Assembly: GCA_902526165.1 (NCBI GenBank)
Contig: CABZKA010000010.1
Coordinates: 1-57,221, forward strand
From: an uncultured Bacteroidota bacterium
GTDB taxonomy: Bacteria > Bacteroidota > Bacteroidia > Flavobacteriales > Flavobacteriaceae
DNA: 57,221 nt
Reading direction: 5' to 3'
Positions 1 through 57,221 of this stretch are shown piece after piece. Each line of letters opens with the position of its first letter. The first letter of the stretch is position 1. The position numbers and the translations under genes were made by a program. Below the pieces are notes generated by a model that was not told where the DNA came from, did not search any database, and saw only the letters and a program-made list of their open reading frames with translations.

Positions 1-91
1 CTTATAAGTATTCAATATTAAAGGTTATAATTACAATAACCAAATGAATTGATGTTATGTTTTGGCTCATTTTTTGAACCATTCAATAATA

Positions 92-121
92 TTGACAAAC
101 AAAGTTCATTTTCAATATTTG
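92..121 (+). promoter_or_regulatory. Candidate Bacteroidota-type promoter for the first adhesin
   Basis: A TTG at 92-94 lies 19 bases before AATATTTG at 114-121. This is one mismatch from the TAnnTTTG -7 element known in Bacteroidota, at about the right spacing from the -33 TTG. Transcription would begin near 128, leaving a leader of about 35 bases before the TTG start at 164. The match is by eye only, in AT-rich DNA where chance matches are common. Confidence 0.35.
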
Positions 122-163
122 AGATAAGAACGTTGAATAATTAAATTATATTTACTATCCTTT

Positions 164-3100
164 TTGAAAAAAATTTTTAAAATATTAACCCTACTTTTTG
201 CTCTATTTGTAACAAATTCCTTATTCTCGCAATTAAGCAAAATTCACTACATACCTCCACTTACCCACGAAAGAAGTGGGAATAATTTTGATAGCAATGC
301 CCCAGAAGATCAGTGGTTTTACATATCAACACCCAGTATCAATGATGTTCCCTTTACCATCAAAAGAGCAAACGGAGATATTATGTACTCTGCTGTGGTT
401 TCCAATGCCAATCCTTGGATTGATAGAGCTGCACCCAATGGGGTTGAATATGGATATTTATTTATTAGACGGGAAGAGACAGAAAGTGGTGGAAATCTTG
501 CAGGATTCATTATTGAAGCTGAAAGTGATATCTATGTTTCAGTTAGGTTTAACTCAAATGCAACAAATGGCGGAAATCAATATCATGCTGGTGCCTTAGT
601 TAGCAAGGGAGATTCTGGTTTTGGAACAAGATTTAGGGCTGGTGCTCTACAAAATCAAACGGGAGCTCATCTGAATTTTGCCTCGGTCATGGCTACTGAA
701 AATAATACCAAAATAAGTTTTACCGTTCCACAAGATGTTGAACTTCTCAGTGGTGCTACAGGAACTTTTGAAGTTACTTTGGATTACGGTCAAACATATG
801 TTGTTGCATCTGAACAAAATAATACTTTAAATTCTCGAGAAGGTATTATTGGTACCCTTATAGAGTCTGATAAACCAATAGTTGTTAATAGTGGTTCAGG
901 AACCGGCTCATTTACAGCTGATGAAGGAGGTCAAGATTATGGTATCGATCAAATTGTTGGTCGTGAACTTGTTGGAAATGAATACATATTTATTAGAGGA
1001 GAAGGTGATGACGGCTGGGAAAATGTGCTGTTGATTGCTGATCAAGACAATACAATAATTAATGTTAACGGTCTGCCACTTCTTGATGATAACAATAATC
1101 AAATAGTCTTAGATAATGGTGAGTTTGTAATTATTGAGGGTGATAAATATCATCCTGATCGTGGAAACATGTATGTAAACAGCTCCAATCCGGATGATAA
1201 AATATTTGCATTTCAAGGCCTTGGTGCCGTCTGGACGGGCCAAAATAATCAAAATAGAGCTGCAAGACAAGGTATGTTTTTTGTACCCCCACTGAGTTGT
1301 GCGAATGTAGGGGATGTTGATAATATTGCTCAAATAAACTTTGTTGGTAAAGAATTTGAAGACGGTGGTGCTGTGACTTTTGTCGCAAAAAAAGATTCAG
1401 CTGTCACAATAAATGGAAATCCAATAAATCAATTTCAAACCGAAGGTCCCTATATAGTTGACGGAAATCCAAATTACGAAACCTATTTGGTTAAAAATTT
1501 AGAGGGGAATATAACTGTAAGAGGAGATGACGAGTTGTACGTAGCTTACTATAATACCAACTATTCAGCAACAACAGGGGGGTTTTACTCTGGATTTGCA
1601 AGGCCACCAACTTTTGATTTAAATATTGAATTTGAATCACTCGGTTCGTGCATAAAAAGCGATGGGTCATCCAATGTAACCATCACAGCAACAAACTTTT
1701 CAAATTTTGATAGTATCGTCTGGCAAAAATTAAATGAGCTAACGGGTAATTTTGAAGCCACTAATTTTACAACTGCAGAATTTACACCGAATCAACCTGG
1801 TGTCTATAGACTTAAAGGTGTTCTTGAATGTACAAATATTGATTACGTTTCGGATGAAATCCCAATCAGTATATGCCCCGATGATTTTGATAATGATGGT
1901 GTAATAGACAATATCGATTTGGATATTGATAATGATGGTATATCTAATTCTTACGAATCACTCGGTGATGGTAAAATATCTTTCCAGGACCCTCTCAGCC
2001 CAGAAATAACACTTCTTGATGGAACCATAGTTCCAGGTGTGATCACGGGTACCATTATTTCTACTAGAGATGATCATGCAATATCAAATGGAGGAGTGGA
2101 AAGTTCTTTTGAGTCACAAGTAGAACCTGGTGTTGATCAAAGCTTAACCTATACACTTGAGTTTAATGAAAAACTTAATATTCTTTTTACAGACTCAAAT
2201 ATTGATGTTGTCGCAATTGACGGAGAAAGTTTCGTTTTAAAAAGTTTACCCTCAACAACAAATATTACTTTACTAGATCCTGATGACAACCTACTTGTCG
2301 ATACTGACTTTGATGGTATATATGAGGACGAAACTCTTGAATATACCTCGAACGAAATCAGGTTTAAATTTAAAACTAGAACTAATCTAACCTATGAATT
2401 CTACTCATACCAAATTGATGGATTGAGCCTCACTCATAACTATTCAAATGTAAATGCAACTGGTGAAAGCGTGTATGTTCCAGTTGTAACTGTAAAAGAT
2501 TATAATTTAAATACAGACTCAAGCGATGAACTTGATATGTATGACTATGATAGTGATAACGACGGATGTTTTGATGTCATTGAAGCTGGATATATTGATG
2601 ATGATGGGGATGGAATTTTTGGGGAGGGCATACCAACTATCGATAATGGTGGTGTTACGTCCAGGGGTCAAATAGTTTTCCCTAATTATGATCCATCAGC
2701 TGAACCAGCAAAAGACAATGCAGATATGTATTATTTTCAAAAAGTTGGTGAACCGCCTGTAATATCAACGCAACCTCAATCTGCGATTGCTTGTGAGGTT
2801 GGCTCCTCTGTTGAATTTAAAGTTGGTGTGACAACAAACGACAATACAATCTACTCATGGTTTTATGCAATATCTTCAGATTCAAGTAACTGGATAAAAA
2901 TTGAAGATAATGCACAATACTCAGGCTCAAATACTGATACACTAACTATTAATGATGTTCAGATTGAAATGGATGGAAATAGGTATCGTGTAGAAGTGAG
3001 CACAGTCGAATATGCCTGTATTCAAACCACAAATGATGACACAACATTAATTGTTGAGGAATCGCTTCCAACTGCCAATCAAGTTGACGATGTGGTTTTA

Positions 3101-5437
3101 TGTGATGATAACTCTGTCGGAAATGATATAGATGGTCTAATTGGAACATTTGATTTTACCAACTTGATAAGTGAAATTTTGGGAGAAGATCAAAGCAATG
3201 AGGATTTCTCGGTTACGTTTCATTTATCACAAGATGATGCTGATGATATAAACAATAGTGGAATTAGTTTTCCATTTTCAAATACTGTCGCATTTAGTCA
3301 ACCAATTCATGTTAGAGTTTTGAGCAATAAAACAGAATGTTTTAACTCTGATATGATATTCAACGTTGTAGTTGCGCCTCTGCCAATTTTAATTAATTCA
3401 AATATTGTTGTTGAACAATGTGATGATGACGACAACAATGATGGAAGAACATTGTTTAATTTAACAGAATTTGAAGATGATATTTCAGAAAATTACGAAA
3501 ATGAAACTTTTGAATATTATACAGATTCAAGCTTTTCTGATGACTCATTAATTGAAAATCCAAACTCCTATGTAAATGAAACTTTATTTAATCAAATCAT
3601 ATATGTGAAAGTATTGACTGAAAATAATTGTTTTAGAGTAGCTCAAATAGAATTAAAGATTGGGGCAAGTGCAATTGATGAAAACTTTTTATTGAAATTT
3701 AGTATTTGTGAAACATCACCGAGTAATGAACAGGATGGTATCGAAACTTGGGATTCATCAATTTTTAATGAAATTACCAATCAGCTTATTGCCTCAGATT
3801 CTAAGTTTTCAGGACAAAATATTACAATACTTTATTTTAATAATAAAGAGGATGCTTTAACGAAAAATAACCCTATAGATACGAACATTTCGTATACAAA
3901 CATCACTCCTTTTTTACAAGATATTTGGGTTTCAGTTGAAATTAATGAATTAAATACAATCTCATGTTTAGGACTAAAAAAAGTTGCTGAACTCTATATT
4001 GAACCTAGACCAATTGCCTATCCTGTATCAATTGATAGACAGTGTGATGGTTCTCAGGGTGATGATTCTCAAGATGGATTGTATACTTTTGACACATCAT
4101 CCGTCATTGATCAATTGTTGACAGATCCTGCAACTGGTGTCAAGCAAGATGAATCTGTTTTGACTGTAACTTATTTCAATGAGGATGGCTCAGAAATAAC
4201 AGCATCTGATTTCATTCCTAATTTCCTAACAGCATCTCAAACCATTACAATTCGAGTTGAAATTGATCCATCCTACCCCGAAATTGTTAATCCTGATGGT
4301 CTTTGCTATGATGAGACAATACTTGAATTTATTGTAGATGATACGCCTGAGGCATATCCTGTAACTTTGGCACCTAAATGTGATGGCGAAGATGGGTATG
4401 ATGACAACGATGGCTTTAACGAGTTTGATACAAGCAATATTACAGCTACCGTTCTTGGACCGGATCAAAGTTTGAATGATTATACAGTGACTTATCAATA
4501 TGTTGATGAGGCTGGTAATTTATTATCGTCCAACGAACTTAGAAATCCATTCAACACTCAAACGCAAAAAGTTACTGCAACAATTACAAATAATTTGAAC
4601 CTATCATGCCCAGCAACTATGGATATTGAATTTGTGGTTAACCCTCTACCCTCATTTACTGTAGATGATGATGCCTTAGTATGCTTAAATTTAGACCCAA
4701 TACCAATTGGCGTCACATCCGCTGAAGGTAATTATACTTATACATGGACGCACACATACAATGGTGTCAACAGTCCATTCCCAACATCAGGACCCACAAT
4801 ATTTATTGGTGTTGGCGGTATTTATTACGTTACAGCAACTGACGTAAATACAGGCTGTCAAAGAACATTAAGCATTTTTGTGGAAGAATCCGAAATTGCC
4901 AGTTTTGATTTGAACGATGATGGAACAATTTCAGAGGGTGAATATGATCACTTTATAGATGTATCAGATATTACCGACGACGATAATAATAAAGTTAGAT
5001 TAAAGAATATAATTGATTTAGGGATTGGGGATTATGAGTTTGCTTTGTATGATCCTACAGGTCCATACCAAATAGACCAACTTTTTGAAAACGTTAGGCC
5101 TGGAATTCACAAACTTTATATCAGAGACAAAAGAGGCTGTGGAATTTATGAAATTGATATTTCTGTCATTGGTTATAAGAAATACTTCACCCCAAATGGA
5201 GACGGAATTCATGATACTTGGAGAATTTTGGGAATCAATGAATTCTTCCAACCAAATAGTAAGATTTACATTTTTGATCGATATGGCAAATTATTAAAAG
5301 AACTTCAACCAGAGGGAACTGGTTGGGATGGAATATTTTATGGTAAACCAATGCCACAATCAGATTACTGGTTTAGAGTTTTTTTAGAGGATGGACGGGA
5401 ATTTAAAGGTCATTTTAGTTTAGTCCGAGGAAAATAG
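164..5437 (+). CDS. Giant T9SS type B cargo protein (gliding/adhesion-type surface protein, 1757 aa)
   Basis: Predicted cell-surface adhesin exported by Sec and then T9SS. A signal peptide covers about residues 1-22. Residues 24-460 look like the IgGFc-binding-protein N-terminal region of other bacterial surface proteins (my recognition, untested). Asp/Asn-rich thrombospondin-3-like segments lie near 571-598 and 791-820, and an Ig-like domain near 862-955. Five modules of 100-115 residues follow, each opening with Cys and an acidic Asp/Gly loop. A further Ig-like domain (about 1490-1577) precedes an EF-hand-like loop at 1582-1593. The C-terminus (about 1671-1757, YKKYFTPNGDG to FSLVRGK) is a classic T9SS type B sorting domain. 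The start is TTG, chosen because it gives a clean signal peptide. The next gene, 83 bases on, is a longer paralogue. The ligand cannot be read from sequence. Confidence 0.88.
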   Translation: MKKIFKILTLLFALFVTNSLFSQLSKIHYIPPLTHERSGNNFDSNAPEDQWFYISTPSINDVPFTIKRANGDIMYSAVVSNANPWIDRAAPNGVEYGYLFIRREETESGGNLAGFIIEAESDIYVSVRFNSNATNGGNQYHAGALVSKGDSGFGTRFRAGALQNQTGAHLNFASVMATENNTKISFTVPQDVELLSGATGTFEVTLDYGQTYVVASEQNNTLNSREGIIGTLIESDKPIVVNSGSGTGSFTADEGGQDYGIDQIVGRELVGNEYIFIRGEGDDGWENVLLIADQDNTIINVNGLPLLDDNNNQIVLDNGEFVIIEGDKYHPDRGNMYVNSSNPDDKIFAFQGLGAVWTGQNNQNRAARQGMFFVPPLSCANVGDVDNIAQINFVGKEFEDGGAVTFVAKKDSAVTINGNPINQFQTEGPYIVDGNPNYETYLVKNLEGNITVRGDDELYVAYYNTNYSATTGGFYSGFARPPTFDLNIEFESLGSCIKSDGSSNVTITATNFSNFDSIVWQKLNELTGNFEATNFTTAEFTPNQPGVYRLKGVLECTNIDYVSDEIPISICPDDFDNDGVIDNIDLDIDNDGISNSYESLGDGKISFQDPLSPEITLLDGTIVPGVITGTIISTRDDHAISNGGVESSFESQVEPGVDQSLTYTLEFNEKLNILFTDSNIDVVAIDGESFVLKSLPSTTNITLLDPDDNLLVDTDFDGIYEDETLEYTSNEIRFKFKTRTNLTYEFYSYQIDGLSLTHNYSNVNATGESVYVPVVTVKDYNLNTDSSDELDMYDYDSDNDGCFDVIEAGYIDDDGDGIFGEGIPTIDNGGVTSRGQIVFPNYDPSAEPAKDNADMYYFQKVGEPPVISTQPQSAIACEVGSSVEFKVGVTTNDNTIYSWFYAISSDSSNWIKIEDNAQYSGSNTDTLTINDVQIEMDGNRYRVEVSTVEYACIQTTNDDTTLIVEESLPTANQVDDVVLCDDNSVGNDIDGLIGTFDFTNLISEILGEDQSNEDFSVTFHLSQDDADDINNSGISFPFSNTVAFSQPIHVRVLSNKTECFNSDMIFNVVVAPLPILINSNIVVEQCDDDDNNDGRTLFNLTEFEDDISENYENETFEYYTDSSFSDDSLIENPNSYVNETLFNQIIYVKVLTENNCFRVAQIELKIGASAIDENFLLKFSICETSPSNEQDGIETWDSSIFNEITNQLIASDSKFSGQNITILYFNNKEDALTKNNPIDTNISYTNITPFLQDIWVSVEINELNTISCLGLKKVAELYIEPRPIAYPVSIDRQCDGSQGDDSQDGLYTFDTSSVIDQLLTDPATGVKQDESVLTVTYFNEDGSEITASDFIPNFLTASQTITIRVEIDPSYPEIVNPDGLCYDETILEFIVDDTPEAYPVTLAPKCDGEDGYDDNDGFNEFDTSNITATVLGPDQSLNDYTVTYQYVDEAGNLLSSNELRNPFNTQTQKVTATITNNLNLSCPATMDIEFVVNPLPSFTVDDDALVCLNLDPIPIGVTSAEGNYTYTWTHTYNGVNSPFPTSGPTIFIGVGGIYYVTATDVNTGCQRTLSIFVEESEIASFDLNDDGTISEGEYDHFIDVSDITDDDNNKVRLKNIIDLGIGDYEFALYDPTGPYQIDQLFENVRPGIHKLYIRDKRGCGIYEIDISVIGYKKYFTPNGDGIHDTWRILGINEFFQPNSKIYIFDRYGKLLKELQPEGTGWDGIFYGKPMPQSDYWFRVFLEDGREFKGHFSLVRGK
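3070..4645 (+). repeat. Five degenerate Cys-Asp modules in the first adhesin
   Basis: Five protein-level modules of roughly 100-115 residues each begin with a Cys followed by an acidic loop: CDDNSVGNDIDG, CDDDDNNDG, CETSPSNEQDG, CDGSQGDDSQDG and CDGEDGYDDNDG. Each then runs through an FDTS or FNLT-like strand and ends in a beta-rich segment with a second Cys. The loops resemble calcium-binding turns and would stiffen a stalk if they bind calcium. The third copy has lost the leading CD pair. Confidence 0.6.
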
Positions 5438-5520
5438 TTAAAAAACTAATTAGTAAATTTAATGTACTTAATTTCCATATTTTAATTGGAGTAAATAAGT
5501 AAAATTGGTGAAAACTTGAT

Positions 5521-8500
5521 ATGACTAAATATTTTAAGGTATATATTTTATTCTTATTTTTTTCGATAGTAAGTTTTAGCCAAATTAGTAAGGTTCACTA
5601 CATTCCTCCTCTCACTAATAATAAGGCCTTAACTGGTGGAAGTTCAATTCCACTTGATCAATATATGTATTTGTCTACACCAAGTGAAAATAATGTTACA
5701 GTGACTGTGACCCCCTTAAATGGAGATAGCCCTATAACTTATAATAATCTTAGTAATGATAATCCTATTCGTTATGATATTGGTACTTCTTGGAATGGTA
5801 GCTTTACACCCTCACAACTTTTTGTTGATCATGAAACAACAGGCGGTGATACTGCGCTGAATGCTGGGTTTGTCGTTGAGGCTGATTGTCCTATTTATGT
5901 TTCTATAAGATATAATGCAGGTGCTCAGGCAGGTGCACTTGTAAGTAAGGGTGACGCATCACTTGGAACAAATTTTAGAGCTGGTATGATGACAAGTGGA
6001 ACAATACAAATTGCAAATCCACAACCGACCTCGAATAATTTCTTTTCCGTGATGGCAACTCAAGATAATACAATTGTTGCAATTGATTTACCAAATGCAA
6101 TCATTGGTGAAACAACGTTATCAAATTACAATTATCAAGGTCCTTTTACTAAAGTTCTTCAAAAACACGAAAGTATGATACTTTCAATGGATTTTGAAAA
6201 TACAAATGCAAACAATGGCGGTGCTAGAAACTCACTCAACGGTGCTTTAATTCGATCTATCGACGATAATGGAACCGAGGATGGTACAAAACCGTTGGTT
6301 GTAAACGTAGGTTCGGCAAGTGGAACATTCACATCAACTGGTGGCGGTCATGATCATGGAGTTGATCAAATTGTTGGGTTAGACAGGGTTGGACACGAAT
6401 ATATTTTTGTGAGAGGAAATGGTCAAAACAATAATGATGGTGGACAAATAGAAACACCATTAATTATTGGAACAAAAGACAATACTAACCTGTATATTAA
6501 TGGAAGTAATACAGCAGTAGCAACAATTGACGCTGGAGATTTATGGTTGGCAACCACAGATTTATGGTCTTCACAAGTTCAGGGTGCAACTATGTATATA
6601 AGGACACAAGACAAAAATTATCCTGTTTATGCTTACCAAGGGGTTGGTGGTAATGGTGACTCGGAAGCAAACCAAGGAATGTTTTTTGTTCCTCCAATAT
6701 CTGAAGAAGCTAATGATGATGTTAACAATATTCCTGATATTGATTTCATTGGAAATGATCCATATCAAGAACAAGCCGGAGTATCAATCGTAACAAATAG
6801 TGATGCAACAATAACAATTTCTGAAAACGGAGTCGCATATGATGTAAGTCTATTGACGCCCATTACTGTTACTGGAAGGCCTGAATACAAAGCATTTACT
6901 GTAACAAATCTTTCAGGTGATGTTAGTGTAACATCTTCAGGTGAATTATACCTGGCATACTTTAATACTCGTGGAGCTGCAACAAGTGGTGGTTTTTATG
7001 CTGGGTTTGCATCACCACCAAACGCTGAAATTGATTTAGGAATTAATGCGTTGGGAAATTGCCTTCAGACCGACTCGGAAGGAAATGTTACTGGTTCTAA
7101 TATTACTCTTCAAATAACTAATGCCTCTGGATTTGATACCTATGTCTGGGAAAAATACAATACTGACAACAATATTTGGGAAGCAGCTCCGGGTAGTTCT
7201 ACAAACTCTGAAACTTATGTCCCACAATCTGAAGGTGAATACAGACTGAAAGGATCAATAACATGTTTAAACTTGGATCAATTTTCTGGAATTATTCCTG
7301 TCAGTATATGTCCCACAGATTCTGATCAAGATGGTGTTATTGACAATCTTGATTTAGATTTAGATAACGATGGGATTTTAAATTCAGTAGAATCTAGTGG
7401 AAATCTAGTTTTTGATATTTCTCTTATTGATCAACCAATCTTCAAGAACAGTAATAATGAAATAATTGAAATAACAACATCAACAAATTTGACTTATTAT
7501 GAAGCAAGTGCTGATAAAAGCACTATTGAAGGATTTGATAATGGTGAAATTTCTTTTTCGTTAGAAGCATCTATTAATGCGAAGATTACATATGAAATAA
7601 AAAATAATGATGAACCCTTAAACTATAAATTTTCTGGAAAATCAGAAACTGTGACAGCTGGTGACTATTTCGAAATTAGCGTTTTTCCATCATCAAAAAA
7701 CATTACTCTAGTTGATCCTGAGGACGAACTTTTAATTGATAATAATTATGATGGTGAAACTTTCAGTGATGGTATAACCACTTACACTGCAAATCTAATA
7801 AGGTTCAAATACAAGAATGACACAAATAACCCCACTTACAAATTTTTAGCCTATGATGTTAATGGACTGAAAATTACTGTGGGTGCGGATGAAACTACAA
7901 GCGTTTCTGACTTTAGAGGTTTGATTGAAATTCTGGATTATAAAAAGAATTCCGATGAAAATGAAACAAATTCAGACGATTTATATGACTATTATGATAG
8001 AGATAGTGATGGTGATGATTGTGATGATGTTATTGAGGCTGGATTTAATTATGAAAACTTTGTTGGTGATCCAGATGGTGATGGCATCTTAGGAACCTAT
8101 CCTTTAAATAATAATAATGCTGGAGTAATTAACGAACAAGGTCTTGTGGTCAGTCACTTCGAAGCAGGGGGGTATGACATAAATCCAGCACAAAATTCTA
8201 CCGCTAATTATTTATTTCAAACACCCGGATCACCTGTATCAATTACTACTCAGCCATCATCAGCTAGTGGTTGTGAGGGGAGTACAGTTGAGTTTGAAGT
8301 TGTTGCATCATCACAAACAGAAATAACTTACCAATGGCAATTTTTTAATGTTGATCAAAATGATTGGGAAAATATAGTAGAAGGCGGTTCGTACAGCGGA
8401 ACGAATACTAGTAAATTGGTTTTGTCAAATGTTTCTACAATAATGGATGGAAAATACAGGGTTTTATTAAATGATGAGGAATATCTGTGTGAAACAGGTA

Positions 8501-11500
8501 CTGATCCAAATGTTAATCTTAGTGTAAACCTTGTACCTGAAAACCCCATCGTTCAACAAATTCAAACATTTTGTCAATCTGATACTCCTACTATATCAAA
8601 CCTAACTGCATCAAATATTGGTAATAATACTCTTTATTGGTATGAATCAGTTGATGCTACTGATCCTTTAGATCCAAATACAGAACTGGAACACAATAAA
8701 TTCTATTATGGTGAATTTGTTGATGAAGAGGGTTGTGTTAGTGCTGGAAGAACAGAAAGTAAAGCATTTGTATCAAACCCAGTACTCAGTGCAAGTAATG
8801 ATATAATTTGCCTTGATGATTCATCCACTTTAACAATTGAAAATGTTGCCAAAACTGCTGCAGATTTCGCAGCTGATAATGATCTTATTTTTATAACTAA
8901 TAATGGTTCTCCCGTTACATATCCAACCCAATACGGCGATACTTACTTTTTAATCCAGTCTGGGACAGGTCAAACTGATAATACACCTATCGGCTGGGAT
9001 GCTGCAAAAAATCTAACCGATAGTTATAACACAGGTGATAGCTACTCGAGTGCAAGAATGTATATTATTTTAAATGCTGATATGGAAAAAGCTGTTTATG
9101 ATGGTTTAGAATCAATGAACTTGACAGGAAATGATGGTATATATTTTTGGCTTGGACTCTATCAAGATGAAAATGATCCCGAATATGCGGAACCTGGTAA
9201 TGCATCTCAAAACTGGGGAGGTTGGAAATGGGTAAATGGAACTAAGCTCAAAGATGGTTATATAAATTTTTATGGAATGGATAATGATAATCCAATTGAA
9301 CCAAATGATTGTTGTAGCAATAATATTGATGGACAAGAAAATTATGGTCAATTTGAATTTGGTAATAATGGTATTGAATGGAATGATATTCCAGTTGATG
9401 ATGCTGGGGGTAATTCTTGGCCCTTATTTGAATATACAGGGTCTTCTGATATAATATGGGGATATTATGATGAAAATGGAAATGAAGTTATAATTCCAAA
9501 CGTAAGCACTTCGTCGTTGGAAGTAAGCCCAATACAAACCACCACTTATTTTGTAAAAGTAACCACAAATGGGGTTGAGTGTTTAACAGAAACAACAATA
9601 ACAGTCAATCCAAATCCAACATCAGAAACCATTGGTGACCTAGAGTTTTGTGATGATGAAAATGATAATGATGGTAATAATGGAAGTATTATAATTCAAA
9701 AGGAAGTATTTGACTCACTAATCCCAAATATTCTTGGCGAAAATCAATCTCAAAATGATTACACAGTTACATTTTATGAAACTATTGAAAATGCTACAAA
9801 TGGAGAAAATGAAATAACTTTCCCATATAAAAACCCAGCGAAGGATGCTGGTGAGCCTCACTATGCTTTGAATACAACTCAAATCTTTGTGAGAGTTCAG
9901 AACAATGAAACTGGATGTTTTAATGCTGAAACATCATTTACTATTAATATTAAGCCGTTGCCTATTACTTTTCCAGTTGATGATATCATTATTTGTGATG
10001 ATGATAGAGACGGGTTTATTTCGTTTGATCTTGAGTCCAGAACAGACTTATTAAGATCCGGAAATGAGACTACCGATCCAAATGATATTGATAATCAAAG
10101 TCCCAATGATTTTAAGATTACATATCATTTAAGTATTGAAGATGCAAATGATTTAACCAATACTGGTCTAGTAAGTCCATATACAAATACAGTGAAAGAC
10201 ATTCAAACAATTTTTTATCGAATACTTAAAACTGAAGGTTCCAACTCGGGTTGCTATAAAACAGGAGAAGCTTTTGATATTGTTGTTGAGGCGTTACCAT
10301 TTGCGAATACAGTAACAATTGGAAGGGAATGTGATGGTGGTGCTGGAGATGACTCTCAAGATGGTGTTTTCCCATTTGATACTTCGGGAATTCAAGAAAC
10401 TTTATTAAATGGTCAAACTGATGTAACCACTTATTATTATGATAAGGATGATAATTTTATTGGAAATACGTTACCAAATCCATTCGAAACTGCATCTCAA
10501 ATCATTAAAATCCAAGTTGAAAATAATACAGATCAGAAATGTTATGATGAAACTACCCTTGAATTTATTGTAGATGATAGCCCCGAAGTTTATGATGTTG
10601 TTATCCCAATACAATGTGATGACGGTGATAATGATACAGATGGTTTCTCTGAATTTGATACGTCCGATATCACGCAGACTTTACTAACAAATCCAGAAAC
10701 AGATTCCACACAAAGTTTGGATGATTTTTCTGTTTCCTATCAATATGTTGATGAAAACGGAAATACAATTAATGCTGCAGAACTTCCAAATCCTTTCAAT
10801 ACAAAAACTCAAACAGTTGTTGCCACAGTCACTAATGTACTAAACAGCTCATGTACGATAACAAAAGATATTGAATTTGTGGTTGATCCATTACCTGTTA
10901 TCAAACAAAATATAATAATTGTTGAGCAGTGTGATGATGATGAAAACAACGATGGAATAACACTACATAATTTGACTGAATATGAAGAACTTTTTTCTGA
11001 TGATTATCAAAATGAAGTTTTTGAATATTACACAGATGAGGGATTAACAAACAAAATTGAGGATCCAACAAACTATTACAATGTTGCTCTTGAGGATTTG
11101 GTTTGGGTAAAAGTTACAACAGAAAATGGATGTATCAGAACATCTAAAACACAAAATGGTGATGATAGGCTGCAAATTGATATTACGGTTGGAGCGAGTG
11201 AAATTCCAACTACTTTCATTCAAGATTACAATACCTTATATACTGTCTGCGACAATGATTTTGGGTCAGAACAAGATGGTATTTCTGTTTTCTCCAACTC
11301 AGTACTAGATGATATAGTTACCAAATTGAGAGCATCAAGAGAAATTTTTCAAGATCAAAATATCAGAATATCGCTTCATACAAATTCACAAGATGGTTTA
11401 ACGGGTGAAAATCCAATAGACCTAACTCAAGATTTTATCAATATCTCACCTTACACTCAAGAAATATGGGCAAGAATTGTAAATGTTGATATCACTACAT

Positions 11501-12987
11501 TTACATGCCTCGGTTACGCCAAGGTTGCTGAACTCTATGTAGAGTCCAGACCGATTGCATATCCTGTATCAATTGAAAGACAGTGTGATGGGGCAAGTGA
11601 ATTAGATACAGACTCTCAAGATGGTCTTTTTCCATTTGATACATCAACTATTATTGATCAATTACTAACTGATCCTGCAACTGGTATCAAACAAGACGAG
11701 TCTGTGCTGACCATTACATATTTTAATGAAGATGGTTCAGAAATACCAGCATCTGATTTTAGTCCTAATTTCTTAACCACTTCTCAAACCATAACAATCC
11801 GAGTTGAAATTGATCCATCTTACCCTGATATTACTAATCCTGATGGTCTTTGCTATGATGAGACAACACTAGAATTTATTGTTGATGACACCCCTGAGGC
11901 TTACCCTGTAATTATTACGCCTCATTGTGATGGAGATGACGGAAATAGTGATATCGATGGCTTCGATGAGTTTGATACAAGCAATATTACAGCTACCCTT
12001 CTTGGACCAGATCAAAGCTTGGATGATTACACAGTCGTATACCAATATATTGATGAAGCTGGTAATTTATTATCGTCAAACGAACTTAGAAACCCATTCA
12101 ATACTCAAACCCAAACCGTAACTGCAACAATCACAAATAATCTTAACCCGTCCTGCCCAGCTACCATGGATATTGAATTTGTTGTGAATCCACTACCTAC
12201 ATTTACTGTAGATGATGACTTAACTGTTTGTATTAATCTGCCACCCATTCCAATTGGTGTAACCTCAGCAGAGGGTGAATACACCTACACTTGGACACAT
12301 ACTTATAATGGAGTTAACAGTCCGTTCCCAACATCAGGACCAACTATATTTATTGGGGTTGGTGGCATCTACTATGTTACAGCGACCGATGTAAATACGG
12401 GTTGTCAAAGAACGTTGAGCATTTTTGTGGAAGAATCTGAAACTGCAAGTTTTGATTTAGATGAGGATGGAACCATTACTGAGGAAGAATATAAATATTT
12501 TGTTGAAGTTAAAGATTTAACCAATGATAATAACAATACTGTAAGAATCAAAAATTTAACAGATCTTGGTATTGGTGATTATGAGTTTGCAATCGACGAC
12601 CCAACTGGTCCTTACCAAGATGATCCATTTTTTGAGAATGTTAGACCTGGTATTCATACTGTTTACATTAGAGATAAAAAAGGCTGTGGTATTGGTGAAT
12701 TTGATGTTTCCGTAATTGGTTACAAAAAATACTTCACACCAAATGGTGATGGCATTCAAGATAAATGGAAAATTTTAGGAATCAATGAATTCTTTCAACC
12801 AAACAGTAAGGTTTATATTTTTGATCGATATGGAAAATTATTAAAAGAACTAGATCCTGTTTTGGATGGATGGGATGGAACATTCACTGGGAGACCGATG
12901 CCTCAGACAGATTACTGGTTTAGAGTCTTTTTAGAAGATGGGCGTGAATTTAAGGGGCACTTCAGTTTAGTGAGAGGTTTTGATTAA
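5521..12987 (+). CDS. Giant T9SS type B cargo protein with C-type lectin insertion (2488 aa)
   Basis: Longer paralogue of the upstream adhesin with the same overall plan. It has a signal peptide (1-20), an IgGFc-like N-terminal region (about 22-500), TSP3-like acidic segments near 598-626 and 826-865, and Ig-like domains near 903-995 and 1005-1090. An Ig-like domain is then split by a C-type lectin-like domain (about 1141-1306). Eight Cys-Asp modules (about 1370-2215), an Ig-like domain and an EF-hand-like loop (2312-2323) follow. The type B sorting domain spans 2401-2488 (YKKYFTPNGDG). The last ~470 residues are almost identical in protein to the first adhesin, but many third codon positions differ. 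The start is ATG. Likely a surface adhesin binding a glycan; the actual ligand is unknown. The stop overlaps that of the convergent PorP/SprF gene. Confidence 0.88.
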   Translation: MTKYFKVYILFLFFSIVSFSQISKVHYIPPLTNNKALTGGSSIPLDQYMYLSTPSENNVTVTVTPLNGDSPITYNNLSNDNPIRYDIGTSWNGSFTPSQLFVDHETTGGDTALNAGFVVEADCPIYVSIRYNAGAQAGALVSKGDASLGTNFRAGMMTSGTIQIANPQPTSNNFFSVMATQDNTIVAIDLPNAIIGETTLSNYNYQGPFTKVLQKHESMILSMDFENTNANNGGARNSLNGALIRSIDDNGTEDGTKPLVVNVGSASGTFTSTGGGHDHGVDQIVGLDRVGHEYIFVRGNGQNNNDGGQIETPLIIGTKDNTNLYINGSNTAVATIDAGDLWLATTDLWSSQVQGATMYIRTQDKNYPVYAYQGVGGNGDSEANQGMFFVPPISEEANDDVNNIPDIDFIGNDPYQEQAGVSIVTNSDATITISENGVAYDVSLLTPITVTGRPEYKAFTVTNLSGDVSVTSSGELYLAYFNTRGAATSGGFYAGFASPPNAEIDLGINALGNCLQTDSEGNVTGSNITLQITNASGFDTYVWEKYNTDNNIWEAAPGSSTNSETYVPQSEGEYRLKGSITCLNLDQFSGIIPVSICPTDSDQDGVIDNLDLDLDNDGILNSVESSGNLVFDISLIDQPIFKNSNNEIIEITTSTNLTYYEASADKSTIEGFDNGEISFSLEASINAKITYEIKNNDEPLNYKFSGKSETVTAGDYFEISVFPSSKNITLVDPEDELLIDNNYDGETFSDGITTYTANLIRFKYKNDTNNPTYKFLAYDVNGLKITVGADETTSVSDFRGLIEILDYKKNSDENETNSDDLYDYYDRDSDGDDCDDVIEAGFNYENFVGDPDGDGILGTYPLNNNNAGVINEQGLVVSHFEAGGYDINPAQNSTANYLFQTPGSPVSITTQPSSASGCEGSTVEFEVVASSQTEITYQWQFFNVDQNDWENIVEGGSYSGTNTSKLVLSNVSTIMDGKYRVLLNDEEYLCETGTDPNVNLSVNLVPENPIVQQIQTFCQSDTPTISNLTASNIGNNTLYWYESVDATDPLDPNTELEHNKFYYGEFVDEEGCVSAGRTESKAFVSNPVLSASNDIICLDDSSTLTIENVAKTAADFAADNDLIFITNNGSPVTYPTQYGDTYFLIQSGTGQTDNTPIGWDAAKNLTDSYNTGDSYSSARMYIILNADMEKAVYDGLESMNLTGNDGIYFWLGLYQDENDPEYAEPGNASQNWGGWKWVNGTKLKDGYINFYGMDNDNPIEPNDCCSNNIDGQENYGQFEFGNNGIEWNDIPVDDAGGNSWPLFEYTGSSDIIWGYYDENGNEVIIPNVSTSSLEVSPIQTTTYFVKVTTNGVECLTETTITVNPNPTSETIGDLEFCDDENDNDGNNGSIIIQKEVFDSLIPNILGENQSQNDYTVTFYETIENATNGENEITFPYKNPAKDAGEPHYALNTTQIFVRVQNNETGCFNAETSFTINIKPLPITFPVDDIIICDDDRDGFISFDLESRTDLLRSGNETTDPNDIDNQSPNDFKITYHLSIEDANDLTNTGLVSPYTNTVKDIQTIFYRILKTEGSNSGCYKTGEAFDIVVEALPFANTVTIGRECDGGAGDDSQDGVFPFDTSGIQETLLNGQTDVTTYYYDKDDNFIGNTLPNPFETASQIIKIQVENNTDQKCYDETTLEFIVDDSPEVYDVVIPIQCDDGDNDTDGFSEFDTSDITQTLLTNPETDSTQSLDDFSVSYQYVDENGNTINAAELPNPFNTKTQTVVATVTNVLNSSCTITKDIEFVVDPLPVIKQNIIIVEQCDDDENNDGITLHNLTEYEELFSDDYQNEVFEYYTDEGLTNKIEDPTNYYNVALEDLVWVKVTTENGCIRTSKTQNGDDRLQIDITVGASEIPTTFIQDYNTLYTVCDNDFGSEQDGISVFSNSVLDDIVTKLRASREIFQDQNIRISLHTNSQDGLTGENPIDLTQDFINISPYTQEIWARIVNVDITTFTCLGYAKVAELYVESRPIAYPVSIERQCDGASELDTDSQDGLFPFDTSTIIDQLLTDPATGIKQDESVLTITYFNEDGSEIPASDFSPNFLTTSQTITIRVEIDPSYPDITNPDGLCYDETTLEFIVDDTPEAYPVIITPHCDGDDGNSDIDGFDEFDTSNITATLLGPDQSLDDYTVVYQYIDEAGNLLSSNELRNPFNTQTQTVTATITNNLNPSCPATMDIEFVVNPLPTFTVDDDLTVCINLPPIPIGVTSAEGEYTYTWTHTYNGVNSPFPTSGPTIFIGVGGIYYVTATDVNTGCQRTLSIFVEESETASFDLDEDGTITEEEYKYFVEVKDLTNDNNNTVRIKNLTDLGIGDYEFAIDDPTGPYQDDPFFENVRPGIHTVYIRDKKGCGIGEFDVSVIGYKKYFTPNGDGIQDKWKILGINEFFQPNSKVYIFDRYGKLLKELDPVLDGWDGTFTGRPMPQTDYWFRVFLEDGREFKGHFSLVRGFD
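8941..9438 (+). other. C-type lectin-like domain inside an Ig-like domain
   Basis: Residues about 1141-1306 of the 2488-aa adhesin read as a C-type lectin-like fold. They contain GWDAAKNL helix-like and WLGLYQDE strands, then WGGWKWVNG, then EPND (E1260-P-N-D) and finally EWND (W1287-N-D). In animal C-type lectins EPN plus WND are the calcium ligands of the mannose-type site. The flanks are the two halves of one Ig-like domain: IICLDDSSTLTI before it and WGYYDENG through VSPIQTTTYFVKV after it. Confidence 0.7.
9613..12190 (+). repeat. Eight degenerate Cys-Asp modules in the second adhesin
   Basis: Eight modules of about 100-115 residues open with CDDENDNDG, CDDDRDG, CDGGAGDDSQDG, CDDGDNDTDG, CDDDENNDG, CDNDFGSEQDG, CDGASELDTDSQDG and CDGDDGNSDIDG. 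The last two match the last two modules of the first adhesin most closely. The extra three modules plus the lectin insertion explain much of the 731-residue size difference between the paralogues. Confidence 0.6.
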
Positions 12988-14030
12988 AAACAATCACAAT
13001 CTATTGATCCTCTCAGGATATTAAAACCAAGAGTAATTTGATGGAAACCTCCAGAACCAAAATTGATATCCCCAAACTGGTATGAGTAATTATAAGAAAA
13101 AACAAAATCTTTGTAATCTATTCCAAAAAGAGGGGTAATAAGCTGAAGAGTTTGCTCCTTTATCTGACCAGTTGACACATCAACAAATTCTGCACCTTCT
13201 AATGAATTCCTGAAGGCTAATCCTGCCCAAAGTCTTCCTGATCTTAATTTATAATATGCTTTAAAATTTGTATCAATTGATTTTTCCTTTGTAAGCTCCG
13301 ATACTTGGAAGAGTACTGAAGGTTCAAAACTCCATGGGGTCTCCGTGTAAAACACATAACCCAGTGAGGCTACAAATCTTTTAAAACTTGTCCTATCCCT
13401 AGGATAGCTATATTCAAAGTCACCATACATGTTGTGGGGACTAAACAATAAATTTTTTACAGTTAAGTGAGCATAATATTTATTAGATACATATGAGATA
13501 CCAACATCCATGTTAAAATATCCAGTATTTTCCATTAAACCTGATATTAATGGATCAGGCACAAAATTTTGATCCAATGGATCAAAAGTTGTTTGATCTA
13601 AAGAATTTTGAATTCCTCCAATACTAATCCCAAAAGATAATTGATCAATTTCATCATCTTTAGAGGGATAAGGTCTTTTACTTAAAACCAGATCATCAGC
13701 AAAATTTATGTGATGGGCATAGGTAAGATATGCTCCTTTTTGTGAGTGATAACCATTTTGATCATTAAAAACTGTAATACCCACTCCAGATCTCTCAGAA
13801 ACCCTCAAGTCAGCAGTAAGAGTCTGTAGGTTTGGAGCTTCAACTTGATCAAACCATTGTTTTCTTACTGTTGTTCTTATTTTACCACCAACTAGATTAA
13901 CACCAGCCATTGAAGGATGAACCAAGTAATAATTTTCTGTTAAATAATCAAAGTAAATAGGAATACCTTCTTGGGCTTTGTTTTTAAAAATGAAAAATGA
14001 AAAAAATATAATTAATGCTATTCTCATCAA
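12984..14030 (-). CDS. PorP/SprF family T9SS-associated outer-membrane protein
   Basis: 348-aa predicted outer-membrane beta-barrel of the PorP/SprF family, whose members partner individual type B T9SS cargo proteins for surface attachment or secretion. After an N-terminal hydrophobic signal (residues 1-19) comes the family opening PIYFDYLTENYYLVHPSMAG, then KIRTTVRKQWF and alternating beta strands with aromatic girdles to the end. Adhesin genes in this group are often followed by such a gene on the same strand. Here it is convergent, and its stop codon overlaps the adhesin stop by 4 bases. It is the natural candidate partner for both adhesins. Which cargo it serves is inferred from position only. 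Confidence 0.85.
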   Translation of the reverse strand: MMRIALIIFFSFFIFKNKAQEGIPIYFDYLTENYYLVHPSMAGVNLVGGKIRTTVRKQWFDQVEAPNLQTLTADLRVSERSGVGITVFNDQNGYHSQKGAYLTYAHHINFADDLVLSKRPYPSKDDEIDQLSFGISIGGIQNSLDQTTFDPLDQNFVPDPLISGLMENTGYFNMDVGISYVSNKYYAHLTVKNLLFSPHNMYGDFEYSYPRDRTSFKRFVASLGYVFYTETPWSFEPSVLFQVSELTKEKSIDTNFKAYYKLRSGRLWAGLAFRNSLEGAEFVDVSTGQIKEQTLQLITPLFGIDYKDFVFSYNYSYQFGDINFGSGGFHQITLGFNILRGSIDCDCF

Positions 14031-14080
14031 AAAGTGTATTACAATAATCAGACCCTAAATCTAATCAATATAAATTTCGC

Positions 14081-14088
14081 CAAAGATA
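14081..14088 (-). promoter_or_regulatory. Candidate -7 element upstream of the PorP/SprF gene
   Basis: On the minus strand 14088-14081 reads TATCTTTG, an exact match to TAnnTTTG, about 50 bases before the ATG at 14030. No convincing -33 TTG lies 19-21 bases further upstream, so this is only a half-site. It sits just past the end of the small ORF at 14091-14186. Confidence 0.3.
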
Positions 14089-14090
14089 TA

Positions 14091-14186
14091 TCAATTTTTT
14101 TTGTTTCTTATAAAAAGTCCTAAAGGTAAAAAAAGGAACAGTGCATATATGTTAAACATAATTCCAACTATTGGTATCAATATCAT
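14091..14186 (-). CDS. Possible 31-aa single-pass membrane peptide
   Basis: A short minus-strand reading frame after the sulfatase encodes 31 residues. It starts MILIPIVGIM, is almost wholly hydrophobic through a Leu/Phe stretch with PLG near the end, and finishes RNKKN. That is one transmembrane helix with a positively charged tail. The ATG is 37 bases past the sulfatase stop, and the frame is also open upstream to TTG codons. It is the only coding-like content in the 193-base gap 14031-14223. It could be a real small membrane protein made from the sulfatase transcript or a chance AT-rich frame. No family was recognised. Confidence 0.35.
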   Translation of the reverse strand: MILIPIVGIMFNIYALFLFLPLGLFIRNKKN

Positions 14187-14223
14187 TAGAACTAAAATCA
14201 AAAAACTATAGTGACTAGACAAA

Positions 14224-15624
14224 TTACTTTCCTATTAGGTTATAAAGCTCAAGCTCAGGAATTCTACCTAAATCATCAATATTTTCTAACCAACTATCTA
14301 ATTGTTGACTCAAGTTATCTTTAATTATATTGTATTCAGGATTTTCAGATAAATTTTTCATTTCAAAAGGGTCATTTTCTAGGTCATACAATTCTTCCAT
14401 TAATTTTGGTGTTCTAAACCAATTATTTTGCTCCATTGATAATTCCCCGGTTAAATGTAGTGTGGTTAAGTGTCTCATTAGAACCATCTGTTTTCTGTAA
14501 TTAACATCAAGGGCATGTGAATTTTCTGGAAAATAATTCCTTATGTATTTAAACTTTTCATTTCTTACTGCTCTAATCCTGTCGCTGATCTCATCAAACC
14601 TATCGCTTGATGTAAATAAAAATTGTCTTTCCTTCTGATTTTTAAACTTACCAAGAAAAGCTATACCCTGATACTCACTTGGTAATTGAATACCCGCAAT
14701 TGACAAAACTGTAGGAGCTAAATCAACAAAACTTAAAAACTGTCTGGTGTTGATATTTTCTTTTTTTCCTTTTGGTAACTTAACAAAAAAGGGTGTTTTC
14801 GTTCCTGTCTCATAAATAGCTCTCTTATGACGTGGAAAGGGACCACCATGATCACTGTAAAAGAAAATATATGAATCATCATATAGGTCCTGCGATTTTA
14901 ATTTATCGATTAATTCACCAATTTGTTTATCCATTTCAATCATATTTGAGTAGTTAACTGCATATGAGTGTCTTACAATTGAATCATCAGGAAAAATTGG
15001 AGGAATTGTAAGATTATTTGGATTTACCAACAACTCTTGTTTATCTCTTTCCCACATTCTTCTTTCATGGGTGATGTCAAAGTTGAAGATTGCAAATAAT
15101 GGGGTGGAATCTTGAAAAAATTTCATTCTTGTATTATAAGCCGACCAAACGGAGTCACCAATTATATAATTATAGTCACCCTTTGAATCATTATATGTGA
15201 AATATCCATTGTTCCTTAAAATTTCTGGAAATGTCTTAATTGACTCTGCAAGTTTCGATGAGTATCTTGGAAATTCAAGTTCTTTCTCACTATTGATTCT
15301 TTTTCCGATTTCTCCTCCGTTTTTGTAGTAATTATCATAATGCATTGCTCTCATATTGTGAGTGCCAATTGATTGAGGATACATGCCTGTAATTATTGAA
15401 CTTCTTGCTGGTGCACATACAGGATAGGTAGCGTACATATTTTCAAAAACTAAACTTTCCGAGGCAATATTTTCAAGGTTTGGCAGAGAAACATCACTAT
15501 TTCCATGAAAAGGGAAAAGATAAAAAGATTGATCTTCACATGTAATCCATATAATATTAGGCTTTTCACTGTTTGAGCATGAGCTGAGAATTAAGAATAA
15601 TAATATGACTAGTAAACTTCTCAT
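14224..15624 (-). CDS. S1 family sulfatase, lipoprotein (heparan N-sulfatase-like)
   Basis: 466-aa arylsulfatase-type enzyme removing sulfate from a sulfated glycan or similar ester, predicted to be a membrane-anchored lipoprotein (lipobox LSSC, Cys16). The catalytic signature is CAPAR at residues 70-74. Cys70 would be converted to formylglycine, followed by SSIITGMYP. An N-terminal metal-binding stretch (NIIWITCEDQS) and FFYSDHGGPFPRHKR further on fit the family. The sequence resembles subfamily S1_8-type enzymes such as heparan N-sulfatases, but the substrate cannot be fixed by eye. No formylglycine-generating enzyme is in the window. It is divergent, with 69 bases between it and the YdjC-like deacetylase, so the two may act on the same sugar. 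Confidence 0.88.
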   Translation of the reverse strand: MRSLLVILLFLILSSCSNSEKPNIIWITCEDQSFYLFPFHGNSDVSLPNLENIASESLVFENMYATYPVCAPARSSIITGMYPQSIGTHNMRAMHYDNYYKNGGEIGKRINSEKELEFPRYSSKLAESIKTFPEILRNNGYFTYNDSKGDYNYIIGDSVWSAYNTRMKFFQDSTPLFAIFNFDITHERRMWERDKQELLVNPNNLTIPPIFPDDSIVRHSYAVNYSNMIEMDKQIGELIDKLKSQDLYDDSYIFFYSDHGGPFPRHKRAIYETGTKTPFFVKLPKGKKENINTRQFLSFVDLAPTVLSIAGIQLPSEYQGIAFLGKFKNQKERQFLFTSSDRFDEISDRIRAVRNEKFKYIRNYFPENSHALDVNYRKQMVLMRHLTTLHLTGELSMEQNNWFRTPKLMEELYDLENDPFEMKNLSENPEYNIIKDNLSQQLDSWLENIDDLGRIPELELYNLIGK

Positions 15625-15693
15625 CGCCTCAAATGTAGTTATTTCATTGACAAAAAAATTGTAATTTTCAAACTCATTTTAAAATATAATTTT

Positions 15694-16695
15694 TTGTTTA
15701 AATTATTTAAAATACTGTTGATTATTGTAACCTCTCTGCTACTAATAACCATATCATTTCTTCATTATCAACAATTTCCAATTTACGAGTGGAAATTCAT
15801 TATTGAATATATTAAAGATAATCGCCAGAAGGAAGATTTTAATTTCATCGCAACCAAACTAGGATATAATGAAAATGACAAATTACTAATAATTCATGCT
15901 GATGATGTTGGTCTTAGTAAATCTGTAAATGAATCTACTTTTGAATCTTTTAAAAACAACTCCATTACGTCTGCTAGTATTATTATGAATACTTATGAAA
16001 TGGAGGAGGGATTAAAATTTGCAGTTGAAAATCCTAATTATGATTTTGGAGTTCATCTTACAGTCACAAGTGAATGGAAATATCACAAATGGGGTGGCAT
16101 ATTGGATAAAGCTAAAACACCCTCATTGCATAATAGCGTTAACAATTTTTACTGGAATAAAAGAAAGTTTGTTAAAAATGCAGATTTAAACGAAATTAAG
16201 ATGGAGCTTCAAGCACAAATTGATTTAGCAAAATCAATGGGACTTAAACCATCACACATTGATAGCCATGAGGGGGCACTATTTTTTGATCCCAATATTT
16301 TTGAACTATATATTAATTTAGGATTAGAAAATGATTTATTGGCGTTTGTTCCAATTGAGGCAAGTATTCATTTTAATGGTGAATTGGAAAAGCCATCTAA
16401 TGCAGTTATAATTGATCAATTTCATATGCTCCGCGGTGGAACAGAAGTTGAGGATATTGAAAATTTTTATTTTAATGTAATTAGGAATTTAAAACCTGGT
16501 TTAAGTCAAATAATTATTCATTTGGGTAAAGATGAACCTGAATTAAAAAAAATTACTGTTGATCATCCAAATTTTGATTACAGATGGAGGCAAAAAGATC
16601 ATGATATCATGAATTCCAAAAAATTTAAAAATTTGTTAGAGGAATATGATGTCAAACTTATCAGTTGGAATGATTTAAAAAAGACCATACTATGA
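15694..16695 (+). CDS. YdjC/ChbG-type carbohydrate deacetylase
   Basis: 333-aa member of the YdjC/ChbG family, which removes N-acetyl groups from amino-sugar oligosaccharides using a metal ion. The metal and catalytic motifs are visible: HADDVG (His68, Asp70, Asp71), GVHLTVTSEW (His121) and HIDSHEG (His188, Asp190, His192). Residues 1-24 form a hydrophobic segment, so it is probably exported or membrane-anchored, unlike cytosolic E. coli ChbG. The start is TTG, just ahead of that hydrophobic stretch. The stop overlaps the next start (ATGA), so it is translationally coupled to the SGNH hydrolase. With the divergent sulfatase it suggests processing of a sulfated, acetylated glycan. Confidence 0.8.
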   Translation: MFKLFKILLIIVTSLLLITISFLHYQQFPIYEWKFIIEYIKDNRQKEDFNFIATKLGYNENDKLLIIHADDVGLSKSVNESTFESFKNNSITSASIIMNTYEMEEGLKFAVENPNYDFGVHLTVTSEWKYHKWGGILDKAKTPSLHNSVNNFYWNKRKFVKNADLNEIKMELQAQIDLAKSMGLKPSHIDSHEGALFFDPNIFELYINLGLENDLLAFVPIEASIHFNGELEKPSNAVIIDQFHMLRGGTEVEDIENFYFNVIRNLKPGLSQIIIHLGKDEPELKKITVDHPNFDYRWRQKDHDIMNSKKFKNLLEEYDVKLISWNDLKKTIL

Positions 16696-17381
16696 TAAGA
16701 TTTTTTTTATTATTGACTGTTTTATTAATCTCTTGCTCACCACTAAAAAAATACCCATTAAAATCTGAAAGATGGGAAAATGACATAAAAGTTTTAGAGT
16801 CTAAGGACAAAGAAGAGACATGCATTGATGATTGTATTTTATTTGTTGGTAGTTCAAGTATAAGGTTATGGGAAAACATAAAATCTGATATGTCACCTTA
16901 TGAAGTTCTTGGAAGGGGGTATGGTGGTGCTCATTTTTATGACCTAATTCATTACACAAAAAGATTGGTGAAGAACCACAACCCAAAAGCGATTGCAGTT
17001 TTTGTTGCAAATGATATAATAGGGAAGAATAATGGTAGTTGGTATGGAGATCTAAGACCTAAACAGGTTCTTCAGCTTTTTAAATTTTTTACCAAAGAGG
17101 TTCAATCTATTCATGGAGATATACCAATCTTTGCAATTGAAACAACACCAACCATTAGTCGCTGGTCAGTCTGGGATAAAATTTCAACCGCTAATGACTT
17201 AATAAAAGATTATACTGCAAAAAAGGAAAACTTAAATTATATTACGACAAGATTTAATTTTCTAAATAGTAAGCCTTACCCTGAAGAAAAATATTTCTTA
17301 AATGATCAGCTTCATTTAAATAAAACAGGATATAATTTATGGTCAAAAATTATCAAAAATAATTTTAAGGAGAAGCTATAA
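16692..17381 (+). CDS. SGNH/GDSL-family esterase lipoprotein
   Basis: 229-aa SGNH hydrolase, probably an esterase or carbohydrate deacetylase. Block I is FVGSSSIRLW (Ser near 54), block II Gly lies in GRGYGGAHF, block III is VFVANDI (Asn107), and block V is the D-x-x-H pair Asp205/His208. The N-terminus carries a lipobox (LLISC, Cys15), so it is likely tethered to a membrane. Its ATG overlaps the stop of the deacetylase by 4 bases, so the two are co-translated. The natural substrate is unknown; O-acetyl groups on the same glycan are a reasonable guess. Confidence 0.8.
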   Translation: MIRFFLLLTVLLISCSPLKKYPLKSERWENDIKVLESKDKEETCIDDCILFVGSSSIRLWENIKSDMSPYEVLGRGYGGAHFYDLIHYTKRLVKNHNPKAIAVFVANDIIGKNNGSWYGDLRPKQVLQLFKFFTKEVQSIHGDIPIFAIETTPTISRWSVWDKISTANDLIKDYTAKKENLNYITTRFNFLNSKPYPEEKYFLNDQLHLNKTGYNLWSKIIKNNFKEKL

Positions 17382-17411
17382 CATATATTTTAAAAAACTA
17401 GCCCAGAGGAG

Positions 17412-17448
17412 AAAAAATTACCAACAGAGAGGAAGTAATTTTTTTTTT
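17412..17448 (+). terminator. Weak A/T-stem terminator candidate after the SGNH esterase
   Basis: AAAAAATTAC (17412-17421) pairs perfectly with GTAATTTTTT (17435-17444) across a 13-base loop, and the T run continues to 17448. The stem is AT-only apart from one G-C pair, so it may be inefficient. The position, 31 bases past the stop, is right for a terminator. Confidence 0.4.
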
Positions 17449-17498
17449 GTATATTGTTGGGAATTAAATTTAACTAACATTAATTAAAAATTAAAAAA

Positions 17499-17696
17499 AT
17501 GGCATATTCTTACACAAATAAAAAAGGAAAGAAATACTTTTTAAATTCAAAAGATGTCACTCTTAAGGGTGGTAGAAATCAAACTATATATTATTTCTCA
17601 AAAGATGAAAGATCTGACAGCGGTTGTGATCTACCAGCAGGAAAACAAGTAGTAGAGAGTCCAAAAACTGGTCTACCATTTGTAAAAGGAAAATAG
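17499..17696 (+). CDS. Small conserved basic protein of unknown function (65 aa)
   Basis: 65-residue protein opening MAYSYTNKKGKKYFL and ending TGLPFVKGK, with pI clearly basic. I recognise this as a widespread short hypothetical family (tyrosine/lysine-rich start, GGRNQTIYYF core, LPAGKQVVESP tail) of no known function. The ATG follows an A-rich leader, the favoured initiation context in Flavobacteria. A strong terminator follows 18 bases past the stop and a terminator-like hairpin precedes it, so it looks like a single-gene transcript. No signal peptide or membrane helix is visible, so it is probably cytosolic. It could be a small nucleic-acid-binding protein, but that is only a guess from charge. 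Confidence 0.75.
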   Translation: MAYSYTNKKGKKYFLNSKDVTLKGGRNQTIYYFSKDERSDSGCDLPAGKQVVESPKTGLPFVKGK

Positions 17697-17714
17697 TAAA
17701 TTTTATTAAAATTT

Positions 17715-17745
17715 AAACCCATCTGTTTAGATGGGTTTTTTTTTT
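17715..17745 (+). terminator. Rho-independent terminator after the 65-aa protein
   Basis: AAACCCATC (17715-17723), a 6-base loop, GATGGGTTT (17730-17738) and then a T run to 17745. This is a textbook intrinsic terminator. It sits between convergent genes. Read on the other strand the stem is followed only by a broken T stretch, so it may also weakly stop the glycosyltransferase transcript. Confidence 0.9.
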
Positions 17746-17746
17746 C

Positions 17747-18736
17747 TTATTTTTTAAAATCCGATAATGTTTTTTGAATTATAGAATTGTAATTGTAATC
17801 ATAATTCACTTTTACAGATTTTTTTGATAAGATCCATTCTTTTACCGCATCCAGTCTTTTTTGTTTCAAGTCTAGTAAAATTTTTATACCCATATTACTC
17901 AGAATTGAAGCATTATATTGCTGCTCAAACTGATTTTTCATAGGAATAATCAAAAGCTTTTTATCCAGATATAATGCCTCGGATGTTGTTTCAAATCCGG
18001 CATTACTAACAATCCCTTTGCACGATAAAATACTTTGTTCAAAAACCTTATAGTCAGTAGGAAAAAAACTTAGATTCTTTTTCTTAAAAGGCTTGTTAAT
18101 CTTGGGTGAAAACACGTGCCAAATGACTTCATCCAAACTGGAAAAAAAATTGATTATATTTTCAATGGAAAATGAAGGAAGGTATATAGTATAGTGGTTT
18201 TTATTTATAACTTTTTTTCTTTTTATATCAGATTTAATTATAGGATAGAAATTATTTGAGTTATCTTTTTTATAATCAAAGCCAATTCCATTTATTGATG
18301 GAGCAAAATACTTAAGAATTAAAAACTCATATAGTTTTGGTTTTACTTTATTAAAACTATTTTTTTGAAGAAGGGAAAATTGACGGCTCATTGAATAGCA
18401 TGGAACTTCCCTAAATTTGCATGCCCATGCTGAAACGGGTTCAAAATCATTAATTATTAAATCATAATTTTTTACTTGAAGATTGAATACATCTTTAATA
18501 AAAGTGAATGGTCGAAGATTAAGAATTGTTTTAAAAATATCTACACCACCCTTAGATCCAAAAACAAAACTTAAGCCTCTAAATTTAAAATTAACCTTCT
18601 CTCTAATTTCCAGAGAGTTTTGATTACCACTTGTTAGAACATCAACCTTAGCAACTTTCTTAAATTCAGGAATTAATTCATTAGCACGAGTTACATGACC
18701 ATTTCCTGTTAACTGAACACAATATAAAATTTTCAT
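17747..18736 (-). CDS. MurG/GT28-like glycosyltransferase family protein
   Basis: 329-aa GT-B-fold glycosyltransferase-like protein. The N-terminal motif QLTGNGHVTRA (residues 8-18) is typical of the MJ1255-like/Glyco_trans_1_3 group. The C-terminal nucleotide-sugar half shows SNAGFETTSEAL and then LLIIPMKNQFEQQYNA. There is no signal peptide, so it is cytosolic or membrane-associated. The acceptor and sugar donor are not evident. It has no obvious partner; the neighbouring upstream gene on the same strand ends in a strong hairpin directly before this start codon. The stop abuts the terminator of the convergent 65-aa gene. Confidence 0.7.
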   Translation of the reverse strand: MKILYCVQLTGNGHVTRANELIPEFKKVAKVDVLTSGNQNSLEIREKVNFKFRGLSFVFGSKGGVDIFKTILNLRPFTFIKDVFNLQVKNYDLIINDFEPVSAWACKFREVPCYSMSRQFSLLQKNSFNKVKPKLYEFLILKYFAPSINGIGFDYKKDNSNNFYPIIKSDIKRKKVINKNHYTIYLPSFSIENIINFFSSLDEVIWHVFSPKINKPFKKKNLSFFPTDYKVFEQSILSCKGIVSNAGFETTSEALYLDKKLLIIPMKNQFEQQYNASILSNMGIKILLDLKQKRLDAVKEWILSKKSVKVNYDYNYNSIIQKTLSDFKK

Positions 18737-18766
18737 AAAAAAAGTTGATGTAGAACATCAACTTTT
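18737..18766 (-). terminator. Intrinsic terminator fused to the glycosyltransferase leader
   Basis: On the minus strand a 12-bp perfect stem AAAAGTTGATGT / ACATCAACTTTT with a 3-base loop (18740-18766) runs straight into a T tract and then the ATG of the glycosyltransferase at 18736. It ends the upstream 244-aa gene's transcript. Any read-through would leave the hairpin directly over the initiation region of the next gene. Confidence 0.8.
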
Positions 18767-18775
18767 CAAGATTTA

Positions 18776-19510
18776 TTATTCTTTTCTTAAAGCCATCCAT
18801 TTCACATATGGTTGACTATATACCATATCTCTGATTTCGAAATCGTTTGCCAATTCTGCTGGATATTCATATGTATTTACTCTAGAATTCATTAACTCTG
18901 CTCCGTTATTATATAAATCAAAAGTCATATAATTCCATCCAAGACCTGTTCCATATTTATCAATTCTTTTTGCCATTCCCCAGGATGCTCTGTTTGAGTT
19001 TTCAAAATTTGAGTTCTTGTAATTATCCTCCATTTTTTCATAGGCTAACGCATTGACAGCCTTTACTTTCATGTAATTCATAACTAATACATTTGGTATG
19101 GAATCTTGTTTTGCAGCTCTATTTTTTATAGCCAATAAATCCGTTTTAATAATAGTTCTTGCAGCTTGATTTTTTTGGTTAAATTCATCGAACTCTTCGT
19201 CAGACCAATTCGGGAAAACAGATCTGATACCAGGATTATTATTGAAGTCTTCAATATTTTCCACAAGTGTTACAATAACAATTTGATGGTCAGATTCTGA
19301 TGTGCTATTCATTGCCCACCAAACATCCCAACCACTAATAATTCCATCATCAATTCTTTTTTGATGTAGCTTTGACCAATTCTCATTGATTATCTGTGCA
19401 TAATTTTCACCAGGTGTAGGTTTTATGTATGTTATTTGTAAAAAATTAGGATCCTGTGAGAATCCAGTGTAGCATATTAAAAATGCTAAAAGTGTAATTA
19501 TTTTTTTCAT
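18776..19510 (-). CDS. Secreted protein of unknown function with internal repeat (244 aa)
   Basis: Exported protein (signal peptide about 1-18, ending YTGFSQ). Two similar halves are visible. QITYIKPTPGENYAQIINENW (20-40) with GWDVWWAMNS resembles VMNYMKVKAVNALAYEKMED with GLGWNYMTFDLYN. The pattern of a strand, a helix starting with paired aromatic residues and a following strand fits a duplicated dimeric alpha/beta-barrel (ABM/NIPSNAP-like) fold. This is inference from pattern only; no family was recognised firmly and no catalytic residue is apparent. It has its own promoter candidate and terminator, so it is probably monocistronic. Confidence 0.7.
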   Translation of the reverse strand: MKKIITLLAFLICYTGFSQDPNFLQITYIKPTPGENYAQIINENWSKLHQKRIDDGIISGWDVWWAMNSTSESDHQIVIVTLVENIEDFNNNPGIRSVFPNWSDEEFDEFNQKNQAARTIIKTDLLAIKNRAAKQDSIPNVLVMNYMKVKAVNALAYEKMEDNYKNSNFENSNRASWGMAKRIDKYGTGLGWNYMTFDLYNNGAELMNSRVNTYEYPAELANDFEIRDMVYSQPYVKWMALRKE

Positions 19511-19527
19511 GATTAAAATTGTTTTTA

Positions 19528-19560
19528 CAAAAGTAGAAAAACTTCAATTATTTTGACAAA
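19528..19560 (-). promoter_or_regulatory. Candidate promoter of the 244-aa secreted protein gene
   Basis: On the minus strand TTTG (19560-19557) is followed after 21 bases by TACTTTTG (19535-19528), which matches TAnnTTTG exactly. The ATG is at 19510, giving a leader of roughly 10 bases. The -33 element overlaps the last codons of the upstream YkuK-like gene. This is the cleanest two-part promoter match I found in the window. Confidence 0.5.
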
Positions 19561-19997
19561 TAATCTGCTGCAGAGGTTGCTATTTGACGATATGGCTTTA
19601 TGTTGACTTTGAAGCCTAAGGAATTGGCCCAACCTTTTGCTACGGAAACCAATTTATTAGAGTAAAATCGATTGTCTTCGTTATAATCCATATCAATTTC
19701 CAAACTTATTTTTTTATTACTTTTTAATTTCTGAGCAATTTGGATACTTAACTCAGTTTCTTTCCACAACCTTGTCCAGATATCCTTGATCTTAGGAACA
19801 GTTTGTTTGGAATGAATATAGTGAACACCTGATTGCTTATACCTGTAAGCAATTGCGGTGACATATTTTGTTTGATCAGAAAGTGAGTAAGAGTCTGTTC
19901 CAATATGAATTTCGACATCAGGATACCTTTCCATTATATTTAGTGTGTAATTTATAGGGTCAATTTCTTTTCCAATAGAGTTTTTAAATACTAACAC
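19548..19997 (-). CDS. YkuK/DUF458 family RNase H-like protein
   Basis: 149-aa protein of the YkuK (DUF458) family, predicted to have an RNase H-like fold. The first strand carries IHIGTDSYSL with the key Asp35, followed by YVTAIAYRY. A second acidic cluster EIDMDYNED and a C-terminal ATSAADYLSK supply further acidic residues in the pattern expected for two-metal nucleases. Cellular role is unknown in the family; Bacillus YkuK is linked to sporulation and stress, which cannot apply directly here. There is no signal peptide. It lies upstream of the 244-aa gene, which seems to have its own promoter. Confidence 0.72.
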   Translation of the reverse strand: MLVFKNSIGKEIDPINYTLNIMERYPDVEIHIGTDSYSLSDQTKYVTAIAYRYKQSGVHYIHSKQTVPKIKDIWTRLWKETELSIQIAQKLKSNKKISLEIDMDYNEDNRFYSNKLVSVAKGWANSLGFKVNIKPYRQIATSAADYLSK

Positions 19998-20088
19998 AAG
20001 AAGTTTATTTACTATAAAGTTCTTAAATAAATCAATAAAGTTTTTAATGTTTAATTTAAAATATTGACAAATAATGTTAATATCTATT

Positions 20089-21408
20089 TTAATTATATTT
20101 TAAGTCGTTTGCACTTATTGATTTTTTCCATAACTGGTGCCCATCTTTATCAAAAATTTGAATAATAAGTTCTCTGTTATCTGCTGGTCCTGTTACATTT
20201 AACATTCCAAAATTATTTACACTGACTAGTGTTTCTTTTAAACTGTATGTATTGTAAGATTCATCATCATCATTTATGCCAGCAGTCAAAGATGAACAAG
20301 TTAGGTCATAGAAAGGGTAAACATCTTCACTTTCTTGCATTTTACTTAAAATAGTGTGGTGCCTATCTCCATCAAGAAAAATAACCCCTTCAATTTTTGC
20401 TTCCCTTATTTTATCTAATAAGTATTTTCTTTCCTCAGGGTAAGTGGCGTAATTTTCATAAACAGCTCCACTGCTTAAAACTTGTCCTCCAATTGCTATA
20501 AACTTAAAAGTGGCTTGGCTAAAAGTCAAAGCATTTATCAACCAATCAATCTGATCTTTTCCAAGGATTTGACGGTTCCCAGTGAAATTATTATTTGAAG
20601 TTCTGTGGTATCTATTGTCCATTAGAAAAAAATCTAAATCGCTCCATTGGAAAAACCCAGTTATACCGCCTTTTCCAGTTACATCATAATTTGGATTTGT
20701 CCAAAAAAGTTTAAATATTTCTGAAGCAGTTTCTTTAAGCCAAAAACTTCCATCAGAATTATTAGGACCATAATCATGGTCATCCCATGTGGCATAATGA
20801 TGCGTTGAAGCGAGTAACGGTTGTAATTCACTTAGAGCTCTTGTATGTGAATATCGTTTGATAAAACCAGTTCTAGAGTTCCAATCGGACTCCCTCAAAT
20901 AGGTATTATCACCCAACCAAAGCATAAAATCTGGACTCTTTATGTTGATTGAATTAAATATTTCAAAGTTACTACCATATGGTTCCCCTGGTCTATCAAA
21001 TTGTGGTTCATTGACATAGCTGCAACTTCCTATTACAAAGCTTACATCGGGGGGGTCTGTTCTCCATTTCCAAAGTTCTTGAGCTTGGAATTCCATCTTA
21101 TAATCACGTTCAACTTTTAGATCATTTATAAATATCTCATAGTTATACTTTTTACCCGGTAACACTTCATCAGCAAGCAATTTAGCCACAAAACCTGTTT
21201 TCTTTACTGTAATTTTTTCATCAGTTTTAAATCTAATTATGGGGTTATCAATTTCATAATATTCAAAATGGACTTTAGCATTTTCAGAGGTTTGAACCCA
21301 AAGCAAAACCTCCTGCATTGTAGAGTAACCTACCATTGGTCCAGATTTTATTAAATCCTGAGCATATGAGGGAATTAATAGTAAACAAAACAAAAGTGAT
21401 AACCTCAT
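20089..21408 (-). CDS. PhoD-like alkaline phosphatase / phosphodiesterase
   Basis: 439-aa exported metallophosphoesterase of the PhoD family, likely releasing phosphate from organic phosphodiesters or monoesters in the periplasm or outside. The start was moved from the longest frame to the ATG giving a normal signal peptide (MRLSLLFCLLLIPSYAQ). Motifs in order: GSCSY, WLGDNTYLRE (about 164), ATWDDHDYG (about 206-214), FFLMDNRYHR, and IFLDGDRHH (about 343-351). The last supplies the C-terminal metal ligands. An N-terminal beta domain (GPMVGYSTMQEVLLWVQT) is the usual PhoD N-domain. Calcium/iron dependence is known for characterised PhoD but not shown here. A Kazal lipoprotein gene lies 62 bases upstream on the same strand. 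Confidence 0.85.
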   Translation of the reverse strand: MRLSLLFCLLLIPSYAQDLIKSGPMVGYSTMQEVLLWVQTSENAKVHFEYYEIDNPIIRFKTDEKITVKKTGFVAKLLADEVLPGKKYNYEIFINDLKVERDYKMEFQAQELWKWRTDPPDVSFVIGSCSYVNEPQFDRPGEPYGSNFEIFNSINIKSPDFMLWLGDNTYLRESDWNSRTGFIKRYSHTRALSELQPLLASTHHYATWDDHDYGPNNSDGSFWLKETASEIFKLFWTNPNYDVTGKGGITGFFQWSDLDFFLMDNRYHRTSNNNFTGNRQILGKDQIDWLINALTFSQATFKFIAIGGQVLSSGAVYENYATYPEERKYLLDKIREAKIEGVIFLDGDRHHTILSKMQESEDVYPFYDLTCSSLTAGINDDDESYNTYSLKETLVSVNNFGMLNVTGPADNRELIIQIFDKDGHQLWKKSISANDLKYN

Positions 21409-21470
21409 ATTTTTATTAATATTTTTAATTGTCTCATATTTCCTAATCTTATAAATTATCTTCACAAGCA

Positions 21471-21707
21471 TTAATTACATTCACCATCTACAAATGATAC
21501 TATTCCTGCTTTTCTTGCATAACACTCGTTTGAATATGTCTCATTATTACAACCACAAACAGGTTCATAAACTTCAACACATATGGTTCCAATATTTTGT
21601 GATATTAAATCTTCATCAACACAATTTATATCATCACTGTCTTTAGCGCAACTGGTAAAGAAAAATATTAAAAAAATTATTAGACTTAGTTTAAAAGAAA
21701 TCTTCAT
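21471..21707 (-). CDS. Kazal-type inhibitor domain lipoprotein
   Basis: 78-aa lipoprotein with one Kazal-like domain. The start was moved to MKISFKLSLIIF, giving a signal peptide ending in lipobox FFTSC. The mature part contains ICVEVYEPVCGCNNETYSNE, then CYARKAG and a final GEC, the Cys spacing of short bacterial Kazal domains. Kazal domains inhibit serine proteases. A role in shielding the cell from its own or predators' proteases is inferred. It is 37 bases from the divergent EEP-family gene and upstream of phoD, with which it could share a transcript. Confidence 0.78.
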   Translation of the reverse strand: MKISFKLSLIIFLIFFFTSCAKDSDDINCVDEDLISQNIGTICVEVYEPVCGCNNETYSNECYARKAGIVSFVDGECN

Positions 21708-21744
21708 TATTATGTGTGAGTTTATTAAATTTACAAAATAATTG

Positions 21745-22770
21745 ATGAGATTTTTTTTCATATTATTTTTTATTTTTTCTTTCAGTTTTTCACAAGATGA
21801 AAAGTATCAGTTAAGTACGATTGCTTTTTACAATGTTGAAAACTTATTCGACACTGTAGATGATCCTAATAATGGCTGGGATGAAGCAATGACACCAAAG
21901 GGTCAAGATAAATGGACAGAAAAAAAATATAAAACAAAAATCAACAACTTATCTAAAGTCATAGCTGCTATCGGAAAGGAAACAACAAATACTCACCCAA
22001 CGGTCGTTGGTCTATGCGAAGTTGAAAATCGTAATGTGTTAATTGATTTAGTTCAAAGTGAGAATTTAAAAAATTTAAATTATGGTATAGTTCATTTTGA
22101 TAGCCCTGATTGGAGAGGAATTGATGTTGCGTTAATTTTTGATTCAAAAAGGTTTATTCCTCGTAAAGCTAAAACTTATCCATTGGAAGTTCAATATAAA
22201 GGTAATCCAAGTTTTTCAAGGGACATTCTCGTAGTTTTTGGTTTTCTTGACAAAGAACCTATAAATTTTATTGTTAATCATTGGCCCAGCAGATCAGGGG
22301 GTCAAGCTGAAAGTGAACCCCAAAGAGTGAAAGCTGCGGAAGTCAACAAAAAAATAATTGATTCGATACAGAAAATAGACATTAATGCAAATATTATCAG
22401 CATGGGTGATTTTAATGATCATCCTGATGATAAGAGTTTAAAAGTTTTAACATCCACTTATAAAAAAGAAAATATTAAGACACCAGGAATGTTTAACCCC
22501 ATGCAAGAGTTATTTAAAAAAGGACGTGCTAGTTATATTTTTCGGGGCTTCCCATCTGCCATTGATCAATTTGTTGTTTCAAATGGGTTGATTTCAAAAA
22601 GTAGTAATCTTGTATATTTAAAAGCAGATATTTATATGAAAAGATTTCTTTACAATCAAGAGGGCAGATATCGTGGTTATCCAACAAGAAGTATGTCTTA
22701 TGGTGTTTTTAATCCCAATGGATACAGCGATCACTTACCAATTTTTCTTTTTTTGGGGAAAAAACTATAA
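21745..22770 (+). CDS. Exported endonuclease/exonuclease/phosphatase (EEP) family protein
   Basis: 341-aa secreted EEP-fold hydrolase (DNase I-like), acting on nucleic acids or phosphoesters. After a signal peptide (MRFFFILFFIFSFSFS) comes the family opening IAFYNVENLFDT with the catalytic Asn/Glu region, then VVGLCEVENR (metal-binding Glu). NHWPSRSGG and MGDFNDHPDD hold the catalytic Asp-x-Asn, and GYSDHLPIF has the C-terminal Asp-His. The start is the ATG at 21745; a TTG lies one codon upstream. It is divergent from the Kazal/phoD pair, so the region may serve phosphate or nucleotide scavenging. The 3' end overlaps the next convergent gene by 6 bases. Confidence 0.85.
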   Translation: MRFFFILFFIFSFSFSQDEKYQLSTIAFYNVENLFDTVDDPNNGWDEAMTPKGQDKWTEKKYKTKINNLSKVIAAIGKETTNTHPTVVGLCEVENRNVLIDLVQSENLKNLNYGIVHFDSPDWRGIDVALIFDSKRFIPRKAKTYPLEVQYKGNPSFSRDILVVFGFLDKEPINFIVNHWPSRSGGQAESEPQRVKAAEVNKKIIDSIQKIDINANIISMGDFNDHPDDKSLKVLTSTYKKENIKTPGMFNPMQELFKKGRASYIFRGFPSAIDQFVVSNGLISKSSNLVYLKADIYMKRFLYNQEGRYRGYPTRSMSYGVFNPNGYSDHLPIFLFLGKKL

Positions 22771-23598
22771 AACTTTAGTTAAGATTTTTTTAAGCGCATT
22801 TTTCATTCTTTGGTCAGTAGAGGATTTTAAGTTTTTTCTACTTCCCAAACCATCAATATAAAGATTTGGAATATGATGAATAATATTTTCCTCAAAATCA
22901 GAAACACATATAAGTTTTTTTAAACCACAATCCTCGTAAATATCAGTGTTGACTTTACACTTAATACTATATTTTTTTTTGATTGACATAAAGTTTGTGA
23001 AGTCATGCTTCTTTGAAATTTTTTTTAATTGTTTGCTTGATATTAAAAAACAAGCCTGATGAACATTGTTAAAATGAGCAAAAACTTTATTGTTATGAAT
23101 CTCAACAGAATCATATTCCCAATCGAAATAACTATGATATCCAGGATAATATCTCCCGCTATTGTTAAATTCATATTGGATTAAACCAGCTATTCTATTT
23201 TCAGGGAGTATTTTCTCGTATTCAATGAACTTATCAACATGGTGCTCTAACCAAAGGTGGTCATTTTCAGAGTAAATAAAATAATCGTGGTAATCCATTT
23301 CATCAATTATTGTTTTTCTACAAGTCATGGGTAGAAAATTAAAATCGTACAAACGTCCACTCCACTTTTTACTAATTTTAAGTTTAAATAGTAAATCCTC
23401 AAAACCAAAACTTTCTAATTCTTCAAATAAGTTCAGTTTGTCTATTCCATCAATATCCAGAGGAATATTTGAGTTTACAACTATCTTAACATTATATTTT
23501 TTAAATTTTCTTAGAGCAATAATCATATCATTAAGGTATGATAACTGATCATAGCCGTAATTAACAATTACAACCAAAAGATTTTTCTTTTTACTCAA
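22765..23598 (-). CDS. Putative glycosyltransferase-like protein (277 aa)
   Basis: Cytosolic-looking protein with a GT-A-like start: LLVVIVNYGYDQL near residue 7, then alternating strands and helices, and FIYSENDHLWLEHHV (about 127), which could serve as the acidic metal/nucleotide-sugar motif. The C-terminal part contains HHIPNLYIDGLGSR. I do not place it in a named family with confidence. A glycosyltransferase acting on surface polysaccharide is the best reading, with an unknown enzyme as the alternative. No signal peptide or membrane helix. It stands alone between convergent and divergent neighbours, overlapping the EEP gene's end by 6 bases. Confidence 0.6.
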   Translation of the reverse strand: MSKKKNLLVVIVNYGYDQLSYLNDMIIALRKFKKYNVKIVVNSNIPLDIDGIDKLNLFEELESFGFEDLLFKLKISKKWSGRLYDFNFLPMTCRKTIIDEMDYHDYFIYSENDHLWLEHHVDKFIEYEKILPENRIAGLIQYEFNNSGRYYPGYHSYFDWEYDSVEIHNNKVFAHFNNVHQACFLISSKQLKKISKKHDFTNFMSIKKKYSIKCKVNTDIYEDCGLKKLICVSDFEENIIHHIPNLYIDGLGSRKNLKSSTDQRMKNALKKILTKVL

Positions 23599-23636
23599 AA
23601 TTTAATTCTATTTTAGATTATAAATTTAATCTATTT

Positions 23637-24317
23637 GTGAAATCCATTTGTACTAAGCTTATTGATATTATAAAAAATAATCTCTCTGAAATTAAAAAAT
23701 TAAAAAATACATTTTATAAAAAGAGTGATGGTAGCCATGTATCGGAGGGTGACCTATTGATCCAAAAGTTACTTCAAGATGAAATTTTAAAAAATTTTAA
23801 AAACTATTTTTTAATATCTGAGGAAAATGACCATAGTGGAAAATGGGAAAATTTCAATGATTTTATTGTCCTTGATCCAATTGATGGAACAGAAAATTTT
23901 ATTTCAGGTATGTTAGAATGGGGAGTAGGTATTTCTGTGTTTGAGAACAGAAAACACACTGAATCAGCTATTCTATTGCCTGACATGAACCTGGAGATAA
24001 AGTCAGGAGATAAAATAATTAAAAATAAATCAAAAATTGTAGGAATGTCTACAAGACATTTTAAAAAAGGGCTTGATCCCTGTGATAAGAATTTTGACTA
24101 CAGGGCTTTAGGGTGTTCAATGATTAACATGTATTATGTTTTGACAGGATCTTTTAACCACTATATTGATCCTATAGGAGGTTTTTTATGGGATATTTTA
24201 CCGGGTTTAAATCTCGCGATTGAACAGAAAATGGATGTTTATGTGGATGGAGAAAAATATAAAGGTGAATTTTTGTCTCCTGAAAAAAGATATAAAATCA
24301 AAATCTTAAACAAATAA
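23637..24317 (+). CDS. Inositol monophosphatase family protein
   Basis: 226-aa Mg2+-dependent phosphatase of the inositol monophosphatase/CysQ/FBPase superfamily. The two signatures are clear: SEEND (Glu62/63), LDPIDGTENF (Asp80, Asp83, Gly84, Thr85), and C-terminal FLWDILPG (Trp185-Asp186). It is slightly short compared with about 260 residues for typical members, with the loss in the N-terminal helices. Substrate could be inositol phosphate, PAP (CysQ-like) or a sugar phosphate. The start is GTG, 38 bases after the divergent neighbour. It overlaps the convergent photolyase gene by 12 bases. Confidence 0.8.
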   Translation: MKSICTKLIDIIKNNLSEIKKLKNTFYKKSDGSHVSEGDLLIQKLLQDEILKNFKNYFLISEENDHSGKWENFNDFIVLDPIDGTENFISGMLEWGVGISVFENRKHTESAILLPDMNLEIKSGDKIIKNKSKIVGMSTRHFKKGLDPCDKNFDYRALGCSMINMYYVLTGSFNHYIDPIGGFLWDILPGLNLAIEQKMDVYVDGEKYKGEFLSPEKRYKIKILNK

Positions 24318-25634
24318 TTTTCCCTGCAACCATAAGTTTTGAAACTTATTATTTGGGTCGTATCTATCTGCTTGAAATTTTATATTAAATTTTCTATCCC
24401 TTGGATCATTACCAACACCAGAAACATACATCCAGTTACCATAATTACTGTGAACATCATAATCAATTAACATAGATTCAAAATAATTAGCTCCCCATCT
24501 CCAATCTATCAACAATTCTTTTGATAAAAAACTTGCAACATTTTGTCTTCCTCGATTACTCATCCAGCCAGTGCACTTTAACTCAATCATATTTGCATTC
24601 ACGAATGGCTCACTGGTCCTGCCATCGACCCAGTTTTGAAATTTTTTATGATCTTTCAACCAATTGTATTCTTTTTCAAGAATTCCTCCAATTTTAAAAA
24701 CTTTATTTCCATACTTTAAGGAAATATACTTAAAGAAATCCCTCCATATTAATTCAAATATCATCCAATAAGTAGATTGATTTTTCATTATATCCTTTTC
24801 ATAATTCTTTATTTGCCAATATATTTCTCTGGGTGAAATCGAGCCATTAGCAAGCCATGCAGAAAATTTTGAACTATAATCTTTGCCTAATAATCCGTTT
24901 CTAGTTTTTTTATAAAAACTAACTTTTTTTGATTCCCATAGATAATAGTTTAATCGCTTTTTTGCGCTTAAACATCCTCCACTAAAAGGAAAAGCAGTTC
25001 TTGAATCCATTTCATAATTATTCAAACCCAAATCTTTTAAAGTTGGTAATTTATTATGATAGTCATTGATTAAATTTTCTTTTGAAAATGAAAAGATTGG
25101 TTCAACTATTTCTCTTACAAGTACATTTTTCTCGCAATATTTTCTAAAACTTGTAAAAATATCTTTGACAAAAGATTGATCTACATCATCGGGGTGATAT
25201 AAAAACTGATCAAAATATTTTTCTATTTTAACATTAGAGTCTATTTTACTTAAAAGTAATTTCTCTTCATTAATTTCTTCATCTGTCCACTCATCTTGAT
25301 AATAAATTTTATCAATATTTTGATCTTTGATAAAATCCGAAATAAGCTTATTTGGTTCACCAATTTTAACAATTAATGATATATTTCTTTTTAGTAATTC
25401 AGCTTTTAATTCTTTGATTGATTCTAAAATAAATGATGCCCTAAAGGCGTTCATTTTTGGAAATCCGAGATTATTATTTATAAATAATTTTGAATCAAAG
25501 CAATATATCCCAAATAATCTTTTTGAATTTTTAGAGGCTTTTGCTAATCCGTTATGGTCCGAAATTCGTAAGTCATTTCGAAACCAAACTAAAGATCTAA
25601 CGCCCTCTACATCTTTTACTGCAGTATTTAACAT
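24306..25634 (-). CDS. DASH-type cryptochrome / DNA photolyase
   Basis: 442-aa flavoprotein of the photolyase/cryptochrome family, DASH branch, which repairs cyclobutane dimers (mainly in single-stranded DNA) using blue light and FAD. N-terminal Rossmann-type domain: [20 protein letters not shown]-binding C-terminal half: [70 protein letters not shown] and [12 protein letters not shown], all DASH hallmarks. The ATG chosen gives about 10 residues before the usual start of the family. It is divergent from an AlkA-type glycosylase, making a small DNA-repair pair. The pair suits life in sunlit water. Confidence 0.9.
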
Positions 25635-25774
25635 CTTCCCAATTTTTTTCCCACTTCTTTCGCCAATTAAAACTCAAGCCGCATTTAATGCATATTTTGG
25701 TTGGCAGAAATGATTTTTTCACGTTTCAAAGTTTTAAATTTAATTTCAAAAACTTTGCCAGTATCATTGTAAAC

Positions 25775-26401
25775 ATGTTGTTAAATAAAGAAAATGTTCT
25801 AAAAGAGGGATTTGAGTTTTTAAGCAAGGATCCTATTATGGATTACCTCATTTCTAAGTTGGGTAAAGGTATTGATGCAACAGATAGGTATAATTCAAAT
25901 TATGGTTTGGCAATTTCTAATCTAATAATTGAACAGCAAATAAGTTTTAAAGCAGCCATAACAATTAAAAAAAAATTTAAGGATTTAATTAATGGATTAT
26001 CAAATTCAGAAATAATAAATCTTGACAACAATAAGATTCAATCAATTGGACTATCATTTAGAAAAGTTGAATACATCAAAAATGTTTTAATTTTTTTTGA
26101 AAAAAATAAATATGAGTTAAAAAATTTGACTAATGATGAAGTTTTTGAAAAACTGACCATAATTAAAGGTGTTGGTAAATGGACATGTGAAATGTTTTTA
26201 ATTTTTGTTCTGTTCAGATCTGATATATTTTCATTTGGTGACATTGCTTTAATCAACAGTATTAAGAAAAATTATAATGTCCATTCAAAAGAAGAAATCA
26301 AGAACATTGTAAACAATTACAAGCCTTACAGAAGTGTTGCTTCTTTAATTTTATGGTCATCGGTTGAATCAGGAACTTTTTACAAGAAATCTATTTCCTG
26401 A
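25775..26401 (+). CDS. DNA-3-methyladenine glycosylase II (AlkA-like, HhH-GPD)
   Basis: 208-aa base-excision glycosylase removing alkylated purines. The helix-hairpin-helix is LTIIKGVGKWTCEMFL and the catalytic Asp lies in FSFGDIAL (Asp156 from this start). The upstream helix LIIEQQISFKAA is typical of AlkA-like proteins. The reading frame continues 29 codons further upstream to 25688, but that extension does not look like the family. The ATG at 25775 was therefore chosen, leaving 140 bases to the divergent photolyase for a shared promoter region. It overlaps the convergent DUF3784-like gene by 11 bases. It lacks the AlkA N-terminal TATA-box-like domain, as in short bacterial homologues. Confidence 0.78.
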   Translation: MLLNKENVLKEGFEFLSKDPIMDYLISKLGKGIDATDRYNSNYGLAISNLIIEQQISFKAAITIKKKFKDLINGLSNSEIINLDNNKIQSIGLSFRKVEYIKNVLIFFEKNKYELKNLTNDEVFEKLTIIKGVGKWTCEMFLIFVLFRSDIFSFGDIALINSIKKNYNVHSKEEIKNIVNNYKPYRSVASLILWSSVESGTFYKKSIS

Positions 26402-26717
26402 AACTTCTATTAGATTTAATTATAAAAAATGGCAAAGGTATTAGTATACATGTACAGTAAACAATGACTGTGTAAAACTCATCTAAAACTGAAGATGATA
26501 TAATTGTTGCGAGTGAAGAGTACAACACTAGTTTCCAGAAAAAATTTTTAAAAAAAATTAAATATCCCTTGAGATTAAATTTTTCTTTTTCTTTCTTGGA
26601 CATTGTATTATATCCAGCTAGTAATATATCTGCGTTATTTTCATCAACATATTGAGTAGCCAAAAGAATCAAAAGGTTAGAAAGTAATAATAGCACAATA
26701 GTTGAGGTCTTATTCAA
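26391..26717 (-). CDS. DUF3784-like small membrane protein (108 aa)
   Basis: Predicted inner-membrane protein with hydrophobic segments at about 6-22, 57-77 and 82-99 and a basic C-terminus (KSNRSFRK). The sequence LLAGYNTMSKKEKEKF between the first and second segments is the diagnostic core of DUF3784 proteins. Function is unknown in the family. The ATG lies only 12 bases from the ATG of the divergent deacetylase, so any promoter must sit inside the neighbouring coding sequence. The 3' end overlaps the AlkA-like gene by 11 bases. Confidence 0.7.
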   Translation of the reverse strand: MNKTSTIVLLLLSNLLILLATQYVDENNADILLAGYNTMSKKEKEKFNLKGYLIFFKNFFWKLVLYSSLATIISSSVLDEFYTVIVYCTCILIPLPFFIIKSNRSFRK

Positions 26718-26729
26718 ATATAATTATTT

Positions 26730-27632
26730 ATGCTAAAGATTGCTTTCGACAAATCATATAGACATCCTTTGGATGAAAAGCACCGATTTCCAATGATTAA
26801 ATATGAACTTATCCCTGAACAATTGATCAGAGAAAGTACTTGCAACGACAGTAACTTTTTCATTCCTGGTTGCATTGAAGATAAAAATGTATTAACTACA
26901 CACGATGAAACTTACTACAGAAAGCTATGTGATTTGAAATTAACCCCCAAAGAAACTAGACCAATTGGATTTCCAATGAGTAAATCACTAACTATCAGAG
27001 AAAAACTTATTTCACAGGGCACTATTGAATGTGTTTCTTATTCATTAAAAAATGGAGTTTCAATGAATATCGCAGGAGGTACTCACCACGCATTTCGTGA
27101 TAGAGCTGAGGCTTTTTGTATGTTAAATGATCAGGCAATTGGGGCAAATTTTCTACTAGAGAATAACTTGGCATCAAAAATACTAATTATAGACTTGGAT
27201 GTTCACCAAGGAAACGGAACCGCTTCAATTTTCAATCTTGATAATCGTGTTTTTACAATCTCATTTCACGGTAAAAAAAACTACCCTTTCCATAAAGAGA
27301 AAAGCGACCTTGATGTTGAGTTTGATGATGATACAGGAGACATAGAATATTTAAAAAGAATGGATGCAGTAATTCCTAATATTATTGATGAATTTCAGCC
27401 AAACTTTATTTTTTATTTGTCTGGTGTTGACATTTTAGAAAATGATCGATTGGGAAGATTAGGAGTTTCAATAGATGGATGTAAAAAAAGAGATGAAATC
27501 ATTCTTAATTTATGTAAAAGAAATAATATTCCATTGCAAATAAGTATGGGCGGTGGATATTCTCATGATTTGAAAAATATAATTGAAGCCCATTCCAATA
27601 CATTTAGACTGGCACAAGAAATATACTTCTGA
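26730..27632 (+). CDS. Histone deacetylase-like amidohydrolase (HDAC/AcuC family)
   Basis: 300-aa zinc-dependent deacetylase of the HDAC/AcuC/AphA superfamily. Visible active-site features: GGTHHA (His119, His120), zinc ligands Asp157 and His159 in IIDLDVHQGNGT, third ligand Asp234 in YLSGVD, and the transition-state Tyr277 in MGGGYSHD. Bacterial members deacetylate acetyl-lysine (AcuC on acetyl-CoA synthetase), polyamines or small amides; which applies here cannot be read. Cytosolic. It begins 12 bases from a divergent gene. A -7-like promoter element lies after it, so the next operon is probably separate. Confidence 0.85.
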   Translation: MLKIAFDKSYRHPLDEKHRFPMIKYELIPEQLIRESTCNDSNFFIPGCIEDKNVLTTHDETYYRKLCDLKLTPKETRPIGFPMSKSLTIREKLISQGTIECVSYSLKNGVSMNIAGGTHHAFRDRAEAFCMLNDQAIGANFLLENNLASKILIIDLDVHQGNGTASIFNLDNRVFTISFHGKKNYPFHKEKSDLDVEFDDDTGDIEYLKRMDAVIPNIIDEFQPNFIFYLSGVDILENDRLGRLGVSIDGCKKRDEIILNLCKRNNIPLQISMGGGYSHDLKNIIEAHSNTFRLAQEIYF

Positions 27633-27647
27633 TGGTCTAAATATTAG

Positions 27648-27655
27648 TAAATTTG
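27648..27655 (+). promoter_or_regulatory. Candidate -7 element for the oligopeptidase operon
   Basis: TAAATTTG matches TAnnTTTG exactly and lies 52 bases before the ATG at 27708, in the only sizeable gap (75 bases) upstream of an eight-gene same-strand run. A matching -33 TTG is not evident at the expected distance, so support is partial. Confidence 0.4.
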
Positions 27656-27707
27656 TTAAATTCAATAAAACTAGAAACACACTCTGGTATTTTTTAAAAT
27701 ATGTACA

Positions 27708-29816
27708 ATGAAAAAATTAACCCTAATACTATCAATAATTTTATTAACCTCTTGTAATATGAAGATAGAACCCCCAAAAGCAGAAAAAATACCATTTAAA
27801 CATGAAATTCATGGGGACGTGAGAATTGACAATTATTACTGGTTAAACGATAGAGACAATGATAAGGTTATTGATTATTTAAATAATGAAAATTCATACA
27901 CAGATAAAATTTTAAAACCTACACAAAAACTGCAAGATGAGTTATTTCAAGAAATGAAAAGTAGGATTAAAGAAGATGATACTTCCGTACCCTACTATTT
28001 TAATGAATATTGGTACATGAGAAAATATGAAAAAGGTAAAGATTATCCGGTCTATTTAAGAAAACACAAGAGTCTCGATGCGGATGAAGAATTACTAGTT
28101 GATGTGAATGAGCTTGCTAAAGGCTACAGTTATTTTCAACTTAGAGGGATTTCAATCAGTCCTGATAATAAGAAAATGGCATATGCAGTTGATACCCTAT
28201 CTCGAAGAATTTATACAATTAAAATTAAGAATTTAGAAACTGGTGAGATGTATAATGAACAAATCAAAAATACTACAGGCGGTTCAACTTGGGCAAATGA
28301 TAATAAAACACTTTTCTATTCATCTAGGGAAGATGTAACTCTAAGAGTAAATAAAGTACATAAACACAAACTAGGTTCTGATATTAGTATGGATGAGTTA
28401 GTTTATGAAGAAAAGGACAAAGAGTTCAGTACGGGAGTATATAAAACAAAATCGAATAAATTTTTAGTTATTGGGTCTGGCAGTACTTTAACTAGTGAAG
28501 TCCGATATATAGATGCTGATAATCCAAGTATGGAACCTAAACTGTTTTTAAGAAGAGTTGAGGGTCATGAGTACTCAATTGATCATTACAAAAATGATTT
28601 TTATATAAAAACAAATGTTAATGACGCTTATAACTTTAAAATTATGAAGACAAGCACATCTAATACAAAGCTCTCTGCCTGGAAAGATTTAGTTAAGCAT
28701 AGAGAAAATGTTTTAATTGAGGATATGGAAATTTTTGATGATTACTTTGTGATTGTTGAAAGAAATGACGGATTAATGAAGATCAATATAAAGTCTTGGA
28801 GCGGTAAAAAAGATTATTATTTACCATTAGAAAGTGAAACATATGATTTAAGTCTTTCGACTAATCTTGATTTTTCATCCAAACTTCTTAGATACAACTA
28901 CACTTCCTTCACCACACCATCATCAGTCATAGAGTTTGACATGAATACAATGAAAAAGAACGTTCTAAAAAAGACCGAAGTGATGGATGAAACTTTTAAT
29001 GAGTCAGACTATGTATCTGAAAGAATCTTTGCAGAATCACATGATGGAGTTAAGATACCAATTTCTATTGTTAGACATATTGATACAGAATATAATGAAA
29101 GTACACCTCTACTGCTTTATGGCTATGGTTCATATGGAATAACAAATGATCCAAGATTTTCATCAACTAGATTGAGTCTTTTAAATAGAGGGTTTGTTTA
29201 TGCAACCGCTCACATAAGAGGAAGCGAATATTTTGGTAGAAAATGGTATGAGGACGGAAAATTATTTAAGAAAAAAAATACTTTTTTAGATTTCGTAGCA
29301 AGTGCTAAACATCTCATAGATATTAATTATACATCATCTGATCATATATATGCAATGGGTGGTTCAGCAGGTGGACTTTTAATGGGTGCAGTTTTAAATT
29401 TGGAACCAACATTATTCAACGGGGTTATTTCAGCAGTACCTTTTGTTGATGTAATGACTACTATGTTGGATGAGACCATCCCACTTACAACTTTAGAGTA
29501 TGATGAATGGGGAAATCCTAACGAAAAAGATTACTATGATTACATGAGATCTTATTCACCTTATGACAACTTGCAGAATACAGACTATACAAACATACTT
29601 GTAACAACTGGACTTCATGACTCTCAAGTACAATATTTTGAACCTGCAAAATGGGTTGCAAAACTCAGAGATTTTAATACGTCAGATAATAAAATTTTAC
29701 TTCAAACAAATATGGATACTGGGCATGGTGGAGCTTCAGGTAGATTTGAATCGCTGAAAGAAATAGCACTAGATTATGCTTTTTTCATTGGTCTAGAAAA
29801 GAAATCAATTAAATAA
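27708..29816 (+). CDS. ptrB: Oligopeptidase B (S9A family serine peptidase), lipoprotein
   Basis: 702-aa prolyl-oligopeptidase family enzyme of the oligopeptidase B type, cutting short peptides after basic residues. The N-terminal half is the beta-propeller that gates access (HGDVRIDNYYWLNDR start). The C-terminal alpha/beta-hydrolase domain has Ser553 in MGGSAGGLL, Asp638 in GLHDSQVQY and His673 in MDTGHGG. The sequence begins with a lipobox (LLTSC, Cys16), so it is probably membrane-anchored, unlike the cytosolic E. coli enzyme. It is first in a tight run with an MlrC-like lipoprotein 8 bases downstream, suggesting a shared role in peptide breakdown. Confidence 0.88.
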   Translation: MKKLTLILSIILLTSCNMKIEPPKAEKIPFKHEIHGDVRIDNYYWLNDRDNDKVIDYLNNENSYTDKILKPTQKLQDELFQEMKSRIKEDDTSVPYYFNEYWYMRKYEKGKDYPVYLRKHKSLDADEELLVDVNELAKGYSYFQLRGISISPDNKKMAYAVDTLSRRIYTIKIKNLETGEMYNEQIKNTTGGSTWANDNKTLFYSSREDVTLRVNKVHKHKLGSDISMDELVYEEKDKEFSTGVYKTKSNKFLVIGSGSTLTSEVRYIDADNPSMEPKLFLRRVEGHEYSIDHYKNDFYIKTNVNDAYNFKIMKTSTSNTKLSAWKDLVKHRENVLIEDMEIFDDYFVIVERNDGLMKINIKSWSGKKDYYLPLESETYDLSLSTNLDFSSKLLRYNYTSFTTPSSVIEFDMNTMKKNVLKKTEVMDETFNESDYVSERIFAESHDGVKIPISIVRHIDTEYNESTPLLLYGYGSYGITNDPRFSSTRLSLLNRGFVYATAHIRGSEYFGRKWYEDGKLFKKKNTFLDFVASAKHLIDINYTSSDHIYAMGGSAGGLLMGAVLNLEPTLFNGVISAVPFVDVMTTMLDETIPLTTLEYDEWGNPNEKDYYDYMRSYSPYDNLQNTDYTNILVTTGLHDSQVQYFEPAKWVAKLRDFNTSDNKILLQTNMDTGHGGASGRFESLKEIALDYAFFIGLEKKSIK

Positions 29817-29824
29817 AATTAAGC

Positions 29825-31366
29825 TTGAAAAAAATTTTAATACTATTTCTAATTTTCATTTCATGTAAAAATGAAAATATAAAACCTAGAATTGGTATCG
29901 CTGGAATTTGGATTGAAGCCAGTACTTTTTCACCTATAAACTCAACTGAAAAAAACTTTAACATAAAGTATAGTTCAAATATTTTTTCAAATTATTCTTT
30001 CTTTGATCAGAGCTATATAGAGAAAGCTGATTGGTTTCCAAGTATGACGGCAAGAGCACTTCCTGGTGGTGTTGTGACTAAGTCAGCTTATGAATCTATG
30101 GTATTGCAAATTTTACAGATCACCCAACAAACCCTTCCTCTTGATGGATTAATTCTAGATTTACATGGTGCAATGAATGTTGAAGGTATGGACGACCCTG
30201 AAGGTGATTTTGTGGAGAGAATAAGGAATGTTGTTGGTGAAAAAACAATTATTTCAACTACCATGGATTTACATGGTAATGTTTCCTATGACCTTATAAA
30301 AAATACAGACTTAATAACTTGTTACAGAATGGCACCACATGAGGATGCTATGGAATCTAAAAAAAGATCATTTGATAATTTGATTGAAAGAATTCAAAAT
30401 GGTAAAGGGAAACCGAAATATAAAGCTTGGTCAGATATTCCAATTCTTCTTCCAGGCGAAAAAACTAGTACTCGAGTTGAACCTGGAAAATCATTATATG
30501 GTAAAATTGAAAAGCTGGAAGATAAAAAAGGTGTGATTGATATTGGTATATGGACTGGGTACGCCTGGGGTGATAAGCCTAGAAACCGAGCAGCAGTAGT
30601 TGCTATTGGAGATAACAAAAAAAATGTTATTGGAATTACAGAGGAAATAGCTAATTATTTCTGGTCAGTAAGGAATGATTTTGAGTTTGTTGCTCCTACA
30701 ACAACTCTTGAAAATAGTATAGATAAGGCAATTTTTTATTTAAATAAAAGAAAAAATAAAAAGCCTTTTATAATTAGTGACATGGGAGATAATCCAACAG
30801 CAGGTGGGTCAGGAGATGTGACTTGGACTTTAAATAAAATTTTGAAAAATGAGAAAATAAATAAGGTCAATGGACCTGAAATTATATATGCATCTATACC
30901 AGGTCCAGATCTAATAAAAAATGCTTTGAATACAAAAATTGGAGACGAAGTCACAGGATATATTGGTGCTATTCATGATGATAGATTTTCTCCTCCGATT
31001 TTATTAAAAGGAACCCTAAAATCTGTTGAGCTTGGTGACCCAAATGCGGATGCTGAAGTTGTTATTAAAGTCAATAATATAAATGTGATTGTAACAAATA
31101 GAAGAAAACCATATCATTATATTTCAGATTTTGAAAAACTTGCTTTAAATCCCAAAAATACTGATATACTAATAGTCAAAATTGGATATTTAGTTCCTGA
31201 ACTCTATGACATTCGAGGAGACTGGGTAATGGCATTAACACCTGGAGGTGTTGATCAAGATTTATTAAGGCTAGATTACAAAGAAATTTTGAGGCCAATT
31301 TTCCCTTTGGATGACAACTTTAATGATCCTGACTTAAAAGCTAAGTTGGTACCTAAATCAAATTAA
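29825..31366 (+). CDS. MlrC-like M81 family metallopeptidase, lipoprotein
   Basis: 513-aa protein of the microcystinase C/M81 (DUF1485) family, zinc peptidases first known from degradation of microcystin fragments. Motifs: EASTFSP near the start, LDLHGAMNVEG (Asp112, His114), TTMDLHGNVS (Asp148, His150), then RMAPHED. The C-terminal part contains ISDMGDNPTAGGSGD, the usual MlrC domain 2 opening. A short signal with lipobox (IFISC, Cys14) follows the TTG start. An export signal is not a typical feature of this family and fits its position directly after an exported oligopeptidase. The natural peptide or amide substrate is unknown; microcystin is not implied. Confidence 0.82.
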   Translation: MKKILILFLIFISCKNENIKPRIGIAGIWIEASTFSPINSTEKNFNIKYSSNIFSNYSFFDQSYIEKADWFPSMTARALPGGVVTKSAYESMVLQILQITQQTLPLDGLILDLHGAMNVEGMDDPEGDFVERIRNVVGEKTIISTTMDLHGNVSYDLIKNTDLITCYRMAPHEDAMESKKRSFDNLIERIQNGKGKPKYKAWSDIPILLPGEKTSTRVEPGKSLYGKIEKLEDKKGVIDIGIWTGYAWGDKPRNRAAVVAIGDNKKNVIGITEEIANYFWSVRNDFEFVAPTTTLENSIDKAIFYLNKRKNKKPFIISDMGDNPTAGGSGDVTWTLNKILKNEKINKVNGPEIIYASIPGPDLIKNALNTKIGDEVTGYIGAIHDDRFSPPILLKGTLKSVELGDPNADAEVVIKVNNINVIVTNRRKPYHYISDFEKLALNPKNTDILIVKIGYLVPELYDIRGDWVMALTPGGVDQDLLRLDYKEILRPIFPLDDNFNDPDLKAKLVPKSN

Positions 31367-31367
31367 A

Positions 31368-31781
31368 ATGGAAATTAAGCTCACACATATCGATAATTAC
31401 CACTCAAAAATTGAAAATTTGAATGGAAATTTTATTGAAATTGATAATAAAACTGACTTAGATCCCAAAGGTGTAAGTCCAATGGAATTATTATTAATGG
31501 GAGTTGCCGGGTGTAGTAGTATTGATATTATTTCTATCTTAAAAAAGCAAAAACAAAATTTTAAGGATCTTCGAATTAAAGTAAAAGGGTTTAGGGAGCA
31601 GAAGGAACTTCCTGCAGTTTTTAAAAAAATTCATGCTGATGTTTTTATAGATGGTGATGTGGATCCAAAGAAAGCAATTAAGGCAACACAGCTCTCTTTT
31701 GAAAAGTACTGCTCAGTATCCAAAACTTTAGAGGCTACAGCTGAGATCACATACAGTGTAATTGTTAATGGTAAAAGATAA
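31368..31781 (+). CDS. OsmC family peroxiredoxin-like protein
   Basis: 137-aa OsmC/Ohr superfamily protein, thiol-dependent peroxide-reducing in characterised members. The two expected cysteines are present: Cys49 in VAGCSSIDII at the start of the central helix and Cys115 in EKYCSVSKTL. Early Asp/Pro-rich segment (DPKGVSPMELLL) is typical. Length matches the family. Cytosolic. Sits 1 base after the MlrC-like gene and 4 bases before a cupin gene, in one operon. Confidence 0.85.
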   Translation: MEIKLTHIDNYHSKIENLNGNFIEIDNKTDLDPKGVSPMELLLMGVAGCSSIDIISILKKQKQNFKDLRIKVKGFREQKELPAVFKKIHADVFIDGDVDPKKAIKATQLSFEKYCSVSKTLEATAEITYSVIVNGKR

Positions 31782-31785
31782 TATT

Positions 31786-32097
31786 ATGAATTTAGATAAC
31801 TTAGATTCCAAAGAATTTTTTCCTGGCCTAAAAGGTAAATTAATCCATGGAGAAAAAATAAGTTGGGCATTTTGGGAAGTTAAGAAAGGGGCCATAGTGC
31901 CAGAACATTCCCACATACATGAACAAATAATGTATGTTTTAGATGGTGAGTTCAGATTAAGCATTGATGGGAATAGTAAGGTTTACAAGAAAAATGATTA
32001 CGTTGTAATTTCCCCAAATGTCAAACATGAGGGTGAGGCGTTGAGTAACTGCAAACTTATGGATGTTTTTAGTCCTGTTAGAGAAGACTATTTATAA
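31786..32097 (+). CDS. Small single-domain cupin protein
   Basis: 103-aa cupin (start placed at the ATG 4 bases past the OsmC stop; a TTG extension 8 codons upstream overlaps OsmC and is not needed). First cupin motif: PEHSHIHEQIMYVLDGEF, with the two His and the Glu that bind metal. Second motif: PNVKHEGEAL, with the third His. Metal-binding is therefore expected, but the substrate or partner is unknown; similar small cupins are often sensors or dioxygenase-like enzymes. Operon partner of OsmC and an unusual SDR. Confidence 0.8.
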   Translation: MNLDNLDSKEFFPGLKGKLIHGEKISWAFWEVKKGAIVPEHSHIHEQIMYVLDGEFRLSIDGNSKVYKKNDYVVISPNVKHEGEALSNCKLMDVFSPVREDYL

Positions 32098-32103
32098 AAA
32101 TTA

Positions 32104-32889
32104 ATGAAAATTTCATTACAAAATAAAAAAGCACTTATTGGTGGAAGTAGTAAAGGATTGGGTTTTGCTGTTGCTAAACAACTAGCTCTAAGTGGTGCCC
32201 ATGTTACAATAGTGTCAAGTAATGAAGCATTACTAAAAGAAAAAGTCATGAGTCTCAACAGTCAAACAAAAGTTAATCATCAATATTTGGTATGTGATTA
32301 TAATGATCATAATAGCTACTCAAAAAAAATAACTGAATATTTTCGAGATAATAAAGTTGATATTTTGATCAATAATACACAAGGACCAATAGCTGGTGAC
32401 GTCAATAGTGTAACAATTGATGATTATCAAAATGCATTTGATTTATTATTCAAAAATATTGTTTTAACCACAAATCTAGCGCTAAAAAATATGAGGAATG
32501 TTCAGTGGGGGAGAATTGTAAATATGACGTCAGTTTCAGTCAAAGAACCACTAAAGTACTTGGCGCTTTCAAACACAATTAGATCAGCTGTGACAACATG
32601 GGGGAAGACCTTATCCAATGAAGTTGCAGAATCAAATATTACCGTCAATAATATTTTGACTGGATATTTTAAAACCGAAAGACTTGAACAGCTAAACTCA
32701 GAAAAGGCGAAAAAAATGGGTATTGAAATTGATGAAGTTATTGCTAATATGAAGAGTCAGGTACCATTGAAAAGGATTGGGGAACCAGATGAATTCGGTT
32801 ACCTAGTAACCTTTCTTTGTTCTGATTACGCAAGCTATATTAATGGTGTTAATATAACAATTGATGGAGGTTTAATTAAATCATTATAA
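32104..32889 (+). CDS. SDR-superfamily protein lacking the catalytic Tyr/Lys
   Basis: 261-aa Rossmann-fold protein of the short-chain dehydrogenase/reductase family, FabG-like in outline. Cofactor loop GGSSKGLG (residues 13-20), LINNTQGP (89-95), the Ser in VNMTSVSV and the C-terminal NGVNITIDGGL are visible. In place of the Tyr-x-x-Ser-Lys active site it has LALSN (153-157), so Leu replaces Tyr and Asn replaces Lys. I recall a divergent beta-ketoacyl-reductase-like SDR group with this change. Function may be non-canonical catalysis, or a binding or regulatory role. Sits between a cupin and an ABC ATPase gene. Confidence 0.82.
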   Translation: MKISLQNKKALIGGSSKGLGFAVAKQLALSGAHVTIVSSNEALLKEKVMSLNSQTKVNHQYLVCDYNDHNSYSKKITEYFRDNKVDILINNTQGPIAGDVNSVTIDDYQNAFDLLFKNIVLTTNLALKNMRNVQWGRIVNMTSVSVKEPLKYLALSNTIRSAVTTWGKTLSNEVAESNITVNNILTGYFKTERLEQLNSEKAKKMGIEIDEVIANMKSQVPLKRIGEPDEFGYLVTFLCSDYASYINGVNITIDGGLIKSL

Positions 32890-32906
32890 ATTATAATTTT
32901 ATATAG

Positions 32907-33527
32907 ATGTTGGAAACAAAAAATTTAAGATTTAAATATGACAATAATCTTGAATTGAATTTTCCTGATATTAAAACATCTAAGGAAAATCTTTTAATAC
33001 TAGGAGCATCTGGCGTTGGTAAAACTACATTTCTACATCTTTTATCTGGACTATTAAAACCAATGAATGGTGAAATAGATTTGCTAGGAACTAAAATATC
33101 CAATTTGAAAATGAGTGAAATGGATCGGTTCAGAGGAAAAAATATTGGTATAGTATTTCAAAAACCTCATTTTATTAATTCTTTAACCGTAAAAGAAAAT
33201 TTACAATTAGCACAATATATTTCTAAAAAAAGTGATAAGAATAGAATTCAATCTTTATTAGAAAGTTTAGGAATAGAGGACAAAGCAAACAAAAAAACAC
33301 AGAATCTAAGCCAAGGTGAAAAGCAAAGAGTTTCAATAGCATTAGCAATTGTTAATTCACCCAAATTAATTTTGGCTGATGAACCAACTTCCAGCCTCGA
33401 TGATTTGAACTGTGACAAAGTAATAAATATTTTAAAAAATCAAGCCTCTAAATACAAGGCAAAATTAATCATTATTACACACGATTATAGGCTGAAAAAA
33501 CATTTTAAAAATACATTATCATTATGA
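32907..33527 (+). CDS. ABC transporter ATP-binding protein (LolD/MacB/FtsE-like)
   Basis: 206-aa ATPase of the LolD/MacB/FtsE class. Walker A GASGVGKTT (33-41), Q-loop Gln85 in VFQKPHF, signature LSQGEKQRV (134-142), Walker B LILADEPTSS (154-163) with a D-loop, and H-loop ITHDY. Its stop overlaps the permease start by 4 bases, so the two are translated together. The partner is an FtsX-type permease with a metal-rich loop, and the set is completed by a DUF3299-like protein. Function probably follows from those partners: metal handling or lipoprotein/peptide export. Confidence 0.88.
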   Translation: MLETKNLRFKYDNNLELNFPDIKTSKENLLILGASGVGKTTFLHLLSGLLKPMNGEIDLLGTKISNLKMSEMDRFRGKNIGIVFQKPHFINSLTVKENLQLAQYISKKSDKNRIQSLLESLGIEDKANKKTQNLSQGEKQRVSIALAIVNSPKLILADEPTSSLDDLNCDKVINILKNQASKYKAKLIIITHDYRLKKHFKNTLSL

Positions 33528-34801
33528 ACATTTTTAAACTAAGTTTTAAAAATATTTTTCATAAGCCTGTTGGTACTATCCTTAGTATTGTATTGTTAAC
33601 ATTAGCAGTTGGTATTATTTCAATTTTGATTCATGTCAATGCTTCAATTGAAAATCAGATGAATAATAATTTAAAAGGAATTGATATGGTTGTTGGAGCA
33701 AAGGGAAGTCCACTACAATTAATTTTATCTTCAGTTTATCACGTAGATTCTCCAACGGGAAATATTAGTTTGGCAGATGCCAACTCGATAACAAGAAATC
33801 GAATGGTAAAAAATAGTACAAAACTTTCATTCGGTGATAATTACAAAGGGTTTAAAATTGTAGGAACTGAGAAAAATTTTTTAGAATTATACAAATGTGA
33901 TGTAGAAGATGGTAGGATTTGGAAAAAAAGTTTAGAAGCTGTTGTGGGTAATAAAGTGGCTGAAATTCTAGAATTAAAAATAGGAGATGAATTTACAAGT
34001 TCTCACGGGATGGGTGATTATGGTGAATCTCATGAAGATTCAGTTTTTAAAGTTGTTGGTATATTAGAGACTTCTAACTCCGTAGCTGATCAGTTAATTC
34101 TTACATCATTAGAAAGTGTTTGGGATATTCATAAGGAACATGACCATGATGAAGAACATGACCACGACCATGATGAAGAACATGACCACGACCATGATGA
34201 AGAACATGACCACGACCATGATGAAGAACATGACCATGACCATGATGAAGATTCAAAGGAAATTACATCTATCCTAGTAAAATTTGATAGACCAATGAAT
34301 ATAATCAGTTTTCCTAGATATATAAATGAAGAAACTAATATGCAGGCTGCTGTTCCATCCTATGAAATTTCTAGACTATTTAAAATTTTTGGAATTGGAT
34401 TTGAAACGCTTACTTATTTAGCTTATTTGATAATGTTTGTTTCTGGTCTTAGTCTTTTTCTAAATTTATTAAATTCTCTAAAGGAAAGAAAATACGAAAT
34501 GGCACTAATTCGAGCAATTGGTGGAACTAAAGTTCAAACATCATTAATGTTATTCTATGAAAGTATAATTTTATGTATAATTGGTTTTGTTGGTGGTATA
34601 ATCCTCTCTCGAATAGGTATTTTAGTAACATCCAATTTATTGGAGGAAAGTTTAAATTATTCGATTTCAATACCTATTTTATTATCAAATCAAGAAATAT
34701 TACTTCTAATATTTTCAATTTCAATTGGTATTTTAGCATGTGTTATACCAGCTGTGAATGTCTACAATATGAATATATCAAAAACATTGTCTGATGAATA
34801 A
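33524..34801 (+). CDS. FtsX/MacB-type ABC permease with His-Asp repeat loop
   Basis: 425-aa inner-membrane permease of the FtsX/LolC family. One N-terminal transmembrane helix (about 17-40), a large extracytoplasmic domain (about 45-290) and three C-terminal helices (about 293-318, 343-368, 385-412) are visible. The FtsX hallmark ERKYEMALIRAIGG lies before helix 3. Inside the outer domain, residues about 203-241 form an His-Asp-Glu stretch built of tandem EEHDHDHD units. Such stretches bind zinc, nickel or copper in known metal transporters. Coupled by overlap to the ATPase before it and the DUF3299-like protein after it. A metal role is my inference from the loop. Confidence 0.85.
   Translation: MNIFKLSFKNIFHKPVGTILSIVLLTLAVGIISILIHVNASIENQMNNNLKGIDMVVGAKGSPLQLILSSVYHVDSPTGNISLADANSITRNRMVKNSTKLSFGDNYKGFKIVGTEKNFLELYKCDVEDGRIWKKSLEAVVGNKVAEILELKIGDEFTSSHGMGDYGESHEDSVFKVVGILETSNSVADQLILTSLESVWDIHKEHDHDEEHDHDHDEEHDHDHDEEHDHDHDEEHDHDHDEDSKEITSILVKFDRPMNIISFPRYINEETNMQAAVPSYEISRLFKIFGIGFETLTYLAYLIMFVSGLSLFLNLLNSLKERKYEMALIRAIGGTKVQTSLMLFYESIILCIIGFVGGIILSRIGILVTSNLLEESLNYSISIPILLSNQEILLLIFSISIGILACVIPAVNVYNMNISKTLSDE
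34151..34246 (+). repeat. Four-copy 24-base tandem repeat encoding EEHDHDHD
   Basis: Four consecutive 24-base units (34151-34174, 34175-34198, 34199-34222, 34223-34246) each encode E-E-H-D-H-D-H-D. The first three are identical and the fourth differs by one C-to-T change. A partial unit precedes at 34136-34150. In-frame repeats of this identity can gain or lose copies by slippage without breaking the gene. Confidence 0.95.
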
Positions 34802-35228
34802 ACTAATAATTTCATTTTTTGTTCTTTTTAGCTCAAGCCTTGTTTCACAAATTGATATTGATTGGATCAAGTTAAGAGATGTATATTATAAATCTGAGTA
34901 CAGAGAGGATGTAGATGGTTATTATCAAACACCCTATTTTGGAAAATCTGTTGAAGAGTTAGACAACAAAGAGGTTAGAATTACTGGTTTTATGTTGACA
35001 TTATCCCCTGATGAAGACATTTACGTGCTTTCTCAAAATCCTTATGCAGATTGTTTTTTTTGTGGATATGGTGGTCCTGAATCAGCTATTGAATTAAGGC
35101 TAAAACCAGGCCATGAATCCTTCTTGATGGATGAATTAGTTACAGTAACCGGAAGACTAGAGTTAAATAGGATTGATATTAGCAGTGGTGTATATATAAT
35201 GCATGAAGCTACAGCTATAAAAGATTAA
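34794..35228 (+). CDS. Exported DUF3299-like protein (144 aa)
   Basis: Small secreted protein with a signal peptide (about 1-18, ending SLVSQ). After YYQTPYFGKSVEEL comes VRITGFMLTLSPDEDIYVLS, then NPYADCFFCGYGGPESAIEL with a C-x-x-C pair. It ends in a beta-rich region, EVTVTGRL-like, consistent with an OB fold. This layout matches DUF3299-type proteins that accompany ABC permease/ATPase pairs in other bacteria; I recall it in a Vibrio zinc operon. The Cys pair is a plausible metal site. It overlaps the permease gene by 8 bases, so it belongs to the same system. Periplasmic. Confidence 0.7.
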   Translation: MNKLIISFFVLFSSSLVSQIDIDWIKLRDVYYKSEYREDVDGYYQTPYFGKSVEELDNKEVRITGFMLTLSPDEDIYVLSQNPYADCFFCGYGGPESAIELRLKPGHESFLMDELVTVTGRLELNRIDISSGVYIMHEATAIKD

Positions 35229-35229
35229 T

Positions 35230-36354
35230 TTAGTAAGAAAACTTATAGATTGTCTCTGTATTATAAACTTCCCCTTTGTTTAAAATGACTGAAGGGTATT
35301 CTTTTTGGTTTGGGGAGTTTGGAAAATGTTGTGTCTCCAAGCAGAATCCTGAATATTTTTCATATTGCTTTTTTTCTTTTGATTCTAAACTACCATCAAG
35401 AAAATTTCCTGTATATAATTGAATACCTGGCTGATCCGTAATAATATCCATTTTTATTCCTGTCTCAGGGCTTTCAACAGAGCCTACTTTTTTAAGCTTA
35501 CTATCTGGATTATCTAAAACAAAGCAATGATCATAACCATTTCCAATCTTAAGTTGAATGTCATCAACAAAAATATCTGATCCAATTTTTTTTGGATTAT
35601 TAAAATCAAAAGGGGTTGATTCAACTTTTTCAAATGGACCATAGGGAATCATATTTTCATCTACAGGCAAATAATATACAGCATTAATATTAAGAACATG
35701 GTCTAATATATCACCACTACTTTCACCAGACAGATTGAAATAAGAGTGCTGAGTGAGGTTGATAATTGTTTTTTTATCGGTTGATGCTGTATACTTGATT
35801 TTTAATTCGTTAGAGTCATTCAAGCTGTATTCAACACCAACAACTAAATTACCAGGGAAACCCTCCTCCATATGTTTAGAATGATATTCAAAGTATAGTG
35901 ATTGATTATCTGATTTTTGTTGAATGAATCTCCAAAAAACCTTATCAAACCCTACCAAACCACCATGTAAAGAATTAGGTCCATTGTTTTTTTTAAGCTC
36001 ATACTTAACGTCGTCTAATAAGAAAGTACCATTTGATATTCTGTTGCCATACCTCCCAACTATAGCCCCGAAGTAAGGATTATTTTGATAATAACTATTA
36101 AAATCATTAAATCCCAAAACTATATCTTTTATTGATCCTGATGAATCAGGAACAAAAAGATTAGTTATTATTACGCCATAATTAATGACCTCCATAGATA
36201 AACCATTGGCATTCGATATCTTGAATTTTTTAATTATTTCACCGTTAGGCATTTTTCCAAAATCTGACATAGATAATTTGCTTACAGAATTATTATTTGT
36301 ACACGAAACCAAAAATAATAATGTAAAAAACACTTTTAATGACGTATTAAACAT
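35230..36354 (-). CDS. galM: Aldose 1-epimerase (galactose mutarotase), lipoprotein
   Basis: 374-aa mutarotase interconverting alpha and beta anomers of aldoses. Motifs: VGRYGNRISNG (Arg101), PNSLHGG (His130), LTQHSYFNLSG (catalytic acid His203), GYDHCFVL (Asp275) and FCLETQHFPNSPNQ (catalytic base Glu340). The N-terminus has a lipobox (FLVSC, Cys18), so it is exported, as often seen in Bacteroidota polysaccharide users. It starts 47 bases from the divergent M1 peptidase gene and ends 1 base from the DUF3299-like gene. No sugar-metabolism partner is adjacent. Confidence 0.9.
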   Translation of the reverse strand: MFNTSLKVFFTLLFLVSCTNNNSVSKLSMSDFGKMPNGEIIKKFKISNANGLSMEVINYGVIITNLFVPDSSGSIKDIVLGFNDFNSYYQNNPYFGAIVGRYGNRISNGTFLLDDVKYELKKNNGPNSLHGGLVGFDKVFWRFIQQKSDNQSLYFEYHSKHMEEGFPGNLVVGVEYSLNDSNELKIKYTASTDKKTIINLTQHSYFNLSGESSGDILDHVLNINAVYYLPVDENMIPYGPFEKVESTPFDFNNPKKIGSDIFVDDIQLKIGNGYDHCFVLDNPDSKLKKVGSVESPETGIKMDIITDQPGIQLYTGNFLDGSLESKEKKQYEKYSGFCLETQHFPNSPNQKEYPSVILNKGEVYNTETIYKFSY

Positions 36355-36401
36355 TATAATAATTTTATGTTCTAAATTTATGACTATAAAACGAATAATT
36401 G

Positions 36402-38015
36402 ATGAAAAAATTTTTTACCTATCTATTTATACTATCGTCAAGCGTTATTCTTAGTCAGCAAACCTTTACAAGACAGGATAGTCTTCGAGGAGCTATAACA
36501 CCAGAAAGGGAGTGGTGGGATTTAACTTATTATCATTTGGATGTAAAAGTTGAACCTGATAAAAAATTCATTTCTGGATCTAACACCATTCACTACAGAG
36601 TTTTAGAAAATAATAATAGAATGCAGATTGACTTACAATCCCCATTAAATATTACTAAGGTTTTACAGGACAATAAAGAATTGAGTTTTGATAAAGAGGG
36701 TAATGCCCATTTTATCAAATTGAAAAGCAAACAAAAAAAAGGTAAAATTAAAACAATCAAAGTCTTTTATGAGGGAAATCCAAAGGTAGCTGTGAGACCA
36801 CCATGGGATGGCGGACTGACTTGGTCTAAAGATGCTAGTGGAAATCACTTTGTAGCAAATAGCAACCAAGGAATTGGGGCTAGTATTTGGTGGCCTTTAA
36901 AAGATCACATGTACGATGAGGTAGACAGTATGCTAATTAGTGCAAATGTTCCAAAAAATTTAATGGATGTCTCAAATGGTAGATTGAGAAAAGTTGTAGA
37001 ATTTGAGGATTCAAAAACATACTATTGGTTTGTGTCTAACCCTATCAATAACTATGGAGTAAATATCAACGTTGCAGACTATGCAATGTTTAGCGAAGTT
37101 TACAGTGGTGAAAAAGGTGATTTAGATTTGGTTTATTATGTCTTAAAAGAAAACTTAGAAAGGGCAAAAACACATTTTAAACAAGTCCCAAAAATGATGG
37201 AAGCATTTGAACATTGGTTTGGGCCATACCCTTTTTATGAGGACAGTTTTAAAGTTGTTGAAGTTCCGTATTTAGGAATGGAACATCAAAGTTCAATAAC
37301 ATATGGCAACAAATACATGAGAGGTTATTTGGGTGGGGATCTTTCTGGAACTGGTCATGGACTTAAATTCGATTACATAATAATACATGAAGCAGGTCAT
37401 GAATGGTTTGCAAATAGTATCACATATAAAGATCCAGCTGACATGTGGATTCATGAAGGATTTACCGCCTATTCCGAAAATTTATTTTTAGACTATTATT
37501 ATGGAAAAGAAGTTTCTGCTGATTATGTAATTGGAACTAGACGAGGTATTAGAAATCAAAGTCCAGTGATAGGCCCCTATGGTGTCAATAAGAGAGGGTC
37601 TGATATGTATAACAAAGGGGCTAATATACTACACACCATTCGTCAATTTTGTGAATCTGATGAACAATGGAGATCAATATTGCGAGGATTAAATAAAGAA
37701 TTTTATCACCAAACTGTAACTACAGATCAAATTGAAAATTATATAGATGATCAGCTTGAAATTGATTTAAAAGTATTTTTTGATCAGTACTTAAGAGACC
37801 CTCGAGTACCTACATTAGAATACAGCATTCAAAATGGAATTCTAAAATACAAATGGACAAATACAATTGATGGGTTTCATATGCCCTTAGAGATATCTGC
37901 TGGTGATAGTAAATTCAAAATACATCCTACCAATGATATTCAGGAAATGAATTTAAATTATGGAGACATAAATATTGATAGAGATTATTATGTCTTTAAA
38001 TCAAAGATTAATTAA
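36402..38015 (+). CDS. M1 family metallopeptidase, exported
   Basis: 537-aa zinc aminopeptidase (gluzincin) of the M1 family with a signal peptide (ending VILSQ). Substrate-binding GMEH near 292-295 replaces the usual GAMEN. Zinc site: HEAGHEW (His329, Glu330, His333) with the third ligand Glu352 in IHEGFTAYSE. The C-terminal helical domain is shortened, as in leukotriene A4 hydrolase-like bacterial forms. The ATG at 36402 is preferred over the TTG one codon before. Secreted peptide digestion fits with the two S9 peptidases elsewhere in the window. The stop overlaps that of the convergent HMA gene by 4 bases. Confidence 0.87.
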   Translation: MKKFFTYLFILSSSVILSQQTFTRQDSLRGAITPEREWWDLTYYHLDVKVEPDKKFISGSNTIHYRVLENNNRMQIDLQSPLNITKVLQDNKELSFDKEGNAHFIKLKSKQKKGKIKTIKVFYEGNPKVAVRPPWDGGLTWSKDASGNHFVANSNQGIGASIWWPLKDHMYDEVDSMLISANVPKNLMDVSNGRLRKVVEFEDSKTYYWFVSNPINNYGVNINVADYAMFSEVYSGEKGDLDLVYYVLKENLERAKTHFKQVPKMMEAFEHWFGPYPFYEDSFKVVEVPYLGMEHQSSITYGNKYMRGYLGGDLSGTGHGLKFDYIIIHEAGHEWFANSITYKDPADMWIHEGFTAYSENLFLDYYYGKEVSADYVIGTRRGIRNQSPVIGPYGVNKRGSDMYNKGANILHTIRQFCESDEQWRSILRGLNKEFYHQTVTTDQIENYIDDQLEIDLKVFFDQYLRDPRVPTLEYSIQNGILKYKWTNTIDGFHMPLEISAGDSKFKIHPTNDIQEMNLNYGDINIDRDYYVFKSKIN

Positions 38016-38362
38016 TTATTTTCAACAATCTCTTTTCTAGGGTATTTACAACATCCATGTAGATTGTTATAAGCCTCTTCCGTAGCTAGATATGAACCAT
38101 TATCATGTCCAACACCAGCAATTGCTTTTCTTATATTTTCAATTGTAGTAACTCTAGCGTTATATATTAAAGATATTTTGTTAGATGGAATGTCCCAATT
38201 TGAATATTTAACACCTTTTACTTTATAAGTAGCTTTTTCAATTCTGTTTTTACACATTCCACACATCCCTAATACTTCGAATGATGTCTTTTCGTTCTTA
38301 TCATTTTCTTGTGAAAAAATCAAAAGTGGAGCGAATAAAAAAATAAAAAGAATTTTTTTCAT
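38012..38362 (-). CDS. Exported HMA-domain metal-binding protein (116 aa)
   Basis: Periplasmic protein with a signal peptide (about 1-17, ending LLIFSQ) and one heavy-metal-associated domain. The metal motif is GMCGMCKNRIEKA (Cys34, Cys37), then a ferredoxin-like fold ending KAIAGVGHDN. A C-terminal tail contains LHGCCKYPR (Cys104, Cys105), a possible second metal site. It lies 4 bases after the TonB-dependent receptor gene and is surely in the same operon. Copper is the usual ligand of such domains but zinc or another metal is possible. It may receive metal from the receptor or act as a periplasmic buffer. Confidence 0.85.
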   Translation of the reverse strand: MKKILFIFLFAPLLIFSQENDKNEKTSFEVLGMCGMCKNRIEKATYKVKGVKYSNWDIPSNKISLIYNARVTTIENIRKAIAGVGHDNGSYLATEEAYNNLHGCCKYPRKEIVENN

Positions 38363-38366
38363 AATA

Positions 38367-40583
38367 CTAATTTAGAACTTTAAAGCGGAATCCAGCATAA
38401 AAACTAGTACCAAAAATTGGACCATGAATAATGGAGGCATCGAATAATGAATTTGAAGGGTCTTCAGAAAAAATGATTGGATTTTCTTGTTTGTAATTAA
38501 GCAAGTTCTCTCCTCCAGCATATAGTTCAAACTTCTCTGAGAAAACTTTTGTCACTTGAGTATTAATAAATGTATGTGGATTGGTATAACTGGAACTGTC
38601 CCTCGGATTTCTCATGAGACGTTGTTTCCCAACTCTATTTAATGTAAAATCATATTTCCATAGTTTTCCATTATTATTTTGTGATTCATATCCAATATTG
38701 AGGAAAAAGATTTCACTTGGTTGCAATGGTTTTGATTTAACCCCATCGTTGTATGAGATTTGAACATCGTAGTTTTTGTAGGCTGTGGTCATATTAAATC
38801 TATTTAAAGAGTATATGATTTCTGCTTGAAAGCTTTGGTAATATGATTTTTTGTCTGTTGCATTATAGATTTGTACGATTCCAGGATACTCAAAATCGAT
38901 AATGACTTTATCATCAAAATCCGTTTTAAAATAGTCAATAATAAAATTACCCTGGCCACCAAAAAGATTAAACCCTTTATCTAAACTAAGTCCATAGTTT
39001 GTAGCTTTTTCAGGATTTAAACTATACGTTGAATTTCCTGGTTCACTTTCGATAATTTCTATCGACCTATTGGAATAAAACATCTGTTGATTCTCAGCAA
39101 AAATATTCGCAATTTTCCTTCCTTGGCCATATGAGGCTTTGACAGTAAATCTATCCAAAGGGGTATATCTTATGTGAAATCTGGGCGTAAAAAAAGAGCC
39201 CATGTTATTGTGATTATCATACCTCAATCCAGCAACAAGATTTAAATTATTAAAATTGTCAAAACTGTATTCAAAAAAACCACCAAATGAATTGTCTTTT
39301 CGGCTAATATCACGTCTATTTAAAATTTCTTCATAAGCATCTGAGGTAAAGTTTAGGCCAAATTTTATTTTATTTTGTGTGTTGGTAATTATGCTATTAT
39401 AAACAATGTTTGAGAAGAAACTATCTTGATTTATGTCGTAATTTCTAAACCCATAAACTGAATTTTGATCATGAGAACTATATGAAAGTTGAAGCCCTAG
39501 ACTTTGAAAGGGCAAATTTGGATTAACATACCCAAGCTTAAAAGATGAATCAAACCTTTTTGTTGAAATTTCACCGTTCCAAACATTTCTGGACTCATTG
39601 TTATTCATACCAAATATTTTTTCATCATCTAGATATCTAATATTAAAAAAACTGACAATACCATTTATTGCGTCAGTATATTGCCATTTATTTAAAAAGT
39701 TATTTTGATCTTGACGAGGCTTATCTAAAAAACCGTCATTATTCTTGTCATTAATTTTATCTCTTCGATTGTGATGTAAAAAGAATGTAGTTGTTAATTT
39801 TTCACTTACTTTCTCATTTAAATGAGCATTCATCTCTAATCTTCCATCAAAACCATAAAACCCATTTAGAAAAAGTGGAATATCATTTAATGGCTTTTTT
39901 AACTCCGCATTAATTTGACCCGCTATACTTTCAAAACCATTTACAACACTACCCATTCCTTTGGTTACTTGAATACTTTCCACCCAAGTACCGGGTATGA
40001 AAGAAAGTCCAAATGCTTGAGATGCTCCACGAACCATAGGAATATTTTCTTCTGTGATTAATATGTAAGGGCTTTTTAAGCCAAGCATTTCTATTTTTTT
40101 TGATCCAGTTAATGCATCAGTGAGATTTACATCGACAGCTGGATTTGTTTCGAAACTTTCAGAAAGATTACAACAAGCTGCTTTCAATAATTCTTGTTCA
40201 CTTATTAATACAACATTTTGAGCCATTGAATAGATTCTTTGAGAAGGATTCTTTTTCTTAACTACTGTAACTTCATCCAAATCGTTGTCATCGACTTTCA
40301 TATAATGATCCAAATACTTTTGGTCAGTGACTTTAATTGTATCATTTACGAAACCTATGTAGCTTATAACTAATTCACTGTTATTTTGCATCTTTTCTAT
40401 TGAAAATTTCCCATCTTGACCAGTAACTGTTCCTGAGCTTGAGTTTAACCAATAAATATTTGCACCCTCAATTGGATAATCCTTATTGTCCGAACTAAAT
40501 AAAATTTTACCAGAAATGATTTCTTGACAAAAAATCAAAGATGGAAATAAAAATATGATTAAATATTTTGAATATTTTTTCAT
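38367..40583 (-). CDS. TonB-dependent receptor, metal-linked type
   Basis: 738-aa outer-membrane receptor. The start was moved 6 codons to MKKYSKYL, giving a clean signal peptide ending LIFCQ. A carboxypeptidase-regulatory-like domain (about 20-105) precedes the plug, and the plug begins near VVLISEQELL. Plug residues include KAACCNLSESFETN (Cys137, Cys138) and the PMVRGASQAFGLSF region. The barrel runs to the C-terminal phenylalanine-rich strand (YAGFRFKVLN). This ACC-plug type is, in my memory, regularly followed by an HMA protein in Bacteroidota, as here with a 4-base gap. It probably imports a metal or metal complex, copper being the first candidate. Confidence 0.87.
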   Translation of the reverse strand: MKKYSKYLIIFLFPSLIFCQEIISGKILFSSDNKDYPIEGANIYWLNSSSGTVTGQDGKFSIEKMQNNSELVISYIGFVNDTIKVTDQKYLDHYMKVDDNDLDEVTVVKKKNPSQRIYSMAQNVVLISEQELLKAACCNLSESFETNPAVDVNLTDALTGSKKIEMLGLKSPYILITEENIPMVRGASQAFGLSFIPGTWVESIQVTKGMGSVVNGFESIAGQINAELKKPLNDIPLFLNGFYGFDGRLEMNAHLNEKVSEKLTTTFFLHHNRRDKINDKNNDGFLDKPRQDQNNFLNKWQYTDAINGIVSFFNIRYLDDEKIFGMNNNESRNVWNGEISTKRFDSSFKLGYVNPNLPFQSLGLQLSYSSHDQNSVYGFRNYDINQDSFFSNIVYNSIITNTQNKIKFGLNFTSDAYEEILNRRDISRKDNSFGGFFEYSFDNFNNLNLVAGLRYDNHNNMGSFFTPRFHIRYTPLDRFTVKASYGQGRKIANIFAENQQMFYSNRSIEIIESEPGNSTYSLNPEKATNYGLSLDKGFNLFGGQGNFIIDYFKTDFDDKVIIDFEYPGIVQIYNATDKKSYYQSFQAEIIYSLNRFNMTTAYKNYDVQISYNDGVKSKPLQPSEIFFLNIGYESQNNNGKLWKYDFTLNRVGKQRLMRNPRDSSSYTNPHTFINTQVTKVFSEKFELYAGGENLLNYKQENPIIFSEDPSNSLFDASIIHGPIFGTSFYAGFRFKVLN

Positions 40584-40587
40584 TTTC

Positions 40588-40605
40588 AATATTGATAACA
40601 ATATT
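40588..40605. promoter_or_regulatory. Inverted repeat, possible operator of the metal receptor operon
   Basis: AATATTG (40588-40594), a 4-base spacer ATAA, then CAATATT (40599-40605) make a perfect 7-4-7 inverted repeat. It begins 5 bases upstream of the receptor's ATG, in the 70-base divergent gap shared with the PLP enzyme gene. Its location would suit a repressor. I cannot name the regulator, and 7-bp palindromes arise by chance in AT-rich DNA. Confidence 0.35.
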
Positions 40606-40653
40606 AATACAAAAAATTATTTCAACTACTTAAAATTTCGTTAATTTCAGCTT

Positions 40654-41892
40654 GTGAAAAAAGAATCACATATGATGTCCTATGGGTATAACCCTGACTG
40701 GAGTGAGGGATCTGTAAAGCCTCCAATTTTTCAAACATCAACATTTGTTTTCAAAAACGCAGCTGAAGGAAAAAGATTTTTTGAGGTTGCATATGCAAAG
40801 TCAAAACTTAAAAAAAGTGAACAACTTGGTCTTATTTATTCTAGATTAAACAATCCTAATATGCAGATTCTAGAGGAAAGATTGGCCATATTAGAAGGCA
40901 GTGAAAGTGCTGCTGCTTTTGTTAGTGGAATGAGTGCAATTTCAACTGTAATGCTTGCATTTTTAAAGCCTGGAGATGCTCTTTTAATTAGCAATCCAAC
41001 TTATGGTGGCACTCATACTTTTGTATATAATTATTTGAAAGAAATTGGTGTAAACATAATATCATTTGACTTTGATGATAAGTATGATAATGTCATGAAA
41101 AAACTTAATCATTCAAAGATGGAAAACAAACTTAAAATGATATATGTTGAGACACCTGCAAACCCAACAAATACATTGATTGATCTTAACATGGTTGAAA
41201 AAATTAAAAAAACCATTCAAGACAAAACTGGGTTGGAAATTATTTCAGTATGTGATAACACATATTTAGGTCCTATTTGGCAAAGTCCGCTTGATTTTGG
41301 TATTGATCTTACTTGTTATTCAGCAACAAAATTTTTAAATGGTCACAGTGATGTAATAGCTGGTGCTGTGATGGGTTCAAAAAGTGTTATATCGCAAGTT
41401 AAGTACCTACGAACTTTTCTTGGCGGTATGATCGCTCCATACACAGCATGGCTCTTAACCAGAAGTTTGGAAACTTTACATGTAAGAATGAATTATCAAG
41501 CTGAAAACAGCGTTAAAATTGTTAACTTTTTAAAAACACATAAAAATGTTGATGAAATTTATTATCCAGGTTATGAAAATATGAATCAATCACAGAAGGA
41601 AATTTATAAAAGTCAATGTAGTCATGGTGGAGCTATGATTGCCTTCACTGTTATAGGTAATGAAAAAGGTGCTTTTAAATTCTTAGATTCATTAAAGCTT
41701 ATCAAACTCGCGGTTAGTTTAGGAAGCAATGAAAGTTTAGCCCAACATCCATATTCAATGACTCACTCCGATGTTCCCGAAGATGTAAAAGATAGTATCG
41801 GAATTACTGATGGTTTAATAAGACTTAGTATTGGCATAGAATATGCTGATGATATTATAAATGATCTAAAACAAGCTTTAAATAAAATATGA
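40654..41892 (+). CDS. Cys/Met-metabolism PLP enzyme (cystathionine gamma-synthase/lyase family)
   Basis: 412-aa PLP-dependent transsulfuration-family enzyme. The Schiff-base lysine is Lys226 in YSATKFLNGHSDVIAG. Other family features: YSRLNNPNMQILEERLA near 65, SGMSAISTVML, YVETPANPTN, and SLGSNESLAQHP with the C-terminal RLSIGIEYADD. Reaction could be cystathionine gamma-synthase, cystathionine gamma-lyase or methionine gamma-lyase; sequence by eye cannot decide. The GTG start is 70 bases from the divergent metal receptor; an ATG lies 6 codons later. Its stop overlaps the next ATG by 4 bases. Confidence 0.88.
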   Translation: MKKESHMMSYGYNPDWSEGSVKPPIFQTSTFVFKNAAEGKRFFEVAYAKSKLKKSEQLGLIYSRLNNPNMQILEERLAILEGSESAAAFVSGMSAISTVMLAFLKPGDALLISNPTYGGTHTFVYNYLKEIGVNIISFDFDDKYDNVMKKLNHSKMENKLKMIYVETPANPTNTLIDLNMVEKIKKTIQDKTGLEIISVCDNTYLGPIWQSPLDFGIDLTCYSATKFLNGHSDVIAGAVMGSKSVISQVKYLRTFLGGMIAPYTAWLLTRSLETLHVRMNYQAENSVKIVNFLKTHKNVDEIYYPGYENMNQSQKEIYKSQCSHGGAMIAFTVIGNEKGAFKFLDSLKLIKLAVSLGSNESLAQHPYSMTHSDVPEDVKDSIGITDGLIRLSIGIEYADDIINDLKQALNKI

Positions 41893-42818
41893 AACATAAC
41901 CTTTATCTATTAACAATATTATTTTTTACATTGTTTTCTTGCGGAGATGAAAACTCCGACTCTAATGATGTGGATCCAGTTGAGGAAGTTCAAATCGAAC
42001 TCGGTAAAACAAACCAAACAATTGAGCACAATGGTATAACCAGAACTTATGTTCAGTATGTACCAAATTCTTATAATCATGAGAATCCAACACCACTTGT
42101 AATTAATTTTCACGGAAATGGTGGTGATGCCCAAGCTTATGCTGATTCTACAGGCGATTTTTATCAGTTTCATAATGTCTCAGAATCAGGAAAGTTTATG
42201 GTTGTTTATCCCCAAGGAGTTATAAGGGTAAAGGGTGCTGCTGAATGGGATCCTGGTGATAACAGCAGCACAAATATTAATGACAATGATTTATTTTTTA
42301 CAGAAAAATTAATCGAAGATATAGACGAAACCTACAATATTGATCTCACAAAAGTTTATGCAGTTGGTTTTTCAAATGGTGGAATGATGGCGTATGGACT
42401 TGCTTGTAAAAGACCAACCAAAATTGCAGCAATTGGAATCATGTCTGGTATAATGCTTCCAGATGATAGTTGTAATTCTAATGAATATACATCTGTAATT
42501 CATTTTCATGGCACTTATGATACAGACGTTCCTTATAATGGTGAATTAGATTTTGACTCTGTTCCGTATGTTGTAAATTTTTGGCTAAACCATAATTCAA
42601 TCCCACAGTCTAGTGAAACAATTACTCAACTTAACGGTGGGGTCGGAACAAAAACCGAATACACTGGTGGAAACGGGAATACCGATTTCACTCTATATAA
42701 AATTGATGAAGAATATGGCAAAGAAGGCGGGCATGTATGGTTTGGAGACGCGATCAATGGTAAAATCCCAGGCCAAATAATGTGGGATTTTTTATCAAAT
42801 TATACTACCAATGACTAA
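41889..42818 (+). CDS. CE1/LpqC-like esterase lipoprotein
   Basis: 309-aa alpha/beta-hydrolase of the LpqC/polyhydroxybutyrate-depolymerase-like/feruloyl esterase group. Lipobox FSC (Cys18). INFHGNGGDA is the oxyanion-loop region. Ser162 lies in AVGFSNGGMM, Asp211 in HFHGTYDTDVP and His282 in GGHVWFG, a complete triad. Substrate class is esters of hydroxycinnamates, hydroxyalkanoates or acetylated sugars. It is coupled by ATGA overlap to the PLP enzyme, an odd pairing. The stop overlaps that of the convergent S9 peptidase by 4 bases. Confidence 0.82.
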   Translation: MKHNLYLLTILFFTLFSCGDENSDSNDVDPVEEVQIELGKTNQTIEHNGITRTYVQYVPNSYNHENPTPLVINFHGNGGDAQAYADSTGDFYQFHNVSESGKFMVVYPQGVIRVKGAAEWDPGDNSSTNINDNDLFFTEKLIEDIDETYNIDLTKVYAVGFSNGGMMAYGLACKRPTKIAAIGIMSGIMLPDDSCNSNEYTSVIHFHGTYDTDVPYNGELDFDSVPYVVNFWLNHNSIPQSSETITQLNGGVGTKTEYTGGNGNTDFTLYKIDEEYGKEGGHVWFGDAINGKIPGQIMWDFLSNYTTND

Positions 42819-45460
42819 TTCTGGGGAATATCTTGATTAATGATATTCATGTCTATGGAAAAATCATTTTTACCTAAGAAATGTTTACTAAAATAATCCG
42901 CCTTAAGCCAGAAAAAATACTCACTCATACTTCCAAATCCGTGTCGTTGACCTGGTAGGATCATGAATGAGAATCTTTTATTCTCCTTAATCAAAGCATC
43001 AACAACTCTCATTGTAGCAGCTGGGTGAACATTATTATCCATATCACCAGTTACCAATAGTAAATGTCCTTTTAAATTTTTAGCAAGCTCTTGATTGTTA
43101 TCAATCTCATACTTATATTCAATATTTCCATCTTTATCTAATTCTTTTTCTATCCCGTGGTGACTTTCGCTCCACCAACTGTTATAAATTGCATTGTCAT
43201 GATTTCCAGCAGAAGAGACAGCAACTTTGAAAAAATCGGGATAAACTAACATGGCAGCAGTTGACATAAAACCTCCGCCAGAGTGACCAAAAATCCCAAC
43301 TTTATTTATATCTATAAAGTCATGCCTTGCTGCAAGTTGTTCAGCCACGTATTTTTTATCAGCCAAGCCATAATCCCGCAAATTTCCATACCCATAATTG
43401 TGGTACCATTTTGATCTATCAGGATGACCGCCCCTATTACCTAGTGTAACAACAATAAATCCGATTTGGGCAAGCCGATCCTTTCTCGTCCACCTATAAT
43501 CAGCTACAAATGATTTGTCAACTTGTTCGGTTTGAGGACCTGGATATACATATTCAATCAATGGATATTTTTTCGTTGGATCAAAATCAAAAGGTTTATA
43601 CATAACACCATAAATATCAGTAATACCATCATTGGCCTTAGCCTTAAATGGTTCAGGAAATTTATAACCCGAGTCAAATAGGGCTGAAAGATCAGCTGTT
43701 TCTAATTTTAAGACTAGATTTCCATTGGCATCAAGGAGTTCTGATTTTGGAGTTGTATTTACTCTTGAAAAATTACTTACAAAATAATTTTTATCCCCAA
43801 AATAAGTATTCGTATTGAAATTACCAGGATTTAAAATTTTTAAGTTAGAGCCATTAATATTTACCCTATATAAATGTTCATAATAAGGATCCATATCTTT
43901 ACTATACCCATGAGCTTTAAAGAAAATGTTTTTGTTTTTTGGGTCAAAAGAAATTACATCTTCAACATGATAAGGCCCTTTTGTTAGTCTGTTTATTAGC
44001 TTACCACTTTTATCATATCTGTACAAATGACCCCAACCATCTCTTTCAGACCAGTATATAATTTCAGACTCATTTTCAATTAATTTTATCTGTTTTCGAT
44101 TATAAATGTCGTGATAAGTGTTGGTTGATTCAGTTATTAATAATGTTGGTTTGAAATTATCTTTATAGGCAACATAAGTATCTAACTTTTTTTTATCTCT
44201 ACTTATAACTTGAAAATATACATCACCTTTTTTGGATAAAATCATGTTGGGTCTAAATTCATCATCAAACTGAGATGGCTTCAGTCTGTGGCTAAAAACA
44301 TAGATATCTTTTTGCTTTGTACTATCCAATTCTATCATATTGATTTTTTTGGATTCAACATCAAAGTGTAAAACACTCGATTTTGGATATTCTTGCTCAC
44401 CAGCCATATGATATTTATAAGTTTCAAGTTTTGGTCTTTTACTAATTGAGTTAAGAACCCACAAATCTTTAATCATTCTATTATCAACTCTTGTATATAC
44501 AAAACTCTTTGAGTCGTGTGACCAGTAAACATTAACTCTTTTTCTTTTAGACATATCTTCATCACCATTATCCCAACGAGAACCAGTTCCATAGTCATAA
44601 TATTTTTCACCATCTTTTGTCCATTGATTTTCAACAACTGTCGAGTCAAGTTCATTCTTTACAGTCTTTAAAAAGTTTACTTTATCCATCCAATAAAGAT
44701 TATAGTTTCTCGAAAAAACTACAATTGAGCTATCAGGCGATATATTAGCCCAACGATTCCATCTTTTATTTTCTTTTCTCTTATTATTTACAACCTTTAA
44801 TTGATTTGAACCTAAAACATATTCAAATAAATAAACTTTATTAGTTTTTTTTGAGACAGTTTTTTTTGCATTCTTTTTTTCATAAAACATATCAATAAGT
44901 TCATTTATTGTTTGATAATCTAGATCTGTTTTAGAACTTATAATAGCAATATCTTCATAGATAATACTGTTTACAGTTGTATATTCATTATCTATTAAAT
45001 TTTCTAATATGTCTTCGTCAATTTCTTCTTTGAATTCACTTAAATCATAGTCATTTTCCTCAGAATTTACCATTTCATTAGAAACTATATAGAATTGAAT
45101 TGCAGTCTCATTCTTGACAAATTTAAAATCAAACTTTGGAAGGTGTTTGCCATCATACGGATCTTTTGTGATTTCTGTTAACCACGCTGCCATTTTATCG
45201 TTGTCAAATAATTCCTTTCTTTCTCTCTTGTCAGCATCCACTAAATAATACTTTGATCCCTCAGTTGTTTTGTATTGATACCAAAAACGATTTCCATTTT
45301 TGAGCCAATTTGGATATACGCTCGTTGAGTGAACCATCTTGGCTACATTATTAGTGGAAAACCTAGTTGCCAAATCATAATTAGGTCTTGGAGTAAGTTC
45401 TTGGCAAGAAAGATTAATTGAAAATAATATAAAAAAACAAAGTGAAAATTTTCTAAACAT
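42815..45460 (-). CDS. DPP-IV-like S9B family serine peptidase
   Basis: 881-aa exported peptidase of the dipeptidyl-peptidase IV type (signal peptide about 1-19). N-terminal beta-propeller, then an alpha/beta-hydrolase domain with Ser727 in GHSGGGFM, Asp808 in TGDMDNNVHP and His840 in GQRHGFG; the spacing between triad residues is close to that of human DPP-IV. It is longer than typical bacterial DPP-IV (about 720 aa). An acidic, helix-like insertion lies near 130-215 (rich in E, D, N and then K). The first codons overlap the stop of the 121-aa membrane protein by 8 bases. Likely removes dipeptides from proline-rich peptides in the periplasm. Confidence 0.88.
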   Translation of the reverse strand: MFRKFSLCFFILFSINLSCQELTPRPNYDLATRFSTNNVAKMVHSTSVYPNWLKNGNRFWYQYKTTEGSKYYLVDADKRERKELFDNDKMAAWLTEITKDPYDGKHLPKFDFKFVKNETAIQFYIVSNEMVNSEENDYDLSEFKEEIDEDILENLIDNEYTTVNSIIYEDIAIISSKTDLDYQTINELIDMFYEKKNAKKTVSKKTNKVYLFEYVLGSNQLKVVNNKRKENKRWNRWANISPDSSIVVFSRNYNLYWMDKVNFLKTVKNELDSTVVENQWTKDGEKYYDYGTGSRWDNGDEDMSKRKRVNVYWSHDSKSFVYTRVDNRMIKDLWVLNSISKRPKLETYKYHMAGEQEYPKSSVLHFDVESKKINMIELDSTKQKDIYVFSHRLKPSQFDDEFRPNMILSKKGDVYFQVISRDKKKLDTYVAYKDNFKPTLLITESTNTYHDIYNRKQIKLIENESEIIYWSERDGWGHLYRYDKSGKLINRLTKGPYHVEDVISFDPKNKNIFFKAHGYSKDMDPYYEHLYRVNINGSNLKILNPGNFNTNTYFGDKNYFVSNFSRVNTTPKSELLDANGNLVLKLETADLSALFDSGYKFPEPFKAKANDGITDIYGVMYKPFDFDPTKKYPLIEYVYPGPQTEQVDKSFVADYRWTRKDRLAQIGFIVVTLGNRGGHPDRSKWYHNYGYGNLRDYGLADKKYVAEQLAARHDFIDINKVGIFGHSGGGFMSTAAMLVYPDFFKVAVSSAGNHDNAIYNSWWSESHHGIEKELDKDGNIEYKYEIDNNQELAKNLKGHLLLVTGDMDNNVHPAATMRVVDALIKENKRFSFMILPGQRHGFGSMSEYFFWLKADYFSKHFLGKNDFSIDMNIINQDIPQN

Positions 45461-45818
45461 ATTGCGATATAATAAGTGATATTATTCCTAAAAATAAAGA
45501 AGTTAAATTAATAATTATAATTCTAATTAACGCCAAACGTGACTTGACATATCTTCTATTATCAGGATAAAGATTTTTTAATAATGAATAGGTAAATTTT
45601 GAGTAATATCTTCCTTCCATATACTCATACTTAGCAATATCTTTTGAATATTTTGTTCCTAAAAAATGCCCATCGCGTTCGATCTCCTTTTTCCTTTCTT
45701 GGATTTCATCATCATATATAATTAATCGAAACTCATCAATTAAAAATTTAATTGGTATGGTAGTCAAAAACCAAATAATAAGAAAAACTTGGGTTAAGTA
45801 TTCAAAATCAATTTCCAT
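45453..45818 (-). CDS. Membrane protein of unknown function (121 aa)
   Basis: Two hydrophobic segments (about 10-27 and 96-118) flank a charged middle part with KEIERDGHFLGTKYSK and YPDNRRYVKSR. This is a two-helix membrane protein with a soluble loop. I do not recognise a family. It starts right after the symporter's stop (0 bases) and its end overlaps the DPP-IV-like peptidase start by 8 bases, so the three are co-transcribed and partly coupled. It may be an accessory subunit of the symporter or a link between uptake and peptidase; nothing in the sequence decides. Confidence 0.65.
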   Translation of the reverse strand: MEIDFEYLTQVFLIIWFLTTIPIKFLIDEFRLIIYDDEIQERKKEIERDGHFLGTKYSKDIAKYEYMEGRYYSKFTYSLLKNLYPDNRRYVKSRLALIRIIIINLTSLFLGIISLIISQYV

Positions 45819-47507
45819 CTACCAAAAAATAGCATACAACATGGCTGTTATCAACATGACACCAAAAGCTGCTAAGTTGAATGTAGAACTGGTAGCAAAA
45901 AGTTTTCTTGATAATACAATTCCTTTTGGATCATCATCATTTCCTTCGAAATAACTTATCAAAGCTATAATCGATAAAGTTCCTATACAGGTCACTAACA
46001 TCTGATTCATAAATGGAATATTTATAAAAATAGATGCATCACTCCACCCATTAGGCGCAACTTTAAAATACATTGCAATTGGAATAGATAAGATAACACC
46101 CCAAATTGCTGCATTATTTGTTGCTTTTTTATAAAATAATCCCATTAAAAATACAGCCAGAATTCCTGGACTAACAACACCAGTGTATTCTTGTATGAAT
46201 TGGAATACTTGACCTAGACTTCCAAGCTGAGGAGCAAGAATCATAGCAATAATCAATGCAACTAGTCCAGTTAACCTACCGACTTTTACCATTTGTTTAT
46301 CATCAGCTTTTTTATTGATTGTGGACTTATAAATGTCCATGGTAAATATTGTCGATGTTGAATTTATCATTGATGCTAATGATGATACAATTGCAGCCGC
46401 TAGTGCAGCTAAAATCAAACCTTTCAAACCTACAGGGATGAAGTTTTTAATTAACCAAGGGGCAGCATTGTCATTTGCAATGTTTCCAGCTGAACCTAAA
46501 AATCCTTCATTACTCAAAAGAGCCATGTTTAACTGACCTGTTTCAGGATCAAGATTCATTACATATGCTATGATACCTGGAAGCACAACAATCAATGGGA
46601 TAATTAGTTTTAAAAAAGCTGCGAAAACAATTCCTTTTTGGCCTTCCTCTAAACTTTTTGCTGCTAATGTTCTTTGTATGATATATTGATTAAAACCCCA
46701 ATAATATAGATTGGCAACCCACATTCCACCAATTAAGACTGCTAAACCTGGTAGATCCCACCATGCATCTCTTCCATTTGGAGTAATTATCTCGCCTTTG
46801 GATAATATCATGGAAAATCTTTCTGGTGCTTTATCATATATATATTTTAAACCATCAAGAAAACTGCCTGAATCTGTAACATTAGACAAAGCAAAATAAG
46901 TCATTAATAAACCACCGAAAATTAGTAAAACAACTTGTATAACATCTGTCCAGGCGACAGCGGCTAGCCCACCCCAAAGTGAATATGCTGCAGCAAAAAG
47001 TGCTAACCCAATGATGCTTATTAATAATATACTACCATCACCGCTTCCAATTATAGTATCTAAAGCTTTACCACCTAAAAATAAAACAGTAGTTAAGTTT
47101 ACAAATACAAACAATGCAATCCAAAAAACAGCCAGTATTGTCTTCAGGTTTGAGCTGTATCTCTTTTCAATAAACTCAGGAATTGTATATAACCCTTTTT
47201 CAATAAAAATGGGGAGAAAAAATTTCCCAACAACCAAAAGTGTTATCGCTGCCATCCATTCGTATGAGGCTATCGCTAAACCTAAGGCAAATCCTGATCC
47301 AGACATCCCAATAAACTGCTCAGCAGAAATATTTGCTGCAATTAAAGAAGCTCCTATTGCCCACCAGGGAAGTGATTTACCTGCTAAAAAATAATCTTCT
47401 GCGCTCTTTGATTTTCCTTCTTTTTGTCTTGAAACATATAATCCTATTGATAATATCAGTATTGCATATAAGGAAAAAACTACTATGTCAATTGTTGAAA
47501 AATCCAT
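45819..47507 (-). CDS. Sodium:solute symporter (SSS/SGLT family)
   Basis: 562-aa inner-membrane Na+/solute symporter with about 13-14 helices. SGLT-type features: NISAEQFIGMSGSGFAL near 59-75, FLAGKSLPWWAIGAS near 40-55, AAAYSLWGGLAAVAWTDV and the ANLYYWGFNQYIIQRTL segment (helix with the sugar-binding Gln-type positions in SGLT proteins). Sugar is the likeliest substrate but other small solutes are possible. No signal peptide. First gene of a three-gene set; the preceding NTF2-like gene ends 5 bases before it and may be in the same transcript. Confidence 0.88.
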   Translation of the reverse strand: MDFSTIDIVVFSLYAILILSIGLYVSRQKEGKSKSAEDYFLAGKSLPWWAIGASLIAANISAEQFIGMSGSGFALGLAIASYEWMAAITLLVVGKFFLPIFIEKGLYTIPEFIEKRYSSNLKTILAVFWIALFVFVNLTTVLFLGGKALDTIIGSGDGSILLISIIGLALFAAAYSLWGGLAAVAWTDVIQVVLLIFGGLLMTYFALSNVTDSGSFLDGLKYIYDKAPERFSMILSKGEIITPNGRDAWWDLPGLAVLIGGMWVANLYYWGFNQYIIQRTLAAKSLEEGQKGIVFAAFLKLIIPLIVVLPGIIAYVMNLDPETGQLNMALLSNEGFLGSAGNIANDNAAPWLIKNFIPVGLKGLILAALAAAIVSSLASMINSTSTIFTMDIYKSTINKKADDKQMVKVGRLTGLVALIIAMILAPQLGSLGQVFQFIQEYTGVVSPGILAVFLMGLFYKKATNNAAIWGVILSIPIAMYFKVAPNGWSDASIFINIPFMNQMLVTCIGTLSIIALISYFEGNDDDPKGIVLSRKLFATSSTFNLAAFGVMLITAMLYAIFW

Positions 47508-47512
47508 AAGCT

Positions 47513-48019
47513 TTATTCGAGCTCTGATTCTGTTAATTGACGTTGATAAACATAAACTGTTTTCAATTTACCACCTATAATTTTAGCATCTACAACCCTT
47601 GAAATATCATTCATTGAGTCATCCCCAAAAGTTATCGAAAGACCCGTTGTCACCCAATTCTCGATTGGCTTTTCAGTAAACATAACATTTGTTGATACTG
47701 ACCAGTTTATTGTCCATTTTGTGTTTGGGTAAGCAGTTAAAAATTCCTTAGATAATTTATAGTGTTCATCAATACCAACTACAAGTTCACCACTAGGTCC
47801 ATAATAAGTAACATCATCATGCTCTAAATCTTTAATTGTTTCATAATCTCTAATATTATAGGCATCAAAATATTTTTTGATAACATCTGTGGACTCAACA
47901 TCTGCAGAATTTATATCAATAATATTACCTTCATCTTGCTCATATCCAATTTTCACAGAAGTTGTATCCGAACATCCAAACAATGAGGATAACAATAGTA
48001 TTGTAATGCAATTTTTCAT
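47513..48019 (-). CDS. NTF2-like (SnoaL-type) lipoprotein
   Basis: 168-aa lipoprotein with lipobox LFGCS (Cys16). Mature region: DVIKKYFDAYNIRDYETIKDL (helix), DVTYYGPSGELVVGIDEHY, then two long beta strands, giving the cone-shaped NTF2/SnoaL fold. No conserved catalytic residue can be assigned; such proteins are often binding or small-molecule enzymes. It is the first gene of a minus-strand run with the symporter and DPP-IV-like peptidase. A 104-base gap separates it from the divergent PepSY gene and holds no clear promoter match. Confidence 0.78.
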   Translation of the reverse strand: MKNCITILLLSSLFGCSDTTSVKIGYEQDEGNIIDINSADVESTDVIKKYFDAYNIRDYETIKDLEHDDVTYYGPSGELVVGIDEHYKLSKEFLTAYPNTKWTINWSVSTNVMFTEKPIENWVTTGLSITFGDDSMNDISRVVDAKIIGGKLKTVYVYQRQLTESELE

Positions 48020-48123
48020 ATTTTTTGTTTTAATTTAAAAAATTTAATTGGCAATAAAGTACTAAATCTGATTAAATTTTGGAATAACATTTATTAATTT
48101 TAATGTTGTTAAATATTGGTGTT

Positions 48124-48831
48124 ATGGCAAACAGAAAAATATCTTTAAATATTCGAAAAACCCACAGATACTTGGGTTTATTTCTCGGAATCCAATTTCT
48201 TTTTTGGACCATAAGTGGTTTGTATTTTAGTTGGACAAATCTTGACGAAATACACGGCGATCAATTCAAAAAAACAGATGTAAAACATTCTGGTTTTTAC
48301 AATTTAATTAGCCCAAGCTCACTTAACCCTGAGGATCCAATAAAATTTATTGAGTTTAGAGAAATTGCTAATGAACCATACTACTTTATCAACAATAAGA
48401 CATTATTCAATGCTAACACCGGCACCGTAAAAAACGAAATTAATGAAAATGAGGCTATAATAATTGCCAGTCAATTTATCAAAGAAGATTTAACTGTTAG
48501 TTATGTTGAAAAAATTACAGAAACAGGTCCTCACCACGAATATAGGGAAAGGCTTCTACCAGCGTACGTTATTTCGTATGACACAAAAGATAATTTAAAG
48601 GCCTACGTTTCAATAACTGATGGGAAATTCCAAACTGTAAGACATAGGAATTGGAGATGGTTTGACTTTTTATGGATGACTCATACGATGGACTATGAGG
48701 GACGTGATGATTTCAATAATAAAATTTTAAGAGCTTTTTCATTACTTGGGCTAATAACTGTTATGAGTGGATTTACTTTATGGTTTATTTCTTCAAAAAC
48801 CATTAGAAGAATAAGAGTTTTTTTTAAGTAA
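48124..48831 (+). CDS. PepSY domain membrane protein
   Basis: 235-aa membrane protein. Start placed at MANRKISLNIRKTHRYLG; a longer start 7 codons upstream looks less natural. Helix 1 (about 19-41, with GLYFSW), a periplasmic PepSY-like domain (about 60-175), and helix 2 (about 207-228). PepSY-TM proteins are linked to siderophore reduction and to cytochrome-like or ferric-reductase partners; the His residues in WMTHTMDYEGRDDF fit this. No partner is adjacent. It ends 8 bases from the convergent symporter. Confidence 0.72.
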   Translation: MANRKISLNIRKTHRYLGLFLGIQFLFWTISGLYFSWTNLDEIHGDQFKKTDVKHSGFYNLISPSSLNPEDPIKFIEFREIANEPYYFINNKTLFNANTGTVKNEINENEAIIIASQFIKEDLTVSYVEKITETGPHHEYRERLLPAYVISYDTKDNLKAYVSITDGKFQTVRHRNWRWFDFLWMTHTMDYEGRDDFNNKILRAFSLLGLITVMSGFTLWFISSKTIRRIRVFFK

Positions 48832-48839
48832 GATATTGG

Positions 48840-50306
48840 TTAAATATCAAAAGGGAATTCAAAAGCATTAAAATCCCAAATACCTGGTAGTAAAAAATAT
48901 ACAGCAAGAAAAATGATGATAATTGAAACTATATTCATCCATATACCAACTCTAACCATATCATAAATCTTCAAATAATTTGAGCCAAAAACAACAGCAT
49001 TTGGAGGGGTAGCAACTGGCAACATAAATGCACATGAAGCTGCTAGTGTTGCTCCAACCATTAAAAGAAATGGGTGTACGTCTAAAACCATTGCAGTAGG
49101 AGCAAGAATCGGCAACAGCATTGCAGTAGTTGCTAAGTTCGATGTAATTTCAGTTAAAAAATTAACAGTCGTTACAATAACTATTAGAATAATAATAACA
49201 GAAAAACCATCAAGTTGAGACATGCTTAGTCCAATCCAATTTGCGAGTCCTGTTGTTTGAAAACCCTGAGCAATTGCTAAACCACCACCAAAGAGAAGTA
49301 ATATTCCCCACGGTAATTTAACGGCGTCTTCCCAATGCATGATTTTATTTTCTTTATTTGAATCGCCAGAGCCAATTAAAAATAACGATAGACCGGCAAA
49401 CAATGCTATCATTGTATCATCTAGACTTGGAATAAAAATATTAATAACATCTTTTCTTAAAATCCATGAAACGGCAGTAATAATAAAAATAAATAATACT
49501 ATTTTTTCCTCATATTTGATTGGACCCAATGCGTTCAATTGATTTTTTATTTCAGAATCTGCCTCTTTAAATTCAGTCTGTTTAAATCTAAATGCAACAT
49601 TAGTTATATAGAACCATGCTATAAATAACAGTAAAACTGAAATTGGAAATCCAAAAATAAACCACTCTTTAAAACTTATCTCAATATTATATATTTCCTC
49701 AACTATCCCTGAAAAAACTAGATTTGGTGGTGTACCAATTATTGTTGCTAAACCACCAATGGAAGCACTAAATGCAATTGATAACATTAGAGCTTTCCCA
49801 AAAATTAGATTTTCATCCTCTTCAGTTGATTTTAAATCTTTCATTTGCTTGATAATAGCAATCCCAATTGGCAACATCATTACAGCGGTTGCAGTATTTG
49901 AAATCCACATTGATAAAAATGCTGTTGCGATCATAAAACCTAAAATCAATCTTTTAATTTCAGTACCAATCAAACTAATTATGGTTAGTGCAATACGCTT
50001 GTGAAGATTCCATTTTTCGATTGCAATTGCCAAGATAAAACCACCTATGTAAAGGAAAATATATCTATGTCCGTATGACGATGATGTTTCAGAAATATCT
50101 AATGCACCAGACATAGGAAATAAAATAATTGGCAACAAGGATGTAGCTGCAATTGGCATTGCTTCAGTAATCCACCAAACTGCGATCCACAGGGTGGAAG
50201 CTAAAACAGCGTTACCCTCATCTGATAATCCCTCTAATTCAACAAAAAGTCTTGTAACTATAAAAAGAATCGGGCCTAAAAAAAATCCTATTTTTTTTGC
50301 GTTCAA
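48840..50306 (-). CDS. SLC13/DASS-family Na+/dicarboxylate symporter
   Basis: 488-aa inner-membrane sodium-coupled carrier of divalent organic acids (succinate, malate, citrate) or sulfate. SLC13 hallmarks: the two SNT motifs MWISNTATAVMM (about 133) and EITSNLATTAMLL (about 387), plus the re-entrant regions around them and the C-terminal PVATPPNAVVFGS. About 11 helices. It follows the alpha/beta hydrolase gene with no gap, at the end of the SusCD operon. Position suggests it imports the acid released by that operon's esterases; which acid is unknown. Confidence 0.86.
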   Translation of the reverse strand: MNAKKIGFFLGPILFIVTRLFVELEGLSDEGNAVLASTLWIAVWWITEAMPIAATSLLPIILFPMSGALDISETSSSYGHRYIFLYIGGFILAIAIEKWNLHKRIALTIISLIGTEIKRLILGFMIATAFLSMWISNTATAVMMLPIGIAIIKQMKDLKSTEEDENLIFGKALMLSIAFSASIGGLATIIGTPPNLVFSGIVEEIYNIEISFKEWFIFGFPISVLLLFIAWFYITNVAFRFKQTEFKEADSEIKNQLNALGPIKYEEKIVLFIFIITAVSWILRKDVINIFIPSLDDTMIALFAGLSLFLIGSGDSNKENKIMHWEDAVKLPWGILLLFGGGLAIAQGFQTTGLANWIGLSMSQLDGFSVIIILIVIVTTVNFLTEITSNLATTAMLLPILAPTAMVLDVHPFLLMVGATLAASCAFMLPVATPPNAVVFGSNYLKIYDMVRVGIWMNIVSIIIIFLAVYFLLPGIWDFNAFEFPFDI

Positions 50307-51659
50307 TTAATTATTAAATAATGTGGTTAGTAAGTTTTTAAATTCAGATGATTTATAAATTTTTTCACCATCATGAGTCACATTAGGAACAACCACCTTT
50401 TTATGATTGTGACCCGAATGCTTTAGCCCCATATATTTAAAAATATTTTCTCCTCGCTGGTATCTGCTAGATCCCAATAAGTTTGATGCGCATTGTGTGG
50501 TAACTAATGAACTATCTGTACCGGTTCCATTTCCTAGTAAATAGGTAATACTTCTATTTATAAATCTATTATCAAATGTTTCTTTGGATAAGGAACTCAC
50601 ATATGTTGGAATACTAGTATAACCAAAAGGCCAAATACTTAAACTTGGGCAATTTCCAGGTGAGTATAAATTGCCAGTTTGTTCGTTAATTCTTTCAGAG
50701 GATGTATAATAGAAAAATTGACTTTCGCTGACTATGTACTCAAAATTAATGCTGTCATATGCTGACTCAGATTTATTTCCTGCGGAATAAGTGTGTACGT
50801 ATCTACCCCCGGATGATTGTCCGGTAATTATAATTTCATTCAAAACTGGGAAATATTTTTTATTTGCTAACCGTGATATTAGAATATCTAAAACTTCAAA
50901 TGAACTAATACTAGCAGGTCCACTTGAATTTTGACCATCTCTATATGTCGGTGAAGTCCAAAATAAATCATTAGAGTTATCTTGACTTCTTTTAAAATGA
51001 GGCGATATCAGAACTGTTTTACTTGATACATTTAGAGATTCTAATGATGAGGTAAGGTGATTAAAATAATTATCAGCGTCATAAGACCCTCCGTGAATAA
51101 CAACTAAAGCTTTTTCTAAGTTTTGCCACTCTGCATTTTCTTCAAAGATTGGATAGTTAGAATAAAAATCAAAACTGCCCGTTCCTGATGAATGTGAAAT
51201 ATCAGTTGTTCTTTTACAGTCAGCAGTGTTTGTACATGGTGGTAAAGAATAAATTTTATCATCTACCATTGTAGAAAAGCTTGTATTTATAGATGATGTC
51301 AATACTTCTCCATTACTTCCGATAGCCCCACTCAAGGTTATTGTGTAAGAGCCGTCGAAATCTAAATCGAATTCAACTTCAACAATAGCTGAATTGTTCA
51401 AATAATCATATCTAACTATTGTATAAGTGGACGTTGAATTAATTTTTAAAGCATTTTGAAATGAACTTGCTGAGACTGATTTATTAAATGAAAATCTAAT
51501 TGAGGGATTTGTACTAACACTCTCTAAACCATCTGTTAAGTTTGCTCCATCAATTTTTAAAGATATTAAGTTGATTTCCTCTACTGTTGAATCATCATCA
51601 GAAGATCCCCCAGAACAACCTAATAATAATAAAATGGCAATTCCAAGTAACTGTCGCAT
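50307..51659 (-). CDS. Ig-like/alpha-beta hydrolase lipoprotein (450 aa)
   Basis: Lipoprotein (LLGCS, Cys15) with an N-terminal bacterial Ig-like domain (SbsA/Big_5 type, about 30-130, IRFSFNKSVSASSFQNAL). An alpha/beta-hydrolase follows (about 180-450). VVIHGGSYDADN is the oxyanion region, and the nucleophile is Ser282 in IITGQSSGGRYVH. The C-terminal His lies in PNVTHDGEKIY; the acid was not identified with certainty. Probably a surface or periplasmic esterase. Ends without a gap on the DASS gene and 21 bases after the duplicated-domain lipoprotein. No close known family by eye. Confidence 0.75.
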   Translation of the reverse strand: MRQLLGIAILLLLGCSGGSSDDDSTVEEINLISLKIDGANLTDGLESVSTNPSIRFSFNKSVSASSFQNALKINSTSTYTIVRYDYLNNSAIVEVEFDLDFDGSYTITLSGAIGSNGEVLTSSINTSFSTMVDDKIYSLPPCTNTADCKRTTDISHSSGTGSFDFYSNYPIFEENAEWQNLEKALVVIHGGSYDADNYFNHLTSSLESLNVSSKTVLISPHFKRSQDNSNDLFWTSPTYRDGQNSSGPASISSFEVLDILISRLANKKYFPVLNEIIITGQSSGGRYVHTYSAGNKSESAYDSINFEYIVSESQFFYYTSSERINEQTGNLYSPGNCPSLSIWPFGYTSIPTYVSSLSKETFDNRFINRSITYLLGNGTGTDSSLVTTQCASNLLGSSRYQRGENIFKYMGLKHSGHNHKKVVVPNVTHDGEKIYKSSEFKNLLTTLFNN

Positions 51660-51680
51660 TAACTAAAATTACAACTTTAA

Positions 51681-53477
51681 TTAATTACAAAACGGATATG
51701 GACAAGATGATGCACTATTACTAGTAGCTCCACTTGTACAGCCTAACTCTCCTGTTGACCATTTTCCATTATCTCCTTTGAATCCCCAAGCACCTGTGTA
51801 TTCCCATCCTTGGCCTGTTCCATCTACATTTGCATCTCCATATGTTTCAATTACACTTCCGTCTTTGAATACCTCAATGGCATCATCACCATTTTGAGAA
51901 CAATAACTGTCGACATACACATAAGTGAATTTGCTGTAACAGCTAGCTCCATAATACTCAGCCATTGCATCAGGGTATCGAGCAATTAGAATTTGCTCCC
52001 CTTCTTTAACAGAAATTGCAGGAAAAGTAAATTCTTGTCCATCAGTTCCTCCACCATTGTTAGCAACACCCATACCATAAATACTAAGATCCGGAATGTC
52101 TCTGTTAATTCTCAAATGATGAGATTTTCCTCTATTACCACTTGTCGTAGCAGAAACATCAAAAAGCATTGCTGTAACACCTTTTAGCTCCAAAGGATTA
52201 CAAAATGGGTATTTCGCGTTATTGGTAGCAACTTGAGCATTATCAACAGCACCATCACCAGCATAAATCCACTCATCTCCCAATTTGTAAGCCCAAGTAT
52301 CTTTATACGACCAATATAAATCATAGTTGCTAGAACCACCTGAAAATGATACTTCTCCAAAAGTTTCTATCACAATACCATCATTAAATAACTCAACTGC
52401 ATCATTACCGTTTCCAGTTATTTTATTAGTTAAAATTACTGTGAAGTCATCATAGCATGATCCAAAATATGATTTAGCTTGTGCTTCATCAGCATCTCTA
52501 AGTACTAATATTTCATCACCTGCATTTGCTGAATTAGCTGGAAAAGTAAATTCTTGTCCATCAGTGCCACCTCCATTGTTAGCTATTCCTAACCCATAAA
52601 TACTAAGGTCAGGAATATCAATTAAAACCCTAAGCTGAATTGCTCTTACACTTCCTCCGTCTGCATTAAAGTCATCTAATTCCATCACACCTTTAAGCTC
52701 TATTGATGGTGGAACATCATTAATATTTATATTTAATTTTTGGTCAACTGACTCGACACAATTAACTAAATTTTCAAGTTCAACAACAAAAGTCTCTGCA
52801 CCTTCAGTATCTCCGTCAGGCAATACATTAACAGTTGCACTCGCAGATAAACTTCCTGCAGGAATAGTAAGACTGGTTTGGTCAATTGAGTAATCAGTAT
52901 CTTTTAATGAATTTCCTGAAAGAGCTAAATCAAAACTAACATCCTTTAATATGCTTTCAGTAATTGTGGCCGTTATTTTAAACTCATCTCCCTCATAATA
53001 TTCAGAAGACTCAGCAGAAATACTAATTACCGGTGGAACAAAAGCCTTGGTTGATACAATTAGCTGATAATCGCTAGTCATCGACTCACTACTTGCTCCA
53101 TACACTCCTGCGGGTATGCTAACAATATAATCTGTCTCATATTGTAATGGTTCAGAAAAACTAATCGTAACATAAGAGTTTGTTGAATCATAACTTAAAC
53201 TATATACAGCAGCTGGTGCAATTGATATTGCAGATTCGAAAGCACTCACATTAAGAGTATGTGAAAATATCAACTGAAATTGACCAACAGGATCAAAATT
53301 AGCAATAGAGCCTGTAACAGCACTACCATTATATTGAACTTGTAAAACACGTAAATCATTTGTTATTGGAAGTCCATCATAGACAGTATCATCTTCACAT
53401 GATGAAACAGAAAATAGTAGAACAAATGCTGCAAGTGTTAAAAATATTATACTGTGGATATTATTTTTCATATTCAT
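51681..53477 (-). CDS. Surface lipoprotein with Calx-beta and duplicated lamin-tail-like domains
   Basis: 598-aa lipoprotein (SVSSCEDD, Cys27). Big_5/Ig-like domain (about 40-145), Calx-beta-like domain (about 150-255, DTEGAETFVVELENL), then two ~170-residue copies of a beta-rich domain (about 258-428 and 429-598). Each copy begins ELKGV, contains DIPDLSIYG-x-G-x-ANN and GGGTDGQEFTFPA, and ends PFCN. The copies look like lamin-tail domains, a guess by pattern. A likely surface binding protein in place of SusE/F; no catalytic residues visible. Second-to-last-but-one in the SusCD operon, 2 bases after the SGNH gene. Confidence 0.72.
   Translation of the reverse strand: MNMKNNIHSIIFLTLAAFVLLFSVSSCEDDTVYDGLPITNDLRVLQVQYNGSAVTGSIANFDPVGQFQLIFSHTLNVSAFESAISIAPAAVYSLSYDSTNSYVTISFSEPLQYETDYIVSIPAGVYGASSESMTSDYQLIVSTKAFVPPVISISAESSEYYEGDEFKITATITESILKDVSFDLALSGNSLKDTDYSIDQTSLTIPAGSLSASATVNVLPDGDTEGAETFVVELENLVNCVESVDQKLNININDVPPSIELKGVMELDDFNADGGSVRAIQLRVLIDIPDLSIYGLGIANNGGGTDGQEFTFPANSANAGDEILVLRDADEAQAKSYFGSCYDDFTVILTNKITGNGNDAVELFNDGIVIETFGEVSFSGGSSNYDLYWSYKDTWAYKLGDEWIYAGDGAVDNAQVATNNAKYPFCNPLELKGVTAMLFDVSATTSGNRGKSHHLRINRDIPDLSIYGMGVANNGGGTDGQEFTFPAISVKEGEQILIARYPDAMAEYYGASCYSKFTYVYVDSYCSQNGDDAIEVFKDGSVIETYGDANVDGTGQGWEYTGAWGFKGDNGKWSTGELGCTSGATSNSASSCPYPFCN
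51684..52707 (-). repeat. Tandem duplication of a lamin-tail-like domain
   Basis: Two copies (about 52195-52707 and 51684-52194) share ELKGV at the start, a nearly identical DIPDLSIYG to QEFTFPA core and a terminal YPFCN. Exact matching ends suggest an in-frame tandem duplication of one whole domain unit, followed by divergence of the middle and late parts. Confidence 0.8.
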
Positions 53478-53479
53478 AT

Positions 53480-54235
53480 TTATTTGATATTAGTTTTAAA
53501 ATCATAATTATCTACTAGCTGTTGTAAAGAACTAGAATTATCGTGATTTAATAATAGAAGATATACTTTTTGACCATTTTTATCTGTACTGGTAATTCTT
53601 CTTGGTATTTTTTTGTAAGTTTTTTCTTTGGTTAAAAATTTAAATAGCAATAATGCATTTAAATATGTTCCATGTTTCGAAGGATGTTTAATGTCATCAT
53701 AAAGATTTATATCACTACTCCATTTTTTAACTTCGTTCCATGCAGGGCCCATGGGAATATATTTTACATTTAGCTCTTCACACATTTTTATATAAGAATT
53801 GGTGATTTCTTGTTGTTTGTATTTTGAACCTCTGTAAGACCATGTAATCATAAAAACAGGCTCAGAATTACTGTTCTTGATTATTTGCGTGATTTTTTTA
53901 CTATCTGAAATAAATTTTGATTCATCTAATGTCGCCAAACTGTGATGATTTAATATGACAAAATCGAATGATTCATTTTCTATTAAATTAATTGTTTCCG
54001 ATTTTGATTTATCTAGGTGATCTGAAATAGTTGAACCACCAATCAATGAATGTTTTGTGTTAATATAATAGTTATCACTGTATTGGGACATCTCATTTAG
54101 AACTAAAGGTAAATTATAGAAATAGGTAAAACTATTTCCCACAAATAACACACTTATAGAGTCTTTAGAAAAGGTGTGGTTTCCAAAGAATAAAAATGGA
54201 ATTAAAAGTATTAATGTTCTTAAAAAAACTTTCAT
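53480..54235 (-). CDS. SGNH/GDSL-like hydrolase of the SusCD operon
   Basis: 251-aa exported SGNH hydrolase (signal peptide about 1-23). Block I: FVGNSFTYFYNLP (Ser35). Block II Gly66 in IGGSTI. Block III Asn96 in ILNHHSL. Block V Asp181 and His184 in DDIKHPSKHG. The order and residues are complete, so it should be active, probably on an ester. It lies 7 bases after susD and 2 bases before the duplicated-domain lipoprotein. Candidate substrates are acetyl or other acyl groups on the operon's polymer. Confidence 0.82.
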   Translation of the reverse strand: MKVFLRTLILLIPFLFFGNHTFSKDSISVLFVGNSFTYFYNLPLVLNEMSQYSDNYYINTKHSLIGGSTISDHLDKSKSETINLIENESFDFVILNHHSLATLDESKFISDSKKITQIIKNSNSEPVFMITWSYRGSKYKQQEITNSYIKMCEELNVKYIPMGPAWNEVKKWSSDINLYDDIKHPSKHGTYLNALLLFKFLTKEKTYKKIPRRITSTDKNGQKVYLLLLNHDNSSSLQQLVDNYDFKTNIK

Positions 54236-54242
54236 CTATATT

Positions 54243-55670
54243 TTACTCATTTACTTTAGTTTTAACAAAAATACCAGGATCCTCAGGGGCATTGGAATTT
54301 GAATTCAATTCATCAGCAGAATAAGGTAATCTTTCTGGAAATGGTGGATTAGGTCCGCCAACCATTACAAATGGAACTGAAATATTTTGATCATCTTTTC
54401 TTAATCGTCTAGCATCATTAAAAGGCATATATGATGTAAATCCTGAAACGTATCTTTCTTCAATAACTTCTCTCAAAAAAGCAACCTTAGGCGTTACAGA
54501 ATCAGGGTTTTCTATTCCTCCAGGATTAAAATCAGACTCTGAAAAACTTATGTAAGATAAAGCTGATGTTGGATAATTACTATTTAAATGACCTCCATTA
54601 CTCATCCATGATCTTACGTCGTTTAAATGTGTGAGACCATCAGACACCGATCCATTTCGAGCTGCACATTCAGCCATGATCAGTTTATTTTCAAAAAAAG
54701 AAATCATATTTTGTCGTTCAAATTGACCAACTATTCCATTGTTTCCACTCCAATTTTCAAGAATTTGGAAATATCCGTGGCGAGATGTTTCATTTGTCTT
54801 TGCGTGGTTTCTACTTAAAGTATTTGAGGGGTCTAAAAGACTCATCAGATAACTTGTCTCTCCATTGGAGCCAATATTTCCTAAATCACCAGCTCTAGAG
54901 CCTTCAAGCATCACCCAAGTCAGATTTTTATCACCTTCGGTTGACTCTGTAGCCCCTCTAGGTATAAATTCCAAATCACCTGATGCAGACGAAATTCCAT
55001 TTTGAGCAGAGGATAGTGCAGAAGAATAATCCTTTAATTGAAGGTATATTCTAGCCTTTAGTGTGTAAGCTGCTTCAATCCATTTATTTTTATCTCCCTC
55101 AAAATAAATATCTTGAGGAATGTTTTGAGATGATGAACTTTGAAGAGTCACTATTGCATCGTCAAGAAGTAATAACACATCATTGAAAACATCAATTTGA
55201 GAATCAAAAACTGGATCAGTAATATCTAAATTTCCTATTTCTTTATACGGTATATCTCCAAAAATTGTAGCTCCAGTACTAATTGCGTGGGCCTCGACAA
55301 CTTGAGCGATACCAACAAGTAACGCATTATCTGAACTATTAATGATATGTCTCATATTAGTTATTACGCCAACATAAATTGCTCTCCAAGTCCCATCAGA
55401 ATCTCCAGTTGAAATATTAAAACCATATTGATTTGCAAAAATTGATGCAAATCCGATCAATTGACCACTATACATTGAGGATACATTACTCAATCTACCA
55501 AGCTGGACTTGTGTGTTTGCTAACTGACCTCCGGTCAAAAATAAAGTTGCCTCGATATCACTGATTACAATATCATTTGGATTATCATTTATACCTTCAT
55601 TTAATTCTTCACATGAGAAGAAAATTAAGAATGTAAAAATTAAAGTTATGTTTAAATATATTTTATTCAT
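54243..55670 (-). CDS. SusD/RagB-family outer-membrane lipoprotein
   Basis: 475-aa SusD-like (SusD-like_2 type) surface lipoprotein capping the SusC channel. Lipobox FFSC (Cys20) followed by acidic EELNEG and GINDNPND. TPR-like helical core: ANTQVQLGRLSNV, IVEAHAISTGATIFGDIPY, KNKWIEAAYTLKARIYLQLKDY. The C-terminal SusD hallmark is EVIEERYVSGFTSYMPFNDARRL. Starts 10 bases after the SusC stop. Together they import an oligomer; the ligand cannot be read from sequence. Confidence 0.9.
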   Translation of the reverse strand: MNKIYLNITLIFTFLIFFSCEELNEGINDNPNDIVISDIEATLFLTGGQLANTQVQLGRLSNVSSMYSGQLIGFASIFANQYGFNISTGDSDGTWRAIYVGVITNMRHIINSSDNALLVGIAQVVEAHAISTGATIFGDIPYKEIGNLDITDPVFDSQIDVFNDVLLLLDDAIVTLQSSSSQNIPQDIYFEGDKNKWIEAAYTLKARIYLQLKDYSSALSSAQNGISSASGDLEFIPRGATESTEGDKNLTWVMLEGSRAGDLGNIGSNGETSYLMSLLDPSNTLSRNHAKTNETSRHGYFQILENWSGNNGIVGQFERQNMISFFENKLIMAECAARNGSVSDGLTHLNDVRSWMSNGGHLNSNYPTSALSYISFSESDFNPGGIENPDSVTPKVAFLREVIEERYVSGFTSYMPFNDARRLRKDDQNISVPFVMVGGPNPPFPERLPYSADELNSNSNAPEDPGIFVKTKVNE

Positions 55671-55680
55671 TTTCTAAAGA

Positions 55681-57221
55681 TTAAAAGTTAAACTTAACAG
55701 ACGTTAAAATTGATTTAGTTTGTGGATTAGTAAAGTATTCGACTCCCATTGCATTTCCAACACCATTCTGATTAATTTCGGGATCAATACCTGGAACTCG
55801 ATTGAAATTCAACAGGTTTCTACCAGTGACAGTAACTTCAATATTGTCCACGAAACTACTGGCACCTAGTGTAGAGGAATCTATTAAATAACTAAGTGAT
55901 AGTTCCCTTACTTTAGTAAATGTAGCATCATAAATATTAAAATTATAAGCTTGGTTATCTCCTAGACCGCCTCCAATTCCTGTTCTGTACCATGTTTCAT
56001 CCAACAAAACAGGACCAGCTCCAAAGTTTTTAATATTTCCTCTTACCGTTGATCCCATCGGAACAACAGATCCAGAGTAATTTACCAAATTTTGATCTAA
56101 TGTTACCATATTAGCTGTTTCCATGGTCATACCCCACCTATTTAAGACATGAAGTGTTCTTGGATTAAATTCTCCTCCACTTGAATGTTCAATAACAGTT
56201 GAGAGTCTAAGTTTTTTATAAGAAAAATTTAAAGTGATTCCTCCTCTCCAATCAGGATTCGGGTCTCCTAAAACAACTAATCCATTAGTTAGAATCGGGA
56301 AACCATTATTATTAAGTATAAAGTCTCCATTATCATCTACTTGTGAACCTCTACCATAAATTACACCTAGAGGATGTCCAACAACTGCAGCAGAATATAC
56401 ATTACCCCCACCAAGATAGATTGATTCTGTTCCGGCTAGGTTTGTTACTATGTTATCGTTTGTTGACCAGTTCAATGAAGCGTCTAAACTCAAATCTTGT
56501 TTATTAATTAAATCAAAACTCATATCAACTTCGAAACCTTTATTTTCCATTGATCCAAAGTTTCCATATTTGGTTGAATAACCTGATGATGGTGCTAAAT
56601 CAACATTTAACAGAATACCATCAATGTCATTTTGGTAATAAGTAAGTGAGAGAGAAAGTTTATTTTCTAAGAATCTTAAATCAGCTCCAATTTCCCATTC
56701 TGTTTTTATCTCGGGCTCTAAATCCGGATTACCAAGATTATTATCAACCCTGTAGCCACCTCCAAAAAGATCAATATCAAGAGGGTTGTTTAAAGTTGAA
56801 TATGAAAAACTTCCTTCAGCTAATGTCTGAAATCTGTGAGCAGATGGCTGAACACCTACTTTACCCCAGGAAGCTCTAAGTTTTCCAAAAGAAAAAGCTG
56901 ATTCACTATTTGATTTTTGGAAATTCCATGCAACATCTGTGGATGGATAGAAGAACGACCCATTGATTGTTGAAGAATTTTCTAAAGCACCTGAAACATT
57001 TAAAAATACACTGTCATAAAAATCAAAATTTAAAACGGCATATCCTCTATTGTATCTTCTGTTCAGTTTAGCAATTTGTAATATTGAAGCCTCAGCTGCT
57101 GTGTTTAATGAAGTTGTTTGTTTTGTAGAGTTTACTAGAAAGCCTGTTATTCTTCCAGTATTTCTTTGATATTTTCTATCACTGTAACTCCAACCAGCAG
57201 TAGCTGTTAAGTTGATATCGG
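55681..57221 (-). CDS. SusC/RagA TonB-linked receptor, 5' end cut by window edge
   Basis: Partial gene: only the C-terminal about 513 residues of the barrel are in the window and the frame stays open to 57221. Reading back past the first in-frame ATG (56550) gives further SusC sequence: GNPDLEPEIKTEWEIGADLR and TYYQNDIDG. That ATG is therefore not the start. The ATG-proximal part contains NFGSMENKGFEVDMSF. The C-terminus shows PGIDPEINQNG, then a final strand ending in VKFNF. Plug domain, signal peptide and true start lie beyond the window. It is the first known gene of the operon with SusD, the SGNH hydrolase, two lipoproteins and the DASS symporter. Confidence 0.9.
   Translation of the reverse strand, partial: DINLTATAGWSYSDRKYQRNTGRITGFLVNSTKQTTSLNTAAEASILQIAKLNRRYNRGYAVLNFDFYDSVFLNVSGALENSSTINGSFFYPSTDVAWNFQKSNSESAFSFGKLRASWGKVGVQPSAHRFQTLAEGSFSYSTLNNPLDIDLFGGGYRVDNNLGNPDLEPEIKTEWEIGADLRFLENKLSLSLTYYQNDIDGILLNVDLAPSSGYSTKYGNFGSMENKGFEVDMSFDLINKQDLSLDASLNWSTNDNIVTNLAGTESIYLGGGNVYSAAVVGHPLGVIYGRGSQVDDNGDFILNNNGFPILTNGLVVLGDPNPDWRGGITLNFSYKKLRLSTVIEHSSGGEFNPRTLHVLNRWGMTMETANMVTLDQNLVNYSGSVVPMGSTVRGNIKNFGAGPVLLDETWYRTGIGGGLGDNQAYNFNIYDATFTKVRELSLSYLIDSSTLGASSFVDNIEVTVTGRNLLNFNRVPGIDPEINQNGVGNAMGVEYFTNPQTKSILTSVKFNF

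Follow-up and report, generated by a model that had tools for sequence, protein, structure and literature searches.

Glycans are the usual substrates of SusCD systems, which are read almost automatically as uptake routes for sugar polymers. Many marine Bacteroidota SusCD pairs occur without carbohydrate enzymes. SGNH and alpha/beta esterases are frequent glycan deacylases, and chelate uptake is common among TonB-dependent transporters. Outside the glycan field, the poly(Asp) hydrolase PahZ1 is described, in the available part of PMC4456602, as cleaving beta-amide bonds.

In the literature covered (titles and abstract openings, with few subscription journals), we found no description of a SusCD locus with a dicarboxylate carrier or of one serving polymalate or another polyester, and an earlier reading of the present operon from its sequence alone (hereafter the sequence-only reading) had called it possibly undescribed. 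Neither a link between SusCD and PahZ1 (mostly titles and abstract openings) nor the sequence of a bacterial polymalate hydrolase was found in that literature. If a SusCD system is coupled to a carrier for dicarboxylates and to hydrolases of PahZ1 type, a concrete and testable kind of substrate could be named for one class of the pairs that lack carbohydrate enzymes. Here we describe an operon in a window of 57,221 bases, which is one whole contig of a genome of 1.2 Mb and 73% completeness. We read it, with slightly more belief than doubt, as a locus devoted to the use of a polymer built from C4-dicarboxylic units, most likely a polymalate-type polyester.

A SusCD operon without carbohydrate-active enzymes

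The operon consists of six minus-strand genes in the order SusC, SusD, SGNH hydrolase, lipoprotein, Ser hydrolase (HYD) and DASS carrier. The list of open reading frames places them with intergenic gaps of 10, 7, 2, 21 and 0 bases, exactly as the sequence-only reading had it, and the family calls of that reading also held up, directly or through relatives. Because the window is the whole contig and ends at 57221, SusC is truncated and the upstream flank lies outside the contig. The C-terminal 512 residues of this SusC/RagA TonB-linked outer-membrane transporter (55681–57219, minus strand) align to positions 490–981 of TIGR04056 and score 210.1 bits against a cut-off of 368.25, the shortfall being due to the presence of the C-terminal half only; the full-length SusC of genome NAT231 scores 606.4 bits. 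The adjacent gene (54243–55670, minus strand) encodes a SusD-like lipoprotein (SusD-like_2, PF12771; 76.6 bits, cut-off 27), and the pair of a SusC-type TonB transporter with a SusD-type lipoprotein qualifies the operon as a SusCD locus. Pfam and TIGR scans found no glycoside hydrolase or polysaccharide lyase family among its proteins, which sets it apart from polysaccharide loci as narrowly defined.

Conservation of the locus and its putative regulator

All six families recur as a set in 11 Bacteroidota genomes, in flanks that are otherwise unrelated, and this recurrence rules out a chance adjacency of six genes. Scanning genome contigs with a single hydrolase sequence returned nothing, and a four-sequence alignment returned six loci. 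Hosts include Allomuricauda profundi, Robertkochia marina and Flavivirga sp. 57AJ16, and having such named organisms makes the hypothesis testable. An all-against-all comparison of 191 ORFs (minimum length 100 aa) in 13 loci, i.e., the 11 full loci and two variants, found nothing in common beyond these families and a divergent putative regulator; no glycoside hydrolase, lyase, sugar carrier or peptidase was shared. The regulator gene lies upstream of the operon in the relatives and matches no Pfam family. Its target may be an array of 10-bp repeats that we detected in the relatives. A period of 10 bases fits this array and one of 11 bases was rejected; the shuffle counts for the repeats are optimistic, as word and period were picked after inspecting the sequences.

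The sequence-only reading had described the operon as free of glycoside hydrolases, and this extends to the relatives, whose operons contain neither glycoside hydrolases nor polysaccharide lyases; on these grounds we rejected a sugar-polymer locus. Neither of the contradicting findings named in that reading turned up. Ten neighbouring proteins were scanned in Pfam, while the remaining flanks were read by eye only. Two of the ten matched GH43 (one above the cut-off), both from Flavivirga, where they lie in a separate cluster on the opposite strand about 4.5 kb downstream.

These GH43 genes bear on an alternative in which the substrate is an acylated glycan or a phenolic ester (succinylated, malylated or tartaric), the hydrolases strip off dicarboxylates for the carrier to import, and the glycan is left behind or used by other loci. 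The customary service of SusCD to glycans and the deacylating habit of both esterase types speak for it, as do the uronate-catabolism genes that surround the locus of genome G781, a setting that also counts against our main reading. We nevertheless regard it as improbable: the 13 loci share neither a glycan-cleaving enzyme (glycoside hydrolase or lyase) nor a sugar carrier, and a SusCD pair is hard to account for if the acyl group alone is used.

The SGNH hydrolase, the Ig/LTD-like lipoprotein and the carrier

The SGNH/GDSL-type hydrolase (53480–54235, minus strand) has no Pfam match of its own. Its family was assigned through four locus relatives, all of those scanned, which match DUF4886 (PF16227), and through its profile, which matches the solved protein 4s1p with an E-value of 1.2e-14. 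It carries the hallmarks of SGNH hydrolases, with the catalytic Ser in the GNS of block I and an Asp-x-x-His close to the C-terminus, and S35, D181 and H184 are invariant in an alignment of seven sequences. By eye, it has a signal peptide and no lipobox, and is therefore perhaps periplasmic. The gene was present in all 12 loci that have SusC, SusD, DASS and the Ig/LTD lipoprotein.

The next gene (51681–53477, minus strand) encodes a protein with a lipobox (by eye) in which a Big_5 Ig domain (PF13205, above cut-off) is followed by a Calx-beta-like domain, assigned from Calx-beta folds among the structural matches of its model, and by a duplicated LTD-like domain. The two repeats match no Pfam LTD model, including PF00932, and are thus not Lamin Tail Domains by that measure; the protein in the same slot of locus L097 has two true ones (PF00932, 110.7 bits, cut-off 34.3). 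It is a possible polymer-binding surface protein.

At the end of the operon, the sodium-coupled anion symporter of the DASS (SLC13) family (48840–50306, minus strand) scores 320.7 bits with TIGR00785 (cut-off 198.6) and has the two SN motifs of the family (SNTAT and SNLAT). Its best solved matches are, in order, NaDC1, NaCT, NaDC3 and NaS1. The motifs are of carboxylate type: SNTAT and VATPPN are the same as in NaDC1 and NaCT, NaDC3 has SNTAS and VSTPPN, and the sulfate carrier NaS1 has SNTST, GTSTN and VANPPN, while the GTPPN of the window protein is identical to none of the four. Judged on these motifs, sulfate was set aside as the less probable substrate.

The Ser hydrolase and its relation to PahZ1

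HYD (50307–51659, minus strand) combines a lipobox (by eye), a Big_5 Ig domain and an alpha/beta hydrolase domain, as indicated by Pfam, profile and fold matches. The top Foldseek match of its model was PahZ1 (6ve6; E-value 2.1e-11, TM-score 0.70 by target length, 14% identity), followed by LpqC (4.0e-11). Up to an E-value of 1, its profile matched solely two PahZ1 chains among PDB sequences, both weakly (0.007 and 0.012). The fold is not exclusive to PahZ1: 574 PDB chains matched at an E-value of 0.001 or below, and many of those listed are other esterases. The window protein keeps the Ser (GQSSGG) and the His and lacks the canonical Asp, and so does not have a PahZ1-type triad at the canonical positions. 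This Asp is missing from 4 of the 11 full-locus HYDs (those of the window, NAT231, Bacter4 and G1154) and present in the other 7; most aligned members have an RxxRG-like stretch beyond the acid loop. The amide specificity of PahZ1, the non-exclusive fold and the missing acid all count against our main reading.

The siderophore hydrolases EstA and EstB are also among the Foldseek matches, which raises the idea of a low-molecular-weight substrate (a metal-carboxylate chelate or siderophore-like ester) whose ligand the hydrolases would free. Chelate import by TonB-dependent transporters would suit it too. We consider it very improbable, given that neither an iron reductase nor a metal carrier is among the genes common to the loci, and that SusD and a multi-domain binding lipoprotein suit a polymer better.

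HYD relatives also occur on plasmids (18 records, of which we inspected five regions). Around those in four annotated Burkholderiales regions no SusCD, DASS or DctA was annotated, an observation that counts against the main reading; in one, an MFS carrier lies directly upstream. The fifth record is without annotation.

Replacements and additions in related loci

Several loci differ in their hydrolase or carrier. In G781, SusC, SusD and the hydrolase are followed by DctA in place of DASS (NF002461, 583.7 bits, cut-off 513). The G185 locus comprises the regulator gene, SusC, SusD, SGNH, DASS and the lipoprotein, and the place of the hydrolase is taken by a PahZ1-like enzyme; that of G191 comprises HYD, an LTD-like protein (below cut-off), SusC, SusD, a PahZ1 homologue (E-value 1.6e-46 to 6ve6) and DASS. 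Both enzymes are clear PahZ1 homologues. G191 has no SGNH gene, which counts against the main reading. NAT231 has an additional gene 22 bases past DASS, for a tartrate dehydrogenase (TIGR02089, 485.6 bits, equivalog cut-off 470.4). We take the substrates of this enzyme family to be tartrate and D-malate, not L-malate; this, and the presence of the enzyme in the locus of only 1 of the 11 genomes, are further points against that reading. A TtuC-type dehydrogenase was rejected as a general part of the locus: a 45% relative in YR2-618 belongs to a cluster of unrelated genes, and other matches are 30–36% identical.

The sequence-only reading had proposed that an ester-linked polymer is taken up and cut and that the released organic acid is imported. 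The exchange of DASS for DctA, the exchange of the hydrolase for a PahZ1-like enzyme and the added tartrate dehydrogenase strengthen the core of this proposal, i.e., a non-glycan polymer and an organic acid. The ester bond fared less well, as one hydrolase is closest to a beta-amide cutter and lacks the canonical acid in this genome.

The main rival to a polymalate-type polyester is accordingly beta-polyaspartate or another polyamide of aspartate (an Asp-rich peptide or a cyanophycin remnant), with HYD cutting amides as PahZ1 does and DASS importing aspartate or short acidic oligomers. PahZ1 is the nearest fold to HYD and a PahZ1-like gene occupies its slot in G185. We found PahZ1-like genes in 15 of 296 Bacteroidota genomes and considered 13 stretches from 12 of these 15. 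In G333, a PahZ1-like gene is paired with a DASS gene (62% identical), adjoined by LTD-type genes, DcuC and the isoaspartyl dipeptidase IadA; G572 likewise combines LTD-type, DcuC, IadA and PahZ1-like genes, and G712 has a weak DctA relative about 4 kb away. No dicarboxylate carrier was seen by eye in the remaining stretches (N-termini only; G554 in part). Twelve plasmid records hold PahZ1-like genes, and the neighbours in three inspected regions include a catalase gene, pectin-type genes nearby and a peptide ABC transporter (Microvirga). The company of IadA and DcuC or of a peptide transporter points to aspartyl polymers or peptides and counts against the main reading. Of the 14 locus genomes, G143 was the only one in which IadA turned up; several of the other 13 are incomplete. 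No peptidase is common to the loci, the SGNH hydrolase is conserved, and the NAT231 operon gains a tartrate dehydrogenase rather than an aspartate enzyme. On balance, we think an aspartate polyamide rather unlikely.

Proposed function and comparison with known systems

The substrate is probably a C4-dicarboxylate polymer or oligomer; that it is polymalate or a close polyester is plausible, if short of probable. For such a substrate, binding of the polyanion on the cell surface would fall to SusD and the Ig/LTD-like lipoprotein, and its cleavage into oligomers to the lipoprotein hydrolase with the PahZ1 fold; SusC would import these oligomers in a TonB-driven manner. The SGNH hydrolase would then release monomers in the periplasm and DASS would bring the dicarboxylate with sodium into the cytoplasm, for use in the TCA cycle or, in NAT231, by tartrate dehydrogenase.

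A dicarboxylate-polymer locus would widen the known diet of SusCD beyond sugar polymers and point to genes that may serve to degrade polymalate or polyaspartate. We tentatively suggest a first SusCD system for a natural C4-dicarboxylate polyester (polymalate-like), with a new family of surface depolymerases that carry Ig domains, lipoproteins of LTD type that bind polyanions, and a new family of putative regulators on 10-bp repeat arrays. The system would range from flavobacterial MAGs with small genomes to a second order of Bacteroidota. If true, such polyesters would be a recurrent, overlooked carbon source.

Among described systems, the SusCD polysaccharide utilisation loci of Bacteroidota likewise have a SusC-SusD pair, lipoproteins, hydrolases, an inner-membrane carrier and an adjacent putative regulator, whereas operons of the present type lack glycoside hydrolases and lyases, have a carrier of a dicarboxylate family and are accompanied by a putative regulator without a Pfam family. 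PahZ1 of Sphingomonas KT-1 and Pedobacter KP-2 shares the alpha/beta hydrolase fold with HYD, which a PahZ1-like enzyme replaces in one locus; HYD differs in its N-terminal Ig domain, its weak sequence similarity and the Asp missing from some members. The polymalate hydrolase of Comamonas acidovorans 7789 is, in the available part of PMC9210645, an outer-membrane-located bacterial enzyme that cuts polymalate, but it is described there as having no serine-esterase activity, which counts against our main reading as far as a comparison by description goes. SusD homologues that bind non-glycan polymers, including PET, are reported in PMC11267923, the available part of which presents cellulose- and chitin-binding SusDs and does not mention an operon with a dicarboxylate carrier. 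Finally, the window DASS is homologous over nearly its whole length to NaDC1, NaCT, NaDC3 and VcINDY but, unlike these known DASS/SLC13 carriers, is encoded within a SusCD operon.

Composition of the operon

The six minus-strand reading frames proposed by the sequence-only reading were confirmed at window positions 48840-57219, in the order SusC-SusD-SGNH-LTD-HYD-DASS and with gaps of 10, 7, 2, 21 and 0 bases. Profile searches named a partial SusC/RagA transporter (the gene is cut by the contig end), a SusD-like_2 lipoprotein, two proteins with Big_5 Ig domains and a DASS symporter; the SGNH protein itself had no Pfam match. All four of its relatives scanned matched DUF4886, and the SGNH profile matched 4s1p (E 1.2e-14). 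Signal peptides and lipoboxes were called by eye. No Rfam family matched anywhere in the window at the gathering threshold. The window spans an entire contig of 57,221 bases, and the source genome is 1.2 Mb long and 73% complete.

The window also carries two very large successive ORFs (164-12987; 1757 and 2488 residues), which both combine an IgGFc-binding domain with a CHU_C type IX secretion tail; a prolyl oligopeptidase gene followed 8 bases on by an M81/MlrC-type metallopeptidase homologue (27708-31366); and a tightly spaced minus-strand series (42815-47507) made up of a DPP IV-type peptidase gene, one small ORF and an SSF sodium symporter gene.

The fourth operon gene encodes a lipoprotein with an Ig domain, a Calx-beta-like domain and a duplicated C-terminal domain, which matched no Pfam LTD model and had no PDB sequence relative except one chance-level match. 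We call this domain LTD-like because the same slot in a relative's genome, G589, carries two true Lamin Tail Domains behind the same Ig and Calx-beta domains. Both repeat types have relatives alongside isoaspartyl dipeptidase (IadA) and DcuC in the genomes G333 and G572. Ranked by E-value, the matches of the lipoprotein's structural model (pLDDT 73.5) were headed by S-layer and macroglobulin chains, whose TM-scores were low; single Calx-beta domains fitted best (TM 0.62-0.72, target length). We infer that the lipoprotein is a putative binder of an acidic polymer.

Conservation and gene order

The locus is rare. The hydrolase HYD was present in 5 of 149 family genomes (one genome per genus), four of which, the window's included, had the same operon around it. 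A scan of named genomes brought in NAT231, Allomuricauda profundi, Flavivirga sp. 57AJ16 and Robertkochia marina and identified two earlier finds as Bacter4 and YR2-618; a different order of the same class contributed G589, G1120 and G1154, so that all six families were found together in 11 genomes. HYD matches in 18/395 order genomes and 85/395 phylum genomes nearly all covered the Ig domain only; full-length HYD was limited to the window's genome, joined in the phylum sample by G589. Within the order of G589, its catalytic domain was matched in 8 of 248 genomes, three with the locus, and within that of the variant G781 in G781 alone (1/123).

When gene order was compared across genomes, as the sequence-only reading had proposed, six-family content was kept in the 11 genomes and order differed between groups: NAT231 and Bacter4 share the window's order, G143, A. 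profundi, YR2-618, Flavivirga and Robertkochia have SusC-SusD-SGNH-DASS-LTD-HYD, and G589, G1120 and G1154 have yet other orders. An all-against-all comparison of 191 ORFs (at least 100 aa, E 1e-6, with length limits) from 13 loci (the 11 full loci plus the variants G191 and G781, some short or stopping at contig ends) found the six operon families and one putative regulator common to at least two loci, and no further gene; HYD and LTD merged into one cluster because both have the Ig domain. With its content conserved while the flanks are unrelated and the order is shuffled, the locus looks like a functional unit.

Putative regulator and upstream repeats

The putative regulator gene, which is divergent and encodes about 385 residues, adjoins the operon in 8 of the 13 loci and in the variant G185; searches of the window's, NAT231 and Bacter4 assemblies gave no match to it. 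Two members scanned matched no Pfam family, and the only NCBIfam match was an anti-sigma model far under cut-off (E 0.0095); by eye, the N-terminus of the protein looks HTH-like and is followed by a membrane helix and a C-terminal domain. The family (L028:2084-3238 and relatives) was matched in 4 of 204 family genomes: three carry the locus (G019, G143 and G185), and the fourth, G003 (28% identity, E 1.5e-30), had no HYD match among the 149 family genomes.

In the stretch that separates the putative regulator from the operon, TAAA words recur every 10 bases (by eye, TTGATAAAAA). Runs of at least three at this period occurred in 8 of the 9 loci having the regulator (L036, L027/L028, L038, L039, L097, L121, L122, L145 and L029), and none preceded SusC in NAT231 or in Bacter4 (175 bases to the contig end). 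The word and period were picked after looking at the sequences, and it is in this light that the dinucleotide shuffles are to be read: the observed run was reached at period 10 in 0/1000 shuffles in six loci, 10/1000 in G185, 17/1000 in Flavivirga and 99/1000 in G589, and at any period from 8 to 15 in 0-3, 80, 105 and 511 per 1000, respectively. The array is a possible operator.

The hydrolase and its replacements

HYD (50307-51659) was recognised by no Pfam enzyme family. Up to E 1, its profile matched only two PDB chains, both of poly(aspartic acid) hydrolase-1, PahZ1 (E 0.007 and 0.012). PahZ1 was also the best Foldseek match of its AlphaFold model (mean pLDDT 79.9, pTM 0.69; 6ve6, E 2.1e-11, TM-score 0.70 by target length, 14% identity), followed by LpqC (E 4.0e-11); the model matched 574 chains at E ≤0.001, many of those listed being other esterases. 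The Ser and His are kept in all 11 full-locus members. Seven of them also have an acidic residue three positions past the strand-end glycine; the other four, the putative hydrolases of the window, NAT231, Bacter4 and G1154, lack it. Three of these four (window, Bacter4 and G1154) have a different GNG..(S/T)D loop, with a later (S/T)D instead of the usual acid.

Among variant loci (label REPLACEMENTS), G185 retains SusC, SusD, SGNH, DASS, the LTD-like lipoprotein and the putative regulator, and a PahZ1-like protein takes the place of HYD. In G191, HYD and an LTD-like protein (PF00932, under cut-off) come with SusC and SusD, a protein clearly homologous to PahZ1 (6ve6, E 1.6e-46) and DASS; SGNH is missing. 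G781, from another class, has SusC, SusD and HYD, then DctA (NF002461, 583.7 bits, cut-off 513), a C4-dicarboxylate carrier of a family different from DASS. This set lies inside a glucuronate-catabolism cluster (L098:537-15738), in which the genes for glucuronate isomerase and tagaturonate reductase score above cut-off and the KDG kinase-like, dehydratase-like and MFS genes under it.

Carrier and cargo

The best solved matches of the DASS profile were, in order, NaDC1, NaCT, NaDC3 and the sulfate carrier NaS1. The motifs SNTAT and VATPPN are those of NaDC1 and NaCT (NaDC3: SNTAS, VSTPPN; NaS1: SNTST, GTSTN, VANPPN), and GTPPN, as the window has it, is found in none of these four carriers; in G191 and G333 the motif patterns used missed at least one motif. 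The putative substrate thus leans towards carboxylates. Since carriers of two different families stand beside the same hydrolase type, the genes point to a C4-dicarboxylate as the product handled.

Polyanions that fit are polymalate (an ester) and beta-polyaspartate (an amide). Polymalate or a close polyester is a plausible, still tentative, choice, favoured by the conserved SGNH hydrolase, by DctA and by the failure to find IadA in 13 of 14 locus genomes (several being incomplete MAGs). It also draws on a tartrate dehydrogenase gene 22 bases past DASS in NAT231 (TIGR02089, 485.6 bits, cut-off 470.4), although the substrates of that family, tartrate and D-malate, count against it. So does a Comamonas polymalate hydrolase reported to be without serine-esterase activity (PMC9210645). 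An aspartate polymer seems rather unlikely; it would accord with the cutting of beta-amide bonds by PahZ1 (PMC4456602), with G333, where a PahZ1-like gene and DASS form a pair next to IadA and DcuC, and with G143, which carries both the locus and IadA.

In a second cluster type (L152:7219-18001 and L148/L149), a PahZ1-like hydrolase and LTD-type proteins stand with DcuC, isoaspartyl dipeptidase and a peptidase that by eye is M14-like; the cluster is possibly for beta-aspartyl polymers.

Comparison with known systems

No paper among those listed by the literature searches described a SusCD locus that combines a dicarboxylate carrier with hydrolases of this kind. Binding of synthetic polymers by SusD proteins is already known (PMC11267923), and the present locus is probably a SusCD system with a non-glycan cargo.
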